Part shown: piece by piece, positions 1 to 64,000 of the stretch
How positions within the stretch are numbered: the first letter of the stretch is position 1
Layout: each line of letters opens with the position of its first letter
Assembly: GCA_963693315.1 (NCBI GenBank)
Contig: OY856186.1
Coordinates: 229,504,754-229,568,753 of the forward strand
Direction of reading: 5' to 3'
DNA: 64,000 bases
DNA from: Diogma glabrata
Lineage: Eukaryota > Arthropoda > Insecta > Diptera > Cylindrotomidae
The notes under the pieces: generated by a model
What the model was told of the DNA's origin: nothing
Databases searched by the model: none
What the model saw: the letters and a program-made list of their open reading frames with translations, nothing else
Position numbers and translations under genes: made by a program

Positions 1-1011
1 GAAAATTTAAAAACAAGCTAAACTCGAATTTGAACCAGAGTGTATTGGGTATTGGATTCGCAGCCCATATTCTAAATAATGCAATAAGAAATGCTGCTGA
101 TTTAAATTGCAGGGTTAAAAAAATTTGGATATTTTACTGTCTTTACTGGAGACGTTGAAGGAGTTCTGCGGCAAAAGTAATGTCGAACATAACCAACTTA
201 TTGGATACAGTGAAACTCGCTGGCTGGCGGTAATGCCAGCACTAGAAAGAATTTAGAAAATGTACGAACCACTGCAACCACATTTCCTAACGGTTGAATG
301 TCCAATTAAAATAAAAGAATTTTTTGAAGAATTAAATAGTAAACAAACAGTAAAGGAAAGCATTAAATAGTAAATTTATGCACAATCTAGTTAGCACGTT
401 TTCACCGTTCCACTTTCTCGCAATAGAAATTCTAATTAGTTAGTATTTGGAAGAATGTTTGCATTTTGTCCCACATTTTAACGATTTGGCTCTAGTCAGT
501 TTAGGGTAGACATAACTCTTTCTCTCTGAGACAAATAAATTAAAACACACAAACAAACAAAAAAACGATTCGACATAAGAGGAGTCACGTAGGGATTGCA
601 ATCCCGTGGTGTTTTATTTTTCCTGGGACTATGTGACTCATAAATTTTAAATCCCGGGATGCCCGAGATCTAAAAAATCGTATAGAAAAACCATCCTTTT
701 TTTCTATGTTGCACGATCTGCTGTCGTTTACAAATTCACTCTCTGAACAGTTACAAAGCAAAGATATAATAATTTCTAGCACAAGCGCTTTAATTAAAAC
801 TACTATCTTGATGCTTAAACAATGCAGAGATGAGACTAAATTTAAAATTATTTTTAACAAATGAAGGGATTTTGCAGAACTATGCGGCATTCGCTTCGAT
901 GAAACAACACCAGACTAGCAGAGTAACCAATGTAGCAACACCAGACTAGCAGAGTAACCAATGTAGCTCAGAAGCATTTTATTTTTATTTCTAAGTCGAT
1001 GCATTTAAATG
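1..1011 (+). pseudogene. hAT transposase remnant (outer copy, 5' end outside window)
   Basis: Conceptual translation in shifting frames gives hAT transposase C-terminal motifs: a segment beginning LETLKEFC near base 155, then GYSETRWLAVMPALERI at about 213-270, which ends in an in-frame TAG, and later ILMLKQCRDETKFKIIF around 809-860. The ETRW...L-PALERI block is characteristic of hAT proteins with a BED-type finger. The frame is broken by stops and by a non-homologous stretch (about 370-700) that is missing from the second copy at 3.8-4.2 kb. The copy is cut at base 1011 by insertion of the hAT element at 1012-4332 and resumes at 4333-4452, where its 3' terminus lies. No functional protein is possible. 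Confidence 0.75.
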
Positions 1012-4000
1012 CAGAGGCGTCAATTGGGTAGGGCTGGGGGGGGCATTGGCCCCCCCCAAGGATCTGATACTATCAATACATCGATTCAATAAAACCATTC
1101 AATCGTTTACACTATATAAAAATTATACACTATAAAAATTTCAATGCACTGTTATTTTGTAAATTCGTCTAATTTTTAGAAGATTTACTTAGCTAATATA
1201 CCAATTTTATCGCATACTATTAATTGAAATATATCTGATTATATAATTATTACGTTACATATTATTTTGGCCCGACTAAAGTACGGTTCACCACAATATT
1301 CAAACCGTTATCGTTCTTTGTATAGACTAGAGCGCCGCCGATACGAAAGGCGGTCGTATTGCATCTAATCTTCTGATGAAATCAGTTTTATTAACAGAAC
1401 ACGATCGTTCTTCCAAAAACGCCGTGGGTGCGTATTTTGGCAAAATTCTATCGTACGATAGTGTTTTGTTTATAAGATATTCGTTTCTAAGCCAGAGGAA
1501 ACAAAATATTTCATTAGTATAGGGTTCCTCGAGAGTTCATAGTGCAGTATTTAACATTCAAATTTCAATTGTTATTGGTCATTGGTAATTTATATAACCT
1601 TAAAAGTAAGTACATGCAGGAGAACACAACCTAATTATATCCCACTTATTTGGATAACCCTGACTGTTTGGCCCTGTTTTTTTATCTATATCATATTGTA
1701 CAAACTTTACAAGACTTTTTTAAAAACAATAAATTAAAAACATTTCTAATTGTAAAATCCTATAACATATCGGTTTTCTTGATAGTTGTGCTAATTTTTA
1801 TAAAATGAATGAAAATAAATACGAGAGTAATTTAAATTTTTTGTGTTATTTCCACTGATTTTATAATAGTGAATGTTTTATAATGGACAAGCAATATTTT
1901 CAAAAGACACGAACAAATATTTAAGTTATGTAAATATTTTCAAAGTATGTTATGAAAACTTGCTGACAAATTCTTTTCGCTATATGGACTATAATTTTTA
2001 ATTCATAAAATAGCAAAAATTATATGTTTGGTTGGTTATAATAAAATCCAAAACGTATTCTAAACGTCAATCTTTGTTCATTTTTTTATACAGTCACAGG
2101 GAGGGAGAAACTATTATTTTTTTGTGGTAGGTTTTTCTTGTAGATTTAAAAGAAGCTCGCAATAATTGAACAATTTTGAATCAAATGAAAAATTTACGCA
2201 CGTTTATGGGTAGTAAACTGGCCAGACGTCCCACGCTGCGTGGAAATGTCCCACATTTGATTGCGTTGTCCCACGGAGAAATTTGTCTCACGAAATAAAT
2301 ATTTCCACCACATTTGCCCGTATTATCGAAATAATCAAATAAGCCTTATATCTACCTACGTACAGTTTGCGCAATATCTTAGTCAAAGCAATGGCTTCAC
2401 TGTTTTTTCTTGCAAATTGTATAATGTTATTTATATGTTGATTTATCTATATTGAGAGAACAAACTAGTGCAATATTTTTTTTACTAAATAGTGTTTTAA
2501 CTATAATTTTCTTAGAAATACTAAACTCAGATTTTTTCACTTCAATAATTTACATTTTGTTTTGCGAATATCTTTTGATGTCTAACAGATCTATCTCAAC
2601 AAAAAGGTTTCTTTGTTTATAGAAACGTCTCCCCGGTGTATATACGAGAGATCGAAAGTATATTATGAAAAATAAAATACAAAATATTTTACTTAAAAAG
2701 TCGCAGTTTTCCGTATAAATTCATAAACATTTAAATTTACAAACCAGAGTTTTACTTTATTCGAGCACTCATTTTAATCCTTTGAAATAATATTCAAAAA
2801 TTAAAATGTAAAAAAAATGATTTTACTCCTTTGGAGCAGATTACATTTTCCTGTTCTTTTATTCGATTTATGAATAGTCCCTCTACGTCATCCTTTATAT
2901 TCATTTTTCTAACAATACATGAATAATTAAACGAATCATTCAAAGCATTTTAGGTTGGAAAGCATCAAATTTGAAGCAAAAATAAAAGTTTTGAGTATTT
3001 GAAAGAAAATATTTATTTCAATTTAGTAGCAAGAATATTTTATTATTTTCACTCCTGTATGTGGGAGTGTTATATTATTTTTAAGCTACACACTCTGAAA
3101 GAACAAAGTAAAGGAGTGATATAAGTAGCGTTTCAAACTCTGTTTAAAACACACTTTAACTAGGTAGCTCAAAAGTAAAATTATTATTTTCTAATTTATA
3201 ATTTTTTTTTTCTCAATAAAGAACAAACAAAGTAGAGAGCATAAAAACTTGATAGATGGTATATATTTGCAAAAGATAGAACGAGATACTGTATACCTCC
3301 TATACTTACAGAATACAGAAAAGATATTAATTATTTAGTAAAATTAAAATAAATTGTTTCAATTATTTTGCAGTCTTTACTTGTGTAACAAAAGTTTTAA
3401 GCTACTATAAAAGGTACATTTTTACTAATTTTTAAAATTATATTTAAAAAGTTCTCCTACAAATCAAGATGGATAGAAAACGTTTACGTAAATTCTCATA
3501 CGATATTGAATTGGACTATCCTTTTATAAAAAAATCAAAATATAACGACGCAAAGGTTTATTGTATTACCAGTCGGAGTGAATTTGCAAACTAACAGTGG
3601 ACATTATGAATTAAAAGACATATAGATACAGATAAACATAAAAGCGTTGCTATAAGCCGTCAGCTCCAGTAGCTTGAACAAGTTTAGTTGTTATTTTGTT
3701 TTCTTGTTGTTATTTAACATTGACAAAAAGTTAGTTGCAATTTGCGCTGATAACTCGAATACCAATTTTAGTGGTGTCACGTCAAGGGGTGAAAATTTAA
3801 AAGCAAGCTAAGCTCGAATTTGAACCAGAATGTATTGGGTATTGGATTCGCAGTCCATATTCTAAATAATGCAATAAGAAGTGCTGCTGATTTAAATGGC
3901 AGGGTTAAAAAAATTTGGATATTTTACTGTCTTTACTGGAGACGTTGAAGGAGTTCTGCGGCAAAAGTAATGTCGAACATAACCAACTTATTGGATACAG

Positions 4001-4332
4001 TAATGGTAATGCAGTAATGGTAATGCCAAACTACTTTCTTGATGCTTAAACAATGCAGAGATGATACTAAATTTAAAATTATTTTAACAAATGAAGGGAT
4101 TGTGCAGAACTTTGCGGCATTCGCTTCGATGAAACAACAACAGAAGTCAAAGATCTAGCATAGTAACCAAGGTAGCTCAAAAGCATTTTAGTTTCATTTC
4201 TAAGACCATGCATTTAAATGCTTTTAAATATATGTGTGTATAAAAATGTACATGTTATGTTTTACGAAAAAAATCTTTTTATGTCATTTAAATTCTCGCC
4301 CCCCCCAAGATTTTGGTGAAATGACGCCACTG
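1012..4332 (+). mobile_element. hAT element inserted in a related hAT copy
   Basis: The left end reads CAGAGGCGTCAATTGGG and the right end is the complement of CAGTGGCGTCATTTCACC. Both are followed internally by a run of G before C, so these are matched terminal inverted repeats. The element is bounded by identical 8-bp copies of tttaaatg (1004-1011 and 4333-4340), the TSD length expected for hAT. The second copy of the 3' region inside the element reads straight through the same site, which confirms the empty site. The interior holds a decayed transposase (3469-4190) and about 2.4 kb of AT-rich sequence (1060-3460) in which I see no gene. Confidence 0.85.
3469..4190 (+). pseudogene. hAT transposase remnant with BED-like finger
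   Basis: Translation from the ATG at 3469 begins MDRKRLRKFSYDIELDYPF, then a BED-type finger region (VYCIT, followed after stops by a GHYELKD-like stretch), which is the usual N terminus of hAT transposases. Further on, LVAICADNSNTNFSGVTSRG (about 3735-3795) matches the conserved catalytic-core block. From 3790 the sequence repeats bases 1-210 of the outer copy, then jumps to the equivalent of base ~795, an internal deletion of roughly 0.57 kb. Several stops and a Cys-to-Ser change in the finger make it dead. Confidence 0.75.
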
Positions 4333-4452
4333 TTTAAATGCTTTTAAATATATGTATGTATAAAAGCTTGTATGTTATGTTTTACAAAAAAAAATTTTTT
4401 ATGTCATTTAAATTCTTGCCCCCCCCAAGATTTTGGTGAAATTACGCCACTG
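4333..4452 (+). repeat. 3' terminus of the outer hAT copy
   Basis: Bases 4333-4452 repeat 4213-4332 almost exactly and end in the same terminus (gacgccactg versus tacgccactg). It looks like a 120-bp tandem duplication, but the 8-bp TSD shows it is the displaced right end of the outer hAT element, separated from its body by the inserted copy. Confidence 0.8.
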
Positions 4453-5018
4453 CCAGTACATATAAACTAAAACAAAACAGATTTACCATAGTACTACTAT
4501 GATAGTATATGATATGCTATAAGCAACACAGCATCTACTGCTATGGTTTTTGTTTGATTTTTTTCGTTTTTCTTTTCCTATTTGTGTTTCTTCTTTTTTT
4601 TTTGCGTACAAATATTATAATTCCGTACGCTGCAAGTTGGACAGCTTCTTGTATATTATTTGGACGAAATAAATAAATATTTTGATTGCGTTGAAGTTTT
4701 TTTTATAAATATTAGGAATTAATATAATTATATAATAATAATAATAAACATTTATATGGAAATATTTGTATAATTTTACATAAACTTTGAAGATTTATTT
4801 TAAATAAGTATGGAAAATTTATTGAACGATGATTGATAAAATCTTTATTAAAAAACAATCGTTAATTTGAAAAAGAGCGGCCTGTTTCAAAGGGAAGCAG
4901 TGCTTCCCTAGCATCCAAAGACGCTTCGCCTATGCCACCCCTAAACTATTCGCTCTCGTACAAGTAGAAACGGTTATAATAATAACATTTTTTTTTGTTT
5001 TTTTAAACTTATTTTTAA
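4453..5018. other. No gene seen; AT-rich
   Basis: Flank between the hAT elements and the cuticular gene cluster. I see no coding frame or repeat structure, only homopolymer-rich sequence. Confidence 0.5.
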
Positions 5019-5063
5019 TTTATTTATCTCTAAACAGTTTTTCTTAAACTACAATTAAAAAAA

Positions 5064-5497
5064 TCAATGATGTCCATCATCATCTCCATCATGATGTCCA
5101 TATACAGCTGGATGATGAGTGTCTACTTTGTATACATCTGTAAAAATCAAAAGAAATTAGATTGGAATCTCTAATTTGGTTTAAAGATTTCTCAATTACT
5201 TTCAGTATTATCCTTGTGTCGGTGTTCCCATGCGGTTTTATCATCTCCTGTATGACTATCTTTTACTCCATATTCGTATTTATAATTAGGATGTGCCTGT
5301 AAGTATATCGTCAAAATATTAGTAAAATATTGGATATAAATTTACATAACAAATAATCTTACGAAATAATCCTTGTGCCCTCCTTCCCATCCCCCATCAC
5401 TATGAATTTTACGATGTATTGTGTGATAGCTATGTGCATCGTGAGCAACTACTCCAGCAATGCATGCTAATAATCCCAAAATAATAACTGATTTCAT
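5064..5497 (-). CDS. Cuticular protein, half RR domain (N-terminal half only), 101 aa
   Basis: Secreted cuticle protein candidate in three exons: 5497-5363, 5296-5200 and 5137-5064. Introns have GT-AG ends and phases 0 and 1. The start is followed by a signal peptide (MKSVIILGLLACIAGVVA) and the AHSY motif shared with the two neighbours. Exon 2 (97 nt) encodes HPNYKYEYGVKDSHTGDDK, the first half of the Rebers-Riddiford chitin-binding domain. Exon 3, where paralogue 10998-11674 has the second half (GYSL..DGTKR..EY.AD..GFNA), instead gives a short His/Asp-rich tail ending GDDDGHH. RR proteins bind chitin in the exoskeleton; with half a domain this one may not. An AATAAA signal lies at 5024-5019. 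The open splice structure, promoter and poly(A) signal argue it is a live, diverged gene. Confidence 0.8.
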
Positions 5498-5532
5498 TTT
5501 CAATGTTTACTACTAGATCACAGTCAGTTGAT

Positions 5533-5563
5533 TGATTTAGCCTTATACCTGTTCAGCTTTATA
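5533..5563 (-). promoter_or_regulatory. TATA box and initiator of the 5.1-kb cuticular gene
   Basis: TATAAAG lies at 5563-5557 and a TCAATC initiator with its A at 5533, a spacing of 30 bases, 36 bases upstream of the start codon. This is the standard insect core promoter arrangement. Confidence 0.65.
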
Positions 5564-5599
5564 TACCAAAATCTCTTTTAATTTCTTTTCAATCGCCTA

Positions 5600-7130
5600 A
5601 CAAACCAAAAAGAGAAAGAGTTGATTGCCATTAAACCAAAAAGTATAATAAGTAATTGTTACAGTTATTTAATTTTCTTGATTTGCGTTAAGTAATATTT
5701 TGTATATATAACATGTATTTTTCTATAAACAACTTAAATAGGTGTTAAAAAAAATTAATTTTTTCCTCATTCTCGTTTATAAGAAAATTATTTGGCAGAT
5801 AAAAACGTTTAATAGGGTTTTTTAACAAACATTCCACGAATCCCATCTCTATCACACGAATAGAGGAGAATTAAATTCATCATTAAATTGAATTGGAATC
5901 TAGAATAATATTCGAGCCCCGTGATAGTCTCTTCAGTTCATTTTTTAATTAAAAACACGAAATGAAATGTTGGAGTTTTTGTGATTTTATAACATTTCCA
6001 CTTTGTGCTTATACTTCACAATAATATTCATTCCAAATTTGGGTCAAATTAAAAAAAATTGAATTGCCAACTGCAATGGTTTGGTAAACCAATAGATATA
6101 CTCACTAATTGAGTTTTATAATCACCAAAACGATATGATTTGCAAAATTTAACTGTTTGAAAATTTTACCTTATAAAATAAATTATGTAAATTTTCTTTT
6201 AACATGTTTATATTGTATTATATAGACTATCTATATGAAAAATATATACTTGGGGTTTGCATTTAAGTTAAAATTATTTAAACCATTTTTTTTTTAAATT
6301 ATAAAGATCGACCCAATTTTGATACCTGCTCTAAATTAAGAATCAAAACCAAGCAACTTCATAAAAACAAATTTTCATTCCATTTCGGTTTACTCTATAT
6401 TAAAATCAAAAAATCAAAAGCCAAACATCCAAAAAAACACCGTAAATCAATTTATTACTTTATTTTTGAACTAAGGGTTGCCACTTTTTTGGAAATATTG
6501 ACAAATAAAAAATTTCGGTCACATAGCTTCATGTTTTAAGCATTGGGCCTTCAAAAATTCCCCCAACATTTCAGTTTCCTAGATCGAATCTGAGAATGGC
6601 GCAAACCGAGTTTGTATGCCAAATTTAATAACCATGGAAAAAACGACGTTTTTGGGCCAAAATGAATAACTGTTATAATAGTAGATTATACTCCCAGGGA
6701 GAGAAGTGCAAGTTTAACTCCTGAGCTGTGTTTGCCTCCATATAACTGAGGGTGTTTTACTATTTTTTGTACAGCCACCATATATTTATGATTTCAAAAG
6801 CTAAAGAAAACAAAAATTTTAAGTTTCATCATGGTAGGCGGTTTTTATATTTATTTGTTTGAATTTATCGTATATGTTTCTGTTTCCATGAAAACTATCA
6901 TTGTTGTCGTGGTTTGTTATTTTTTTATTCACTAGGAAATTAAAGATGCAATCCGCTCCTGCAAATGAGGGAGCGAAATTGAACTTTACATACAACTCGT
7001 GCAAAATTTTTTTTTCCGATTTCTGATAGCAATAAATTGTAGGAAAATAAGTTTCCTATTAAAAATTTTTCAATTCCCTTTTTTATAACAGCTATTCATT
7101 TTTTTATCCAAGCAGGGTTTGCTGGACTCT
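5600..7130. other. No gene seen between cuticular genes
   Basis: AT-rich intergenic sequence. Short open frames exist (for example minus-strand 7004-6819) but lack codon-like composition or recognisable motifs. Confidence 0.5.
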
Positions 7131-7137
7131 GAAATAC

Positions 7138-7480
7138 GGCCAAGCACTGGCCTATTAATGGTTAACAGTACTTGGCTATTGTTATTGGGCAAATACTAGA
7201 GCCATTCATTGGCCGATCTATGGTTTACAGAAAAGAGCCAGTATATTGTTACCTTTGAATGGCCAAGCACTGGTCAATTAATGGTAAACAATACTTGGCT
7301 ATTGTTATTGGGCCATTTCTGGAGCACAAATCGACCAATCTACGGTTTATAGAAAATAACCAGTACACTTTACTTTAAATGGCCAAGCAATGGCTAGTTA
7401 ATTGTTAATATTAATTGGCTTTTGTTATTGGGCCAGTATTGCAACCAGGAATTGGCCAATCTATGTCATTTGGTTAAAAT
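7138..7480. repeat. Three tandem ~120-bp repeats rich in TGGCC/CTTGGC
   Basis: Units start near 7138, 7261 and 7380. Each runs from ggccaagca-tggc through a ttattgggc block to a ggccaat/gaccaat-ctatgg block. Divergence between units is substantial (roughly 15-25% by eye), so the array is old. Many copies of the half-palindrome TTGGC/GCCAA occur in both orientations. Confidence 0.7.
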
Positions 7481-7689
7481 TCGATAGAGTTAAAATATTT
7501 AGAAATATTTATTTGAAAAATTTTCACCTACAGTTTAGTTATCGCTTCTCGGTTGAAATACTATGATAATATGTATTGATTAGATTTTAGGTTGGTGTAA
7601 GTTTTAAATTTTTTTTTTGACAATTTTTTTTTATTTTAAAATATTAAATTATTTTGTATTAAATTTATTTAAATTTGCCTATGATAATT

Positions 7690-8310
7690 TTTAATATTTT
7701 GTAATGGCACAGTCATTGCGGCTAGTACTCGGCAATGGTTGCAATACTGGTCCTCATTATTGGTCCGTTACTGGGTCAACGGTACAACCTTGTATGGGTC
7801 GTTGCTGTTTTTTTTCTCTGGCCAATGAACGGCAGCCATTTATTTTCCGAAGTAATCATCCAGTAAAATTATGTTAATGGCGCAGTTATGGTTGCCAGTA
7901 TACTCGGCCATTGTTGCGTTACTGGTTACCATTAATTGACCATTACTGGACCAGTTGTACAACCTTGCATGGGATGATAATAAAATGGCAGTCAAACTCG
8001 CTTTGCGACGTTCTCAGGTTTGATCTGGGAAGATGAAATTTTAGGTGAATTTTTGTAGGTTCAATACTTAAAACATGAGCCGTTTTGAGCCTTTTGGACT
8101 AAAAAAAACACCCTAATGTATATACATATATGTATATACAAAAGCAATGGTTTCATGTTGGATTTGAACCCATACCCATCACCCACACAATGTTGTACAA
8201 CTGGTCCATGGTCCTTCCCATACAGCTGGTTCAGTAATGATCTATCAGTAATGCATCAATGGCTGAGTACTGGCAACCATGACTGCTAGTACTCGGCCAT
8301 TAAGCTATAA
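7690..8310. repeat. Inverted and direct copies of a ~95-bp dispersed repeat
   Basis: Direct copies at about 7710-7800 and 7882-7980 (cggc-atgg-tgc-atactgg ... tacaacctt-atggg) and an inverted copy at about 8206-8305 (cccatacag ... tactcggccat). The direct/inverted arrangement suggests a non-autonomous element with inverted termini. Confidence 0.55.
8145..8235 (-). repeat. tRNA-like SINE head
   Basis: On the minus strand the segment reads GGGTATGGGTTCAAATCC, a good RNA polymerase III B box, with a weaker A-box-like stretch about 40 bases upstream. No tRNA cloverleaf can be drawn, so this is at best a tRNA-derived repeat. Confidence 0.3.
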
Positions 8311-8394
8311 AATAATATTTTCGTATGTTAATTTAAATAAATTATTTACAAAATAATTTAAATAAAATAGAAATGAAAAAAAATTTAAAACATA

Positions 8395-9030
8395 TGATAT
8401 CTTTTTACCGGTCAACAGAAGTAAGATGTTAAATTTTTTTCCCGTCACAGAAAAAATAGTTATTTATTATACAAGGGAAAAAAGTAAAAGATTTTAGCTC
8501 GAGGTTGTGTTGCAGACAAAAAACCGAGAGCTAAAATCTAATATTTTCCCCGTGTCACATTATTTTTTTCTGTGACTGGAAAAATATTAATATAATTATT
8601 GAACAAATAATATTGAAAAAATAATATTGGAAAAATATTACAATATGTATATTCACCACACCATACGAACTTTCCTCAAGAAAAAAACTAAATGAATTAG
8701 TGTGACTAGGTCAAGTTCCATCAAATTAAGTTGTCAATTTTTCTTGAATAAAAATTTAAAATTAAGATTCATTTTATTTGTCAAAACGAATTATTAACAT
8801 CAAAAATAAAAAGGTATAACTTTTCATAACACTAAAATATTAATAAATGTTCATAAATATTCATAATATACATCATTTATGTGGTATATATTTATGTGTA
8901 TCTATCCGAGAAAAAAGTACACACTTTTTTCCCGGGAAAAAAAGTATTTTATGAAAAGTGACGTTTTTTTACCTGTCAACAGAAGTAAAATGTTAAACTT
9001 TTTTCCCGCCACAGAAAAAAATATTTTGTA
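8395..9030. repeat. Duplicated repeat with internal hairpin
   Basis: The segment at 8403-8460 (gtcaacagaagtaagatgtt ... cacagaaaaaa) recurs at 8973-9022. Between them 8489-8550 forms a hairpin (agattttagctcg ... cgagagctaaaatct). Probably the remains of a foldback or MITE-type element. Confidence 0.5.
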
Positions 9031-10319
9031 GGCATATGTGCGACATACACATTTTTCGTTTATTTTAATTTAGAACAAAATTGAATATGTTTTGTGCGTT
9101 ACAAAAAATACTTTTTAAGCTAAATAAGTTAATATAAAATTAGTGAAAGTTAATTAAAACCCTTTTTATTGTTAATTTATTCACTTTGTTTTACATATGC
9201 ATATTAAAAAGTTATTGATCTAAAACATACGGTTTTTAACTAAATTAAATAAGATGTTTTCATTCCAAACTTGAAAGGGGTTGTAGATTGCCACCAGGGG
9301 TCATTTTTGGCTGAAGGAAAAAAATTTATTTGGATTTAGCTGCCGTTTTACCAACAGTTTTTTGGTGTAGAAATTTTAAAAATTGTGGCTGGAATAAAGT
9401 AGACCTTTCACAGAATATTTTGTTTAAATAATTTACGGCGTATTTATGAATTTCAATTTCATTTTATTTGGTGACTTGATTTTAGTTAGTTAATAATATT
9501 CGATTATGATGCAAGGAGGTAAAACTTAGGTTTTTGGACGTATGTGGAGTTTACATATCGAGGCGTTAGACGAGATTTGCACCCACATTAAGTCCAAAAT
9601 AGCTTACGTCTGTGCGTCATATACTATTTTTATTCGCCTCAAGCAAAATATTTTATAAATAATTGTTTAATCTAATTCAAAATTAAAAATATGCATAAAT
9701 TTTGAAATAAAAATATATTGAATAAGTAACCTTCGATAAAAATATTTGTTATTATTTTAAACAAATTCTATAACTATGACAACAAAACATAACAAATATT
9801 TTGATTGGATTATGAAATTTTGAATCTGCCACTGTGAATTTTTTAATTTTTTCTGTAATATTCGGAGAGAAGAGGGAGATGCAAGTTATTCCCCTTCCAG
9901 TTTCACTTTAAGCAGTAAAGTTATTGTCATTTTGGATAAAATTTCTGCACAATCAAGAATCGAGAATCTAAAATTTAGGGATGTATATGCTATAGCTATA
10001 GATTTAATACTAGTGAATGAAATTGATATATGTAAAGAAAATGTTACATTTAACATTGAGTACAACTCTAAGGATCTTTGTACATAGCTGATCACATACA
10101 ACAATAGAGTTATTCAGAAATACTGAGTCCACTCGCAGCGCTCGTTCCGTAATCTTCATCTTCGTGGCATCATTCTAAACTGATTCAAGAATATACTATC
10201 AATTTTAATGTGAATGCTGGAAAGCAACTATAAAGGTCAAAAAAACCTTTGTATAATCAAATAAGACAATGAACTATCTAAAAACAAATTTTTGGTACAG
10301 TTTTTAATTTATATAAACC
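9031..10319. other. No gene seen; one dispersed-repeat scrap
   Basis: AT-rich intergenic DNA. Bases 10125-10210 resemble part of the hairpin repeat found at 18.55, 29.37 and 53.6 kb (ctcgttc..., cattctaa, tcaagaatatactat). Confidence 0.45.
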
Positions 10320-10739
10320 TTAAATTACAGTTATCACAAATTTTTGTCCAATTTGTTCAACATCATCTTTTTTAGCTGCCGCTTGTTTCTTTAGTTTTGA
10401 CTTTTGTCCAATTCTTTTCACCACAGCTGTATATCCTTTATAATTATCTGTTGCATACTCCACAATACGTTTTGTATCATCAACATCGTTAATAATATTT
10501 TCTTCTATAAAAATATAAACAAAAAAAAAATTTAAATTCTCGCAAAAAAATAATTAATTACCGTAGGTTTTGTTTTTTATCTTATCACTTTTAATTTTAG
10601 TTTCCAAGTTTTCGTTTACTTTAATGTCACTTTCTTCAGTATCTTCGCTATGTTGATGATTAGCATAGCTATGTGCATTTTGCCCGGATATGATTAGAAC
10701 ACAACTGCTTAATAGTAAAACTGTAACGTAATTTTTCAT
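10320..10739 (-). CDS. Cuticular-like protein, C-terminal half of RR domain only
   Basis: Two exons, 10739-10562 and 10504-10320, joined by a 57-base GT-AG intron in phase 1. Exon 1 encodes a signal peptide (MKNYVTVLLLSSCVLIIS), the family AHSYANH motif and an acidic/lysine-rich spacer. Exon 2 gives TKRIVEYATDNYKGYTAVVK, which lines up with the last part of the RR domain of paralogue 10998-11674, then a Lys-rich tail ending VITVI. The exon for the N-terminal half (YKFEYGV...) is absent and the intron is far too short to hide it. A start eight codons upstream (10763) is possible, but 10739 places the signal peptide at the N terminus. It could be a real secreted protein or a gene that lost an exon. 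Confidence 0.7.
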
Positions 10740-10774
10740 ATTCGATTGTTTATTGTCGAACAAACTTTAAAAGA

Positions 10775-10809
10775 ATGGGTTTTTGTTTATATTATTTGAT
10801 TGATTTATA
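10775..10809 (-). promoter_or_regulatory. TATA box of the 10.5-kb cuticular-like gene
   Basis: GTATAAATC lies at about 10810-10802 on the minus strand, roughly 65-70 bases before the start codon. A CCATTC initiator-like element sits about 30 bases downstream, near 10775. Confidence 0.5.
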
Positions 10810-10997
10810 CACCAATACTGACCGAAACCGTGCCCAATTGATTTGTTTAAAAAAAATGTTTCTTGGTGTAAGCAAATTATGTAAATAATTATTATTGGTC
10901 AATTAGAAGGTTTTGTAAGAGAAAAAAAATTATGTTGTTCTTAATTAAGGTATATTGTTCATTTATATTTTATCACATATCACAATTATATCTACTA

Positions 10998-11674
10998 TTA
11001 ATGGTGTCCATACCATTCATGTCTACCACCACCTTTTGAGCCATAGTGACCACCGCCAAATCCACCATTACCTCCAGAGCCCCCATGACCACTTCTTGCA
11101 GCACCTGCATGACCACCACCATGCGTGTAGTGCTGTGGATGAGTTGCATGTCCAATTCGTTTCACAATAGCATTGAAGCCATTATGCTTATCAGCTGTAT
11201 ATTCAACGACACGTTTTGTTCCATCAGCTTCATGAAGAGAGTATCCACCTTACGAAAATAAACAAAACAATTCTAAAATTTAATTCATATTTTAATTTAA
11301 AATATTACCTTTAACTTTATCTCCATCACGATGTTCCCATGCATCATGAAGATCTTTTGTATGTCCATCGTTTACTCCATACTCAAACTTGTACTCTGGA
11401 TGTGACTATAATTGATGTATGTAAAATACAAAGAAAATCTTTTAAAATAAAATGTAGTTCTTACATGATAATCACCATGACCGCTACCGCCTCCATGTCC
11501 ACCACCATGTGCTCCATATCCACTACCACCTCCTCCATGTCCACCATGACCATGATCATCACCACCTCCACTACCTCCATGACGAACTTGATTATGATTT
11601 GCATAACTATGTGCCTCGTGTGTTGCAACAAGTACAACACATGCAAAAAAACCTACTGCAATAAACAACTTCAT
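10998..11674 (-). CDS. Glycine-rich RR-type cuticular protein, 185 aa
   Basis: Structural exoskeleton protein, secreted. Exons: 11674-11465 (70 codons), 11405-11309 (97 nt) and 11248-10998. GT-AG introns in phases 0 and 1 match those of the 5.1-kb paralogue. Residues 1-18 are a signal peptide ([18 protein letters not shown]), followed by EAHSYANH and a Gly/His-rich stretch. Residues ~73-135 form a complete Rebers-Riddiford chitin-binding domain: [46 protein letters not shown] Gly/His/Ser-rich tail follows, ending in EWYGHH and a stop. This is the intact member of the cluster and the best guide to the structure of the other two. Confidence 0.92.
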
Positions 11675-11714
11675 ATTGTGCTACAAATTATTTGCTGAAA
11701 AATAAACGATAGAC

Positions 11715-11750
11715 TGATATAATTGTACAAAAAATTCTTCGATTTATATA
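11715..11750 (-). promoter_or_regulatory. TATA box and initiator of the 11.3-kb cuticular gene
   Basis: TATATAAATC at 11750-11741 and TCAGTC at 11717-11712, with A at 11715, about 33 bases apart. The start codon follows about 41 bases later. Confidence 0.7.
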
Positions 11751-11754
11751 CAAA

Positions 11755-12784
11755 ATTTATCCGAAACCAACGCAGCAGCATATTAGTTGTAACCAAAAAA
11801 TCAAAAGTTGCAATTTTTAAAAATTGCAAATTGCTTTATTAATTAACTTTTTGTGACAAAAAAGTTAACGAACTTTAGTGCATTATCTATATATAATGAC
11901 GTCACGGTTTTGTTTTTCGTTACCAAATTCACGAATAGAAATACTAAATTTAGGAATAAGTGCAACAATTTTTAATTTTAACCAAAACTAATTTAAAAAT
12001 GTGCGAAAAAATTTTATTTTTGAAATCTTGACTTTAATTATCTTGAATTGAATTTTAATCATGGTTTTGGATTTTAATGAATGGACAAAGGAAACTGAAT
12101 GATTAATTGGTGATACATGTATAAATCAGTGAGCAAATACTAGAATTATAGATGTAAATATAAATCAGAGAGCTTAGTGGAGATCACTATGTAAGAATTT
12201 AGTATAACTGTTTACATATATGTTTACAGTGTCATCTAGAAAACATATTTCAATATGGAGTGAGTGTTTGACACATAAACGATTATTATAACACATGAAA
12301 ACATTGTAAAAATAAGCACACCATCTTCATCGTAAGATTTGTATTAAAACATATTGCTATGACCGTTGTCTAATTGAAGGTTAGTTATTTTAAACTTGCT
12401 TAGCAGAATTAATAAAAATTTTATTTTGCAAAAATTACAAATTACACTTTTGGGTATAGTTTGTAATTTTTGCTGATCACTAGCAGATTTCCTAGCACCA
12501 CCCTGAAGCGTCTTACAAGTTTCACTCATTACACCTTCACTTCCACTTACTCCCTTGACTTTGATATTTAATTTTCTTTACCCGTACACAGCATTGAGAG
12601 TTTTTTACTGCCATTTTGCATATTGATATTAAATATGATTATTTATTTTTATAATTTATTATTTATTAAAATACTATATATTTATTATTATTTGATATTA
12701 TGATATTATTATTATGTGATATTATTTATTTTTTGCATAGTATAATAAAGTTGTAAATTGAAAATGTATGTGTGTTGGTATTAT
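11755..12784. other. No gene seen
   Basis: AT-rich DNA upstream of the cuticular cluster. The minus-strand frame at 12529-12344 has no recognisable motif. Confidence 0.45.
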
Positions 12785-12786
12785 TA

Positions 12787-15012
12787 ATATTATGAAAACA
12801 TGTTTTTTAATATCGATAAACCGACATGAAAAAAAAAAACAAATAGAAAAAAAACATAATAATTTTTTTAATACTACTAAAACTAATGATTCAAAGTGCC
12901 CGTTTGTTTTTTGGGTTTGTTTTCGTTGTATTCCCTAAAAAATTTTTTCGCAATCAATTTTAGATGGAAATAAAAAAAAATACATCAGTTGAATATTACG
13001 GAAGCATTATTTCATAAAAAAATATATAAAACCAGACATTTTTAAAATGTAAAAATACTTTGTCATTCTTTTGTTTATTTTTTATTATCATTAAATAAAT
13101 TTCGTTCCGTTTCGTTTTTTATTATTTTAAACTACTACTTTTACTAAAGTTTTACCGTATTATATGTTTAAAATAAAACATAAATAGCATTCGCAAAATC
13201 TATAAAAGAAATGTGGCCCATCTTTGGAATAGCATACTTGAGAAAGGTGATGAAACGTACGTAATCGCATTAGACATCTCAAAAGCATGTGATCGAATCT
13301 GGCATGTCAACTTGATCAACAAGCTCGTTGCGTACGGTTTTCATCCCTTGTAGTAGTGAAGTTAATTCAAAATTTTTCTGTCTAACCGATACATTTCGGT
13401 ATCTATAGATGGCTTTTCTTCGGAGTCTAAATTAATAACCGCTGGTGTACCCAAGGCTCAGTTTTATCTCCCACTTTGTTTTTAATTTATATCAACGAAC
13501 TGTTGCAAATCACCAGCAACCCAATAAATAGTTTTGCAGAAGATAGTACACTGCACAAATCATTCGTCCCCCTACCTTCAAAGGGTAAAATCCATGAACA
13601 AATAAATCCCGCCCGGAGAGACGCTGCCATAAATGTATACGAGGACCTAAAAAAAGTCGCCAATTGGGGTGACAAAAATTTGGTGAATTTTAATTCCACC
13701 AAAACACAGCTATTAATTGTTTCCAGATCAAAGACCGAGTATCCCAACGATATTTCAATTAATATGTGTGACGACCAAATAGATGAATGTGAAAGCATTC
13801 ATTTATTGGGAGTCACAATATCCAATGACTTACTCTGGAACGATCATATAATGGCCATGGCAAAGAGCGCGTCAAGAAACCTCGGCCTCCTCAATAGATG
13901 TAAAAAATATTTTACTTCGCATCAATTACTCCACATTTATAAGTCCTATATTCGTCCCAGTATGGAGTATTGTTGTCAAGTTTGGGGTGCTGCATCTGTT
14001 ACTATCCTAGCTCTTTTGGACTCTGTTCAAAAGCGTGCTATACGACCTGTTGGTGATCGAAATTTAACATTTAATCTTGATTCCGTACAACATCGTCGCT
14101 CTGCCGATGATTTCGTTGTTTTTTATAAATATCGTCACCAGCAGTGATCGGATGAAATCCAGTTCATAATGCCTCAGACATATGTTTTTCCCGGTATGAC
14201 TCGTCATTCCTGATGTCATTCTATTCCCATTCACGCTTCGGTATGTGCAGGCAGTCGGACTGTCGAGATTACTCACTGTCATAGTAATAAAATTCAAAGG
14301 GATTTCTTTGTGCGTACATCGTACAAATGGAATGCTTTGCCCGAATCAATAGTCTCGAGTGCCTTCAATCCACAAAGATTTAAAAAAAGCGTCCACCAAC
14401 ACCTCAAGACGCATGTTGTTGTGGGACCTAGGTCTTAAAAGGTATCTGTGTTGTTGTGACACATTTTGTAATTCCTACTACACAACACTTTATATTAAAA
14501 AAAAATATATAAATTGTTAAATCTTTAAAATTTGAATCATTTAAAATAAATTAAATGAAGTGTTTAATAAGATTAAATGGCTAAAATTCGACCATTTACT
14601 TTATATGATATCAATGCATGTTAGATGCATTTCCAAATATTTATTTTTGTGTGCAGTTAACCAGGTATTACCTGATAAAATGGTATCACTATGCAAGGTG
14701 GTATTACTATGAAAATTTGTTCACCCATGTTTTATTTTTTTTTTATTTTTATAAACTGTTTATAATAAAATCACTAAAAAAAAATATAGTTCTTTTATTA
14801 TTAACTTAATTTATCTCAAAATCTATTAATCTAAAAAATCTATCGGAATCATATTTTAGGGAAGGTAATGAAAACAAACACTAAAAACAAACGGCCCATT
14901 CGAATAATTAAACTTAGTGATTTAAATAAATTAATGCGTTTTGTTTATATTTTTGATTGCCTTTTTTCATGTCGGTTTACCGATATTTAAATACATTTTT
15001 TCATAATATTAA
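12787..15012. mobile_element. Element with long inverted ends enclosing a retrotransposon fragment
   Basis: The left end (12787-12838, aatattatgaaaa ... taaaccgacatgaaaaaa) recurs inverted at 14965-15012. Inner blocks also pair: cccgtttgttttt...ttccctaa near 12899-12950 with the complement of 14855-14895. The inverted arms total about 150 bases each. The interior (13200-14500) is non-LTR retrotransposon sequence with its own A-rich 3' end, so the retroelement probably landed inside a DNA transposon. No TSD could be fixed. Confidence 0.65.
13200..14500 (+). pseudogene. Non-LTR retrotransposon reverse transcriptase, C-terminal part (jockey/CR1 type)
   Basis: Reading from ~13250 gives the RT palm block with ALDISK-CDRIWH (motif A), then a frameshifted GVP block (motif B). 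The long open frame 13476-14147 then has NSFAEDST at the place of the catalytic F-ADD box, WGDKNLVNFNSTKTQ and the thumb/connection block HLLGVTISNDLLWNDHI to RPSMEYCCQVWG. The first aspartate of the catalytic pair is Glu, so the enzyme is dead even without the stops. The 3' untranslated part (14300-14500) ends in an A-rich tract and recurs at 52431 and 55925, marking the family's 3' end. The 5' half of the element is missing. Confidence 0.85.
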
Positions 15013-15031
15013 AAAAATCATTTCAAATTAA

Positions 15032-15423
15032 AATTGAAGGGTATAGGTGAAAAACAACGTAAGTCCATAAAATCAAATTTCGAGAAAATGCAAGTTTTGT
15101 GTTTGAAGTCCTTAAAATAAAAAAAAAATTTGTGAATTAGGACTAAACAATGAATAAATATGGTTCATAAAAGTGTTTTGAACCGGGGCCACCAGAGGTC
15201 TTTGTTGGTAAAAAATGGTGAATTAAGTTGTTTTCCCCCCTGTAAATTGGGTATAAAAAAAATGTTGCGAATTCTTTTCAATTGATTTATATGGGCTGGG
15301 TTTGATATTCATCAAAATTGAATATACCAACTGAAAGCTTTTGTATTTCTTCAATAGATAGCAGCACTAACTCGATTAAAAAAAAAAAGGACTTACGTTG
15401 TTTTTCCCCTGTACCCTTCAATT
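15032..15423. mobile_element. MITE, 392 bp, with ~35-bp inverted repeats
   Basis: The left end aattgaagggtataggtgaa and the inverted right end (aattgaagggtacaggggaa on the complement) match at about 33 of 35 positions through aacaacgtaagtcc. No coding potential. Confidence 0.75.
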
Positions 15424-15833
15424 ATTTTCAACATATGGATAAGTGAAATTTGCCGATTGCATATTTTTTGTCTTTTAAATTATATAACAATTAAAAAAAG
15501 TCCAAGCAACACGTATATCCGCTAGAAATAGGTAGATCTCGGGACCAGACAGCTTTGTGTACGTCCGATTAGTTTAAATAAAAAATTTAAGTACACTCAG
15601 AGAATTCTGTTATTAAAAACTATCAAAATAGCCATTAGATTAATAATTTGGTGATTATTATACAGCTAATCACAACTTGTGATTATTTTCACTAATTTCG
15701 TAATAACAGGCATTATTAAACTAATATTATTTGTTCGTAATATTTACTAACAAAAACAATTAAATTTTAAATCTAAAAACGATAGCTTTTATATTTATAA
15801 AAATTCTTATTGAAATAATAACATAATGGATTA

Positions 15834-17321
15834 CAGTAATCCCTCCGACTGCGCGGTAGTTCCGTTCCAGAAAAACAGCGCGCAATACAAAACCGCGCAA
15901 TGTGAACCCTATTTTGTATGAAAATGGGGGGTTCGGTTCCAAATTTTGAAAAAAATTAAAAAAAAAAAAATAATTTAAAGTTATAATTAAACAAAAATGA
16001 ATATATATAGCCTGAAAAACATGTATTACTTCGACAACTCTTAAAAAGAAAATACTTCATAAGTTAACAGATAAATTAACATAAATAACATTTCAAAAAA
16101 TAACTCAAATTTGAAAAAATAATATCAATAATATGAATTTGTTTAGAATATTCTTACTGGCTTGAAATTGAATTTGATCTATATTGAATGTTCCAGCCAC
16201 ACAGTTTAAAAATAAACTGAATTTCTAATGCAAATTGCTACATATATGGGTCATTCTTTTACAAACCGAACACATTTTTGATTTGGCTGAAATTTTTTTA
16301 GGGCTTTTATAGGAAAATTCCCAGATTCCCATTTCCCAAGGAAAAAAGATATACGTGCTCGAGAATTTTTTTTTTCGAAAATAAAGCGGTTCTAAATTTC
16401 GAGGATTTCGTGATTTTTTGCTGGAAGACTTATTTGCAAAGATTCATAACTTCAGTTCTGGTAATGATAGAATTTTTTTTCTGTTTTATTTCAAAGCTAT
16501 ATAAGATGAACTATAAAAAAAAATTGTTATCTACAAAAATTATTAACAAATTGCTATGTGTAAATAGTTTAGCAATAAGTCAGACACTTTCTCTCTGACA
16601 CCTGCAATTTTGCTCTCTCGTGTAAGAGTAGCATTAGAAATAAATTACTTTATCGAGCGCGGAAAGACAAAAAATTCCATAAATTTTTGTTGTCCCGCGC
16701 TGGATAAATTAATTTATTTCTAACAGTAAAACTATTTTCTCCATTGAACGTAGAATACGATGGTTATATCAAATACTCTTTATTTTTGTAGGGCAATCAC
16801 TAAAAATCGATTTTAACATTTTATTTGTTTATAACAATCGGAATTTGCTATTAATTTTTATTGAATATATTTTTTTATTAAAATTCCATCTCTTAACTTT
16901 AAAATAAAATAAAACAAAAGCTTCTATCATTAATAGAACCGAAGTTATGAATTTTTGAAAATAAACCGTCAAGCCAAAAATCACGAAATTCTAGAAATTC
17001 AGATCGCCTCTATTTTCCAAAAAAAAATCCTCGAACACGTATATTTTTTTCAATATCATACCCGTTAAAAATTTTTTAAGCCAAATCACAAATGCTTGAT
17101 TTTGTTCAAATCTGTTCGATTTGTAGAAAAATGACCCATATGGCAAATGTAATTTTTTTTTCATTTTAATTGTATGAAATTCACCTACATATTCTAAAAA
17201 AAATTTTTAAACGTCGCGCAGTGTGAAATTTTAATCGCGCAGTGCGAAAATTAGTATTGAAAACTCATCTCGCGCAGTGGAAATCGCGCAGTTAAAACCC
17301 GCGCAGTTGGAGGGATTACTG
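15834..17321. mobile_element. Pogo/Tigger-like element with CGCGCA subterminal repeats
   Basis: Termini CAGTAATCCCTCCGACTGCG and, inverted, CAGTAATCCCTCCAACTGCG, flanked by TA (15832-15833 and 17322-17323). Copy A2 lacks it and reads attacatttatat at the same point, so the empty site is known. The left end has about two further gcgcaat-type motifs. The right end has five cgcgcagt-type motifs between 17214 and 17308. No transposase is visible; most of the interior is the foldback element at 16247-17138. Confidence 0.85.
16247..17138. mobile_element. Foldback element inside the pogo-like element
   Basis: Left arm tgggtcattcttttacaaa through gatttcgtgattttt (16247-16418) is the imperfect inverse of 16978-17138. 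A second, inner hairpin is centred near 16685: ttagaaataaatta-tttatc-agcgcgg (about 16634-16664) pairs with 16690-16722. The two nested inverted pairs make almost the whole unit self-complementary. Confidence 0.75.
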
Positions 17322-17809
17322 TACATTTATATTAGGTATCCCTTGGATAAATGACATATATTATTATAATAATAAAGTGGTTTTTAAAATAATATTAGGT
17401 TATCAGATTAATAATACAATCTAATTAGATTAATAATAGGTTCTTATTAAATCAATAATAAGATGTTATTAAATTAATAATGAAACTTATTAAATTAATA
17501 ATGGAACTTATATTTTACACTTTTTAAATAAAAGAGAGCATAAATTTTTTATTAACGATTTTATTTATTTCAATTATTTTCATTTAATCTTAAAGATTTA
17601 TATTTCACAGTTTTAATTCTAAAATAATTCATAATTTTGTTTTAAAGTATTTTTTATATTTATATGTGACAAAAGTTAAAAGAACAAAAGGAGAATGTGC
17701 GTATATAAAATAAAAAATATAGTAATATTTATTATATTTTACTATATTTTTTATTAATTAAAATATAAATTTACATAGCTAAACTAATAATATATATTAT
17801 TGATTTGAA

Positions 17810-19640
17810 TTTAACAAATCATTCAACAAATGGACCGAATAATGTGCTCTTTCTTTATCGCCTTTCAATGTAAAAAAATACTTTTGGATAAAATTCCAAA
17901 ATTGGTTGCTGATTGCGGATATTTTAAGTTGAATAAATAATAGTATATTTTCCTACAAGAGATGAAAACATTGTTTTTTCGTGAGTAAACATATGTTCAC
18001 GAGACGCGCTAGCGTCGAGCCAGACATGTTTACGAACGAAAAACGTTTTTATCTCGCGTAGGAAATGCAATTTTTTTCTATGGTAGTATATATATAATCG
18101 ATGTTTACTATAAATTATAAAGTTATAAATCGACAACAAAACATTCAAAATTCATATTCTATTTTTTCATGGTTACGTTGTTTAAAATACTTTATAAAAT
18201 TATATGAAAAACCATAGCAACTATAATTTGTTATTCTTTTTCACTAGTGAATTGACTTTTTGCATAGAAAAAATATTTTGAAGCACACATCAATTACTTT
18301 ATCCACGACTAAAGAATATATGCTTACCATGCGTATGTCTTCCATTGTAATTGTATTCATTCCACAACTAGTTAATTTGATTAAAATTCTTTAACAGCTC
18401 TATAGTTTATTAAATATTCCCCTAACAAATTAAACAACAAACTTGTTTTGTTTTTCGCTATCTTTGATGTTTTTATTTCAATATGGCGATACAAATTTTT
18501 GCATGAAAACTGGAAATTAAACGAAATATTTTACAGTCGTGGATAAAATAGCATCTTGTATTCGCTTGGGATGATGGCAATTCTTCACTCTGAGGATTTC
18601 CTCCACTCGCTACGCTCGTTTCGGGAAATTTCATCCTCGTGAAGAATTGCCTTCATTCTAAGCTCATACAAGAATCTACTATTCCATGTTGTATAAACTT
18701 CATACCGTACATTATCAAAACATTCTAGTTGGCTTTATTATAGACCCACTGATTAACAAAAGAGGCTGAATTGGTAATTTTTTATCGAAATACTTTTGTA
18801 ACATCTCTTCATCATTTTGAACATTTTCGCCTATAATGGCAAAACTGTTTTAAGAATATCGAATATCTTATCTTATAAATTTTATGCTACAAAACTTTAT
18901 TTTTTGGTTTGACGGAGTATCCTGTGCAGTAAATACATAGTTGATAGCAGAATATCATCTAAATAATATAAAACAGAAAAATATTATATTATTACAGAAT
19001 CTAACATTGAATAGGTTTAATTGTTTTCACTCATAAAAATTACAAATGACATGTCCAAAAACAACGTTTTAGCTTATAGCCGGGTATTCAAATACATCAG
19101 AAACAGAAACAGAATTTCATACAAATTTGACAGCAAAAAATTCTGTTGCTGCAAAATTTGAATGGTATTCTGCTTCTGTTGTATGTGATTTTCAAGTTTT
19201 TGGAGCCAAAAAACAAATTTAAAAAAACCTACTTTCTGTTATATTCTCTGTATTGCGAAGTTCTTCAACCACCTCTCTTAACTTTTCATCTTTAATTTGT
19301 TCTTCAAAAATGGGCTGAGTTTTTTTGAATAAATGGTTGGTAATTTACAACCAAAATCGCTGGCTTTCGGAAACATTGCTTTAAAATAAATGTCTATCTG
19401 AAAATTTTAAAAGGAATATTATTATAATTAATTATAATTATTATATATATATTATTATAATTATAATTAAAATGTTATTGAAATATACTAATATTGAATT
19501 ATTAATTACCAGTTTATAACCAAGCGGTAATTTAAATTGCTTCCATTTGGTTAAAATTTCCGAAGTTGATTTTAATTTTGAAATGTCGCTGAGTCTCAGT
19601 TGTTTGGTCCTGTCCCATGCAGACTCAATTTTAGCCTAAC
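17810..19640 (-). pseudogene. Decayed multi-exon gene carried by A1 (unnamed insect protein family)
   Basis: Four exon-like blocks read on the minus strand in the order of one protein. 19637-19510 gives LTKWKQFKLPLGYKL with a GT donor. 19397-19233 gives IDIYFKAMFPKASDFGCKLP and an acidic FEEQIKDEKLREVVEELRNT stretch with a GT donor. About 18860-18735 gives FAIIGENVQNDEEMLQKYF followed by KKLPIQPLLLISGSI. About 17940-17812 gives KYPQSATNFWNFIQKYFFTL and a stop. The block order (W..yK.p.GY.LID, iQPllL..gS, YP.s..FwnFiQKyf) is one I associate with many uncharacterised insect proteins; I cannot name a function. There is a frameshift in block 2 (T run near 19321) and an in-frame TAG upstream. The same blocks recur in A2. 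Confidence 0.55.
18535..18690. repeat. Dispersed hairpin repeat
   Basis: gatggcaattcttcac ... gtgaagaattgcc form an imperfect stem of about 60 bases per side around ctacg. Near-identical sequence is at 53610-53750 (the A2 copy), with partial copies at 29357-29405 and 10125-10210 outside A. Confidence 0.6.
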
Positions 19641-22115
19641 TACTCTGTTCATCGAACAAAATTTCTACATGTTCTGTCTGATGAATCTGCTTCAGGAACT
19701 GAAAAACCAATTTTTTTACCACACCATAGACAGTACAAAAATTTACAAAGTTTCACATACCAAACGTTATCGTTTAATAAAATAATCTTACTTTTTCAAT
19801 TTTCTTAACACTTTTAACTTTTCACAAAACTTTTAAATATTTTTTAAAGTTGTTTATTCAGCGTCTGGATATAAACTGTGATTCTTACCAATATTTTATT
19901 AATCGTTATTAAAAATAATAACTTAAAGTAAGATTAATGTATACTATTATTAATTTAATAACCTACGTTTTTGAAAGTAAAAACGTCGATGATTAATCTA
20001 ATAAAATTGTTATTAAAATTAACTACAAAAATAATAATTTATGTTTTTATTTTAATAGCTCTACGTTAATCACACAATTTTTTATTTGATTGTCTGAATT
20101 CATCATTTTAATAAGAATTGGTTATTAGTTTAATCAACCCTTTGTGATTTTTTTAATAATATTGACCGTATTCTTATTTTGATAAACATTTTTATTAAAA
20201 TAATAACAAAAAGTATTAATCGAACGAATGTGGCAATTACTTTAATAAAAATCGTTATTAGATTGATAAAATAACTTATTACACATTTTTAAAACGGGCG
20301 GTTATTAAATTTACTAACAAAATTCTCTGAGTGTAGCAACAGAATAATCCCAAAAATTTATCAAACCAACCAAACTAAATACACTAAATACATAACCGGA
20401 AACTACTTTATCAATGCAATTTTGGAATAGTTTTGTTTAATTTGGTTAAAATTCCTTAATAACATATTAAATCCTTTGGTGGATTAACGTTCTAACTACG
20501 TCACAACTGCAATACTACCACACAAAATTTATAATCAACAACAACATTAAACGACTTCTACACTTTTTCAATTGTTGATGAACTACTTAAAGTGTTAATC
20601 TAATGAAAATTTTTTGATTAAATATAGAAACATAATAGAAATCAGAATTCATTCTCTGAAGAAGGTCTATTAGAGACAGAAAATATTTTTAGAAAAATAA
20701 AATAATATTAAAGTGTATAAGAAGTCTTTTAATCAAAAACTTTTACACCTCAAATATAATACCAATATCTATCTTTTCATAAAAAACTTTTGTAAATGTG
20801 TAATCAATATCTGTACATATATTTATTTCAACTAAACCACTTCCAAGTATTCCAAAACCACAAAGAAACTATTCCCTAATTCAAAAAAAAGTCCAAGCGG
20901 CACGTATATCCGCTAGAAATAGGTAGATTTCGGGACCAGACAGCTTTGTGTACAAATAGAATTGGATATGTCAGATTAATTTAAATAAAAAATTTAACTA
21001 GAAACAGAAAATCCAAAAAATTTATCAAACAAAAAAACTAAATACATAAACAGAAACTACTTGGTCAATGCAATTTCGAATAGTTTTGTTTAATTTGGTT
21101 AAAATTCCATAATATCAAATTAAATCCTTTGGTGGATTAACGTTCTAACTAAATCACAACTGCCATACTATGATTTATAATCAACAACAACATCAAACAA
21201 CTTTTACACCTCAAATATAATACAAATATCTATCAATTGTAAATATGTAATCAATATACATATATTTATTTCAACTAAACCACTTCCAAATATTCCAAAG
21301 AAACTATTCCCTAACTCAAAACAATAATAATTCTTCAAAACAACAACAACAAACATTCAAAACAAATTTTTTAACTTTTTGCGAAAAAAAAAAATACAAA
21401 CAAAAACAATTATATGAAATCTACCTAAAACAAAAGAAATTTTATTTATTTGGGATATTTTTGGGATTTGTTTGTAATTATATAGCGTTTTAGGGGCTTG
21501 CATTGAGTTAGTATAATGTTATTTGCATTGGAACTTCTAGGGTTAGAAAGCTGAAAATTTCTGATGTTATAGTTGAAAAGTTGAACTAAAAGCTAGTGTT
21601 AGTTTAATCAAAATAGACTCGAAAATGATGAAAGCAAGGCCGTTTGCGTTTGTTTTCGTTTTAATAGCCACAGGCTCTCAAACTCTGAACTTAAACAATT
21701 TATTTTTTAAGTTTTGGATAGATATAAGTTGGTATTTACGTTTCTTTACGTTTTCATTTTTGAGCTTCGTCATTTTCATCTAGATCAAGGACAACAAAGT
21801 TTAGTAAGTTTTTAAAACAGCTGATTTTTCAGGAACCCTTAATGCCAAGGTTGTCATCTCACAAAAATGATAAAAAAAGGTTCAAATATTCAAAATTTAT
21901 CAATTTTATTTAAACTTTATGTTTCAAACGGAAGTTATAACGCCTTAGATTATTCGACTTTTAAGACTCTAGCCACTTAAACGGTACCCCGATATGGCCA
22001 GTTCGCGAGCTTGTCCAAGAAATTGTTTTCCGCTATATACACAGAAAATATTTTTGGTGTAGGTCAAAAATTGCGACCGTGAGAGTGCCGGATAATTCCG
22101 TTATTCCTCATATCG

Positions 22116-22467
<352 letters not shown>

Positions 22468-22744
22468 AGAATTATTAATTTCTTAAACACCACTATATGT
22501 GAATTCGTAGGATAGGATGGCATATTATTTATGCCGTAAACATCCTAAGTCACTTGTGAAGATTGGTTGTATCCAATCAGTGTGAAATCAATTTTTGTTC
22601 GACAAATGTCATTTATATTAGAGTTATTTATGGAAGAGAGTAATTAAACTCAAGCAACTTGGTGAATCCTTTGAATTTTTTCAATTCGAAATCAGTTTTT
22701 GGGTTTATCTGAATAAACCTTATGGTTATTTGTTAATGAAAACA

Positions 22745-22870
22745 ACTTTTATCTCTGAACGTGTTTCGGTTGGGATTCGAACTTAGAACCTCATGAGTAC
22801 CAACTAAGTTTGAATCTTTTGGTATACACGCTATCAACTGCACCTGAGAGTCGATGGTTTTAGATACATT
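22745..22870 (-). repeat. tRNA-like SINE head
   Basis: The minus strand has an A-box-like tgcagttgatagcgtg (about 22845-22830) and a B box GTTCGAATCCC (about 22785-22774), spaced as in a tRNA with a long variable arm. The stems do not pair well enough for a functional tRNA. Confidence 0.4.
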
Positions 22871-23365
22871 TTTCATTTGCTTTAATTTCAAGTTATTATT
22901 TTTATTGAAAACTTTATTCATCTTTACATTTTTTAGTTGTTGAAGTTGAAAAACCAAAATTTGGGATGCAGAACTATTATACAAATAATACTTTAAACAT
23001 ATATACCAAGTTCAATCAGAATTAATCATCAGAAGTCAATGTTCATTTTTGTAAAAGTGTCAACAAAATTAATTCCAAATTAATTAATTCCAGAGCAAAT
23101 GTTGTACAATTGCACCAAAATCAGTGAAAAAAATGTCCTGTTATATGAAGGTCCCAGTAACCCTTTTGATCAACGTACCCGGCTAATTAAAACTTGTCCT
23201 TGTTTTATGAAAGTCAATTTGTAATTGTAGACTAGACTAGGGATAAACACCATAAGCAAAAACTTAAAACAAAGCATTTAAATTTATGAACAATTATCGT
23301 AAAAAGTACAAAAACCTAGGCAGTATACCTTCAGATTGAACGACATGATTAGAAGTTATTCGAGA
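22870..23365. other. No gene seen
   Basis: AT-rich sequence with no supported frame. Minus-strand 22984-22733 is open but low in complexity. Confidence 0.4.
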
Positions 23366-23514
23366 TTAAAATAAACAGGTGTTCGGATGGTTCTTCGCCA
23401 TATCTAATTTTGAAAACGAATCCAGATCTTCCATTTTCAATTGTTCCCGGATTATATACCAAAATTTCAAAGCTTCATCAAGCTCCCATGCGTTTATGTC
23501 AAATAACCACACAT
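23366..23514 (-). CDS. Possible terminal exon of an unidentified gene
   Basis: Downstream of a pyrimidine tract and AG (TTTTTTAAG|AT) an open frame of 48 codons reads VWLFDINAWELDEALKFWYI, then IREQLKMEDLDSFSKLDMAK, and ends NHPNTCLF before TAA. The composition is varied and amphipathic, unlike the low-complexity frames nearby, and G+C rises locally. I do not recognise the family and cannot find the preceding exon. It may be the last exon of a host gene with a long intron, or a gene relic. Confidence 0.35.
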
Positions 23515-24003
23515 CTTAAAAAAAATAGGTAAACATAAACAACAAACATTTAGGCGAAATCGGTTTAATAATTTAATAAAATAAAAATTCGCATCAAAAT
23601 GTATTTAGAAAAAATAAAAAATGTAGTAGATTATGCAAAATTTTAGATATAATACGTATAGTATATAATTAGCAAATCGTGCACGAGAAAGAAATGTAGT
23701 AATCAGATATGTATGGTACAAGTACAATGTACATATATGTATGCCAAATTTTTTTTGACAGCTTCCTAATTCATTTCATAATAATTACCCTTTTTATTTT
23801 AATGTAGACTTTTGTAATTACTTAATATATGTTGAACGACACAAATCAATTAGTCGAGGTAGCGATCAACAAAATAATTCGATCTACTTTTTTTTTAATC
23901 GAAAGAAAATACATATATGAAATAATTTTACATTGAGTTTGAAAACATGAATTAATTAAATTAAAATAGAGAATTTCTAGAGTTTTGTTGTTATGTTTGA
24001 AAT

Positions 24004-24090
24004 TTGTGTGTTGAGTGGTCTAGTGGTTAGCACCCTGGACTCTAACCCGAAAGAACCGTGTTTGAATCCCCATTTAGGTCAAAGTGTTTT
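24004..24090 (+). repeat. tRNA-like SINE head
   Basis: tggtctagtggttagcac is a near-perfect A-box/D-arm and tttgaatccc a B box about 40 bases on, with the organisation of a tRNA-Gln/Glu-like gene. The anticodon and acceptor stems do not close, so a functional tRNA is unlikely. Confidence 0.45.
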
Positions 24091-24597
24091 TAAGCAAAAC
24101 TTACAACTAGCAAGTTTTTGAAATAAACATTACTAAATAGCAAACACGGTTCTTTTTTTTTTTGCGATCTATCATTATTTTTAACTTTGAATGATCAACT
24201 TACTGCTTATAAACTGTAAATCTTCATAATAACAAATCTTTTAAACAGTAGAAACTTAGAACCTCGGTCTGAGCTATGAAACATTAAGTTTTTTACTGAA
24301 CAGTGCTGTGTTATAATAGCAGTGTTCGATTGGCACTGAAGCAACTGAAACAACTGAAAAATCGTATGTAATTGTTGTTGTTTTTTCAGTTATTTCAGTC
24401 AAATCGAAACACACCTAATGTATCAAACAATCTTCAACTAAACACAAGGACAGATAAATAACAAATTAAAACTATAATAAAACTTAGAAACAAAACATGT
24501 ATACACATTAAACGAGCTTGCAATCGATTTGATTGCGCGTCTTTTAGTTAAAAAGTAAAAAATAAAATATTTGAACATTGAGCAGTACATGTAAACA

Positions 24598-25400
24598 TTA
24601 GATGTTTACATCGAGTGAGTCTATCCGTGCTACTACATCGGGAGTTGCCAAATTGATGTTTGATATGTCGCCATTGTATCGTCAAATTGGACACACAGTT
24701 GAAATATGTTTTATGGTTTGTTGTGCAGCTCCGTCAAATTGAGGGGACTTTGAAACTCCGCTCTTGTAAACAGATTCAGCACAACGTCCATTATTTGTTT
24801 TTATTTATGTGTATAGTCCAGGTATAACGTGGCCAATTGAAATTTGGTTGCGTAGAAGTCGGGTTAATATAAGTAAGACCAGATTTGTTTTAATGATTTC
24901 AGGAGGTATCCCAGGCATCCAAAACATTAAAATCACTTGCCAGCAGGCTGCTGGCAGTTTTATGGGGAGACTTTCTTGACTTCATTTGACAGGTTAAATT
25001 TCACCGTAATATGATGATGATGTTTTTTTCATTTTTATGTTCATTCATGAACGCGCATCTAAGTGCAGGTGGAACGATAGTTGGTTAATGCAACTGCGAT
25101 TGGGATGAAAACAAGCTTAGTCGACTGGAATTTGGTCATTCAAGATAGGTGCAAAAATGGGTGGGTTGTATGTGAGTCGTTCTAGCAATTTATAACAGGT
25201 GCTCAAAAGAGGGATTGGACAATAGTTTTCTGGTCTGTTGGATGGTTTATCTGGGTTAAGTATCGTTATAACTTTAGTAGTCTTAAAATGTTTTGAAAGA
25301 TAGCCGGCTACTGGCATATGCGAGAAAAATTTAGCTGGCTGCTTCTCCAATTTTCGTTTGGTACAGAGCTAAATATACTTCGATAGAGACGAACAATGTT
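24598..25400 (-). pseudogene. Jockey-type retrotransposon remnant (RT and C terminus)
   Basis: Minus-strand 25350-25117 gives TTKVITILNPDKPSNRPENY followed by CPIPLLSTCYKLLERL, the conserved start of a non-LTR reverse transcriptase palm (usually K.GK.p..p.sYRPIsLLs...K..Ekl). Minus-strand ~24760-24598 gives AAQQTIKHISTVCPI and ISNINLATPDVVARIDSLDV before a stop, the typical Cys/His-containing C terminus of jockey ORF2. The roughly 1.2 kb of RT and thumb expected between them is mostly gone. Stops throughout. Confidence 0.75.
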
Positions 25401-25867
25401 GCTCGCGTTACAGGCTTCTCATACCTTGCTATCGTGGAATAGCTTCAGTTTTTCAGGATGTGTAAATATATGGAGCCCAGTAGCAACAAAGAAATTGTGT
25501 GAGATATAATTTTTTTTATTTTGTAAGACATTTTAAAAAAATTCATAGGAGTCGCCACGCAGAGAACGAGATCGCTCTCACGTCTTGATCACTAATTATT
25601 CATTCAGCCAAACATGGAAACCATGCTTATAGTATATTTCATTATTCTATACTAGGATTTAATAAATACAAAAATAAAATTCATTAAGCTTAAAAGAGAA
25701 AATGTTCATCAGTAACTATTTCCACAACAGTGATAATACGTAACTTTATGTTGAGGAAAATGATTTAGCTTACTTATTATCACTCATAATGGTAACAAAA
25801 GTAATAATCTTCAGAAAACCACTTCCGTAATAGTAGTAATAAAAAATTTATTTATTTATTTATTATA

Positions 25868-26081
25868 CAGGGTGAACCATTTAACTTGGCACAACCCAAT
25901 ATCTTCCAAACAACGCAATTTTGAAAAAAAAAGCTTCAGATAAAAATTGAATGTTTTTGCATAGGCTTCATAATGTTATTATTTATTTTTTATTAAGATG
26001 AAGATTCCAGATCTTCTAATGGACCACCACCTTTTCTTAAATTGAGAGCTATTTTTGTGCCAAGTTAAATGGTTCACCCTG
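25868..26081. mobile_element. Mariner-type MITE, 214 bp
   Basis: Termini CAGGGTGAACCATTTAACTT...GGCAC are exact inverted repeats of about 27 bases, flanked by TA on each side (25866-25867 and 26082-26083). It is too short to encode protein. The CAGGGTG start fits mariner-like elements. Confidence 0.85.
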
Positions 26082-26163
26082 TATAATCAATTCGGATACA
26101 ATTTCAATACGATTAGGCTTACAAAAAATTTAAAACTACAAAAATATGTTATAAAATAATTCA

Positions 26164-26403
26164 TCAATCATTTACAATACAATATAGTCCCGGGGCCCAC
26201 GCCGATTTCATGTGATGATTACCACATATTTTATACTTCATGAGGCACCTGTCCTTGACGAGTCCGAAAACTTTTGTTCTGCCATTTTCCTCAAATCGGC
26301 CCCTTTTTCGTTCGGCAAGCTCCGAAAAATGCCGTTTGCCCGTGATCTTGTAAATTTGCAACCAAATTTTTTTTAACTTCCGCTTTGAAACTGTTCTGTG
26401 CAA
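26164..26403 (-). CDS. Unidentified open frame, possible exon or gene relic
   Basis: The minus-strand frame starts at a non-ATG codon and ends in TGA at 26164. The middle is noticeably richer in G+C than its surroundings and reads as complex protein: HFSELAERKRGRFEENGRTK, then VFGLVKDRCLMKYKICGNHH and MKSAWAPGLY near the end. Basic N-terminal part, three cysteines, no membrane segment. AG acceptor candidates occur upstream (ctcag near 26415; acag near 26395). I do not recognise it. A short host exon, a processed-gene remnant or chance are all possible. Confidence 0.35.
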   Translation of the reverse strand: MHRTVSKRKLKKIWLQIYKITGKRHFSELAERKRGRFEENGRTKVFGLVKDRCLMKYKICGNHHMKSAWAPGLYCIVND

Positions 26404-26449
26404 TTTTTAAAGCTGAGTAGCATGCGTTTTGATTGATTTTGTATGAATT

Positions 26450-27300
26450 TAAATATAATCATAAGTTTCTATAGACATTCTAGCATATTCAAAATATTTT
26501 GTTTTATCCCCTCGAAGTTGAGGATATAATTGATGACCTTTGATTTTAAGGTCTAAATTGATGTTATGTATACCAATTTTCTTTCTTTAATTTGGTAACC
26601 GTAAAAAAAGACTTTCATTTAAGAATAACTCATCTTCTGATGATGAATTCATTTAGAAAAATGACCAATAAAATCGATCTTTGTATAAGCATATAGCTTT
26701 GCATAAAGCATTACTGTGAACACTCAATCGCTTTGCTCCAGCGCGAAACAGCATAGCTTTGCTTACAGCACCGCTCACAGCTTCCACTGTGTACATTATA
26801 GCCTAACATTAAAATAAAATCAAAGATCAATGAATATATCATTTGCTTGCAGTAAACGAGAAACGAAAATATTTAAAAAGAGGGATTTTGGAAAAATACA
26901 TAATTTGAAAAAAGCAAAAACACATGATTTGATCTTTTGAGATTTGGAGATAAAAATATCATTAGTGATTATCTTTTTTTAAGAAAAATTTTAAATCAAT
27001 TACTACTAATATGTAATATTCTTTGTATTTTTTTTGCAAAATTTTTTGCCTTAGTTTTATTTTAATTTAACCCAACGAAGTTCTCTAAAATGTAATGACA
27101 TCATTCAATTTCACCAATAACATTTGAATTATACTAATAACAAATAGTTATACGTCTGGTCTACTGCGATATTGAAAAGTATCGAATAATTTTCATAAAT
27201 AATTAACTAATACCCCAGTAGGCCAACGTATAATTCATAAAAAATATATAAAGAAATGAAAAATGGCAAAAAAGTTTCTAAACGAATTCCCCTCGTTCGT
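26450..27300. other. No gene seen
   Basis: AT-rich, without supported frames. A small repeated block (catagctttgc / catatagctttgca) occurs at 26688-26770. Confidence 0.4.
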
Positions 27301-27334
27301 TGATAAATTCTCATAATTTTTTGAAAAACTCCTC

Positions 27335-27405
27335 AAGCAAGTGGTATTGATAATAGCTTTAAGCCTACGGCCTTGAGCTATTATCCATATACTTGCTTTC
27401 GAAAT
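27335..27405. repeat. Hairpin with 28-base arms
   Basis: gcaagt-gtat-gataatagct-aagcc, spacer tac, then ggc-tt-agctattatc-ata-acttgc. The stem is interrupted by a few mismatches. Function unknown; it may be the core of a small foldback element. Flanking frames on both strands (27235-27819) show nothing recognisable. Confidence 0.5.
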
Positions 27406-27904
27406 TTTTGGCAAAAAATTATTTCGAATTATCACCGCCCTTGGGAAATTACTACTGGTAATTTTTAAAATTATACAACTTGTGTTTTGTATACAATCCT
27501 GTAAACTTTGTGATGGTGAGCACCAGAACAGATTAACAAAATTATCCAGTATCACTCAGTGTTATTATTATTTTTATGTTTGTGATGAAGATGTCAACTC
27601 ATATAGAAAGAAGAAAATATCTTTAGTATTTAATGCTGAAATAACAGTTTTTGTTTTTCCATATTTTATTTCACAGGAAGGAAAAATAAGGCTTGGAAAA
27701 CCAATAAATACATGATTTTTAGCACTGTCTGTCAAAAATATAATTAATTTTCTTGTTAATATCGAAATGATATTAATTTGAACGAAACGTCCACAGGGAA
27801 AATACAGTAACAATAACATTAAAAAGCTACATTATCGATCAATTAAAATTAAATTATCGATCAATTTAATTATTCACAAAACGAAATTTTTATGAATAAA
27901 AAAC

Positions 27905-28040
27905 AATAATTTTTATGTAATGTAAAAAAATTATAAAACCAACAATAAAAAATGTACTACGGTCAGGAATTGAACCCTCGAGCTATAACGCCTCAGTCCA
28001 TCGCCCTGTCCATAATGCACTTTAAGCGTAACGACCCGAT
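27905..28040 (-). repeat. tRNA-like SINE, copy 1
   Basis: On the minus strand an A-box-like ggacagggcgatgg-ctgaggcg is followed by B box GGTTCAATTCC (28000-27963) and then an A/T-rich tail. The same layout and a related tail occur at 56930-57080, so this is a dispersed family rather than a lone tRNA. Confidence 0.4.
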
Positions 28041-29405
28041 TACGTATAGACTCGCGGCTATTATATTATAGATAGATTAATTTTATTTTGTTTTAATAAT
28101 ATTTTTTTAAATTTTTAATTTTATCTGTAACTTTGTTTTATCTTTTTTTTATCTTTTATGTATTAATATATTTTAAACGCCTTTGTAATATGGTGTTTTA
28201 CAACAAGCAATTTTAAGTACTTTTGAGTGGTAAATGAAATGAGTACTTATTTAAAATATATAAATCCATATAGAACAAATTAGTGTTCAAATCTATTATA
28301 ATTTTTAGTTCCGATTGGGTACTCTGGTCCTATTTCACGTCCGGGTAAAATTCTAGTTTGGTGTCCAGGTCTGTTATTCTCTTTCTGATTTCTAACTTTA
28401 TAACAAAGTGTTTTTTTTTGGTGAGGGTGTTAACCTCAGGCCCAAACCAGGTTTTCGTAAATCTATTAATCTTTTATAATTTAATAATTTAAAATTAATA
28501 ATAATTTAATAATTACTTCGGTCTGAAAGACCTAAATATTATAGTCTAAGAGCCAGTGACCGGCAGACTTACGGTATTTTAGCAAACTCCATATTGATGT
28601 TAGGTATAGTTTTTCACCTGCCGTAGTTGAAATGGGTATTCACTATCCCCGCCGATGGTTCCTTTGGGCGTGTTCGCAAGTCAAAAAACGTAAAAATTGA
28701 CTTCAAAAACGTGATTTCAGCATGTCTGCCCTTTTAATATCTTAAAGTATGCAATCTTTTTTTATTAAAAAATTCAATGGCAGACACTTACTCCGGTTCC
28801 TAGTATTTTTTTTTAAATTTTAAAGTTCGAAAATTTAATGAAAATTTACGTTATTTCAGCAAAGCTGAAATTTGTATATGTTATTTACATTATTATTATA
28901 CATATATATTTTAAGAAGCAGACACATAGGTCGGTTCCAACATGCCGGCAGACGCTATAAGGCTTTCTTCGTCTGAATGGGAATGAAAGCGAATATCATA
29001 CATACAGTCATACATTGTGAATAATTTTTGTGAATGTTATAATTTATTAGTCAGTTAAGTATTTCAAATATCATTTCTTCTAAAGAAATAAAGAAAACAT
29101 TTTAATTTTTGTACGATCAGGCGATTTTCCATGTTTACTGATCCGTAAATAAACATAGTAAGTTTCGTTTACAAATCACAGGTCGGTAAGTAATTACTCA
29201 CCGGTAAGGAAGACCTAAGGGTGGGAATAAAAGCGATATTTTTTAGATAATCATGTATGTCAATTTTACTAGTTTCAACTTTAAATAATATTCTTTTTAA
29301 AATATTGTTATTACAATATTCAAAACTAATTTATTTTGAAAAAATATTCGAAGAATAGTAGAGTCTTGTATGATCTTAGAATGAAGGAACTTCTTCACAA
29401 GGATG

Positions 29406-30142
29406 AAGTTTCCTGAAACGAGCGAGTTATAGATATTACAAAAATGTACGAGCATCTAGGTGAACTGACTTGTAGACGCTTACTTGGCTTTCATGCTTTC
29501 ACTGGCTGCGACTATAATCCTGCATTCTATAATAAAGGGAAAAAAGCCTTTTTCATTATTGAAAAAAAAACACAGCTTATCAAGAAGCATTTGCAGCTCT
29601 TGGCGATGATAATTTAACTGAAAATGTGTGTTTGTGAATAAAGCCAGATTTCAGCTGTTTAGTTGATACTTATAAGGCTGCTGACATCAACGATCAATTC
29701 AGTATAAAAGTCCGCAATTTTGATGGCAGCAGTTTACCACCGTGCAAGAGCGAGCTGTGGCAGCAGTTCTTAAGAGCTATATATATATATATGAAATATT
29801 CGGAATAATGCTTATAAAAAAGGCCCATCAACATTACAGCCAGAAGAGTATGGGTGGATCAATGATAAAAACACATACATTTTTAAATGGTTTGATAGAG
29901 ATCAGCTGCCAGGTTTTGTAACCGATTCGGTTAAATGTCCATCAGGTAATTTTATTAAACACAATAAAATATTCTGTTTCTATTAATGAAGTCATACTTG
30001 ACATTATGTATATTGAAAACTAATTTTTTTTACAGAATGTAGTTTCTCTGATGATGAAAATGATGAAAATCTCCAAAACTTAGATGATTTGGATTTTTGT
30101 ATTGAATCCACGGAAACCTGCAGTTCCGACGAAGAACTGTAA
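29406..30142 (+). pseudogene. Degenerate HAFTGCD-motif protein of element E
   Basis: Conceptual translation: RVIDITKMYEHLGELTCRRL, LGFHAFTGCDYNPAFYNKGK (about 29460-29535), later SSLPPCKSELWQQFL, then after a frameshift PEEYGWINDKNTYIFKWFDR and DQLPGFVTDSVKCPS. A GT-AG intron (29946-30035) leads to an acidic last exon ending SSDEEL and TAA at 30140-30142. The H.FTGCD...F..KGK signature with the later W.....Y...WF..DQLP block is a pattern I know from many unannotated metazoan transposon-linked proteins; its activity is not known to me. At least one frameshift and one stop (after NVCL) inactivate this copy. The 5' part is replaced by a fragment of the dispersed hairpin repeat. Confidence 0.55.
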
Positions 30143-31030
30143 TCCATTTTTACTTATTTACCCAATCTTTCCCTCATTTAGTCTGTATTTCTATTTTCAT
30201 TTGTATGATTATGAAAGTTAAAAATTTTTGTTTATTTCTTTAGAAGAAATTATATTTTTAATGCTTAACTGACTAATAAATTATAACATTCACAAAAATT
30301 ATTCACAATGTATGACTGTATGTATGATATTCGCTTTCATTCCCATTCAGACGAAGAAAGCCTTATAGCGTCTGCCGGAATGTTGGAACCGACCTATGTG
30401 TCTGCTTCTTAAAATATATATGTATAATAATAATGTAAATAACATATTAATAATAATGTAAATTTTCATAAAAGTTTCGAACTTTGAAATTTTAAAAAAA
30501 AATACTAGGAACCGGAGTAAGTGTCTGCCATTGGATTTTTTAATAAAAAATGATTGTATACTTTAAGATATTAAAAGGGCAGACATGCTGAAATCACGTT
30601 TTTGAAGTCAATTTTTACGTTTTTTGACTTGCGGACACGCCCAAAGGAACCATCGGCGGGGATAGTGAATACACTCAGAGAATTCTGTTATTTAAAACTA
30701 TCAAAATAGCCATTAGATTAATAATTTGGTGATTATTATACAGCTAATCACAACTTGTGATTATTTTCACTAATTTCGTAATAACAGGCATTATTAAACT
30801 AATATTATTTGTTCGTAATATTTACTAACAAAAAAAAATTAAATTTTAAATCTAAAAACGATAGCTTTTATATTTATAAAAATTCTTATTGAAATAATAA
30901 CATAATGTATTACATTTATATTAGGTATCCCTTGGATAAATGACATATATTATTATAATAATAAAGTTGTTTTTAAAATAATATTAGGTTATCAGATTAA
31001 TAATACAATCTAATTAGATTAATAATAGGT

Positions 31031-31404
31031 TGTAACGTCCGCTATGTTCGCCTAAACAACAATAAAACCAATTCATCTTCTTTTTCTAATTCAATAAAAG
31101 TTTATTTCATTAGTTTCAGTTCACTTTTACATTGATAATAATTTTAAAATTTGCTAATACTTAACGGCTAGTTAAATTTCGAATATACTATAAAAAACAA
31201 ACGAACGTACTCAATTTTATTTCCAATTCTAACGAACAGATGTCGTTCCTAATTTTTGCTGAATCTTTGGTATTACACGATTTTGATTTTCATTAGAAGA
31301 TGTCAAATCAAAAATCACATTTTGTGGTTTTGAATGAGTTTTCGATGTTAAAAGTTTGATTTAAATAAAAATTCATTCCGGTTTGAGTTTTTCAAAAGAT
31401 CACA
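31031..31404 (+). repeat. G1 5' LTR, first part
   Basis: Starts TGTAACGTCCGC like the 3' LTR at 51184. It is interrupted after gatcaca (31398-31404), the target site of the P-superfamily element. Forty bases (31361-31400) are missing from the 3' LTR, between two gat triplets. Confidence 0.9.
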
Positions 31405-31906
31405 CATTGACTATATAATACTATAGATACATCATATTTATTATGTGGTGTATAAATTAGGTGGCGTTACTTGTATCAAATTGAAAGCATATGAATTTAA
31501 AATCTTTCTGGCTATTCGAAGTTACGATTAAGTCTTAAAAAAACGCTATAAATAAGATTAAATTATATTAAAGCTTATTTTAAGGTTAGTTTTTTATGTT
31601 TTTCATTCATAATATAGTTATTTAAATTTTGTATGGTGAAATTAAAGGATTGAGTATGGTTTGAGTCTCGCATATATCTAATACAATTGTTTTTTCTTTC
31701 GTCAAATTGTAATATTTTAGTGTGAGTAAGTTTTTTATATATGGTTAAAATTCAATACAAACACAAACTATCTCGTCCATATACAAATTTCAAAAACGGT
31801 AGTTTGTTTTAAATTTAAATTTACTTGCTTAAAATCTATTGTGATTGAAATTTGTTTTGCGATTTAAAAGTTATTTTTTTTGATTTAAATAAACTTTCTG
31901 TAAATC

Positions 31907-32141
31907 ATGTCAAGATTTTGTTGTGGTTTTAAGAATTGTAACAGCCGATATACTCCAGGTTCATTTTTATCATTTTTTGAATTCCCCAAGAATGAAAATG
32001 TTGGCAATGTGTGGAAGAAACATTCCGGCGATGTTTATATTCAAATGAATTTAAACCAAAATAAAAAATTATATATGTGTGATAAACATTTCTTCGAAAA
32101 AGATTTGATACATCGTGTTGGCCGCACTTGTTTGAAAAAGG
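31907..32141 (+). CDS. P-superfamily transposase exon 1 (THAP DNA-binding domain)
   Basis: ATG at 31907 begins MSRFCCGFKNCNSRYTPG. The C2CH zinc-binding residues of a THAP domain are visible: C..C near the start and, about 40 residues on, C then H in LYMCDKHFFEKDLI. The conserved FFEFPKNENVGNVWKKH block supplies the F-P and W positions. THAP domains bind the subterminal sites of P-type transposons. The exon ends at 32141 with a GTAAGT donor and joins in phase 1 to 32205, where the reading (L-KKG|AIP) matches the usual end of the domain. Confidence 0.9.
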
Positions 32142-32204
32142 GTAAGTAGCATGGAAATAAATACCACTGGATTTTTACATAATTGAACTGCTTATATTTA
32201 ATAG

Positions 32205-32589
32205 GAGCGATTCCCAAAACATATTCTTCACAAATATGTAGTTGTTCTGAAAATAAGTTAGACGAGTTATGTGATAAAATTTTATTACAACATACACCGA
32301 TAACTCAGAAACCAATTGCTAGAAAGCGTTCTTTTCAAAAATCTGGTTTATCCACAAATGAAATTGAGGATGAAGCAAGTTATAACATAATCAATGTTGA
32401 TGAAAATAGTGAAGAAGAATTGCAAGTGACTAAATCTGCAAATCCGAAAACATATATGCGAAGCCCATTTATTTTACCAGCCCCAACAAATTCTGTAAAT
32501 GCAGAAATTTGTGAAAATCAGTTTCCATCGTTCCATATTCTTAAGAATACCGCATCATCGTCGAACGCAAATTGTGAAAAGATTCCAAG
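32205..32589 (+). CDS. P-superfamily transposase exon 2
   Basis: Follows an ATAG acceptor and ends at a GTAAGT donor (32590). It encodes the linker after the THAP domain: AIPKTYSSQICSC, then a Ser/Asn/Glu-rich, low-conservation region ending SNANCEKIP. Such linkers usually lie between the zinc finger and the leucine-zipper/helix-turn-helix part of P transposases. The next exon is at 34021 because a foldback element fills the intron. Confidence 0.8.
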
Positions 32590-32621
32590 GTAAGTTAGCC
32601 TAATATAATAAATACACTCTT

Positions 32622-33961
32622 GATGAAAAACGTGATCTACGCAGGTGAAAAGTCAAGATTTGAACTTGACCATTTTTGATTTTCCTGAAACTTGGCATAT
32701 TAGTAGTATGGAAAAAATAATAAATACTACTTATTTTATAATTTTTTTAAAGTGCATAGTTTGAGCATAGGGGGAACCCCAACATGCATGAAAAATGAAA
32801 ATTTTGCCAATCTGATGTAACTTTGAAATTAAATTGCTCAAGAACGGCTATACCGATTTCAGCAAACTTTCTTTTATTTGATAGATCATTAGTTAGCCGT
32901 TTGAAAAAAAATAAATTAATATTTTTTGTAATTAATTTTTAAATAAAAATATTAAAAAAACTTTTTTAAAGATGGCGCTAGGGTGGAAGAGCAATTGAAA
33001 TTTAATTAATTTTTTTCCTGAAAATAGTTCTATCTTTATTCTAAAGTATATCAAATTTACAAAGAGGCATTAATTCTAATTCTTGTTCTTGAGATATTTA
33101 ATTTTAAAGATTTTTGGTCCAACTCAAATTCGAATTTTTCTTCATTTTTTCAAACAACTTCCATTAACAAAAAATTTTAAAATCAATTAAATTTTAACTT
33201 TTTTTTTCAGTGGTTAAAATTTTTCTTCAGTGGTTAAAATTTTTTGATGATAAAAATTGTTCGAAAAAATAATGAACAATTAGAATTTTAGACTGACTAA
33301 AAATCTTTCAAATTAAATATCTCAAGAACACGAAGTAACGCCTCTTTGTAAATTTGATATATTTTAAAGTAAGGTTGGAACTATATTTAAAAAAAAAAAG
33401 TTAATATTTAATTGATTTTAAAATTTTTTGTTAAGGGAAGTTGTTTGAAAAAATGAAGAAAAATTCGAATTTCAGTCGTACTAAAAGTCTTTAAAATTAA
33501 ATATCTCAAGAACAAGAATTAACCCCTCTCTGTAAATTTGACATATTTTAGAGTAAGGATAGAACTATTTTCAGAAAAATAATTAATTAAATTCCAATTG
33601 ATCTTTGACCCTAGCGCCATCTTTAAAAAAGTTTTTTTAATATTTTTATTTAAAAATTAATTATAAAATAATAAATTAAATTTTTTTAAACATCTCTAAT
33701 CATCTATCAAATAAAAAAAAGTTTGATGAAATCGGTATAGCCGTTCTTGAGCAATTTAATTTCAAAGATACATCGGATTGGCAGAATTTTCATTTTTCAT
33801 GCATGTTGGGGTTCCCCCTATGCTCAAACTATGCACTTTAAAAAAATTATAAAATAAGTAGTATTTTTTATTTTGTCCATACTACTTATATATATGCCAA
33901 GTTTCAGGAAAATCAAAAATGGTCAAGTTTTCACAACTCTGTCTAGAACACGTTTTTCATC
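32622..33961. mobile_element. Foldback element in transposase intron
   Basis: gatgaaaaacgtg at 32622 is the inverse of the sequence ending at 33961. Arms of about 600 bases follow with matching blocks (ggtcaag..., gggggaaccccaacatgcat, gatggcgctagg, ccgttcttgagcaattt). A sub-block near atctcaagaaca-gaa-taac-cctct is duplicated within the right half (about 33310-33380 and 33500-33560). It lies wholly between the donor at 32590 and the acceptor at 34020, so it could be spliced out. Confidence 0.85.
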
Positions 33962-34020
33962 TCCTGTGAACCTGTTCTGAATGTGCTAATAAATATGTAT
34001 TCGTTTGAAACATTTTTAAG

Positions 34021-34737
34021 ATACATTTTTACAACTCCTAAGAGAAGGAAGCTTAGTAATAAATCTGAAGAAGAGAAGATGTTGGATGATTTGCTGAAAG
34101 ATAAAAATGCAGATGTTAAAACTTTTTTTAAATCACAATTTATGCATAAAAAAAATCAACATTGGACTGATCCCGAAAGAAATCTAGCATTAAAATTTTA
34201 CTATAAATCACCGGCACTTTATTTACATATGCAACAGACTGGATTTAATCTACCAGCAGTTAGCACCATACAACGCTGGCATTCGGGTATAAGATTTCCA
34301 ACGGGCATATCCGACATGGTTCTTAAAGTTTTGGAATCAAAAGTGAAGGATCTGAATAAAAGAGATCGCCGGTGCGTATTTTTATTTGATGAAATGAGCA
34401 TTAAAAATGAATTGGACTATAACATTAGAGATGATTTGGTGTATGGATTCACCGACCTCGGGCCACTGGGCCGTAATGATCGTCTCGCTTCTAGTGTTAC
34501 GATATTTATGATACGAGGGCTCAATTCAAATTGGAAGCAGTCAGTTGGTTATCTTGCTGGAAACGTTTCTGGTACCGATTTGAGCATAATAATCAATGAG
34601 GCAGTGCAAAAAATAAATAAAACAGGATACGATATTATTTGTACAACTTGTGATCAAGGTGCTAGCAATAGAACTTGTTTAAAAAAACTTGGCTCCTCAA
34701 TTGAAACTCTATACACAATAATTGATGGAAAAAAAAT
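34021..34737 (+). pseudogene. P-superfamily transposase exon 3, first part (cut by G2)
   Basis: Acceptor TTTTTAAG ends at 34020 and the frame continues in phase from exon 2. The segment has the helix-turn-helix-like TGFNLPAVSTIQRWHSGI, then the RNase H-like core: CVFLFDEMSIKNELDYN with the first catalytic Asp, VYGFTDLGPLG, and ICTTCDQGASNRTCLKKLG with the second Asp. It is interrupted at 34737 by the LTR of G2. The remaining part restarts at 40423 in the same frame, so the break is purely the insertion. Confidence 0.88.
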
Positions 34738-35735
34738 TGTAACGATCGCAATAATCGCAAAACAATAATAAAATCAAATTCCTCTTTGTTTTCAATTCAA
34801 TAGAAATGTATTACATTAATTTCCGTTCATTTTTACATTAATAGTACTTTTAAAATTTTCCCAACTTAACTGCTAATTGATTTTGAATATATTATAAAAA
34901 GCCAACGAACGTACTAAATTTTTATTTCCAATACTAATGAACAGATGTCATTGTTAATCATTGCTGAATTTTGAAGATTACCCGATTTTGTTTTGACATC
35001 ATGAGATGTCAAAAGCAAAATCACATTTTGCAATTTAAAAAAGATGGATTCCATTTTTGCTTTTCAAAAGAAAATGTTCAATTGTTTTTGGTGATTAAAC
35101 ATTAAATCAAACAAAAAAGTTAACACTGTTTTCATTAGTGTGTGATTTGGATTACATATATACATTTTTTCTGAAGTTTTTCATTATTGTTTTCATTAAG
35201 TTTTTTTTTACTTAATTTATCTTAAAAGAAATCTGCTTTATAAAATGTGGCAGTACATGAAGATAAAGTATCCAATGATGTTATCGAAAGTGTGAATAGC
35301 AAGGATAACAGTGATCGAAGCTATTACCACAGTTAGAGACAATCGTTTGTTTGATGGTTTTTCCGGTTGTTGAAACCGCATGGATTCAAAGGCAGATATA
35401 TAAATGAAAAGTTAAAGGATCAAATGCAATGTTCAATTGGGCATTTCGAACAACGAAGGTGTAATTCAACAGCAGCAACTGATGTTCACAAATTAGTTCA
35501 TCCAATATAATTAATTGATCAAACGCTAGCCAAGGCAATTAGAACCGGATCATCAATCAACAGTTAATAATTTAAGGTATTTATTGTAAATATATATATT
35601 GGTTTTAGTTTAATTATTCTCTTTGGAATGTCAGGCTAATTATATAAAATTTAAGAGATTCCCAAATTTACGATTCGATTTTATCCCGGGTAAATTCCTT
35701 TTAAATATATTAGTTAACAAAGGTCCAAGATAATA
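34738..35735 (+). repeat. G2 5' LTR
   Basis: Begins TGTAACGATCGC, ends ccaagataata. Bases 35250-35570 have no counterpart in the G1 LTR. They occupy the place where G1 carries its Cbl fragment, just before the shared block atcaacagttaat. Confidence 0.92.
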
Positions 35736-36290
35736 ACTGGCTCCGTATCAGGGACTGGATAATAACTAGCGCCGAACAAAAGGGACCCGTTAGGTTAATT
35801 ACAGTTATATTTCTTGTATTTTTTTTAGATATATATATATAAATAATTTGGTGGGAAAATATTTTCCAGGTTGGGCGTTGGCAAGCCGGTTTTTTTTTTT
35901 GAAAAAACTTTTTTTTGTGTGGAACATCTTATATTATTATATTTATATATTTATATATTATTTGATTATTTCAATTCAGATTAATAGTTTGTTTTTCGCG
36001 TCGGTTTATTTAGCTAAATTTTGGTAAAAAGCTAGAGGAAAAAAATAAAGGTTTAGTTTCTAAGGTGTTCATGTGTATATTTATCATAAGTACTCTAAAT
36101 TTATATTTTCAAAAATTTAAAGAATTCCGCGTTTCTCTTTGTAAGTTTTAGGATAAACCAGTTGTGGTTTTTTTTGGTAATAGGGTGGTGGCAATCGGTT
36201 TGGGCCGTGGTTGTCAATCAGCTTTTTGTGTATCTTGAAATAAACCAGTTATTGGTTTCGTTTTGATTAGGAAATTATATATTTTGAATT

Positions 36291-36827
36291 TTGATAAGAA
36301 TGTATACAATTATGAGGGGTCAGGGGTTGATAAGGAGGTGTCGGCCAGGTGGGTTTGAGCCCTGGATGAATGAGGTGGATGGGAGAGCGAATGAGGAGAG
36401 AAAAGAGAGAATGGTTGAGGCGAGGAATGTAGTGGATGGAATGATAAATGTGATTCTGGATGAGGTAAAACATAAAATATTTTAGGAATTGATGGATGAT
36501 ATTTACGAAGAAAAATATGATGAGTTTCTGGATGATTTGATTTGTGAGATAGTGGATGAGGAGCTGAATGGAGTGGATGAGGAAGTGAATGTGGGCTGGC
36601 GTGAGAGGAGACGGGTCAAGAGAAACAGGAGCTCACACCTGAAGAGAAAGGAGAGGAGGAAGAAGGAGAAGGAGAGTCGCTTGGTCGTGGAGCTGGGAGC
36701 TTCCTCGACCAAGAGTACTCAAATAGAGGAGCTGGTTGAGGTGGTTCCCATCTCACCGACCATGCGACAGGTAGAGGAGTGGATTGGTCCACAGGAGGCC
36801 CCTGTCCCTCACTGTATAATTAGTTAA
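36291..36827 (+). CDS. Leader ORF of G2 (broken by one UAG)
   Basis: One frame from ATG 36291 to 36827 with a single TAG at 36483-36485. A second ATG (36489) follows at once. The first part is basic (MIRMYTIMRGQGLIRRCRPG). The second is acidic at its start (DDIYEEKYDEFLDDLICEIV) and then strongly basic (RERRRVKRNR, KRKERRKKEKESR). G+C is much higher than the surroundings. Small ORFs upstream of gag are known in 412/mdg1-type elements. I see no domain. G1 lacks this segment. Confidence 0.5.
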
Positions 36828-37773
36828 GTGGTTGCTTGTTTGAAAAAAAACCGTTTTGGGACAGCAATTTTTTTTGGAGATTGTTTTTTTGTGCTGTCAT
36901 TTGCTTTTAGTAATACTAATTGTTTTTTTTAATTTGGAAAAAAAAAAAAACCGCTTTGGGGAAGCAGCTTTTTTTGAATTTTTTTTTTATGCTACCATGT
37001 ACATATTGTACATATATTTGTTTATATATTGTACATATTTTTGGATGATGCAATTAATTTATATATGAAATTAATCGTATGTTTTTCTGATTGTGGTTAA
37101 GTCATGTTTCTATGAGTTTTAGGATGTTATTAACGTAATAAAGGTTAACATTGACCAAACAGCTTTTCAACAGTTTTGTATAAGTTTAAATCTTTCGTCA
37201 CTACTTTCAAAGTATTATTGGTCTATGTTTATGGAAGTACAATTGAAAATAATTAATTCCCATCAACTTTATAGAGTGAGCCGGATCCAAATCAATATCT
37301 CTACATTTGTCATCATATTGATCCGCTAATGTACGTATACAGATCTCGTATGAGTCCATTTTAGCTACCACCATTTTTTTTTTTAAGAATTATTTTTTCA
37401 TTGCGATTAATTTTAAAAAGTGGTATAAATATAGAAATAATTATTTTTAGCTAACATTTATTTTTGTTTTGGATACAATAAATAAAGCGAAAGATTTAAC
37501 CTAAACAAATATATTAGAGTTAATAACTTAAAAATTAGTAAGCTTAGTTTTGAATTTAAAATAATCGTAATTTTTTTTTTAAATTACCAATTTATTATTT
37601 AGTCTGAAGATTAAATTTAATTAATTTCATGTAAAACTTTATTAACACATATTATGTATTTCATGTTTCGATTTAGCATTTTTAAATAAGAAATTGTTTG
37701 GATTATGGATAAGTTATGTATTATTTAGGTTTATTGATTCACTTTTCCCAGCGGTAGGCCTAACAAGCCATCC

Positions 37774-38055
37774 ATGGGGCTTATCCCCTTAACATTGATG
37801 TCGTTCTTAGATCGCCTATGGCCACCGGGGTTATGCGATCGAAGAACATTGGTTTCTTCTCTTCATTCGGCGAGGAAGTCCTCAGGGACAAGGAGTGGTG
37901 TTGCTGTGTTTGTACTTAGGTGCAAACCAGTAGTACCATTCTTTGCTCAGAGGCTTCTTCGGTGTAATGAAGAGAAGAACCAATTATACTTTGCTTTCAG
38001 GATCAGAGGCTTCACCTCATACAAATTCAAAAAAACTTTCCATTTTTCCATTTAG
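37774..38055 (+). other. Conserved leader block with open frame (G2 copy)
   Basis: The frame MGLIPLTLMSFLDRLWPPGL ... RTLVSSLHSARKSSGTRSGV ... is kept nearly unchanged in G1 (45333-45728). Conservation includes non-coding flanks, and no family is recognised. It may be a structured leader (packaging signal) rather than a protein. Confidence 0.35.
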
Positions 38056-39382
38056 ATTTACAATAGAACAATTTTTCATGGAGTTTAGGTTTTGAAGTCT
38101 GGTGCTCGGGAGCGTTCTTCAACTTTCGCATTAGGTTTAGTTGTAATTTATTTGTAGATTAAACAAGCACAACTGGCTCAGTAGAAATGGACCTAGTGTC
38201 TAATCGTGACAGTTGTGATTGTTTTATTAGGTTGGGGAGAATCTGTTCTGTAGAATCTGGTCGTTAGGGGCTTTTCTAGTCAGTTCTCACATGCATTGTT
38301 GGAGTGGGCTCGCGAACGCGATATTTCAAATTTAAATGAAATGGATATTGTAACCATACTTACTTTTTAAATTGTCTCCAGACGAATCTTGACTTTGGGA
38401 ATCTCTTATGATATTAAATAAAAATAAAATAAATCAAACAAATTTTTCAAAAATTAAATAAATAAAATTTTTATTAAATAAATTAAATTTTCGTTAATTA
38501 AAATAATTTAAGGTAAATAAATAATTTTTTTTAGAATTTAAGTTAATTTTAGGTAACTAAATAAATAAATTTTCTTAATTAAGCTTTACGTCAAGATATA
38601 AATAAATATTTTTTATTTTTTTAAAAAATAAATCAATATTTCAAAGTTAAGACGGTGCATCCGATAAATAAACATTCTTTTGAATATTTTTTATTCTTCA
38701 ATTTTTTTTAAAAATAAATAAATATTTTTAGGGGTGCTATCGTCAATAAATAATTTTAGGTATATAATTAATTCTGAAATTTCAGCATATCTGAAATTAA
38801 AATAAATAAATTATATTTTTACATATACAATATCTTAGGAATTTTTGTACAGATTCAGCAAGGATTAGCTACGACGGTCTTTCCTTTGGTTCCTTTACGA
38901 AGTTTGTTTTTTTTTTACAAAAATTTTCTGTTTTTTTTTTGGGGCGTTCGTTGGTTTTTTTTTCGTTTTGCGCTTTTTATTGTTTTCACTTTTACAGCGT
39001 ACTAGCTACATTTTTTTTTGTTGAGAGTTGGTTTTACTATTGTTGGTGATTGCGAGTCATGATTTTGCGGGTTTTACCATCGAAATCTCTAGCGTCTGTT
39101 TCCTATATACCAAGCCTAAGTTTTTCAATATATTTTTTTTATAAAATTAAATTTAGTGTTAGAATTATTAGTTGTCATAAATTAAACATCTATTCTTAAT
39201 CATTAGTTATTATAGTTATAAATTTAATTCTCGGTTTTTAGAATTTACATAGGTGTTATATTTAATATTACTTAGTTATTATAATTTTTTTTATTAGTTA
39301 TTAGAATTTCTATTATTAGTTTAAGTTTAATAGTGCTTTGGTGGTTTCTGTCATGGAGGGGATGGCGACGTTTTTGTGATTT

Positions 39383-39411
39383 CAAGAGTAGAAATCTTGG
39401 TTTCTACCTTG
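39383..39411 (+). promoter_or_regulatory. Hairpin upstream of the G2 3' LTR
   Basis: CAAGAGTAGAAA tcttgg TTTCTACCTTG forms a stem with one bulged base, ending 9 bases before the LTR. The matching G1 site (51146-51174) keeps the stem with a compensating A-T to G-C change. Confidence 0.5.
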
Positions 39412-39420
39412 AATTCATGG

Positions 39421-40418
39421 TGTAACGATCGCAATAATCGCAAAACAATAATAAAATCAAATTCCTCTTTGTTTTCAATTCAATAGAAATGTATTACATT
39501 AATTTCCGTTCATTTTTACATTAATAGTACTTTTAAAATTTTCCCAACTTAACTGCTAATTGATTTTGAATATATTATAAAAAGCCAACGAACGTACTAA
39601 ATTTTTATTTCCAATACTAATGAACAGATGTCGTTGTTAATCATTGCTGAATTTTGAAGATTACCCGATTTTGTTTTGACATCATGAGATGTCAAAAGCA
39701 AAATCACATTTTGCAATTTAAAAAAGATGGATTCCATTTTTGCTTTTCAAAAGAAAATGTTCAATTGTTTTTGGTGATTAAACATTAAATCAAACAAAAA
39801 AGTTAACACTGTTTTCATTAGTGTGTGATTTGGATTACATATATACATTTTTTCTGAAGTTTTTCATTATTGTTTTCATTAAGTTTTTTTTTACTTAATT
39901 TATCTTAAAAGAAATCTGCTTTATAAAATGTGGCAGTACATGAAGATAAAGTATCCAATGATGTTATCGAAAGTGTGAATAGCAAGGATAACAGTGATCG
40001 AAGCTATTACCACAGTTAGAGACAATCGTTTGTTTGATGGTTTTTCCGGTTGTTGAAACCGCATGGATTCAAAGGCAGATATATAAATGAAAAGTTAAAG
40101 GATCAAATGCAATGTTCAATTGGGCATTTCGAACAACGAAGGTGTAATTCAACAGCAGCAACTGATGTTCACAAATTAGTTCATCCAATATAATTAATTG
40201 ATCAAACGCTAGCCAAGGCAATTAGAACCGGATCATCAATCAACAGTTAATAATTTAAGGTATTTATTGTAAATATATATATTGGTTTTAGTTTAATTAT
40301 TCTCTTTGGAATGTCAGGCTAATTATATAAAATTTAAGAGATTCCCAAATTTACGATTCGATTTTATCCCGGGTAAATTCCTTTTAAATATATTAGTTAA
40401 CAAAGGTCCAAGATAATA
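39421..40418 (+). repeat. G2 3' LTR
   Basis: Near-identical to 34738-35735 and followed by the TSD aaat and the resumed transposase frame. Confidence 0.92.
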
Positions 40419-40422
40419 AAAT

Positions 40423-41440
40423 TTACAATTTGTTTGATCCAGTACACCTAATTAAAAGCGTTCGCAACATCTTATATAGTAACGATATTCAAATAAATAG
40501 CGGTGAAAAAACTATTTCATGGGGAATTATTAGAAAACTATATAATTGTGATAATGGCAATATTCGAGCTATGCATAAATTAACCAAAAGTCACATTGAT
40601 CCCGTGCTGTTCAAAAAAATGAATGTCTCTTTAGCTACACAAGTTTTTAGTCATAGCATTGCTTCAGCTATCCAATGTGCTGTAAGATTAGAAGTTTTTC
40701 AAGATGCAGAGGAAAAAAAATGTGCATTAGACACTGCCGAATTTATTTCTAAAATAAATATCCTGTTCGACAATTTAAATAGTGTGTCGAAATTTTCAAA
40801 AAACCCATTTAGAGCTGGAATTTCCAAAGATTCGACAATTATAAGAAATTTGGAGGAGTCTAAAAACTGGATATTATCATGGAAGCATACAGGAAGAATG
40901 AAAGTGCCGTTCTGTTTTAATGGTCTTCTTCAGACCATAAATGCAATAATAATGATATGGGAAGATATAAAAGGCGAACAACAATTTTTAATGACGTCAC
41001 GCTTATCTCAAGATCCATTAGAAAATCAAATTTCAATGATTAGGTCATTCAAAGGCAGTTACGAGAGGAATCCATCAGTATATAGAACATACTTGAATTT
41101 AAAACAGATCATGTTTCAAAACTTGGATCCTTCAGAATTTTCTAGTTACGAGAATTCAAAATCATCTACCCTACTTTCGTTTAAACCTCAGATAATTCAA
41201 CAATCATCAAATAATCCTGTTGTACATTATTCGGACAACATTGAACAGCAGTTCAACGCTTCCGAGATTTGTGATGATTTTGACATTGATTTTGACGAAA
41301 ATTTTGATATATTGAATCCAAATGAAAAGTTAAATTTAGCAGCCAAATTATATTTTTTTGGATACATATCTAAAACAATATCACAAAGAATGAATTGTAA
41401 TAACTGTACAAATTTTATGATTGAAAAAAATCCTATATGA
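40423..41440 (+). pseudogene. P-superfamily transposase exon 3, continued
   Basis: The frame resumes directly after the G2 target duplication with YNLFDPVHLIKSVRNILYSN, the conserved FDP-HL-K-RN block (a catalytic Asp). Later come SKFSKNPFRAGISKD and RLSQDPLENQISMIRSFKG, where the Glu of DPLE is the expected final catalytic residue. An acidic region follows (CDDFDIDFDENFDIL). The frame stops at 41440 in an A-rich stretch; the remaining C terminus is in another frame at 41421-41810. Confidence 0.88.
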
Positions 41441-41810
41441 AAAAAAATATGAATCAACATTTTTAGCTCCTTCACCTGCAAAAGATGTTTGCAGTGACAT
41501 TTCATCGACAATGAAAACTGATTTCGGTAGTTTGAAAATCCCCACCGCTGCATTTGAACATCATTTAGACGTGATATATAACGAATTCACACATTTATTT
41601 CAAACAAATAAAGCAGCAAAAAATTTAATCAACGGCATTCTGTTTCCAGCCATAAAGAAAAGAATTCAGAAATGGAATGGTTGTGATCATCATGAAACAG
41701 TTTTGAAGTCTGTTTTAGTTATACTATTAAGGGTTACAATCCGAAACATAAATAAATCATTCAAAGACGCTAAAAAAGGTGATCGAATTACAATATTACA
41801 AGGAATTTAA
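41421..41810 (+). pseudogene. P-superfamily transposase C terminus (frameshifted)
   Basis: Continues the protein in a different frame: KYESTFLAPSPAKDVCSDIS, TAAFEHHLDVIYNEFTHLF, then a basic end KSFKDAKKGDRITILQGI and TAA. No splice sites were found at the junction; a length change in the A run near 41428-41435 (gaaaaaaatcc) is the simplest cause. Confidence 0.75.
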
Positions 41811-41864
41811 AATATATAGTTTACACTTTTTGCCGTAGGCTCTTGGCGTAATTCGTTGAATATA

Positions 41865-42034
41865 ATATTTGTTTAACACTTGTTTTATACGCACGTTCAT
41901 ATAAATTTAAAAAAATAAAAGATTTAATTTTATTTCTATGATCACTCACGTGAGTGATCATAGAAATAAAATTAAATCTTTTATTTTTTTAAATTTATAT
42001 TAATGTGCGTATAAAACAAGTGCTAAACAAATAT
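41865..42034. repeat. 170-bp near-perfect palindrome
   Basis: Centred between 41949 and 41950 (actcac|gtgagt). The inner 102 bases are perfectly self-complementary, and the arms reach 84-85 bases each with about three mismatches. It lies just after the transposase stop. Confidence 0.95.
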
Positions 42035-42059
42035 GTTAATTTAAAATATGTAAAATACG

Positions 42060-42900
42060 AAGGGTCTGAAATCTCACAGCTGTGAGATATCAAGACTTCG
42101 GTCTGGGTTAAGGATTTTGATATAGTTTTCGGCAAAAAGCTTTTATGAGGATATGGTTTTTAGTTTTGGGCAGCGATGTATATCAAACATAACTTTTTGT
42201 TAAAGTACATGTATTTTTTATCTCTGTTTAGATACGTATTACAAAACTAACACGAAACATCAATACGTTGTCGGAAAATTATAACAAATCATTAATTAAC
42301 ATAATTTAGTGAAAAGATTATACAATCAGCAAACTACTCAAAACCTCTCCATTTAGCGTTTCGAGAAAATATTTCAAAATCACAAATTCATATTTCTTTC
42401 AAAATTCCAAAAATATTGTAAAAATTAAATAAAATCAAAAATTCAAACTTTTCACAAACAAAATTCTAAAAATATTTCAAGAGTTATTACAAAATCAAAG
42501 ACTAAAACTTTTTTCAAAAACTCTAAAAATATTGCATAAATTATAACAATATCAAAAATTGCAGCTTTTTCCAAAATTATAAAAATTATAATAAAATCAA
42601 AAATTTTAAATTTTTCAAAATTCTAAAAATATTCCAAAAATTCTTACAAAACCAAAAATTGACTTTTTTCAAAATTCTAAAAATATTCCAAAAATTAGAA
42701 TAAAATCAAATATTTAAACTTTTTCTAAATTCTAGTAATATTCCAAAAATTCTGAAACATTCAAAAATTCAAACTGTTTCCAAAAATTTAAATATATTGC
42801 AAAAATTATAACAAAATCAACAATTGAAACTTTTTCCAACCTCAAACCTTTTCCAGAATCAAAAATTTTCATCAAAACATAGATTACATGTCCCAGTTCA
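42060..42900. repeat. A-rich minisatellite-like repeat related to the 57-60 kb foldback
   Basis: After a block starting cttcggtctgggttaaggat (shared with 58198-58460), units of about 55-60 bases of the form aaaattctaaaaatattcc / aaaaattataacaaaatcaa / aaattgaaactttttcc repeat irregularly to 42900. The same unit fills 58480-59440 directly and 57740-58190 inverted. Confidence 0.75.
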
Positions 42901-43347
42901 AAAACTGAGTTTCCCAATTTCCCATTTCAATTATTATTTTTCTATCTAAAAATAAATTACCAAATGAAAACACACATACAAATGTGATTCGATTACGCAT
43001 ATATTTTGCAGTATTCATATAAAAAATTTACAAACTACATTGTTGTCATTTATATTCATTACGAACAAAAGTTTGTTCACTTTGTTTTATTTTAACATAT
43101 TAAAAGCAACAGTGTGCAAATTCAAACGTCAAACACGAAATCTTTTAGTTAAAAACTTAAGAAAGATTCGTTAAATAGAAAAAAATTATTTCGTTAAGCT
43201 AGCCAATATAATAACCAGATTTACGTTAGGTTAATCCGTGACTCAACCCTTTTTGTGTTGATTTTGCAGCGCTTGTTGCGGATACACCACATAACAAAAA
43301 ATTTTTAAACTGATGTATCTATAGTATTATATAGTCAATGGATCACA

Positions 43348-44095
43348 TCTAGTCAAAGTTTGTTCATGCAATCATGTTTAGAAAAAAATAAGTTCATTGA
43401 TAATTATATCAAAAACAAATTTTTGTAATGTTATATTTAAACACAAAAATGTTTTATGAAAGTTTGAATAGTGTGTTTTTAATTATAAGTGTCTGGAATT
43501 AAAAATAAAATAATAAATTGATACATATCAAAGATTACGTTTGATTTATTCTAAATGTGAGGATCAAATGCATATATTACACACAAATGAACATTTTAAT
43601 ATATTTACAAATAATTTAATGAGAAAATGTAAACAAGCTATAAAACTATTTAAGGAAGGTAAAGAAAAGATGTTTGATGAAAATTCTCACTATCGAAGGA
43701 ATTTAACAAAATTAAGTCTGGTTTTTTTGCACATATGTTAAGTGAATTAAAAGCTATATTTCCAAATGGATTTTTTGCTGGTGATCAATTTCGTATGACA
43801 AAATCAGATGCTGCTGAGTTTTGGAAATTAAACTTTGGAAATAGGAAATCATACTGGAAGTGAATGGGGTCCACCAATCAACAGTTAATTTAAGGTATTT
43901 TAGACTCAGATATATTAATTTTTGTTTAATTATTTTTTCCTGGGAATGTTAGGATAAAGTTTCCAGATATAAGAGATTCCCAAATTTAAGATTCGTGCAG
44001 GGACAATCCGTATCCCGGGAGTAATCTCCTTTTTTTTTTTTGTTTTGTTACTATTGGTATAAAAGGTCCAAGCTATTATATAGCTACTCATAATA
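43348..44095 (+). repeat. G1 5' LTR, second part
   Basis: Continues the LTR after the P-superfamily element and matches 51531-52266 almost exactly. Ends ctactcataata, followed by the presumed primer-binding region. Confidence 0.92.
43520..43863 (+). pseudogene. Cbl: Captured Cbl ubiquitin-ligase fragment in the 5' LTR
   Basis: About 115 codons align without gap to the N-terminal phosphotyrosine-binding module of Cbl, an E3 ubiquitin ligase that down-regulates receptor tyrosine kinases. Visible blocks: [55 protein letters not shown] (four-helix bundle), then after a two-base insertion near 43735, [19 protein letters not shown] and [17 protein letters not shown] (start of the EF-hand). It ends in TGA at 43861. 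No intron interrupts it, so it probably came through an RNA copy. The RING finger, the SH2 part and the N terminus are absent. The 3' LTR has the same fragment, so it was present when the element last moved. Confidence 0.85.
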
Positions 44096-46666
44096 ACTGG
44101 CAGCCGAAACAAAGACCTGGGGCTTTGTAAGGGTTTTTTTTATATTTGAATTATATGAGTAAATAATTAATGATTTTGTATATTTTTGGCGCAGTTTTAG
44201 GCGTTGGTTGTCAAACCGGTTTGGTTTGGCAAAGATATTCATATAATATTATTATAAATTTTTGTAATTTTTGGGTAAAACCAGTATTGATTTTTTTTGT
44301 TGACATATTTTTTGGATGATGCAATTAAAATTTATATATGAAATTAATTGTATGTTTTTTTGATTATGGTTAGATTTAGTAAATGTTTAGCTAGCTTTTT
44401 TCAATGCACTCATACGCGATCCCCATATTCGTCATTGGTTTAATGTGAGTTACAATTTCGAGGTATTGATTTATGTATTATTCACACTATAGAGTGGATG
44501 TCAATAGAACATGTCTCATTACAGTTCTATAAACTTTTGAACTTATACGGAAATGTTGAAATATTTTTATTTTGGCTAATATAATGTTCATTTTTGGCCA
44601 AAACGACTTCTATTGCGGTACGCCTTATTAGATTTTATGATTTGTACAGGGATTGTTTTGTGTATCTCATATATATATATATATACAAAATAATTTATGT
44701 CAAACCTGAAAATCTAGGTAGGTTTCCTATTGCAACACAATTCGTTTGGCGAAAGAATTTTTTGTGGTTAAGTCATGTTTTTATGAGTTTTAGGATGTTA
44801 TTAACGTAATAAAAGTTAACATTGACCAAACAGTTTTTCAACAATTTTGTATAAGTTTAAATCTTTCGTCACTACTTTCAAAGTATTATTGGTCTGTGTT
44901 TATAGAAGTATAATTGAAAATAATTAATTCCCATTAGCTTTATAGAGTGAGCCGGATCCAAATCAATATCTCCACATTTGTCATCATATTGATCCGCTGA
45001 CGTACGTATACATATCTCGTATGAGTCCATTTTAGTTACCACCATTTTTAAAATTATTTTTTATTGCGATTAATTTAAAAAATAAGATAAATATAGAAAT
45101 AATTATTTTTAGCTAACATTTATTTTTGTTTTGAATACAATAAATAAAGCGATGAAAATTTGACCTGAACAAATATATTAGAATTAATAACTTAAAAATT
45201 AGTAAGCTTAGTTTTAAATTTAAAATAATCGTAATTTTTTTTATAATGTAAATTACCAATTTATTATCTAGTCTGAAGATTAAATTTAATTAATTTCATG
45301 TAAGCATTTTTAAATAAGAAATTATTTAGATTATGGATAAGTTATGTATTATTTACTTTATGTTAATGTATAAATTCTTTCACAGCGGTAGGCCTAAAAA
45401 GCCATCCATAGAGCTTCTCTCTTTAACATTGATGTCGTTCTTAGATCGCCTATGGCCATCGGGGTTATGCGATCGAAGAACATTGGTTTCTTCTCTTCAT
45501 TCGGCGAGGAAGTCCTCAGGGACGAGGAGTGGTGTTGCTGTGTTTGTACTTAGGTGCAAACCAGTAGTACCATTCTTTTCTCAGAGGCTTCTTCGGTGTA
45601 ATGAAGAGAAGAACCAATTATGCTTTGCTTTCAGGATCAGAGGCTTCACCTCATACAAATTCAAAAACTTTTCCATTTTTCCATTTAGTTTTACAATAAA
45701 ACAATTTCTCATAAAGTTTAGGATTTGAAGTCTGGTGCTCGGGAGCGTTCTTCAACTTTCGCATTAGGTTTAGGTGTAATTTATTTGTAGGTTAAACAAG
45801 CACAACTGGGTCAGTAGAAATGGACCTAGTGTCTAATCGTGACAGTTGTGATTGTTTTATTAGGTTTGGGAGAATCTGTTCTGTAGAATCTGGTCGTTAG
45901 GGGCTTTTCTAGTCGGTTCTCACATGCATTGTTGGAGTGGGCTCGCGAACGCGGGAATTCAGATTTAAACAAAATGGATATATTGTACCATACTTACTTT
46001 TTAAATTGTCTCCAGACGAATCTTGATTTTGGGAATCTCTTATCTTATTAAATAAAAATAAAATAAATAAAACAAATTTTTTAAAATAAATAAATAAAAA
46101 AATTTTTATTAAATAGAATAATTTTTTTTCTTTAGAATTAAATAATTTTAGGTAACTAAATAAATAAAAAAATTTTTTTAAATACACACTACATCAAGAT
46201 ATAACTAAATATTTTTTATTTTTCTTAAAAATAAATCAATATTTTGAGCTAGGACGGTGCATCCAATAAATAAACATTCTTCTAAATATTTTTATTTTTC
46301 AATTTTTTTTAAAAATAAATAAATATTTTTAGGGGTGCTATCGTCAATAACTAATTCTAAGTATATGATTAGTTCTGAAATTTCAGTATATCTGAAATTA
46401 AATAAATAAATTATATCTTTATATACAATATTTTAGGAATTTTTGTGAAAGGTAAAGCAAAGATTAGATACGACGGTGGTCTTTTTGTTCTTTTACGGAA
46501 TTTGGTTTTTAAAAATTTTTTGTGTTTTTGAATTGGGCGTTCGTTGTTTTTTTTTCGTTTTTGCGTTTTTCATTTTTTCCATCGTACTAACTACATTTTT
46601 TTGGGGAATTGGTTTTTATATTGTTGTCGTTTGCGAGGTAATAATTTTACGGGTTTTACCATCAAA
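44096..46666 (+). other. G1 leader (5' untranslated region)
   Basis: Begins actggcagccgaaacaaagacc, a weak match to a tRNA-type primer-binding site; in G2 the related sequence at 35757-35780 is actagcgccgaacaaaaggg. About 390 bases (44370-44768) have no match in G2. From 44769 to 46665 it closely follows the G2 leader. Confidence 0.6.
45333..45728 (+). other. Conserved leader block with open frame (G1 copy)
   Basis: Shares LTLMSFLDRLWPSGLCDRRT and the following ~60 residues with the G2 block at 37774-38055; the two have drifted mostly outside this block. The N-terminal part before SIELLSLTL is not shared, so a common start codon is doubtful. Confidence 0.35.
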
Positions 46667-47887
46667 ATGTCAAACCAACTAGACGTTGACCATCCGTTCT
46701 ATGGTTTGGAACCCACCGAACTACAGATCGAATGTCTGGTTCGGGGTGTGAACTTCAGGGGGAACAATTGGGCAGAGGACTTTGCAATACCACAATTGGG
46801 TCCATCACTACAAGCTGAACACATTATCATTATCACGCAATTATCATTGAATTATCCATCAGTACCACAGGTACAACCACCACCATTATATCCACAAGCT
46901 CCACTTACAGCACCACCACCATACAACCAACCTCCTCAGGCATGGCGTGACGCGGCTCCAGCGTTAGCACCAGTGGAGTACCGAGGGGTTCATGGGAACA
47001 ATTTGAGTCGTTATGACTCAAATTGGGTTCCAACCTTCACAGGAGATGGTCACTCTCCTGATGTTCATGAGTTTATTCATAGAGTGGAGGCGGCTGCCAG
47101 GAGGGACCGTGTGAATTGGGACGACCTTAGGTCTATCGTTCCACGGTATCTCAAGGGAGCTGCCGACAGATACTATCTGAATTTAACTCATGAATATGAG
47201 GTGGTGACCTATCCAGTGTTAAGGGAGGGACTCCTACAAACCTTCGGTACGCTCACTGATGATAAGGCGATCTTGCGAGTTCTTCTGAACCGCAAACAAA
47301 AGTCAAAGGAGAGCGTATATGAGTATCTGGTGGAGATTGGTTCGTTAAACCGTCGCTTAGCACGTCCATTTGCTGATCGTGAAATGCTAGAGATTGCTCG
47401 GGAGGGACTGAGTGTGGAGCTCAAAAATGCTACACTAGCAGCAACAATACATTCAATTGATGAACTTCGGACTTTATGTCAGAAGTTTGAACGTTTGTGG
47501 TCCACACCAGTTCCGACCAGAACATCAAATTTAAGAATTAGCGAGCTACAGCAAGTGGATGATTATGAGGTGGATGTTGAACTAGAACGACATGGATATA
47601 TTGAAACGATGGATTCAACACAGTCCGAACAACAGCACGAAGAAAGCGACGAAAGATGTAGCGACGCAGGACGATCTTCCACCACTCAAGAAAACCAAAT
47701 AAAATCATCAAATACATTTAATTTCCCATCATTACATCGAACGTATTTTAGACGTCTGGAACGTAACATTAGATATTGGAGGATGAGGAAATTATTTCGC
47801 AAAGCATGTATTTCATCTATCCTTTCAGAAACAAAGGATCCTCGGCCGCGACTAACAATAAAGATTTTGGACAAACATATTTCATGA
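46667..47887 (+). CDS. gag: G1 Gag
   Basis: Capsid/nucleocapsid polyprotein, 406 codons from the ATG at 46667. The frame is open further upstream to 46544, but those residues are low-complexity Phe/Ile and the ATG matches the end of leader homology. N-terminal region, then a Pro-rich stretch (PPPLYPQAPLTAPPPYNQPP). The Ty3/gypsy gag core follows: WVPTFTGDGHSPDVHEFIHR, RYLKGAADRYY, YPVLREGLLQTFG. There is no CCHC zinc knuckle in the C-terminal part, which instead is acidic then Arg-rich. It ends at a TGA in the same frame as pol. Confidence 0.85.
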   Translation: MSNQLDVDHPFYGLEPTELQIECLVRGVNFRGNNWAEDFAIPQLGPSLQAEHIIIITQLSLNYPSVPQVQPPPLYPQAPLTAPPPYNQPPQAWRDAAPALAPVEYRGVHGNNLSRYDSNWVPTFTGDGHSPDVHEFIHRVEAAARRDRVNWDDLRSIVPRYLKGAADRYYLNLTHEYEVVTYPVLREGLLQTFGTLTDDKAILRVLLNRKQKSKESVYEYLVEIGSLNRRLARPFADREMLEIAREGLSVELKNATLAATIHSIDELRTLCQKFERLWSTPVPTRTSNLRISELQQVDDYEVDVELERHGYIETMDSTQSEQQHEESDERCSDAGRSSTTQENQIKSSNTFNFPSLHRTYFRRLERNIRYWRMRKLFRKACISSILSETKDPRPRLTIKILDKHIS

Positions 47888-47890
47888 CTA

Positions 47891-50173
47891 TTGGATAGTG
47901 GAGCGTCAATCACTATACTTGGAAGAAATTCCTTGGAATTATTGGAATCATCAGGTACAACCTACCGTAAATATACTTCGTGTATTCGTACGGCGGATGG
48001 TACTGCAAATAAAATTTTAGGTTACATTGAAATTCCAATAACTGTGAATGGCTCCACTAAACCAATGCGGTTCCATATAGTCCCTGGTTTACGAGAAGAG
48101 CTCTACCTGGGCATAGATTTCTGGGAGAAATTCGGTATTATTCCTTCTTTTGTTAGTGAACTGACTCGTACAGAGCCAATAACTTTAAATACACACAACC
48201 TCACCACTGATCAGCAACATGAACTGGATATGATCAAGGATTCTTTCCCGTCATTTGAAGTGTCTGGACTCGGAAAGACTTCTTTGGTTGAACATGTCAT
48301 CGATGTTGGTGATAGTGCACCTGTTAAACAGAGGCATTATCCCACATCGCCGGCTGTTCAACTAAAGGTTTATGCCGAACTCGACCGAATGCTTCAAATG
48401 GGCGTGATCGAAGAGAGTAACAGTTCTTGGTGCTCGCCAGTGGTTTTGGTACAAAAAGAATCTGGTAAAAACAGATTATGTATTGATAGCCGTCGTGTCA
48501 ATTCACTAACTAAAAAGGACGCTTACCCACTTCCCTTGATTGATGGCTTACTAGGTCGTCTAAATAGCACAAAGTACATTTCAAGTATTGATCTCAAAGA
48601 TGCTTTCTGGCAGATTCCTCTGGCAGAAGCATCTAGAGACAAGACAGCCTTCACAGTGCCTGGTCGTCCATTGTATCAATTCCGGGTTATGCCCTTTGGA
48701 TTGTGCAATGCTCCCCAGACAATGTGTCGGCTAATGCACAAAGTGATACCACATCAATATCACGAAAATGTCTTTGTTTATTTAGATGATCTATTGGTAG
48801 TCTCTTCCACGTTCCAGGAACATATGGAATTGCTGTCCAAAGTCTCTTCATTGTTAAGAGCGGCTGGGTTAACAATAAACCTCAAGAAAAGTAAATTTGT
48901 TCTGAGAGAGGTGAAATACTTGGGATTTTTGGTTGGTGAAGATGGTCTTCGAACAGACCCTGACAAAGTAAGAGCTGTAGCAGAGTACCCAGCTCCATCT
49001 ACAGTAAAACAAATACGTAGACTATTGGGAATGGCTGGTTGGTACCAACGTTTTATACCAAACTACGCAAGCGTGGTATCACCGATAACGGATTTATTAA
49101 AGAAAAGTTCTGGGAAATTGAAATGGACATTGGAAGCGCAAGCTGCTTTCGAAAATTTAAAACGATTGCTGACTACAGCACCAGTTCTAATAAACCCTGA
49201 CTATAATAAAGAATTCTTTATTAGATGCGATGCGAGTTTGACAGGGATAGGTAGTGTGTTGTATCAGGTTGATACTGACGGACAAGAGTGTCCGATAGCC
49301 TTCATGTCGAAGAAATTAAATAAAGCTCAGAGAAATTATTCGGTTTCTGAGCTTGAATGTCTTGCGGCAATTCTGAGTGTGAAGAAATTCAGGGGCTATG
49401 TTGAAGGTCACCGATTTACAATTGTGACTGATCACTCAAGTCTGAAGTGGCTTATGTCACAGAAAGACTTGAGTGGTCGTTTGGCTAGGTGGAGCCTAAA
49501 ACTCCAACATATGGATTTTACCATTGTCCACCAAAAAGGTACCCAAAATATAGTCCCTGATGCTCTATCTCGTCTTTATGACGATACACACGAGGAATTG
49601 ACGGAAGCATTAACACATCACATTAACGACATCAAAATCGACAATGAAGGTTATCGGCCCAAGGAATATACGGATATGATAGCTAAAGTTCAATCATCAC
49701 CCAAGGACTTTCCATCTGTTAAAGTCGTGGATGATAAGCTATACATACGTATTGAGCCAAGACCTGATGCAATACCTAACGATGTTCCTGTGTGGAAACT
49801 CTGGGTACCAAAACCGATGACTTCAAACATGATTCAGAAACATCATGATGATAGTACTGCTGCTCATGGAGGTGTTAAAAAGACTTTAGAATTACTTCGA
49901 CGTCTTTATTACTGGCCGGGCATGGCGTCACAGGTACACAACTATGTTGTGTCCTGCGACACATGTAAACAAACAAAAGCCACAAATCAGATATTGCGTC
50001 CTCCGATGCAATATCAATTCGAAACAGCACGTCCATGGCAGAGAGTCTATATAGATTTTTTGGGACCGTATCCTCGTTCTACACTTGGGAATACGGTGTT
50101 ATTGATAGTTCTGGATCATGCTACGAAGTTTGTACTACTGAAACCACTTAGAAACGCAAATTCACCATTCTGA
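47891..50173 (+). pseudogene. pol: G1 Pol: protease, reverse transcriptase, RNase H, integrase N-terminal part
   Basis: In frame with gag, separated only by TGA (47885-47887); no ATG is available. Retropepsin LDSGASITILG (Asp at 47894) lies within the first residues. RT: SSWCSPVVLVQKESGKNRL, SIDLKDAFWQIPL, LPFGLCNAPQ-type block read as MPFGLCNAPQT, and catalytic YLDD at 48779-48790. RNase H: IRCDASLTGIG, SELECLAA, VTDHSSLKWL. Integrase HHCC zinc finger (MIQKHHDDSTAAHGG ... SCDTCKQTK), then VYIDFLGPYP with the first catalytic Asp. It ends prematurely at 50173. Domain order PR-RT-RH-IN is that of Ty3/gypsy. All catalytic residues I can see are intact. Confidence 0.92.
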
Positions 50174-50859
50174 GGAATGAAGTGTTTCTTACATATGGGG
50201 TACCAGAGTTTCTACACAGTGACAATGGCAAACAGTTCACTAGTAGGAACTTTCAAAGTCTTTTGTCAGATTTCGGCATTAAACACATTAGGACCGGTGT
50301 CTATAGTCCTCAAAGCAACGCGTCAGAGCGGGTCAAAAGGTCAGTTCTAGCAGCAATTCGAGCGTTCATAAAAGGTCAACACACCAAGTGGGATTCACAA
50401 ATTGGTGAAATCGCATATGCACTGCGGGCAGCAGTACATTCAGCTACCAAGTACTCACCGTACTATTTATTATTTGGTCAACATCCAATATCGGATGGAA
50501 ATACTTACCAATTGTTGAGATCACTACACCAGCTTGGTGAAGATGCTGGTGAGGAATTAGAACGCTCTGATCATTTGACTCTGCTCAGGAACCGGGTTCA
50601 ACAAAATTTAAAAGCAGCCTTCAAAAAATCGCAACATCAGTATAATCTGCGATCTAAACTACGGACTTTTCAACCACAACAACGTGTGTTTGTACGGCAA
50701 CATCATTTGAGTGACGCTACAAAAAAATTCTCGGCAAAATTGGCTCCAAAGTTCTTACCTGCAATGATTAAGACTAAGATTGGAAATGTACTCTATGAGT
50801 GCACAGATATGAGCGGTAAGAATCTTGGAGTCCATCACGCGAAAGACATCAGGGAATGA
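50174..50859 (+). pseudogene. pol: G1 Pol: rest of integrase (out of frame)
   Basis: Continues integrase in another frame: VFLTYGVPEFLHSDNGKQF with the second catalytic Asp, then VYSPQSNASERVKRSVLA with the catalytic Glu, and a GPY/F-like C-terminal part to TGA at 50859. The segment normally linking PLRN to RNEVF is short of several residues, so a small deletion near 50160-50175 fits better than a single-base frameshift. No further ORF before the 3' LTR. Confidence 0.88.
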
Positions 50860-51183
50860 TGTCTTTTCGTTAAGTAGGGTAGTTCCTCTGTCAGGTTGTT
50901 GTCTCTGGGGTTCACATCTCCCGTGTTATGCTTACTGGTCGTATCGGGGTGTCCATAGTGCTGACGTTCGGATGGATGGTCGGTCTCAGTACTCAGTGAA
51001 GTTCCTAGGGACTTCATGAGTGTTGGAACCGGTCATCGGTCTTGACGCCAGTGACTGTGGGTATCTCGATCCCAGATACAGATTAGTTGTGGGAAGTAGT
51101 TCGATGGTTTCTGACGTAGAGGGGGTGACGACGTTTTTGTGATTTCAAGGGTAAATATCTTGATTTTTACCTTGAATTCATGG
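50860..51183 (+). other. G1 3' untranslated region
   Basis: No env-like frame. A purine run (gtagagggggtgacg, about 51116-51130) sits 54 bases before the LTR, not against it. Confidence 0.5.
51146..51174 (+). promoter_or_regulatory. Hairpin upstream of the G1 3' LTR
   Basis: CAAGGGTAAATATCTTGATT with TTTACCTTG closes a stem with one bulged G, 9 bases before the LTR. Compare 39383-39411 in G2. Confidence 0.5.
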
Positions 51184-52266
51184 TGTAACGTCCGCTATGT
51201 TCGCCTAAACAACAATAAAACTAATTCATCTTCTTTTTCTAATTCAATAAAAGTTTATTTCATTAGTTTCAGTTCACTTTTACATTGATAATAATTTTAA
51301 AATTTGCTAATACTTAACGGCTAGTTAAATTTCGAATATACTATAAAAAACAAACGAACGTACTCAATTTTATTTCCAATTCTAACGAACAGATGTCGTT
51401 ACTAATTTTTGCTGAATCTTTGGTATTACACGATTTTGATTTTCATTAGAAGATGTCAAATCAAAAATCACATTTTGTGGTTTTGAATGAGTTTTCGATG
51501 TTAAAAGTTTGATCACATCTAGTCAAAGTTTTTTCATGCAATCATGTTTAGAAAAAAATAAGTTCATTGATAATTATATCAAAAACAAATTTTTGTAATG
51601 TTATATTTAAACACAAAAATGTTTTATGAAAGTTTGAATAGTGTGTTTTTAATTATAAGTGTCTGGAATTAAAAATAAAATAATAAATTGATACATATCA
51701 AAGATTACGTTTGATTTATTCTAAATGTGAGGATCAAATGCATATATTACACACAAATGAACATTTTAATATATTTACAAATAATTTAATGAGAAAATGT
51801 AAACAAGCTATAAAACTATTTAAGGAAGGTAAAGAAAAGATGTTTGATGAAAATTCTCACTATCGAAGGAATTTAACAAAATTAAGTCTGGTTTTTTTGC
51901 ACATATGTTAAGTGAATTAAAAGCTATATTTCCAAATGGATTTTTTGCTGGTGATCAATTTCGTATGACAAAATCAGATGCTGCTGAGTTTTGGAAATTA
52001 AACTTTGGAAATAGGAAATCATACTGGAAGTGAATGGGGTCCACCAATCAACAGTTAATTTAAGGTATTTTAGACTCAGATATATTAATTTTTGTTTAAT
52101 TATTTTTTCCTGGGAATGTTAGGATAAAGTTTCCAGATATAAAAGATTCCCAAATTTAAGATTCGTGCAGGGACAATCCGTATCCCGGGAGTAATCTCCT
52201 TTTTTTTTTTTTGTTTTGTTACTATTGGTATAAAAGGTCCAAGCTATTATATAGCTACTCATAATA
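51184..52266 (+). repeat. G1 3' LTR
   Basis: 1083 bases, nearly identical to the two parts of the 5' LTR apart from a 40-base deletion after 51513 (gat...gat), a variant near 51401 (cgttac versus cgttcc) and a T-run length change. Followed by TSD aggt and the second half of element A2. Confidence 0.93.
51690..52033 (+). pseudogene. Cbl: Captured Cbl ubiquitin-ligase fragment in the 3' LTR
   Basis: The same sequence as 43520-43863 within the 3' LTR, including the two-base insertion that breaks the frame near the VF-HML junction and the terminal TGA. Its presence in both LTRs is expected if it was part of the LTR before the last transposition, because both LTRs are copied from one template. 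Confidence 0.85.
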
Positions 52267-52430
52267 AGGTTCTTATTAAATCAATAATAAGATGTTATTA
52301 AATTAATAATGAAACTTATTAAATTAATAATGGAACTTATATTTTACACTCTTTAAATAAAAGAGAGCATACATTTTTTATTAACGATTTTATTTATTTC
52401 AATTATTTTCATTAATTCTTAAGGTCTTAA

Positions 52431-52652
52431 AGAGATTTCTTTGTGCGTACATCGTACACATGGAATGCTTTGCCCGAATCAATAGTCTCGAGTGCTTTCA
52501 ATCCACAAAGATTTAAAAAAAGCGTCCACCTATACCTCAAGACGCATGTTGTTGTGGGACCTACGTCTTAAAAGGTATCTATGTGTTGTTGTGACACATT
52601 TTGTAATTCCTACTACACAACACTTCTTATTAAAAAAAAAAAAAAAAAAAAA
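52431..52652 (+). mobile_element. 5'-truncated non-LTR retrotransposon 3' end with poly(A)
   Basis: About 200 bases closely matching 14310-14500 (agagatttctttgtgcgtac ... cctactacacaacact) ending in about 21 A. A1 lacks it: it reads cttaaagatttatatttcac through the site. A typical 5'-truncated insertion, in the same orientation as the 13-kb copy. Confidence 0.88.
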
Positions 52653-52854
52653 GTATTTATATTTCACAGTTTTAATTTTAAAATAATTCATAATTTTGCT
52701 TTAAAGTATTTTCAAATTTATATGTGACAAAAATTAAAAGAACAAAAGGAGTCTATGTGCGTATATAAAATAAAAAATATAGTAATATTTATTATATTTT
52801 ACTATATTTTTTATTAATTAAAAAATAAATTTACATAGCTAAACTAATAATATA

Positions 52855-54700
52855 TATTATTGATTTGAATTTAACAAATCAATCAACAAATTGACCGAAT
52901 TATATGCTCTTTCTTTATCACCTTTCAATGTATAAAAATACTTTTGGATAAAATTCCAAAATTGGTTGCTGATTGCGGATATTTAAAGTTGAATAAATAA
53001 TAGTATATTTTCCTACAAGAGATGAAAACATTGTTTTTTGAGTAAACATATGTTCACGAGACGCGTTAGCGTCGAGTGAGACATATTTACGAACGAAAAA
53101 CGTTTTTATCTCGCGTAGGAAATGCAATTTTTTCTATGATAGTATATATATAATCGATATTTACTATAAATTATAAAGTTATAAATCGACAACAAAACAT
53201 TCAAAAATCATATTCTATTTTTTCATGGTTACGTTGTTTAAAATACTTTATAAAATTATATGAAAAACTATAGCAACTATAATTTGTTATTCTTTGTCAC
53301 TAGTGAATCGACTTTTCGCATAGAAAAAATATTTTGAAGCACACATCAATTACTTTATCCACGACTAAAGAATATATGCTTTCCATGCGTATGTCTTCCA
53401 TTGTAATTGTATTCATTCCACAACTAGTGAATTTGATTAAAATTCTTTAACAGCTCTAGAGTTTATTAAATATTCCCCTAACAAATTAAACAACAAACTT
53501 GTTTTGTTTTTCGCTATCTTTGATGTTTTTATTTCAATATGGCGATATAAATTTTTGCATGAAAACTGGAAATTAAACGAAATATTTTACAGTCGTGGAT
53601 AAAATAGCATCTTGTATTCGCTGGGGATGATGGCAATTCTTCACTCTGAGGATTTCCTCCACACGCTACGCTCGTTTCGGGAAACTTCATCCTCGTGAAG
53701 AATTGCCTTTATTCTAAGCTCATACAAGAATCTACTATTCCATGTTGTATAAACTTCATACCGTACATTATCAAAGCATACTAGTTGGCTTTATTATAGA
53801 CCCACTAATTAACAAAAGAGGCTGAATTGGTAATTTTTTATCGGAATACTTTTGTAACATCTCTTCATCATTTTGAACAGTTTCGCCTATAATGGCAAAA
53901 CTGTTTTAAGAATATCGAACAGTGTATTTCTTATAAATTTTGTGCTATAAAGTTTTGTTGGTTTGACGGAGTATCCTGTGCAGTAAATACATAGTTGATA
54001 GCAGAATACAATCTAAATAATATAAAACAGAAAATATTATATTATTACAGAATCTAACATTGGATAGGTTTAATTGTTTTCACTCAAAAAAATTACAAAT
54101 GACATGTCCAAAAACAACGTTTTAGCTTATAGCCGGGTATTCAAATACATCAGAAACAGAAACAGAATTTCATACAAATTTGACAGCAAAAAATTCTGTT
54201 GCTGTAAAATTTGAATGGAATTCTGCTTCTGTTGTATGTGATTTTCAAGTTTTTGGAGCCAAAAACCAAATTTGAAAAACTTACTTTCTGTCATATTCTC
54301 TGTATTGCGAAGTTCTTCAACCATCTCTCTTAACTTTTCATCTTTAATTTGTTCTTCAAAAATGGGCTGAGTTTTCTGAATAAATGGTTGGTAATTTACA
54401 ACCAAAATCGCTGGCTTTCGGAAACATTGCTTTAAAATAAATGTCTATCTGAAAATTTTAAAAGGAATATTATTATAATTAATTATAATTATTATATATA
54501 TATTATTATAATTATAATTAAAATGTTATTGAAATATACTAATATTGAATTATTAACTACCAGTTTATAACCAAGCGGTAATTTAAATTGCTTACATTTG
54601 GTTAAAATTTCCGAAGTTGATTTTAATTTTGAAATGTCGCTGAGTCTCAGTTGTTTAGTCCTGTCCCATGCAGACTCAATTTTAGCCTAACTACTCTGTT
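52855..54700 (-). pseudogene. Decayed multi-exon gene carried by A2
   Basis: Same blocks as in A1 (17810-19640). The second block is undamaged here: minus-strand 54405-54127 is open across TQPIFEEQIKDEKLREMVEE to the donor and beyond. The last block reads KYPQSATNFWNFIQKYF in a slightly altered frame context. The TAG upstream of the first block is shared by both copies, so either the real start lies downstream or the common ancestor was already dead. Confidence 0.5.
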
Positions 54701-55924
54701 CATCGAACAAAATTTCTACATGTTCTGTCTGATGAATCTGCTTCAGGAACTGAAAAACCAATTTTTTTTACCACACCATAGACAGTACAAAAATTTACAA
54801 AGTTTCACATACCAAACGTTATCGTTTAATAAAATAATCTTACTTTTTCAATTTTCTTAACACTTTTAACTTTTCACAAAACTTTTAAATATTTTTTAAA
54901 GTTGTTTATTCAGCGTCTGGATATAAACTGTGATTCTTACCAATATTTTATTAATCGTTATTAAAAATAATAACCTAAAGTAAGATTAATGTATACTATT
55001 ATTGATTTAATAACCTACGTTTTGAAAGTAAAAACGTCGATGATTAATCTAATAAAATGGTTATTAAAATTAACTACAAAAATAATAATTTATGTTTTTA
55101 TTTTAATAGCTCTACGTTAATCACATAATTTTTTATTTGATTGTCTGAATTCATCATTTTAATAAGAATTGGTTATTAGTTTAATCAACCGTTGTGATTT
55201 TTTTAATAATATTGACCGTATTTTTATTTTGATAAACATTTTTGTTAAAATAATAACAAAAAGTATTAATCGAACGAATGTGGCAATTACTTTAATAATA
55301 ATCGTTATTAGATTGATAAAATAACTTATTCCACATTTTTAAAACGGGCGGTTATTAAATTTACTAACAAAATTCTCTGAGTGTACCCATTTCAACTACG
55401 ACAGGTGAAAAACTATACCTAACATCAATATGGAGTTTGCTAAAATACCGTAAGTCTGCCGGTCACTGGCTCTCAGTCTATTACATTCATGAGCCAAAAG
55501 TGAAATTTTTGCCCCCATTTTTTTTGACATTTCTCGACGTTTTAGGACCTACTGATTCTAAAAAAGCAAAAAAAAGAATGTATGTCTGTCTGCCGGCCGT
55601 CACAACCCACGAAATCTAGTAAACCGTTGGACAGATTTCAAAAATGCTTTTGCCTAAAATAGGTTTACTCAATAGAAAGAGCCGTAAAAAAAAAAGAAGG
55701 CAAGTCAAGGACTGCCGACAGAAGTGAAAACTTAAATCTGTGAAACAGCTGTGTTTTTTGTATCTTCCAATTATTGTAGAATCGCAAATCAAAACTTTAG
55801 AATTTGTAAATTAAAATCATTAAAATTATTCTGGGTTTCACATCTATCAGTATTCCAAGCAACTATTATATACATTTTTATATTTAAAATATTCAAAACA
55901 TATCATATAAAAATTTGCGTCTAT

Positions 55925-56040
55925 CAACACCTTAGAAAGCATGTTGTTGCGGGACTTTGTTCTTAAAAGTGTTTCGTGTGTTGTTGTGACTCACCTTGTA
56001 ATTTATACTACCAAACACATTTTATTTTAAAATAATAGTG
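55925..56040 (+). repeat. Older 3'-end copy of the 13-kb retrotransposon family
   Basis: atcaacacctta-aaagcatgttgttg-gggac-t-gttcttaaaagtgttt ... tgttgttgtgactcaccttgtaat matches 14395-14480 with several differences. No poly(A) run remains. Confidence 0.65.
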
Positions 56041-56925
56041 TGTCATCAAAGAATATTCCATAACTTAGAGTAAGGGATAATTTCGTTGATTGAAAATACT
56101 TCTTCCACCAGCACCCCTAAGATATCACTTTGGCTAATGAGATTGCATTGCTATTGCCAGTGGTATACGATATCTCAAGATAACTCATATGCCAATATCA
56201 GGGACTTAAGTACGCGTGGTTGTCACACCCATAGATCAACAAGTTTAAATTTTACAAGCTAATTCATTGGTATTAATGCGCATTGTTGCCGTTTACAAAT
56301 CACTATCGGTTAAGTGCCACTATTTTTAATTATTTTATTTATCATGATTGCCATCCATGTTTAATCATACATAAGCTATGCTTCTTTGTATAGAATTTAT
56401 GCAATTTCCGTCTCGTAATTGTGAGCTTAAAATCGATATAATCGATGTTATCAAGTATCAAGTTACAAGTATTAAGTCTTCACTTAATTTTAGAAACATG
56501 TATTATATACAATTCCAAATTGACAACACATTTGGTGAAGATGATAAAATTTGTAACATCATGTTAAATTTCAACACATATAATTTTGTTATACAAATGT
56601 AATTGTTTAAGGTTATACTATCTTTCCTACGTTATTTCTAATTTCATAACAATTATGTTCAACAAAAAAAACATTGATCAAGCAAACTACCTTTTAAAAC
56701 GATATTTAAATAAAAAGCAAATTGAGTGTGCACAACAACTTCCCAAATTTTCATGATGATTACTGTATTAATGCATAAAGGACAAACAGACATACTTTCA
56801 ATTTTATATATATTCAATATTTATTTAGCATGATGACTCGAATGCAAATTGCAAAAGACAGTGGCAATATAACTTTAAAAAACTGCGTTATACAACAATT
56901 TTTTAAAATTCGTATAAAGAAATTT
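56041..56925. other. Interior of element J; no gene seen
   Basis: AT-rich. The plus-strand frame 56378-56602 is open but shows no recognisable motif. Confidence 0.4.
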
Positions 56926-56929
56926 TTAT

Positions 56930-57080
56930 TATTTGTATGAATTCATGAATAAAAAAAAATAATTTTAATGGCATTTAATAAAAATTAAAATAAAAACAAT
57001 AAAAAAATGTTTACCACACCCGGAATTGAGCTCGCTACCTGCAGAACATCAGTCGAGCACGATATCCACAACGCAATTTG
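56930..57080 (-). repeat. tRNA-like SINE, copy 2
   Basis: The minus strand gives gtggatatcgtgctcgactg (A-box region) and GAGCTCAATTCC (B-box region), followed by the same kind of A/T tail as at 27905-27960. A diverged member of the same family. Confidence 0.4.
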
Positions 57081-57255
57081 AAACGTTAAGAAATGATAGA
57101 TAGATTTAAGAAAGAAATGATTTAACGATTTACAGATAGAAATGATTTAAAAAATACATTTTTGTTCTTCGAAAATGCATATAAAACTTGATGACGCGAA
57201 TATACAAATTTTATTCCATAGAAAATTTCATAACGCGGCTAAAGAAGTTTTCACT

Positions 57256-59863
57256 TCAAAAATCGCCAAGTGTGTCAAAAGAAGGAAATTTGTATATTTT
57301 TTACTAAAAAATGTTCAATTTAAGTGATTAGGAATAGAAATATTGAATTTGAAGAAATTTTGATGGCCGGGATTGGTATGTGAAGCCAAAAACTAGATTA
57401 TTGCATTATAAGTTTGTCAAAAAATGTTGTCAAGTGTGTCAAAAGAAAGCTTTTTATTTAATATTTTACCCAATTTTTTGGAAAAAAAATAAAACTAATT
57501 ATTTGTATGACATGAAATTTTATTATTATTATGGCAATTTCAAAGATTATCATTTCTTTGTTTAGAAAATAATAAAATTATTTATTTGAATGACATGAAA
57601 TGTAATGATCATAATATTATTATTATTGAGAATTTTATTGCATTAAAATATTGTCAAGTACATATGTCAAAAAAATGATTTCATTTATTTTTTTGGACAA
57701 TTTTTTGGAAAAAAAAAATTTAGCTGTTTGTACGATGTAAATGTGACATTTTTGAATTTGTTATAGTTTATGAAATATTTTTGGAATTTTGAAAAACTTT
57801 AAATTTTTGATTTTATTATAATATTTTTAAATTTGGAAAAAGTTTCAATTTTTGATATTGTTATAATTTTTGCAATATTTTTAGAATTTTGGAAAAAGTT
57901 TGAATTTTTATGAATTTTTGGAATATTATTAGGATTTAGAAAAAGTTTAAATATTTGATTTTATTCTAATTTATGGAATATTTTTGGAATTTTGAAAAAA
58001 GTTTCAATTTTTGATATTGTTATAATTTTTTCAATATTTTCAGAATTTTTGAAAAAGTTTAATCAAAGATTAATAAAAAAATTGTAATAATTTTTGGAAT
58101 ATTTTTGGACTTTTGAAAAAAGTTTGATTTTATTTAATTTTTACAATATTTTTGGAATTTTGAAAGAAATATGAATTTGTGATTTTGTAATATTTTCGGT
58201 CTTTGGTCTGGGTTAAGGATTTTGATATAGTTTTCGGCAAAAAACTTTTATGAGGACATTTTAGTTTTTAGTTTTGGGCAGCGATGTATATCAAACATAA
58301 CTCTTTGTACAAGTATTTTTTTATCTCTCTTTAGAAATTTATAACAAAACTAACACGAAACATCAATACGTGGCCGAAAAATTATAACAGATCATATATT
58401 AACAAAATTTAGTGAAAAGATGATACAATCAGCAAACTACTCAAAAACCTCTCCTTTTAGCGTTTCGAGAAAATATTACAAAATCACAAATTCATATTTC
58501 TTTCAAAATTCCAAAAATATTGTAAAAATTAAATAAAATCAAACTTTTTTCAGAAGTCCAAAAATATTCCAAAAATTAGAATAAAATCAAATATTTAAAC
58601 TTTTTCTAAATTCCAATAATATTCCGAAAATTCTTAAAAATTCAAACATTTCCAATATTCATTCGAAAAATATTCCAAAAATTCTTACAAAATCAGAAAT
58701 TGAAAGTTTTTCCAAAATTCTAAAAATATATATAAAATTCAAAAATTCTATTTTTATCAAAATTTTAAAATATTGCAAAAACTATAACAAAACCAAAAGT
58801 TGAAACTGTTTTCAAAATTCTAAAAATATTCCAAAAATTAAAATAAAATCAAATATTTAAACTTTTTCTAAATTCCAATAATATGTCAAGAATTCTTAAA
58901 AATTCAAACTTTTTCCAAAATTCTTAAAATATTGCCAAAATTATTAAAAAATCAAAAATTGAAACTTTTTCCAAAATTCTAAAAATATGTATAAATTTCA
59001 AATTTTTTTTTTTTTAAACTTTTAAAATATTGCAAAAATTATAACAAAATCAAATATTGAAACATTTTTCAAAATTCCAAAAATATTCCAAAAATTAGAA
59101 TAAAATCAAATATTTAAACTTTTTCTAAATTCAAATAATATTTCACAAATTCTTAAAAATTCGAACTTTTTTCAAAATTCCAAACATATTGCAAAAATTA
59201 TTACAAAATCAAAAATTGAAATTTTTTTCAAAACTCCAAAAGTTATAATGAAATCAAAAATTTAAAATCTTTCAAAATTCTAAAAATATTCCAAAAATTC
59301 TTACAAAATCAAAAACAAGATTTAAAACTTTATTCCAAAATTCTAAAAATATTGCAAAAATTATCACAAAATCAATATTACAAACTTTTTTCAAAATTCA
59401 AAAAATATTTCAAAAACTATAAAAAATTCAAAAATTTCCAGCTCCAATTTCATTTTCAATTACATTTACGTCATAAAAACAGCTACATTTTTTTCCCCAA
59501 AAAATTGGCTAAAAAAATAAATGAAATCATTTTTTGACACACTTGACAATATTTTTTTGACAAACTTATAATGCCATATTTCTCTAAAATAATAACAAAA
59601 TTACATGTCATACATATTATTAATTTTATTTTTTTCCAAAAAATTGGGTAAAAAAATAAATAAAAATCTTTCTTTTGACACACTTGACAACATTTTTATG
59701 ACAAACTTATAATACAATAATCTAGTTTTTGGTCTCACATACCAATCCCGGCCATCCAGATTTCTCCACATTCTTTGTTCCTACTCATTTTCACTTCAAA
59801 TGAACGTTTTTTAAGCAAAATGTATGCATTTTTCCTTGTTTTGACACACTTGACGATTTTTGA
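57256..59863. mobile_element. Foldback element with satellite-like core
   Basis: The left arm tcaaaaatcgccaagtgtgtc ... gatggccgggattggtatgtg ... aaaaactagattattg ... acaaactt-class blocks (57256-57560) is the inverse of 59863-59530. The core is the ~55-60-bp A-rich repeat, inverted in 57740-58190 and direct in 58480-59440, around a unique block at 58195-58460 that is shared with 42090-42400. Repeated short frames (SKCVKRK-type, KFKKYFKNYKK-type) are by-products. No transposase. Confidence 0.75.
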
Positions 59864-60112
59864 CACACTCCTGGTACAGCTATCGAACACATCGTCCTTT
59901 CGGCTCTTACTAGAGTGTATCTATTTTTAGAATTCAAAATTTTTCAAATCTCTTCAGCCGTTTTCTAGATTTCGTCGGCTGTTATGGCAGACAGACATAC
60001 ATATTTTTTGCTTTCTTAGAATCAGTAGGTCTCAATCCCAAAAAAGTGGGGGTAAGAATTTCACTTTTAGCTCATGAATGTAATACTTAGGTCTTTCAGA
60101 CCAAAGTAATTT

Positions 60113-61086
60113 TACTTATTAGTTTCAAATATAATTTATTTTTTAAATAAGTTTTTGCTCAATGCATTTTTGAATCTGTAACCGTTTTAATAGTTATGTA
60201 ACAACTGAAATGCATTGAAGGAAATTGATAATAAAAAATATGCAATCATTATTTTAATAATAATTGTGGAATTAAAAACAAGTGTTTTAATTAAAATTTA
60301 TATTCAAAATATTTCGTCAACTTCCTACAGTTTATGACACAACCGAATTTACTAGCTTTAAAAAGTGAAATAGGGCGTTCTTTGGAATTAAAATTATTTA
60401 TTACCTTTGTAATTAACCAGTTTTTAAAATGTATAACAAATGTTTGTTGATCAAGACTTTCTTTAAACAAAAAGTAATTTTGTATAATAGGAATAACAAT
60501 ATGTATATGTCACAAGAACGCATAGAAAGCTTTTAAAACCGCACCTATTTCCTACAACCACATAAAGAGTTGTATGGAGCCTCATTTCTTAGATCAAGCA
60601 ATAGTTTGGCATCATCAAGGACTACTCCGTAACTAATCTGACGCTGATATTGTTGGCTGAATAGACTTCATTTACCACAGCACCATTAAGATTTCTCTTT
60701 TCCTGGTGTCATTTCACTATATGTACTATTGTTTGTGGTAAGTGACATCTCACACTACCTTGTACATATATGCTAATATAACTACGACGTAAATACGGTA
60801 TTTTGTTAACCTAATCTGGCTAACCTAAAATACCAAATGAAACAATTAATACAATGTCCAAATCAAATGTCCAAAAAAAGCATCGCGGTAGGCGAAAGAA
60901 TAAGTTTGCAAAAAAGTTTGTCGTGAAAATATTAATATTTAAATTACAAAAGATTGTACAAATTTAGAAGAAATTGTTGAAGACCACTATTAATTTATAG
61001 GTATTGCATTACTAAAATTTTGTAGTAAATTGAAAACTGTTTGAATTACACAATTAGGGTTTTAAAGCCATTTTCGAATAATCGAT
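60113..61086. other. Flank and possible 5' region of the CR1-like element
   Basis: No supported frame. The 5' end of the downstream non-LTR element cannot be fixed. Confidence 0.4.
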
Positions 61087-62147
61087 ATGTCTAATTCGAG
61101 GCAAACAAGATTTCAATTAAAGAAAAATGTAAATATCCATTCAAGTTTCATGAAATTAAGTTCTGAAAATGAATCATGCTCGATGTGTTCAGAAAAAGTA
61201 GCCAAAAAAGATAAAAAAGTAGCTTGTTCATCATGTAATAATAAATTTCATATTGAATGTGTTTCCATTTCCGTGGGAAATACAATGAGTTGAAATCCTT
61301 GTCTAACTCTAAATGGTTCTGTTCTGATTCATGTAATCAGTCCGGTAATAGCCAAAATGATGAATTCTCACATGATGATGTTGATGTAAATAATATTAGT
61401 TCTACGGACAACATTCAAGTCGTTATCGATTCGCAAAAATATATTTCTCATCAAATGGATGTTTTAAATAAAAAAGTTGATGAAATTAAAAAAATGTTTC
61501 TAATATTCAAAAGCAATTGAATTTCTTGATAAAAAGGTAATGGATCTGGAACATCGTTTGGAAGTTTGTAATCAAGAAAAACTTGATGATCATCTCCTTG
61601 TTATGGGTGTTCCTGTTATTATAAAAGAAGATATTGTTGAAACAGTTACAAAACTTGTTGCTGATCTGGATATTCCTATTAAAAAAGAAGATGTTTTACA
61701 GGCTGGTCGGTTGCAAAAATCTTCTGATTCGAACAAAGTGAATTCAAATATGCAAGGCAATTCTCGAATTGTATCACAATTTTGGTAAAATTTGTGAATA
61801 CTAGTGTCAAAAAACAAATTATGGCTAGAAAGAAGCAATATGGTCCAATATACACTGAAAAGTATTACCCTAGTGTCAAAAATTCCATAAAATTAAATGA
61901 AGTAACTAGAGAACAACATGAAATTAAACGTCAGATTTATTTTAACTCATATCTCTCTGTTTATAACAAGAATTTACTTAACAAGGCTAAAGAACTAAAA
62001 TATTATAATTATAAATTTGCTTGGTTTGGCTATAACAACCAAGTGTGTGTTCGCAAGGAACCTGATTCTAAGATACTAATTATTCGTAATGTTGAGGACA
62101 TAGAAGCATTGAAAAATAATACTAAAAGAGGAACAAACGAAGAATAA
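61087..62147 (+). pseudogene. Non-LTR retrotransposon ORF1 with PHD finger (CR1-like)
   Basis: The ATG at 61087 is followed by a basic start and a PHD-type zinc finger: SCSMCSEKVAKKDKKVACSS CNNKFHIECV (C-C...C-C...H-C), continued in another frame by KWFCSDSC. An acidic linker and a coiled-coil-like stretch (MDVLNKKVDEIKKM; MDLEHRLEVCNQEKLDDHLL) follow. After two further frame changes (near 61510 and 61785), comes a basic C-terminal domain (RKKQYGPIYTEKYY ... KEPDSKILIIRNVEDIEAL). ORF1 proteins of this kind bind RNA. At least three frameshifts make the copy inactive. Confidence 0.8.
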
Positions 62148-62220
62148 ATTAAGTATTATTCTACAAGTTTCATATATTATTTGGTGTTATTTTATTTGTT
62201 AATTTAAATTTTTTCTTTTA

Positions 62221-64000
62221 ATGAATTCAAATTCATTAGTTTTATATCCTAATATTGTTTCAAAATACTCTAACTTAAATTTATTTTCATCAAACAAGAA
62301 CAAAGATAATCTCAACATTCTATATCTTAATATCAGAAGTCTTCGTCATAAATTACAGGATCTTGAAGTAATATTAAATTCTTATTCTGATTTAGTCCAT
62401 GTGATAATTTTAACGGAAATTTATATATATGAAAATGAAAACAAATTCTACAACTTACATTCATATAATTCTTACTTCAGTAATAGAGATTCAAATATTG
62501 GCGGTGGATGCGCTGTGTTTGTCCATGAATCTATTCAATCTTCATTCATTGCTAGTTCTTCTATAAATAATATTGAGTATATCGTAATTAATCTTTCAAA
62601 TTTACATATTAATTTGGTTGGTGTTTATAGGTCACCTAGTTCTGACGTTGCAACTTTTTTAAATATATTTGAAAATAATATATTGAACCTAAAAAATTCA
62701 ATAATTATGGGTGATTTCAATTTTAATTTGCAAGACAAAGATGATAATGTTGTTATTCAGTATTGTAATCTAATAACCAGCTGCGGATTTATGTATTTAA
62801 ATTCTTTGGATACGAAAATGTCAACTAGAGTTTCTAACACAAGTTGTACAACAATTGATCATGTGATTACTGATATCATTAAAAATTTTGAAATTTCAAT
62901 TACCGATTGTGATCTTTCGGATCACAGAATGTTACAGCTTCGTTTTTGCCTTGCTAATAAATCTAAACGTACCCCAACAATTTACTCAAAAAGTTTTATT
63001 GATTATTTTTCCATTAACAATGCCTCTATGTACAAAGATCAGATAAATGAAGTACAAAATTTTTCGGAGTTCAGTGATGTTACCCAAAACTGCATTCAAA
63101 ACAATACAGTCTTAATTCCAAATTCCAAATCACGTCAAAAATTTGTAAATCCCTGGTTTAGTGATAAATTGCTGAGGATTAAAAAAATCAAGGACTATTT
63201 TTATAAATTGAGATTGAAATTTCCTGACAACCAATATGTTATTTCTCAATTTAGATTTTATAGAAATAATTTAAAAGTAGAGTGCTTGAATGCCAAAAAA
63301 AGTTATTATAATAGTCTCATTTCTAAAAATATTGCTAATCCTAGTTATTTGTGGAAAATTGTAAATGAACTAATTTATAACAAAAGTAATAAGCAATCAG
63401 TCATTACAAAAATTAAAAAAAAAGACATAGAACTAACGCACCCAATTAAAATTGCAAATGCTTTTAACGAACACTTTATTGAGGTAGGATCAAAACATAA
63501 TCAACAATTTTCAGTTTGCAATTTTTCTAATTTGACACCCTGTAGTCCGAAAAAAGGTATCAACTTTTATCTTACGCCTACTAGTGCAGTTGAGTTGGAA
63601 TCTATAATTAAGGGTCTAAATTTATCTGCTGCTAACGGTGCTGATTGTATATCTTCTAGATTTTTAAAACAACAAATTAATGATATAATTAATCCACTAG
63701 AAAAGTTGATAAATTCTTGCTTAGAGAAATGTGAATTTCCTGGATAATTTAAAGATAGCCAAGGTTCTTCCATTATTTAAATCTGGAAAAAAACAAATAT
63801 GTCAAATTATAGACCAATTTCAATTTTGAACAGTGTTTCAAAAATATTTGAAAAAGTTTTGTTAGCTCGTCTTGAAACTTTTTTAACTGCCAATGAAATA
63901 ATTCATCCTCAGCAATTTGGTTTTGCAAGTCGGTCAAGCACTTTAACTGCTTGTGTTCATATGATAGATTTTGTACAAAAAAATATTAGTAATGGTCTTT
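62221..64000 (+). pseudogene. Non-LTR retrotransposon ORF2: endonuclease and reverse transcriptase (CR1-like), runs off window
   Basis: ATG 62221. Apurinic-type endonuclease: ILYLNIRSLRHKLQDLEVIL, ILTEIYIYENE (metal-binding Glu), LVGVYRSPSSD, IIMGDFNFNLQD (Asp, Asn), TTIDHVITDI and the catalytic DLSDHRMLQL. Then a connector and the RT N-terminal region (LTPTSAVELESIIKGLNLSA). The frame breaks at 63747 and again near 63790, beyond which SNYRPISILNSVSKIFEKVL and HPQQFGFASRSSTLTACV continue the RT in another frame to the end. The SDH box and GDFNF are intact, so the endonuclease reading is uninterrupted, but RT is broken. Confidence 0.88.

Follow-up and report, generated by a model that had tools for sequence, protein, structure and literature searches.

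The window, a stretch of 64,000 nucleotides of Diogma glabrata DNA, contains a Ty3/gypsy-type LTR retrotransposon (G1 below); this element, its parts and its nested insertions all lie on the forward strand. Repeat alignment and reading of the flanks placed the 3′ LTR at 51184–52266 (1083 bp, TGTAACG...TCATAATA), far outside the limits of 51690–52033 given in an earlier note on this DNA, and its left limit recurs in most of 28 loci. The 3′ end of G1 is repeated at 31031–31357 with 99.4% identity, showing that the LTR is longer than first read. The 5′ LTR had been described as one piece and is in fact split by a P-like insertion (31405–43340) into a first part at 31031–31404 (2 mismatches to the 3′ LTR in 327 nt) and a second part at 43341–44095, found by repeat alignment, which includes a Cbl-derived stretch at about 43352–43845. 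Reading of the flanks gave a target site duplication, AGGT, at 31027–31030 on the left and 52267–52270 on the right. The two LTR copies are 2 substitutions and one T apart in 757 nt and 2 substitutions apart in 327 nt. A stretch of about 40 nt within 31031–31404 is missing from the 3′ LTR, and an insert of similar size sits at the same place in many other copies. Because the LTR copies differ little besides these 40 nt or so, the G1 insertion is, on this comparison, fairly young.

After the 5′ LTR comes the stretch TGGCAGCCGAAAC, a candidate primer binding site. The open frame list includes a frame at 46532–47884, gag-like by its position and with no Pfam match found for 46667–47884, which ends at an in-frame UGA just ahead of the protease motif. 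This UGA is followed by CUA (47885–47890) just before the DSG motif of the protease, reflecting either readthrough or decay. The pol region at 47888–50173 contains a protease motif (seen by eye), reverse transcriptase, RNase H and an integrase zinc finger (PF00078, PF17917, PF17919 and PF17921), and the integrase core (PF00665) follows in another frame at 50152–50859, so that pol is broken in this copy. Owing to this frame change within the integrase at 50152–50173, the copy is probably non-autonomous. The Ty3/gypsy-type assignment is based on the direct LTRs of 1083 bp with their short target duplication and on the order of reverse transcriptase, RNase H and integrase along 47888–50859.

The insertion in the 5′ LTR is a P-like DNA transposon of 12 kb, flanked by a 7-nt duplication (GATCACA at 31398–31404 and 43341–43347), with 30-nt inverted repeats at its ends and encoding pieces of a P-element-type transposase. 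The transposase is split by a second LTR element related to G1, termed G2, giving a nest of three levels: G1 inserted first, followed by the P-like transposon in its 5′ LTR. The LTRs of G2 (5′ at 34738–35735 and 3′ at 39421–40418) have 1 mismatch in 998 nt; the 5′ LTR has no Cbl and carries a different sequence in the same slot (35031–35550). Elsewhere in the window there are a long TA-rich microsatellite which is open in several frames (22064–22544) and open frames at 62203–63747 and 13431–14147 which by eye resemble the endonuclease and reverse transcriptase of non-LTR retrotransposons.

The G1 LTRs carry a piece of Cbl in sense orientation, as the earlier note had claimed. Translation of 51690–51902 gave 71 residues which matched the Cbl_N family (PF02262) over residues 1–71 (E = 4.8e−24) and CBL structures in PDB (best E = 9.6e−23), all 32 matched sequences being Cbl proteins. 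In another frame, 51890–52030 matched CBL-B and CBL in PDB (best E = 1.6e−14; all 36 matched sequences were Cbl proteins), and its Pfam match, Cbl_N2, was under the family cut-off (20.6 vs 22 bits). With the two frames joined, a protein search found 202 relatives, the best with 90–91% identity over 99% of the query; PF02262 was present in all of the best 120 of these, and sequences named Microctonus and Danaus were among the relatives, which reach 91% identity. The bases of 51690–52033 are found identically at 43520–43863, confirming that the fragment is present in both LTRs. The roughly 115 codons of the earlier note do not form one open frame, as the frame shifts in the G1 copy.

The same genome contains a host Cbl exon at C1:342443199–342443645, the best match to a Cbl exon-1 query; this intact exon is 96% identical to the query, with an open frame of 185 aa. 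Exon 2 and two more coding pieces lie downstream of this exon 1, in order, starting 17.9 kb on. Within 200 kb around the gene, LTR queries hit two pieces of Cbl: a 169-nt stretch of the 5′ leader, and exon 1 between an internal point and its splice donor. The LTR piece is a fusion of these 169 nt of leader with 323 nt of exon 1. In the G1 3′ LTR the leader stretch lies at 51522–51690 (94.7% identity over 170 columns of the DNA alignment to the host) and the exon 1 stretch, which starts at a cryptic acceptor within the exon and ends at the exon-1 donor according to the host and protein alignments, at 51691–52014. Native LTR sequence, which occurs in LTRs without Cbl too, resumes at 52015 (GAAATCATACTGGAAGTGAATGG...) and runs to 52266. 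The host-derived part is therefore longer (51522–52014) than the 51690–52033 reported previously and includes Cbl 5′ leader. No Cbl protein similarity was found upstream of 51690 (106 of 200 resampled sequences scored as high), the leader being detectable as DNA alone.

Between the leader and the exon piece the gene has a 328-nt GT...AG stretch (GTCAAA...TCTTCCAG), with the presumed start codon inside it, which is missing from the LTR. A GT...AG pair at that spacing, allowing a one-base slide, occurs at 27 of 3669 nearby positions (0.7%). The stretch is also retained in a duplicate of Cbl exon 1, so its absence from the LTR is not simply due to a deletion allele. The putative donor, AAAGTG|GTCAAA, appears weak, and splicing of the Cbl mRNA there is presumed. 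Where exon 1 ends, the gene has AATAG|GTAAAA and the LTR AATAG|GAAATC; the start of exon 2 is different, and the LTR past the donor is neither intron 1 nor exon 2 (best exon 2 score 18, equalled by 88 of 300 shuffles). A candidate exon 2 match in the LTR tail (KSYWK vs TLVPWK) was rejected, with a score of 21 against a resampled mean of 23 and 137 of 200 resampled scores at least as high. The exon-end motif was present in 91 of 120 Cbl proteins fetched from databases, and the gene call stops there in 66 of them, as at a donor AG|GTAA. The exon-1 edge is not uniform across sources: exon 2 continues directly in 5 of the 91, and the other 20 have different tails, several of them donor-like. From the absence of the GT...AG stretch and the end of the match at the exon-1 donor, we conclude that the LTR carries RNA-processed, spliced Cbl sequence. 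These two features support the RNA-mediated capture which had been suggested earlier. The argument from an absence of introns carries no weight, as the whole captured coding piece sits in a single exon in the host genome and in the other insect gene calls seen.

Two further loci were seen near the gene. The duplicate of Cbl exon 1 and its flanks (L042, C1:342309342), the second-best match to the exon-1 query, lies 134 kb upstream with about 95% identity and a broken frame. About 160–170 kb downstream of exon 1 there is a pair of LTRs without Cbl (L045–L064, C1:342602634 and C1:342612336) which are 99.3% alike and related to the left part of G1 (81–83%).

LTRs without Cbl were searched for using an exact pattern just past the donor, excluding the Cbl base five before it, which gave 4 matches against 0 for the control. 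Three of the four (L065–L067) are LTRs of the G1 family without Cbl: they share the left part up to GATCACATCTAGTCAAAGT, followed by an AT-rich slot of 441–463 nt and then the same right tail, with GATCACATCTAGTCAAAGT and AGGAAATCATACTGG at the edges. The host Cbl leader contains GTCAAAGT exactly where the LTR match begins. The Cbl piece is thus very probably a reverse-transcribed, spliced host transcript which replaced about 440–460 nt of native LTR. In the route we propose, a Cbl transcript would lose the cryptic intron and have its exon-1 donor joined to an AG|G within a family member's LTR, and the resulting chimeric RNA would be packaged. After the first strand transfer, reverse transcriptase would copy the end of the LTR and then Cbl, and would jump back to the element RNA at the 8-nt match GTCAAAGT, which the Cbl leader and the native LTR have in common. 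The captured region would become both LTRs, so that each jump would copy the Cbl piece twice, and the cassette would then spread and be exchanged between LTR subfamilies. No LTR of the G1 family was found in the 17.9-kb intron 1 of Cbl (within the 200 kb around the gene), so the chimeric-splicing step is proposed with no surviving donor locus.

The RNA could also have been captured by template jumps at short matches at both outer edges (GTCAAAGT and AGG) with no chimeric splicing. There is short common sequence at both edges, and at the 3′ edge the Cbl gene and the LTR overlap by 3 nt (AGG), where a plain template jump is possible; however, the exact coincidence of this edge with the exon-1 donor then becomes chance, and we regard this route as possible but rather doubtful. 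Capture of the fragment from DNA through recombination or repair is possible in principle, and protein similarity would likewise end at the exon edge if an intron came next, but the sequence after the exon edge is not intron and the GT...AG stretch is missing though both gene copies retain it, which makes this very unlikely. Donor gene, captured piece, relatives without Cbl and both breakpoints occur together in a single genome, and the exon part retains 96.6–99.4% identity, so that under capture as a spliced transcript the route can be followed base by base.

Judging from its position about 250 nt from the LTR end, the Cbl piece most likely lies in U3. The earlier statement that it is transcribed from either end is therefore wrong or unproven: a full-length RNA would probably contain one sense copy near its 3′ end. 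The placement of the piece in the LTR means that two sense copies of an exon of a conserved signalling gene would enter the genome with every full insertion.

The Cbl exon-1 query of the genome gave 995 candidates, of which the best 150 were scored, and 151 matches were listed, a lower bound which includes the gene and its duplicate. We aligned 39 LTRs. These came from 40 loci which scored best by similarity to the Cbl stretch out of 820 candidates and are not a random sample; L002, truncated in its 5′ part, was left out. All 39 LTRs match the 492-nt spliced host reference, 37 of them from its first base (base 0) and all to base 490 or beyond, with L016 and L030 beginning later. Differences from the host over the 39 LTRs amount to 0.6–3.4% in the exon part and 1.8–9.4% in the leader. 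A single capture event is likely, because one substitution absent from both gene and duplicate is common to all 37 LTRs compared. Four substitution sites distinguish the gene from the duplicate: at three of them the LTRs agree with the duplicate (36, 37 and 37 of 37), and at the fourth they agree with the gene. At one indel 32 LTRs agree with the gene (37 compared, leaving out the far-end columns in which the duplicate is gapped). As the LTRs side partly with the duplicate and partly with the gene, the donor was probably an ancestor of today's Cbl gene. Target duplications of 4 bp were read for L013/L014 (AGTT) and L021/L022 (AAAT) among 12 LTR pairs, the other pairs being unclear or read to one end. 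One lower-scoring copy (L069, C1:74703300–74704000) agrees with the others in its left and inner joints and matches the spliced reference at 96% over the first 431 bases, after which the Cbl piece breaks off and a different tail takes the place of the 3′ part.

The sequences around the Cbl piece were compared between 25 elements, with one per side dropped for an unclear edge; Cbl-bearing elements had been chosen by Cbl similarity and those without Cbl by their exact tail. On average the left flanks differ by 8.3% and the right flanks by 22%. L065, which lacks Cbl, is only 2.3% from the Cbl-bearing L033 on the left, and L067, also without Cbl, is 0.9% from L032 on the right. In the contrary direction, the nearest left flank to that of L066 differs by 4.7%, and every right flank is about 19% or more away from those of L065 and L066. 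At 0.6–3.4% difference from the host, the exon part looks younger than its flanks, suggesting that the cassette probably moved between LTR backbones by recombination. The G1 family thus represents mobile elements which carry a piece of host Cbl transcript in place of part of their own LTR at many sites, and offers a way to study the uptake of host RNA by mobile elements and any effect on the gene copied.

Cbl is a signalling gene and not a silencing gene, and the slot which it occupies contains unrelated sequences in other subfamilies; both points count against the idea that the insert helps the element through small RNAs with a dampening effect on host Cbl, as has been proposed for TART-A and nxf2, and we consider it unlikely. 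TART-A is a telomeric non-LTR element. In favour of the idea, exact 21-mers are common to the LTR and the Cbl leader and exon 1 (196 in the G1 copy and 321 in L027; host stretch of 801 positions), and TART-A/nxf2 in Drosophila melanogaster is a published precedent, with a retroelement which, like G1, recently took up part of a host gene, with several copies and possible piRNA feedback (PMC7785250). By comparison, the G1 piece is spliced, lies inside the LTR and comes from Cbl. Given the exact 21-mers shared with Cbl, small-RNA cross-talk with the gene is possible, and it can be tested directly in this system.

Several other retroelements resemble G1 in part. Pieces of host genes are carried by plant LTR elements, including Bs1 and those of maize, where 425 elements have at least 189 gene-fragment captures; these are described as fragments inside the elements (PMC2774510), whereas the G1 capture replaces part of the LTR. 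In v-Cbl, a retroelement likewise took up the tyrosine-kinase-binding part of Cbl, as a 357-residue protein; the G1 piece is shorter, lies in the LTR and has stops in most copies examined. Cassandra, Helenus and Ajax also have host-derived sequence built into their LTRs, but they are non-autonomous with 5S rRNA- or tRNA-like sequence (PMC10886601), whereas G1 has a spliced mRNA piece and pol. BARE-2 is described as having had part of its LTR replaced through abnormal template switching, with another retrotransposon as the donor instead of a host gene (PMC13317346). No report of Cbl in an LTR retrotransposon was found among the titles and abstracts surveyed, which does not prove absence. A search of IMG/VR for Cbl gave no match.

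The Cbl frame is free of stops in 11 of the 39 LTRs and has at least one stop in the other 28, and the G1 copy has in-frame stops directly upstream of the Cbl piece as well as a shift of frame inside it. As expected for transduction of a host gene, there is a donor gene elsewhere in the same genome and the captured part is in processed form; the captured part has not been kept as a coding frame. Inspection gave no sign of coding constraint, and variable sites were seen at all three codon positions (27 LTRs). As far as this evidence goes, the Cbl piece is a passenger. Selection keeping the Cbl stretch in the LTR was suggested by its low diversity (2.0% against 5.5–25.5% in the rest of the LTR between 27 elements from the first 40 loci, and 8/3896 against 34/3469 differences in the left part within 12 LTR pairs) and was set aside as most improbable, since the loci were picked by Cbl similarity (best 40 of 820), the flanks have been exchanged, and the codon positions and stops described above argue against it. 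Flank exchange accounts for the difference in flanks between elements and not for the contrast within pairs, and we would put the low within-pair difference down to the picking of loci alone.

The fourth match to the tail pattern (L068, C4:138841371) has the right tail common to the family and short matches on the left (41 nt at 80% and 22 nt at 91%), and its membership of the family is less sure. Its slot gave 21 matches from 21 candidates in the genome, including 7 full-length copies at 96–100%. Two pieces on C5 (C5:11309300 and C5:11290295) lie on one strand in the correct order, 19 kb apart, and correspond to slot positions 8–345 (89%) and 348–426 (93%), leaving the two bases between them unaccounted for; the remaining 12 matches were short and partial. 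The second piece is preceded by an acceptor-like stretch, TTTTAATTTTCATTACAG, and the donor side of the first reads N. Three tests compared the C5 flanks with native LTR sequence. Two showed no resemblance (32 and 57 of 100 shuffles scored as high), and one, of the pyrimidine-rich stretch ahead of the second piece, came closer (5 of 100). As a protein, the slot gave Pfam matches below the cut-offs alone and none in the protein database. These results point to the L068 slot as a probable second capture of spliced host RNA.

Taken with the Cbl capture, this raises the serious possibility, still somewhat short of probable, that the U3 of the family is a recurrent landing slot which takes up spliced host RNAs: these would be joined close to a fixed AG|G and then copied into U3 by reverse transcription, with cassettes traded between subfamilies. 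The cases would be Cbl, probably also the L068 subfamily, and possibly the G2 slot. If so, these elements keep rewriting their own control region with the 5′ parts of host genes, and the reused slot would be a source of change in LTR control regions of which no description was found in the literature surveyed. For the G2 slot, a score of 44 for Cbl was inside the range of 15 resampled scores (36–76) and Cbl was rejected. No other host gene was recognised there by Pfam (four pieces and further pieces) or in PDB (best E = 0.66), and of two candidates in the protein database neither was scored. In the genome, the best 40 of 1309 candidates for this slot were scored and all were 97–100% identical, a set in which a source gene would be hidden. 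GC is raised in the slot at 35031–35550 (to 0.44), where a single frame extends from about 35240 over about 100 codons with three stops.
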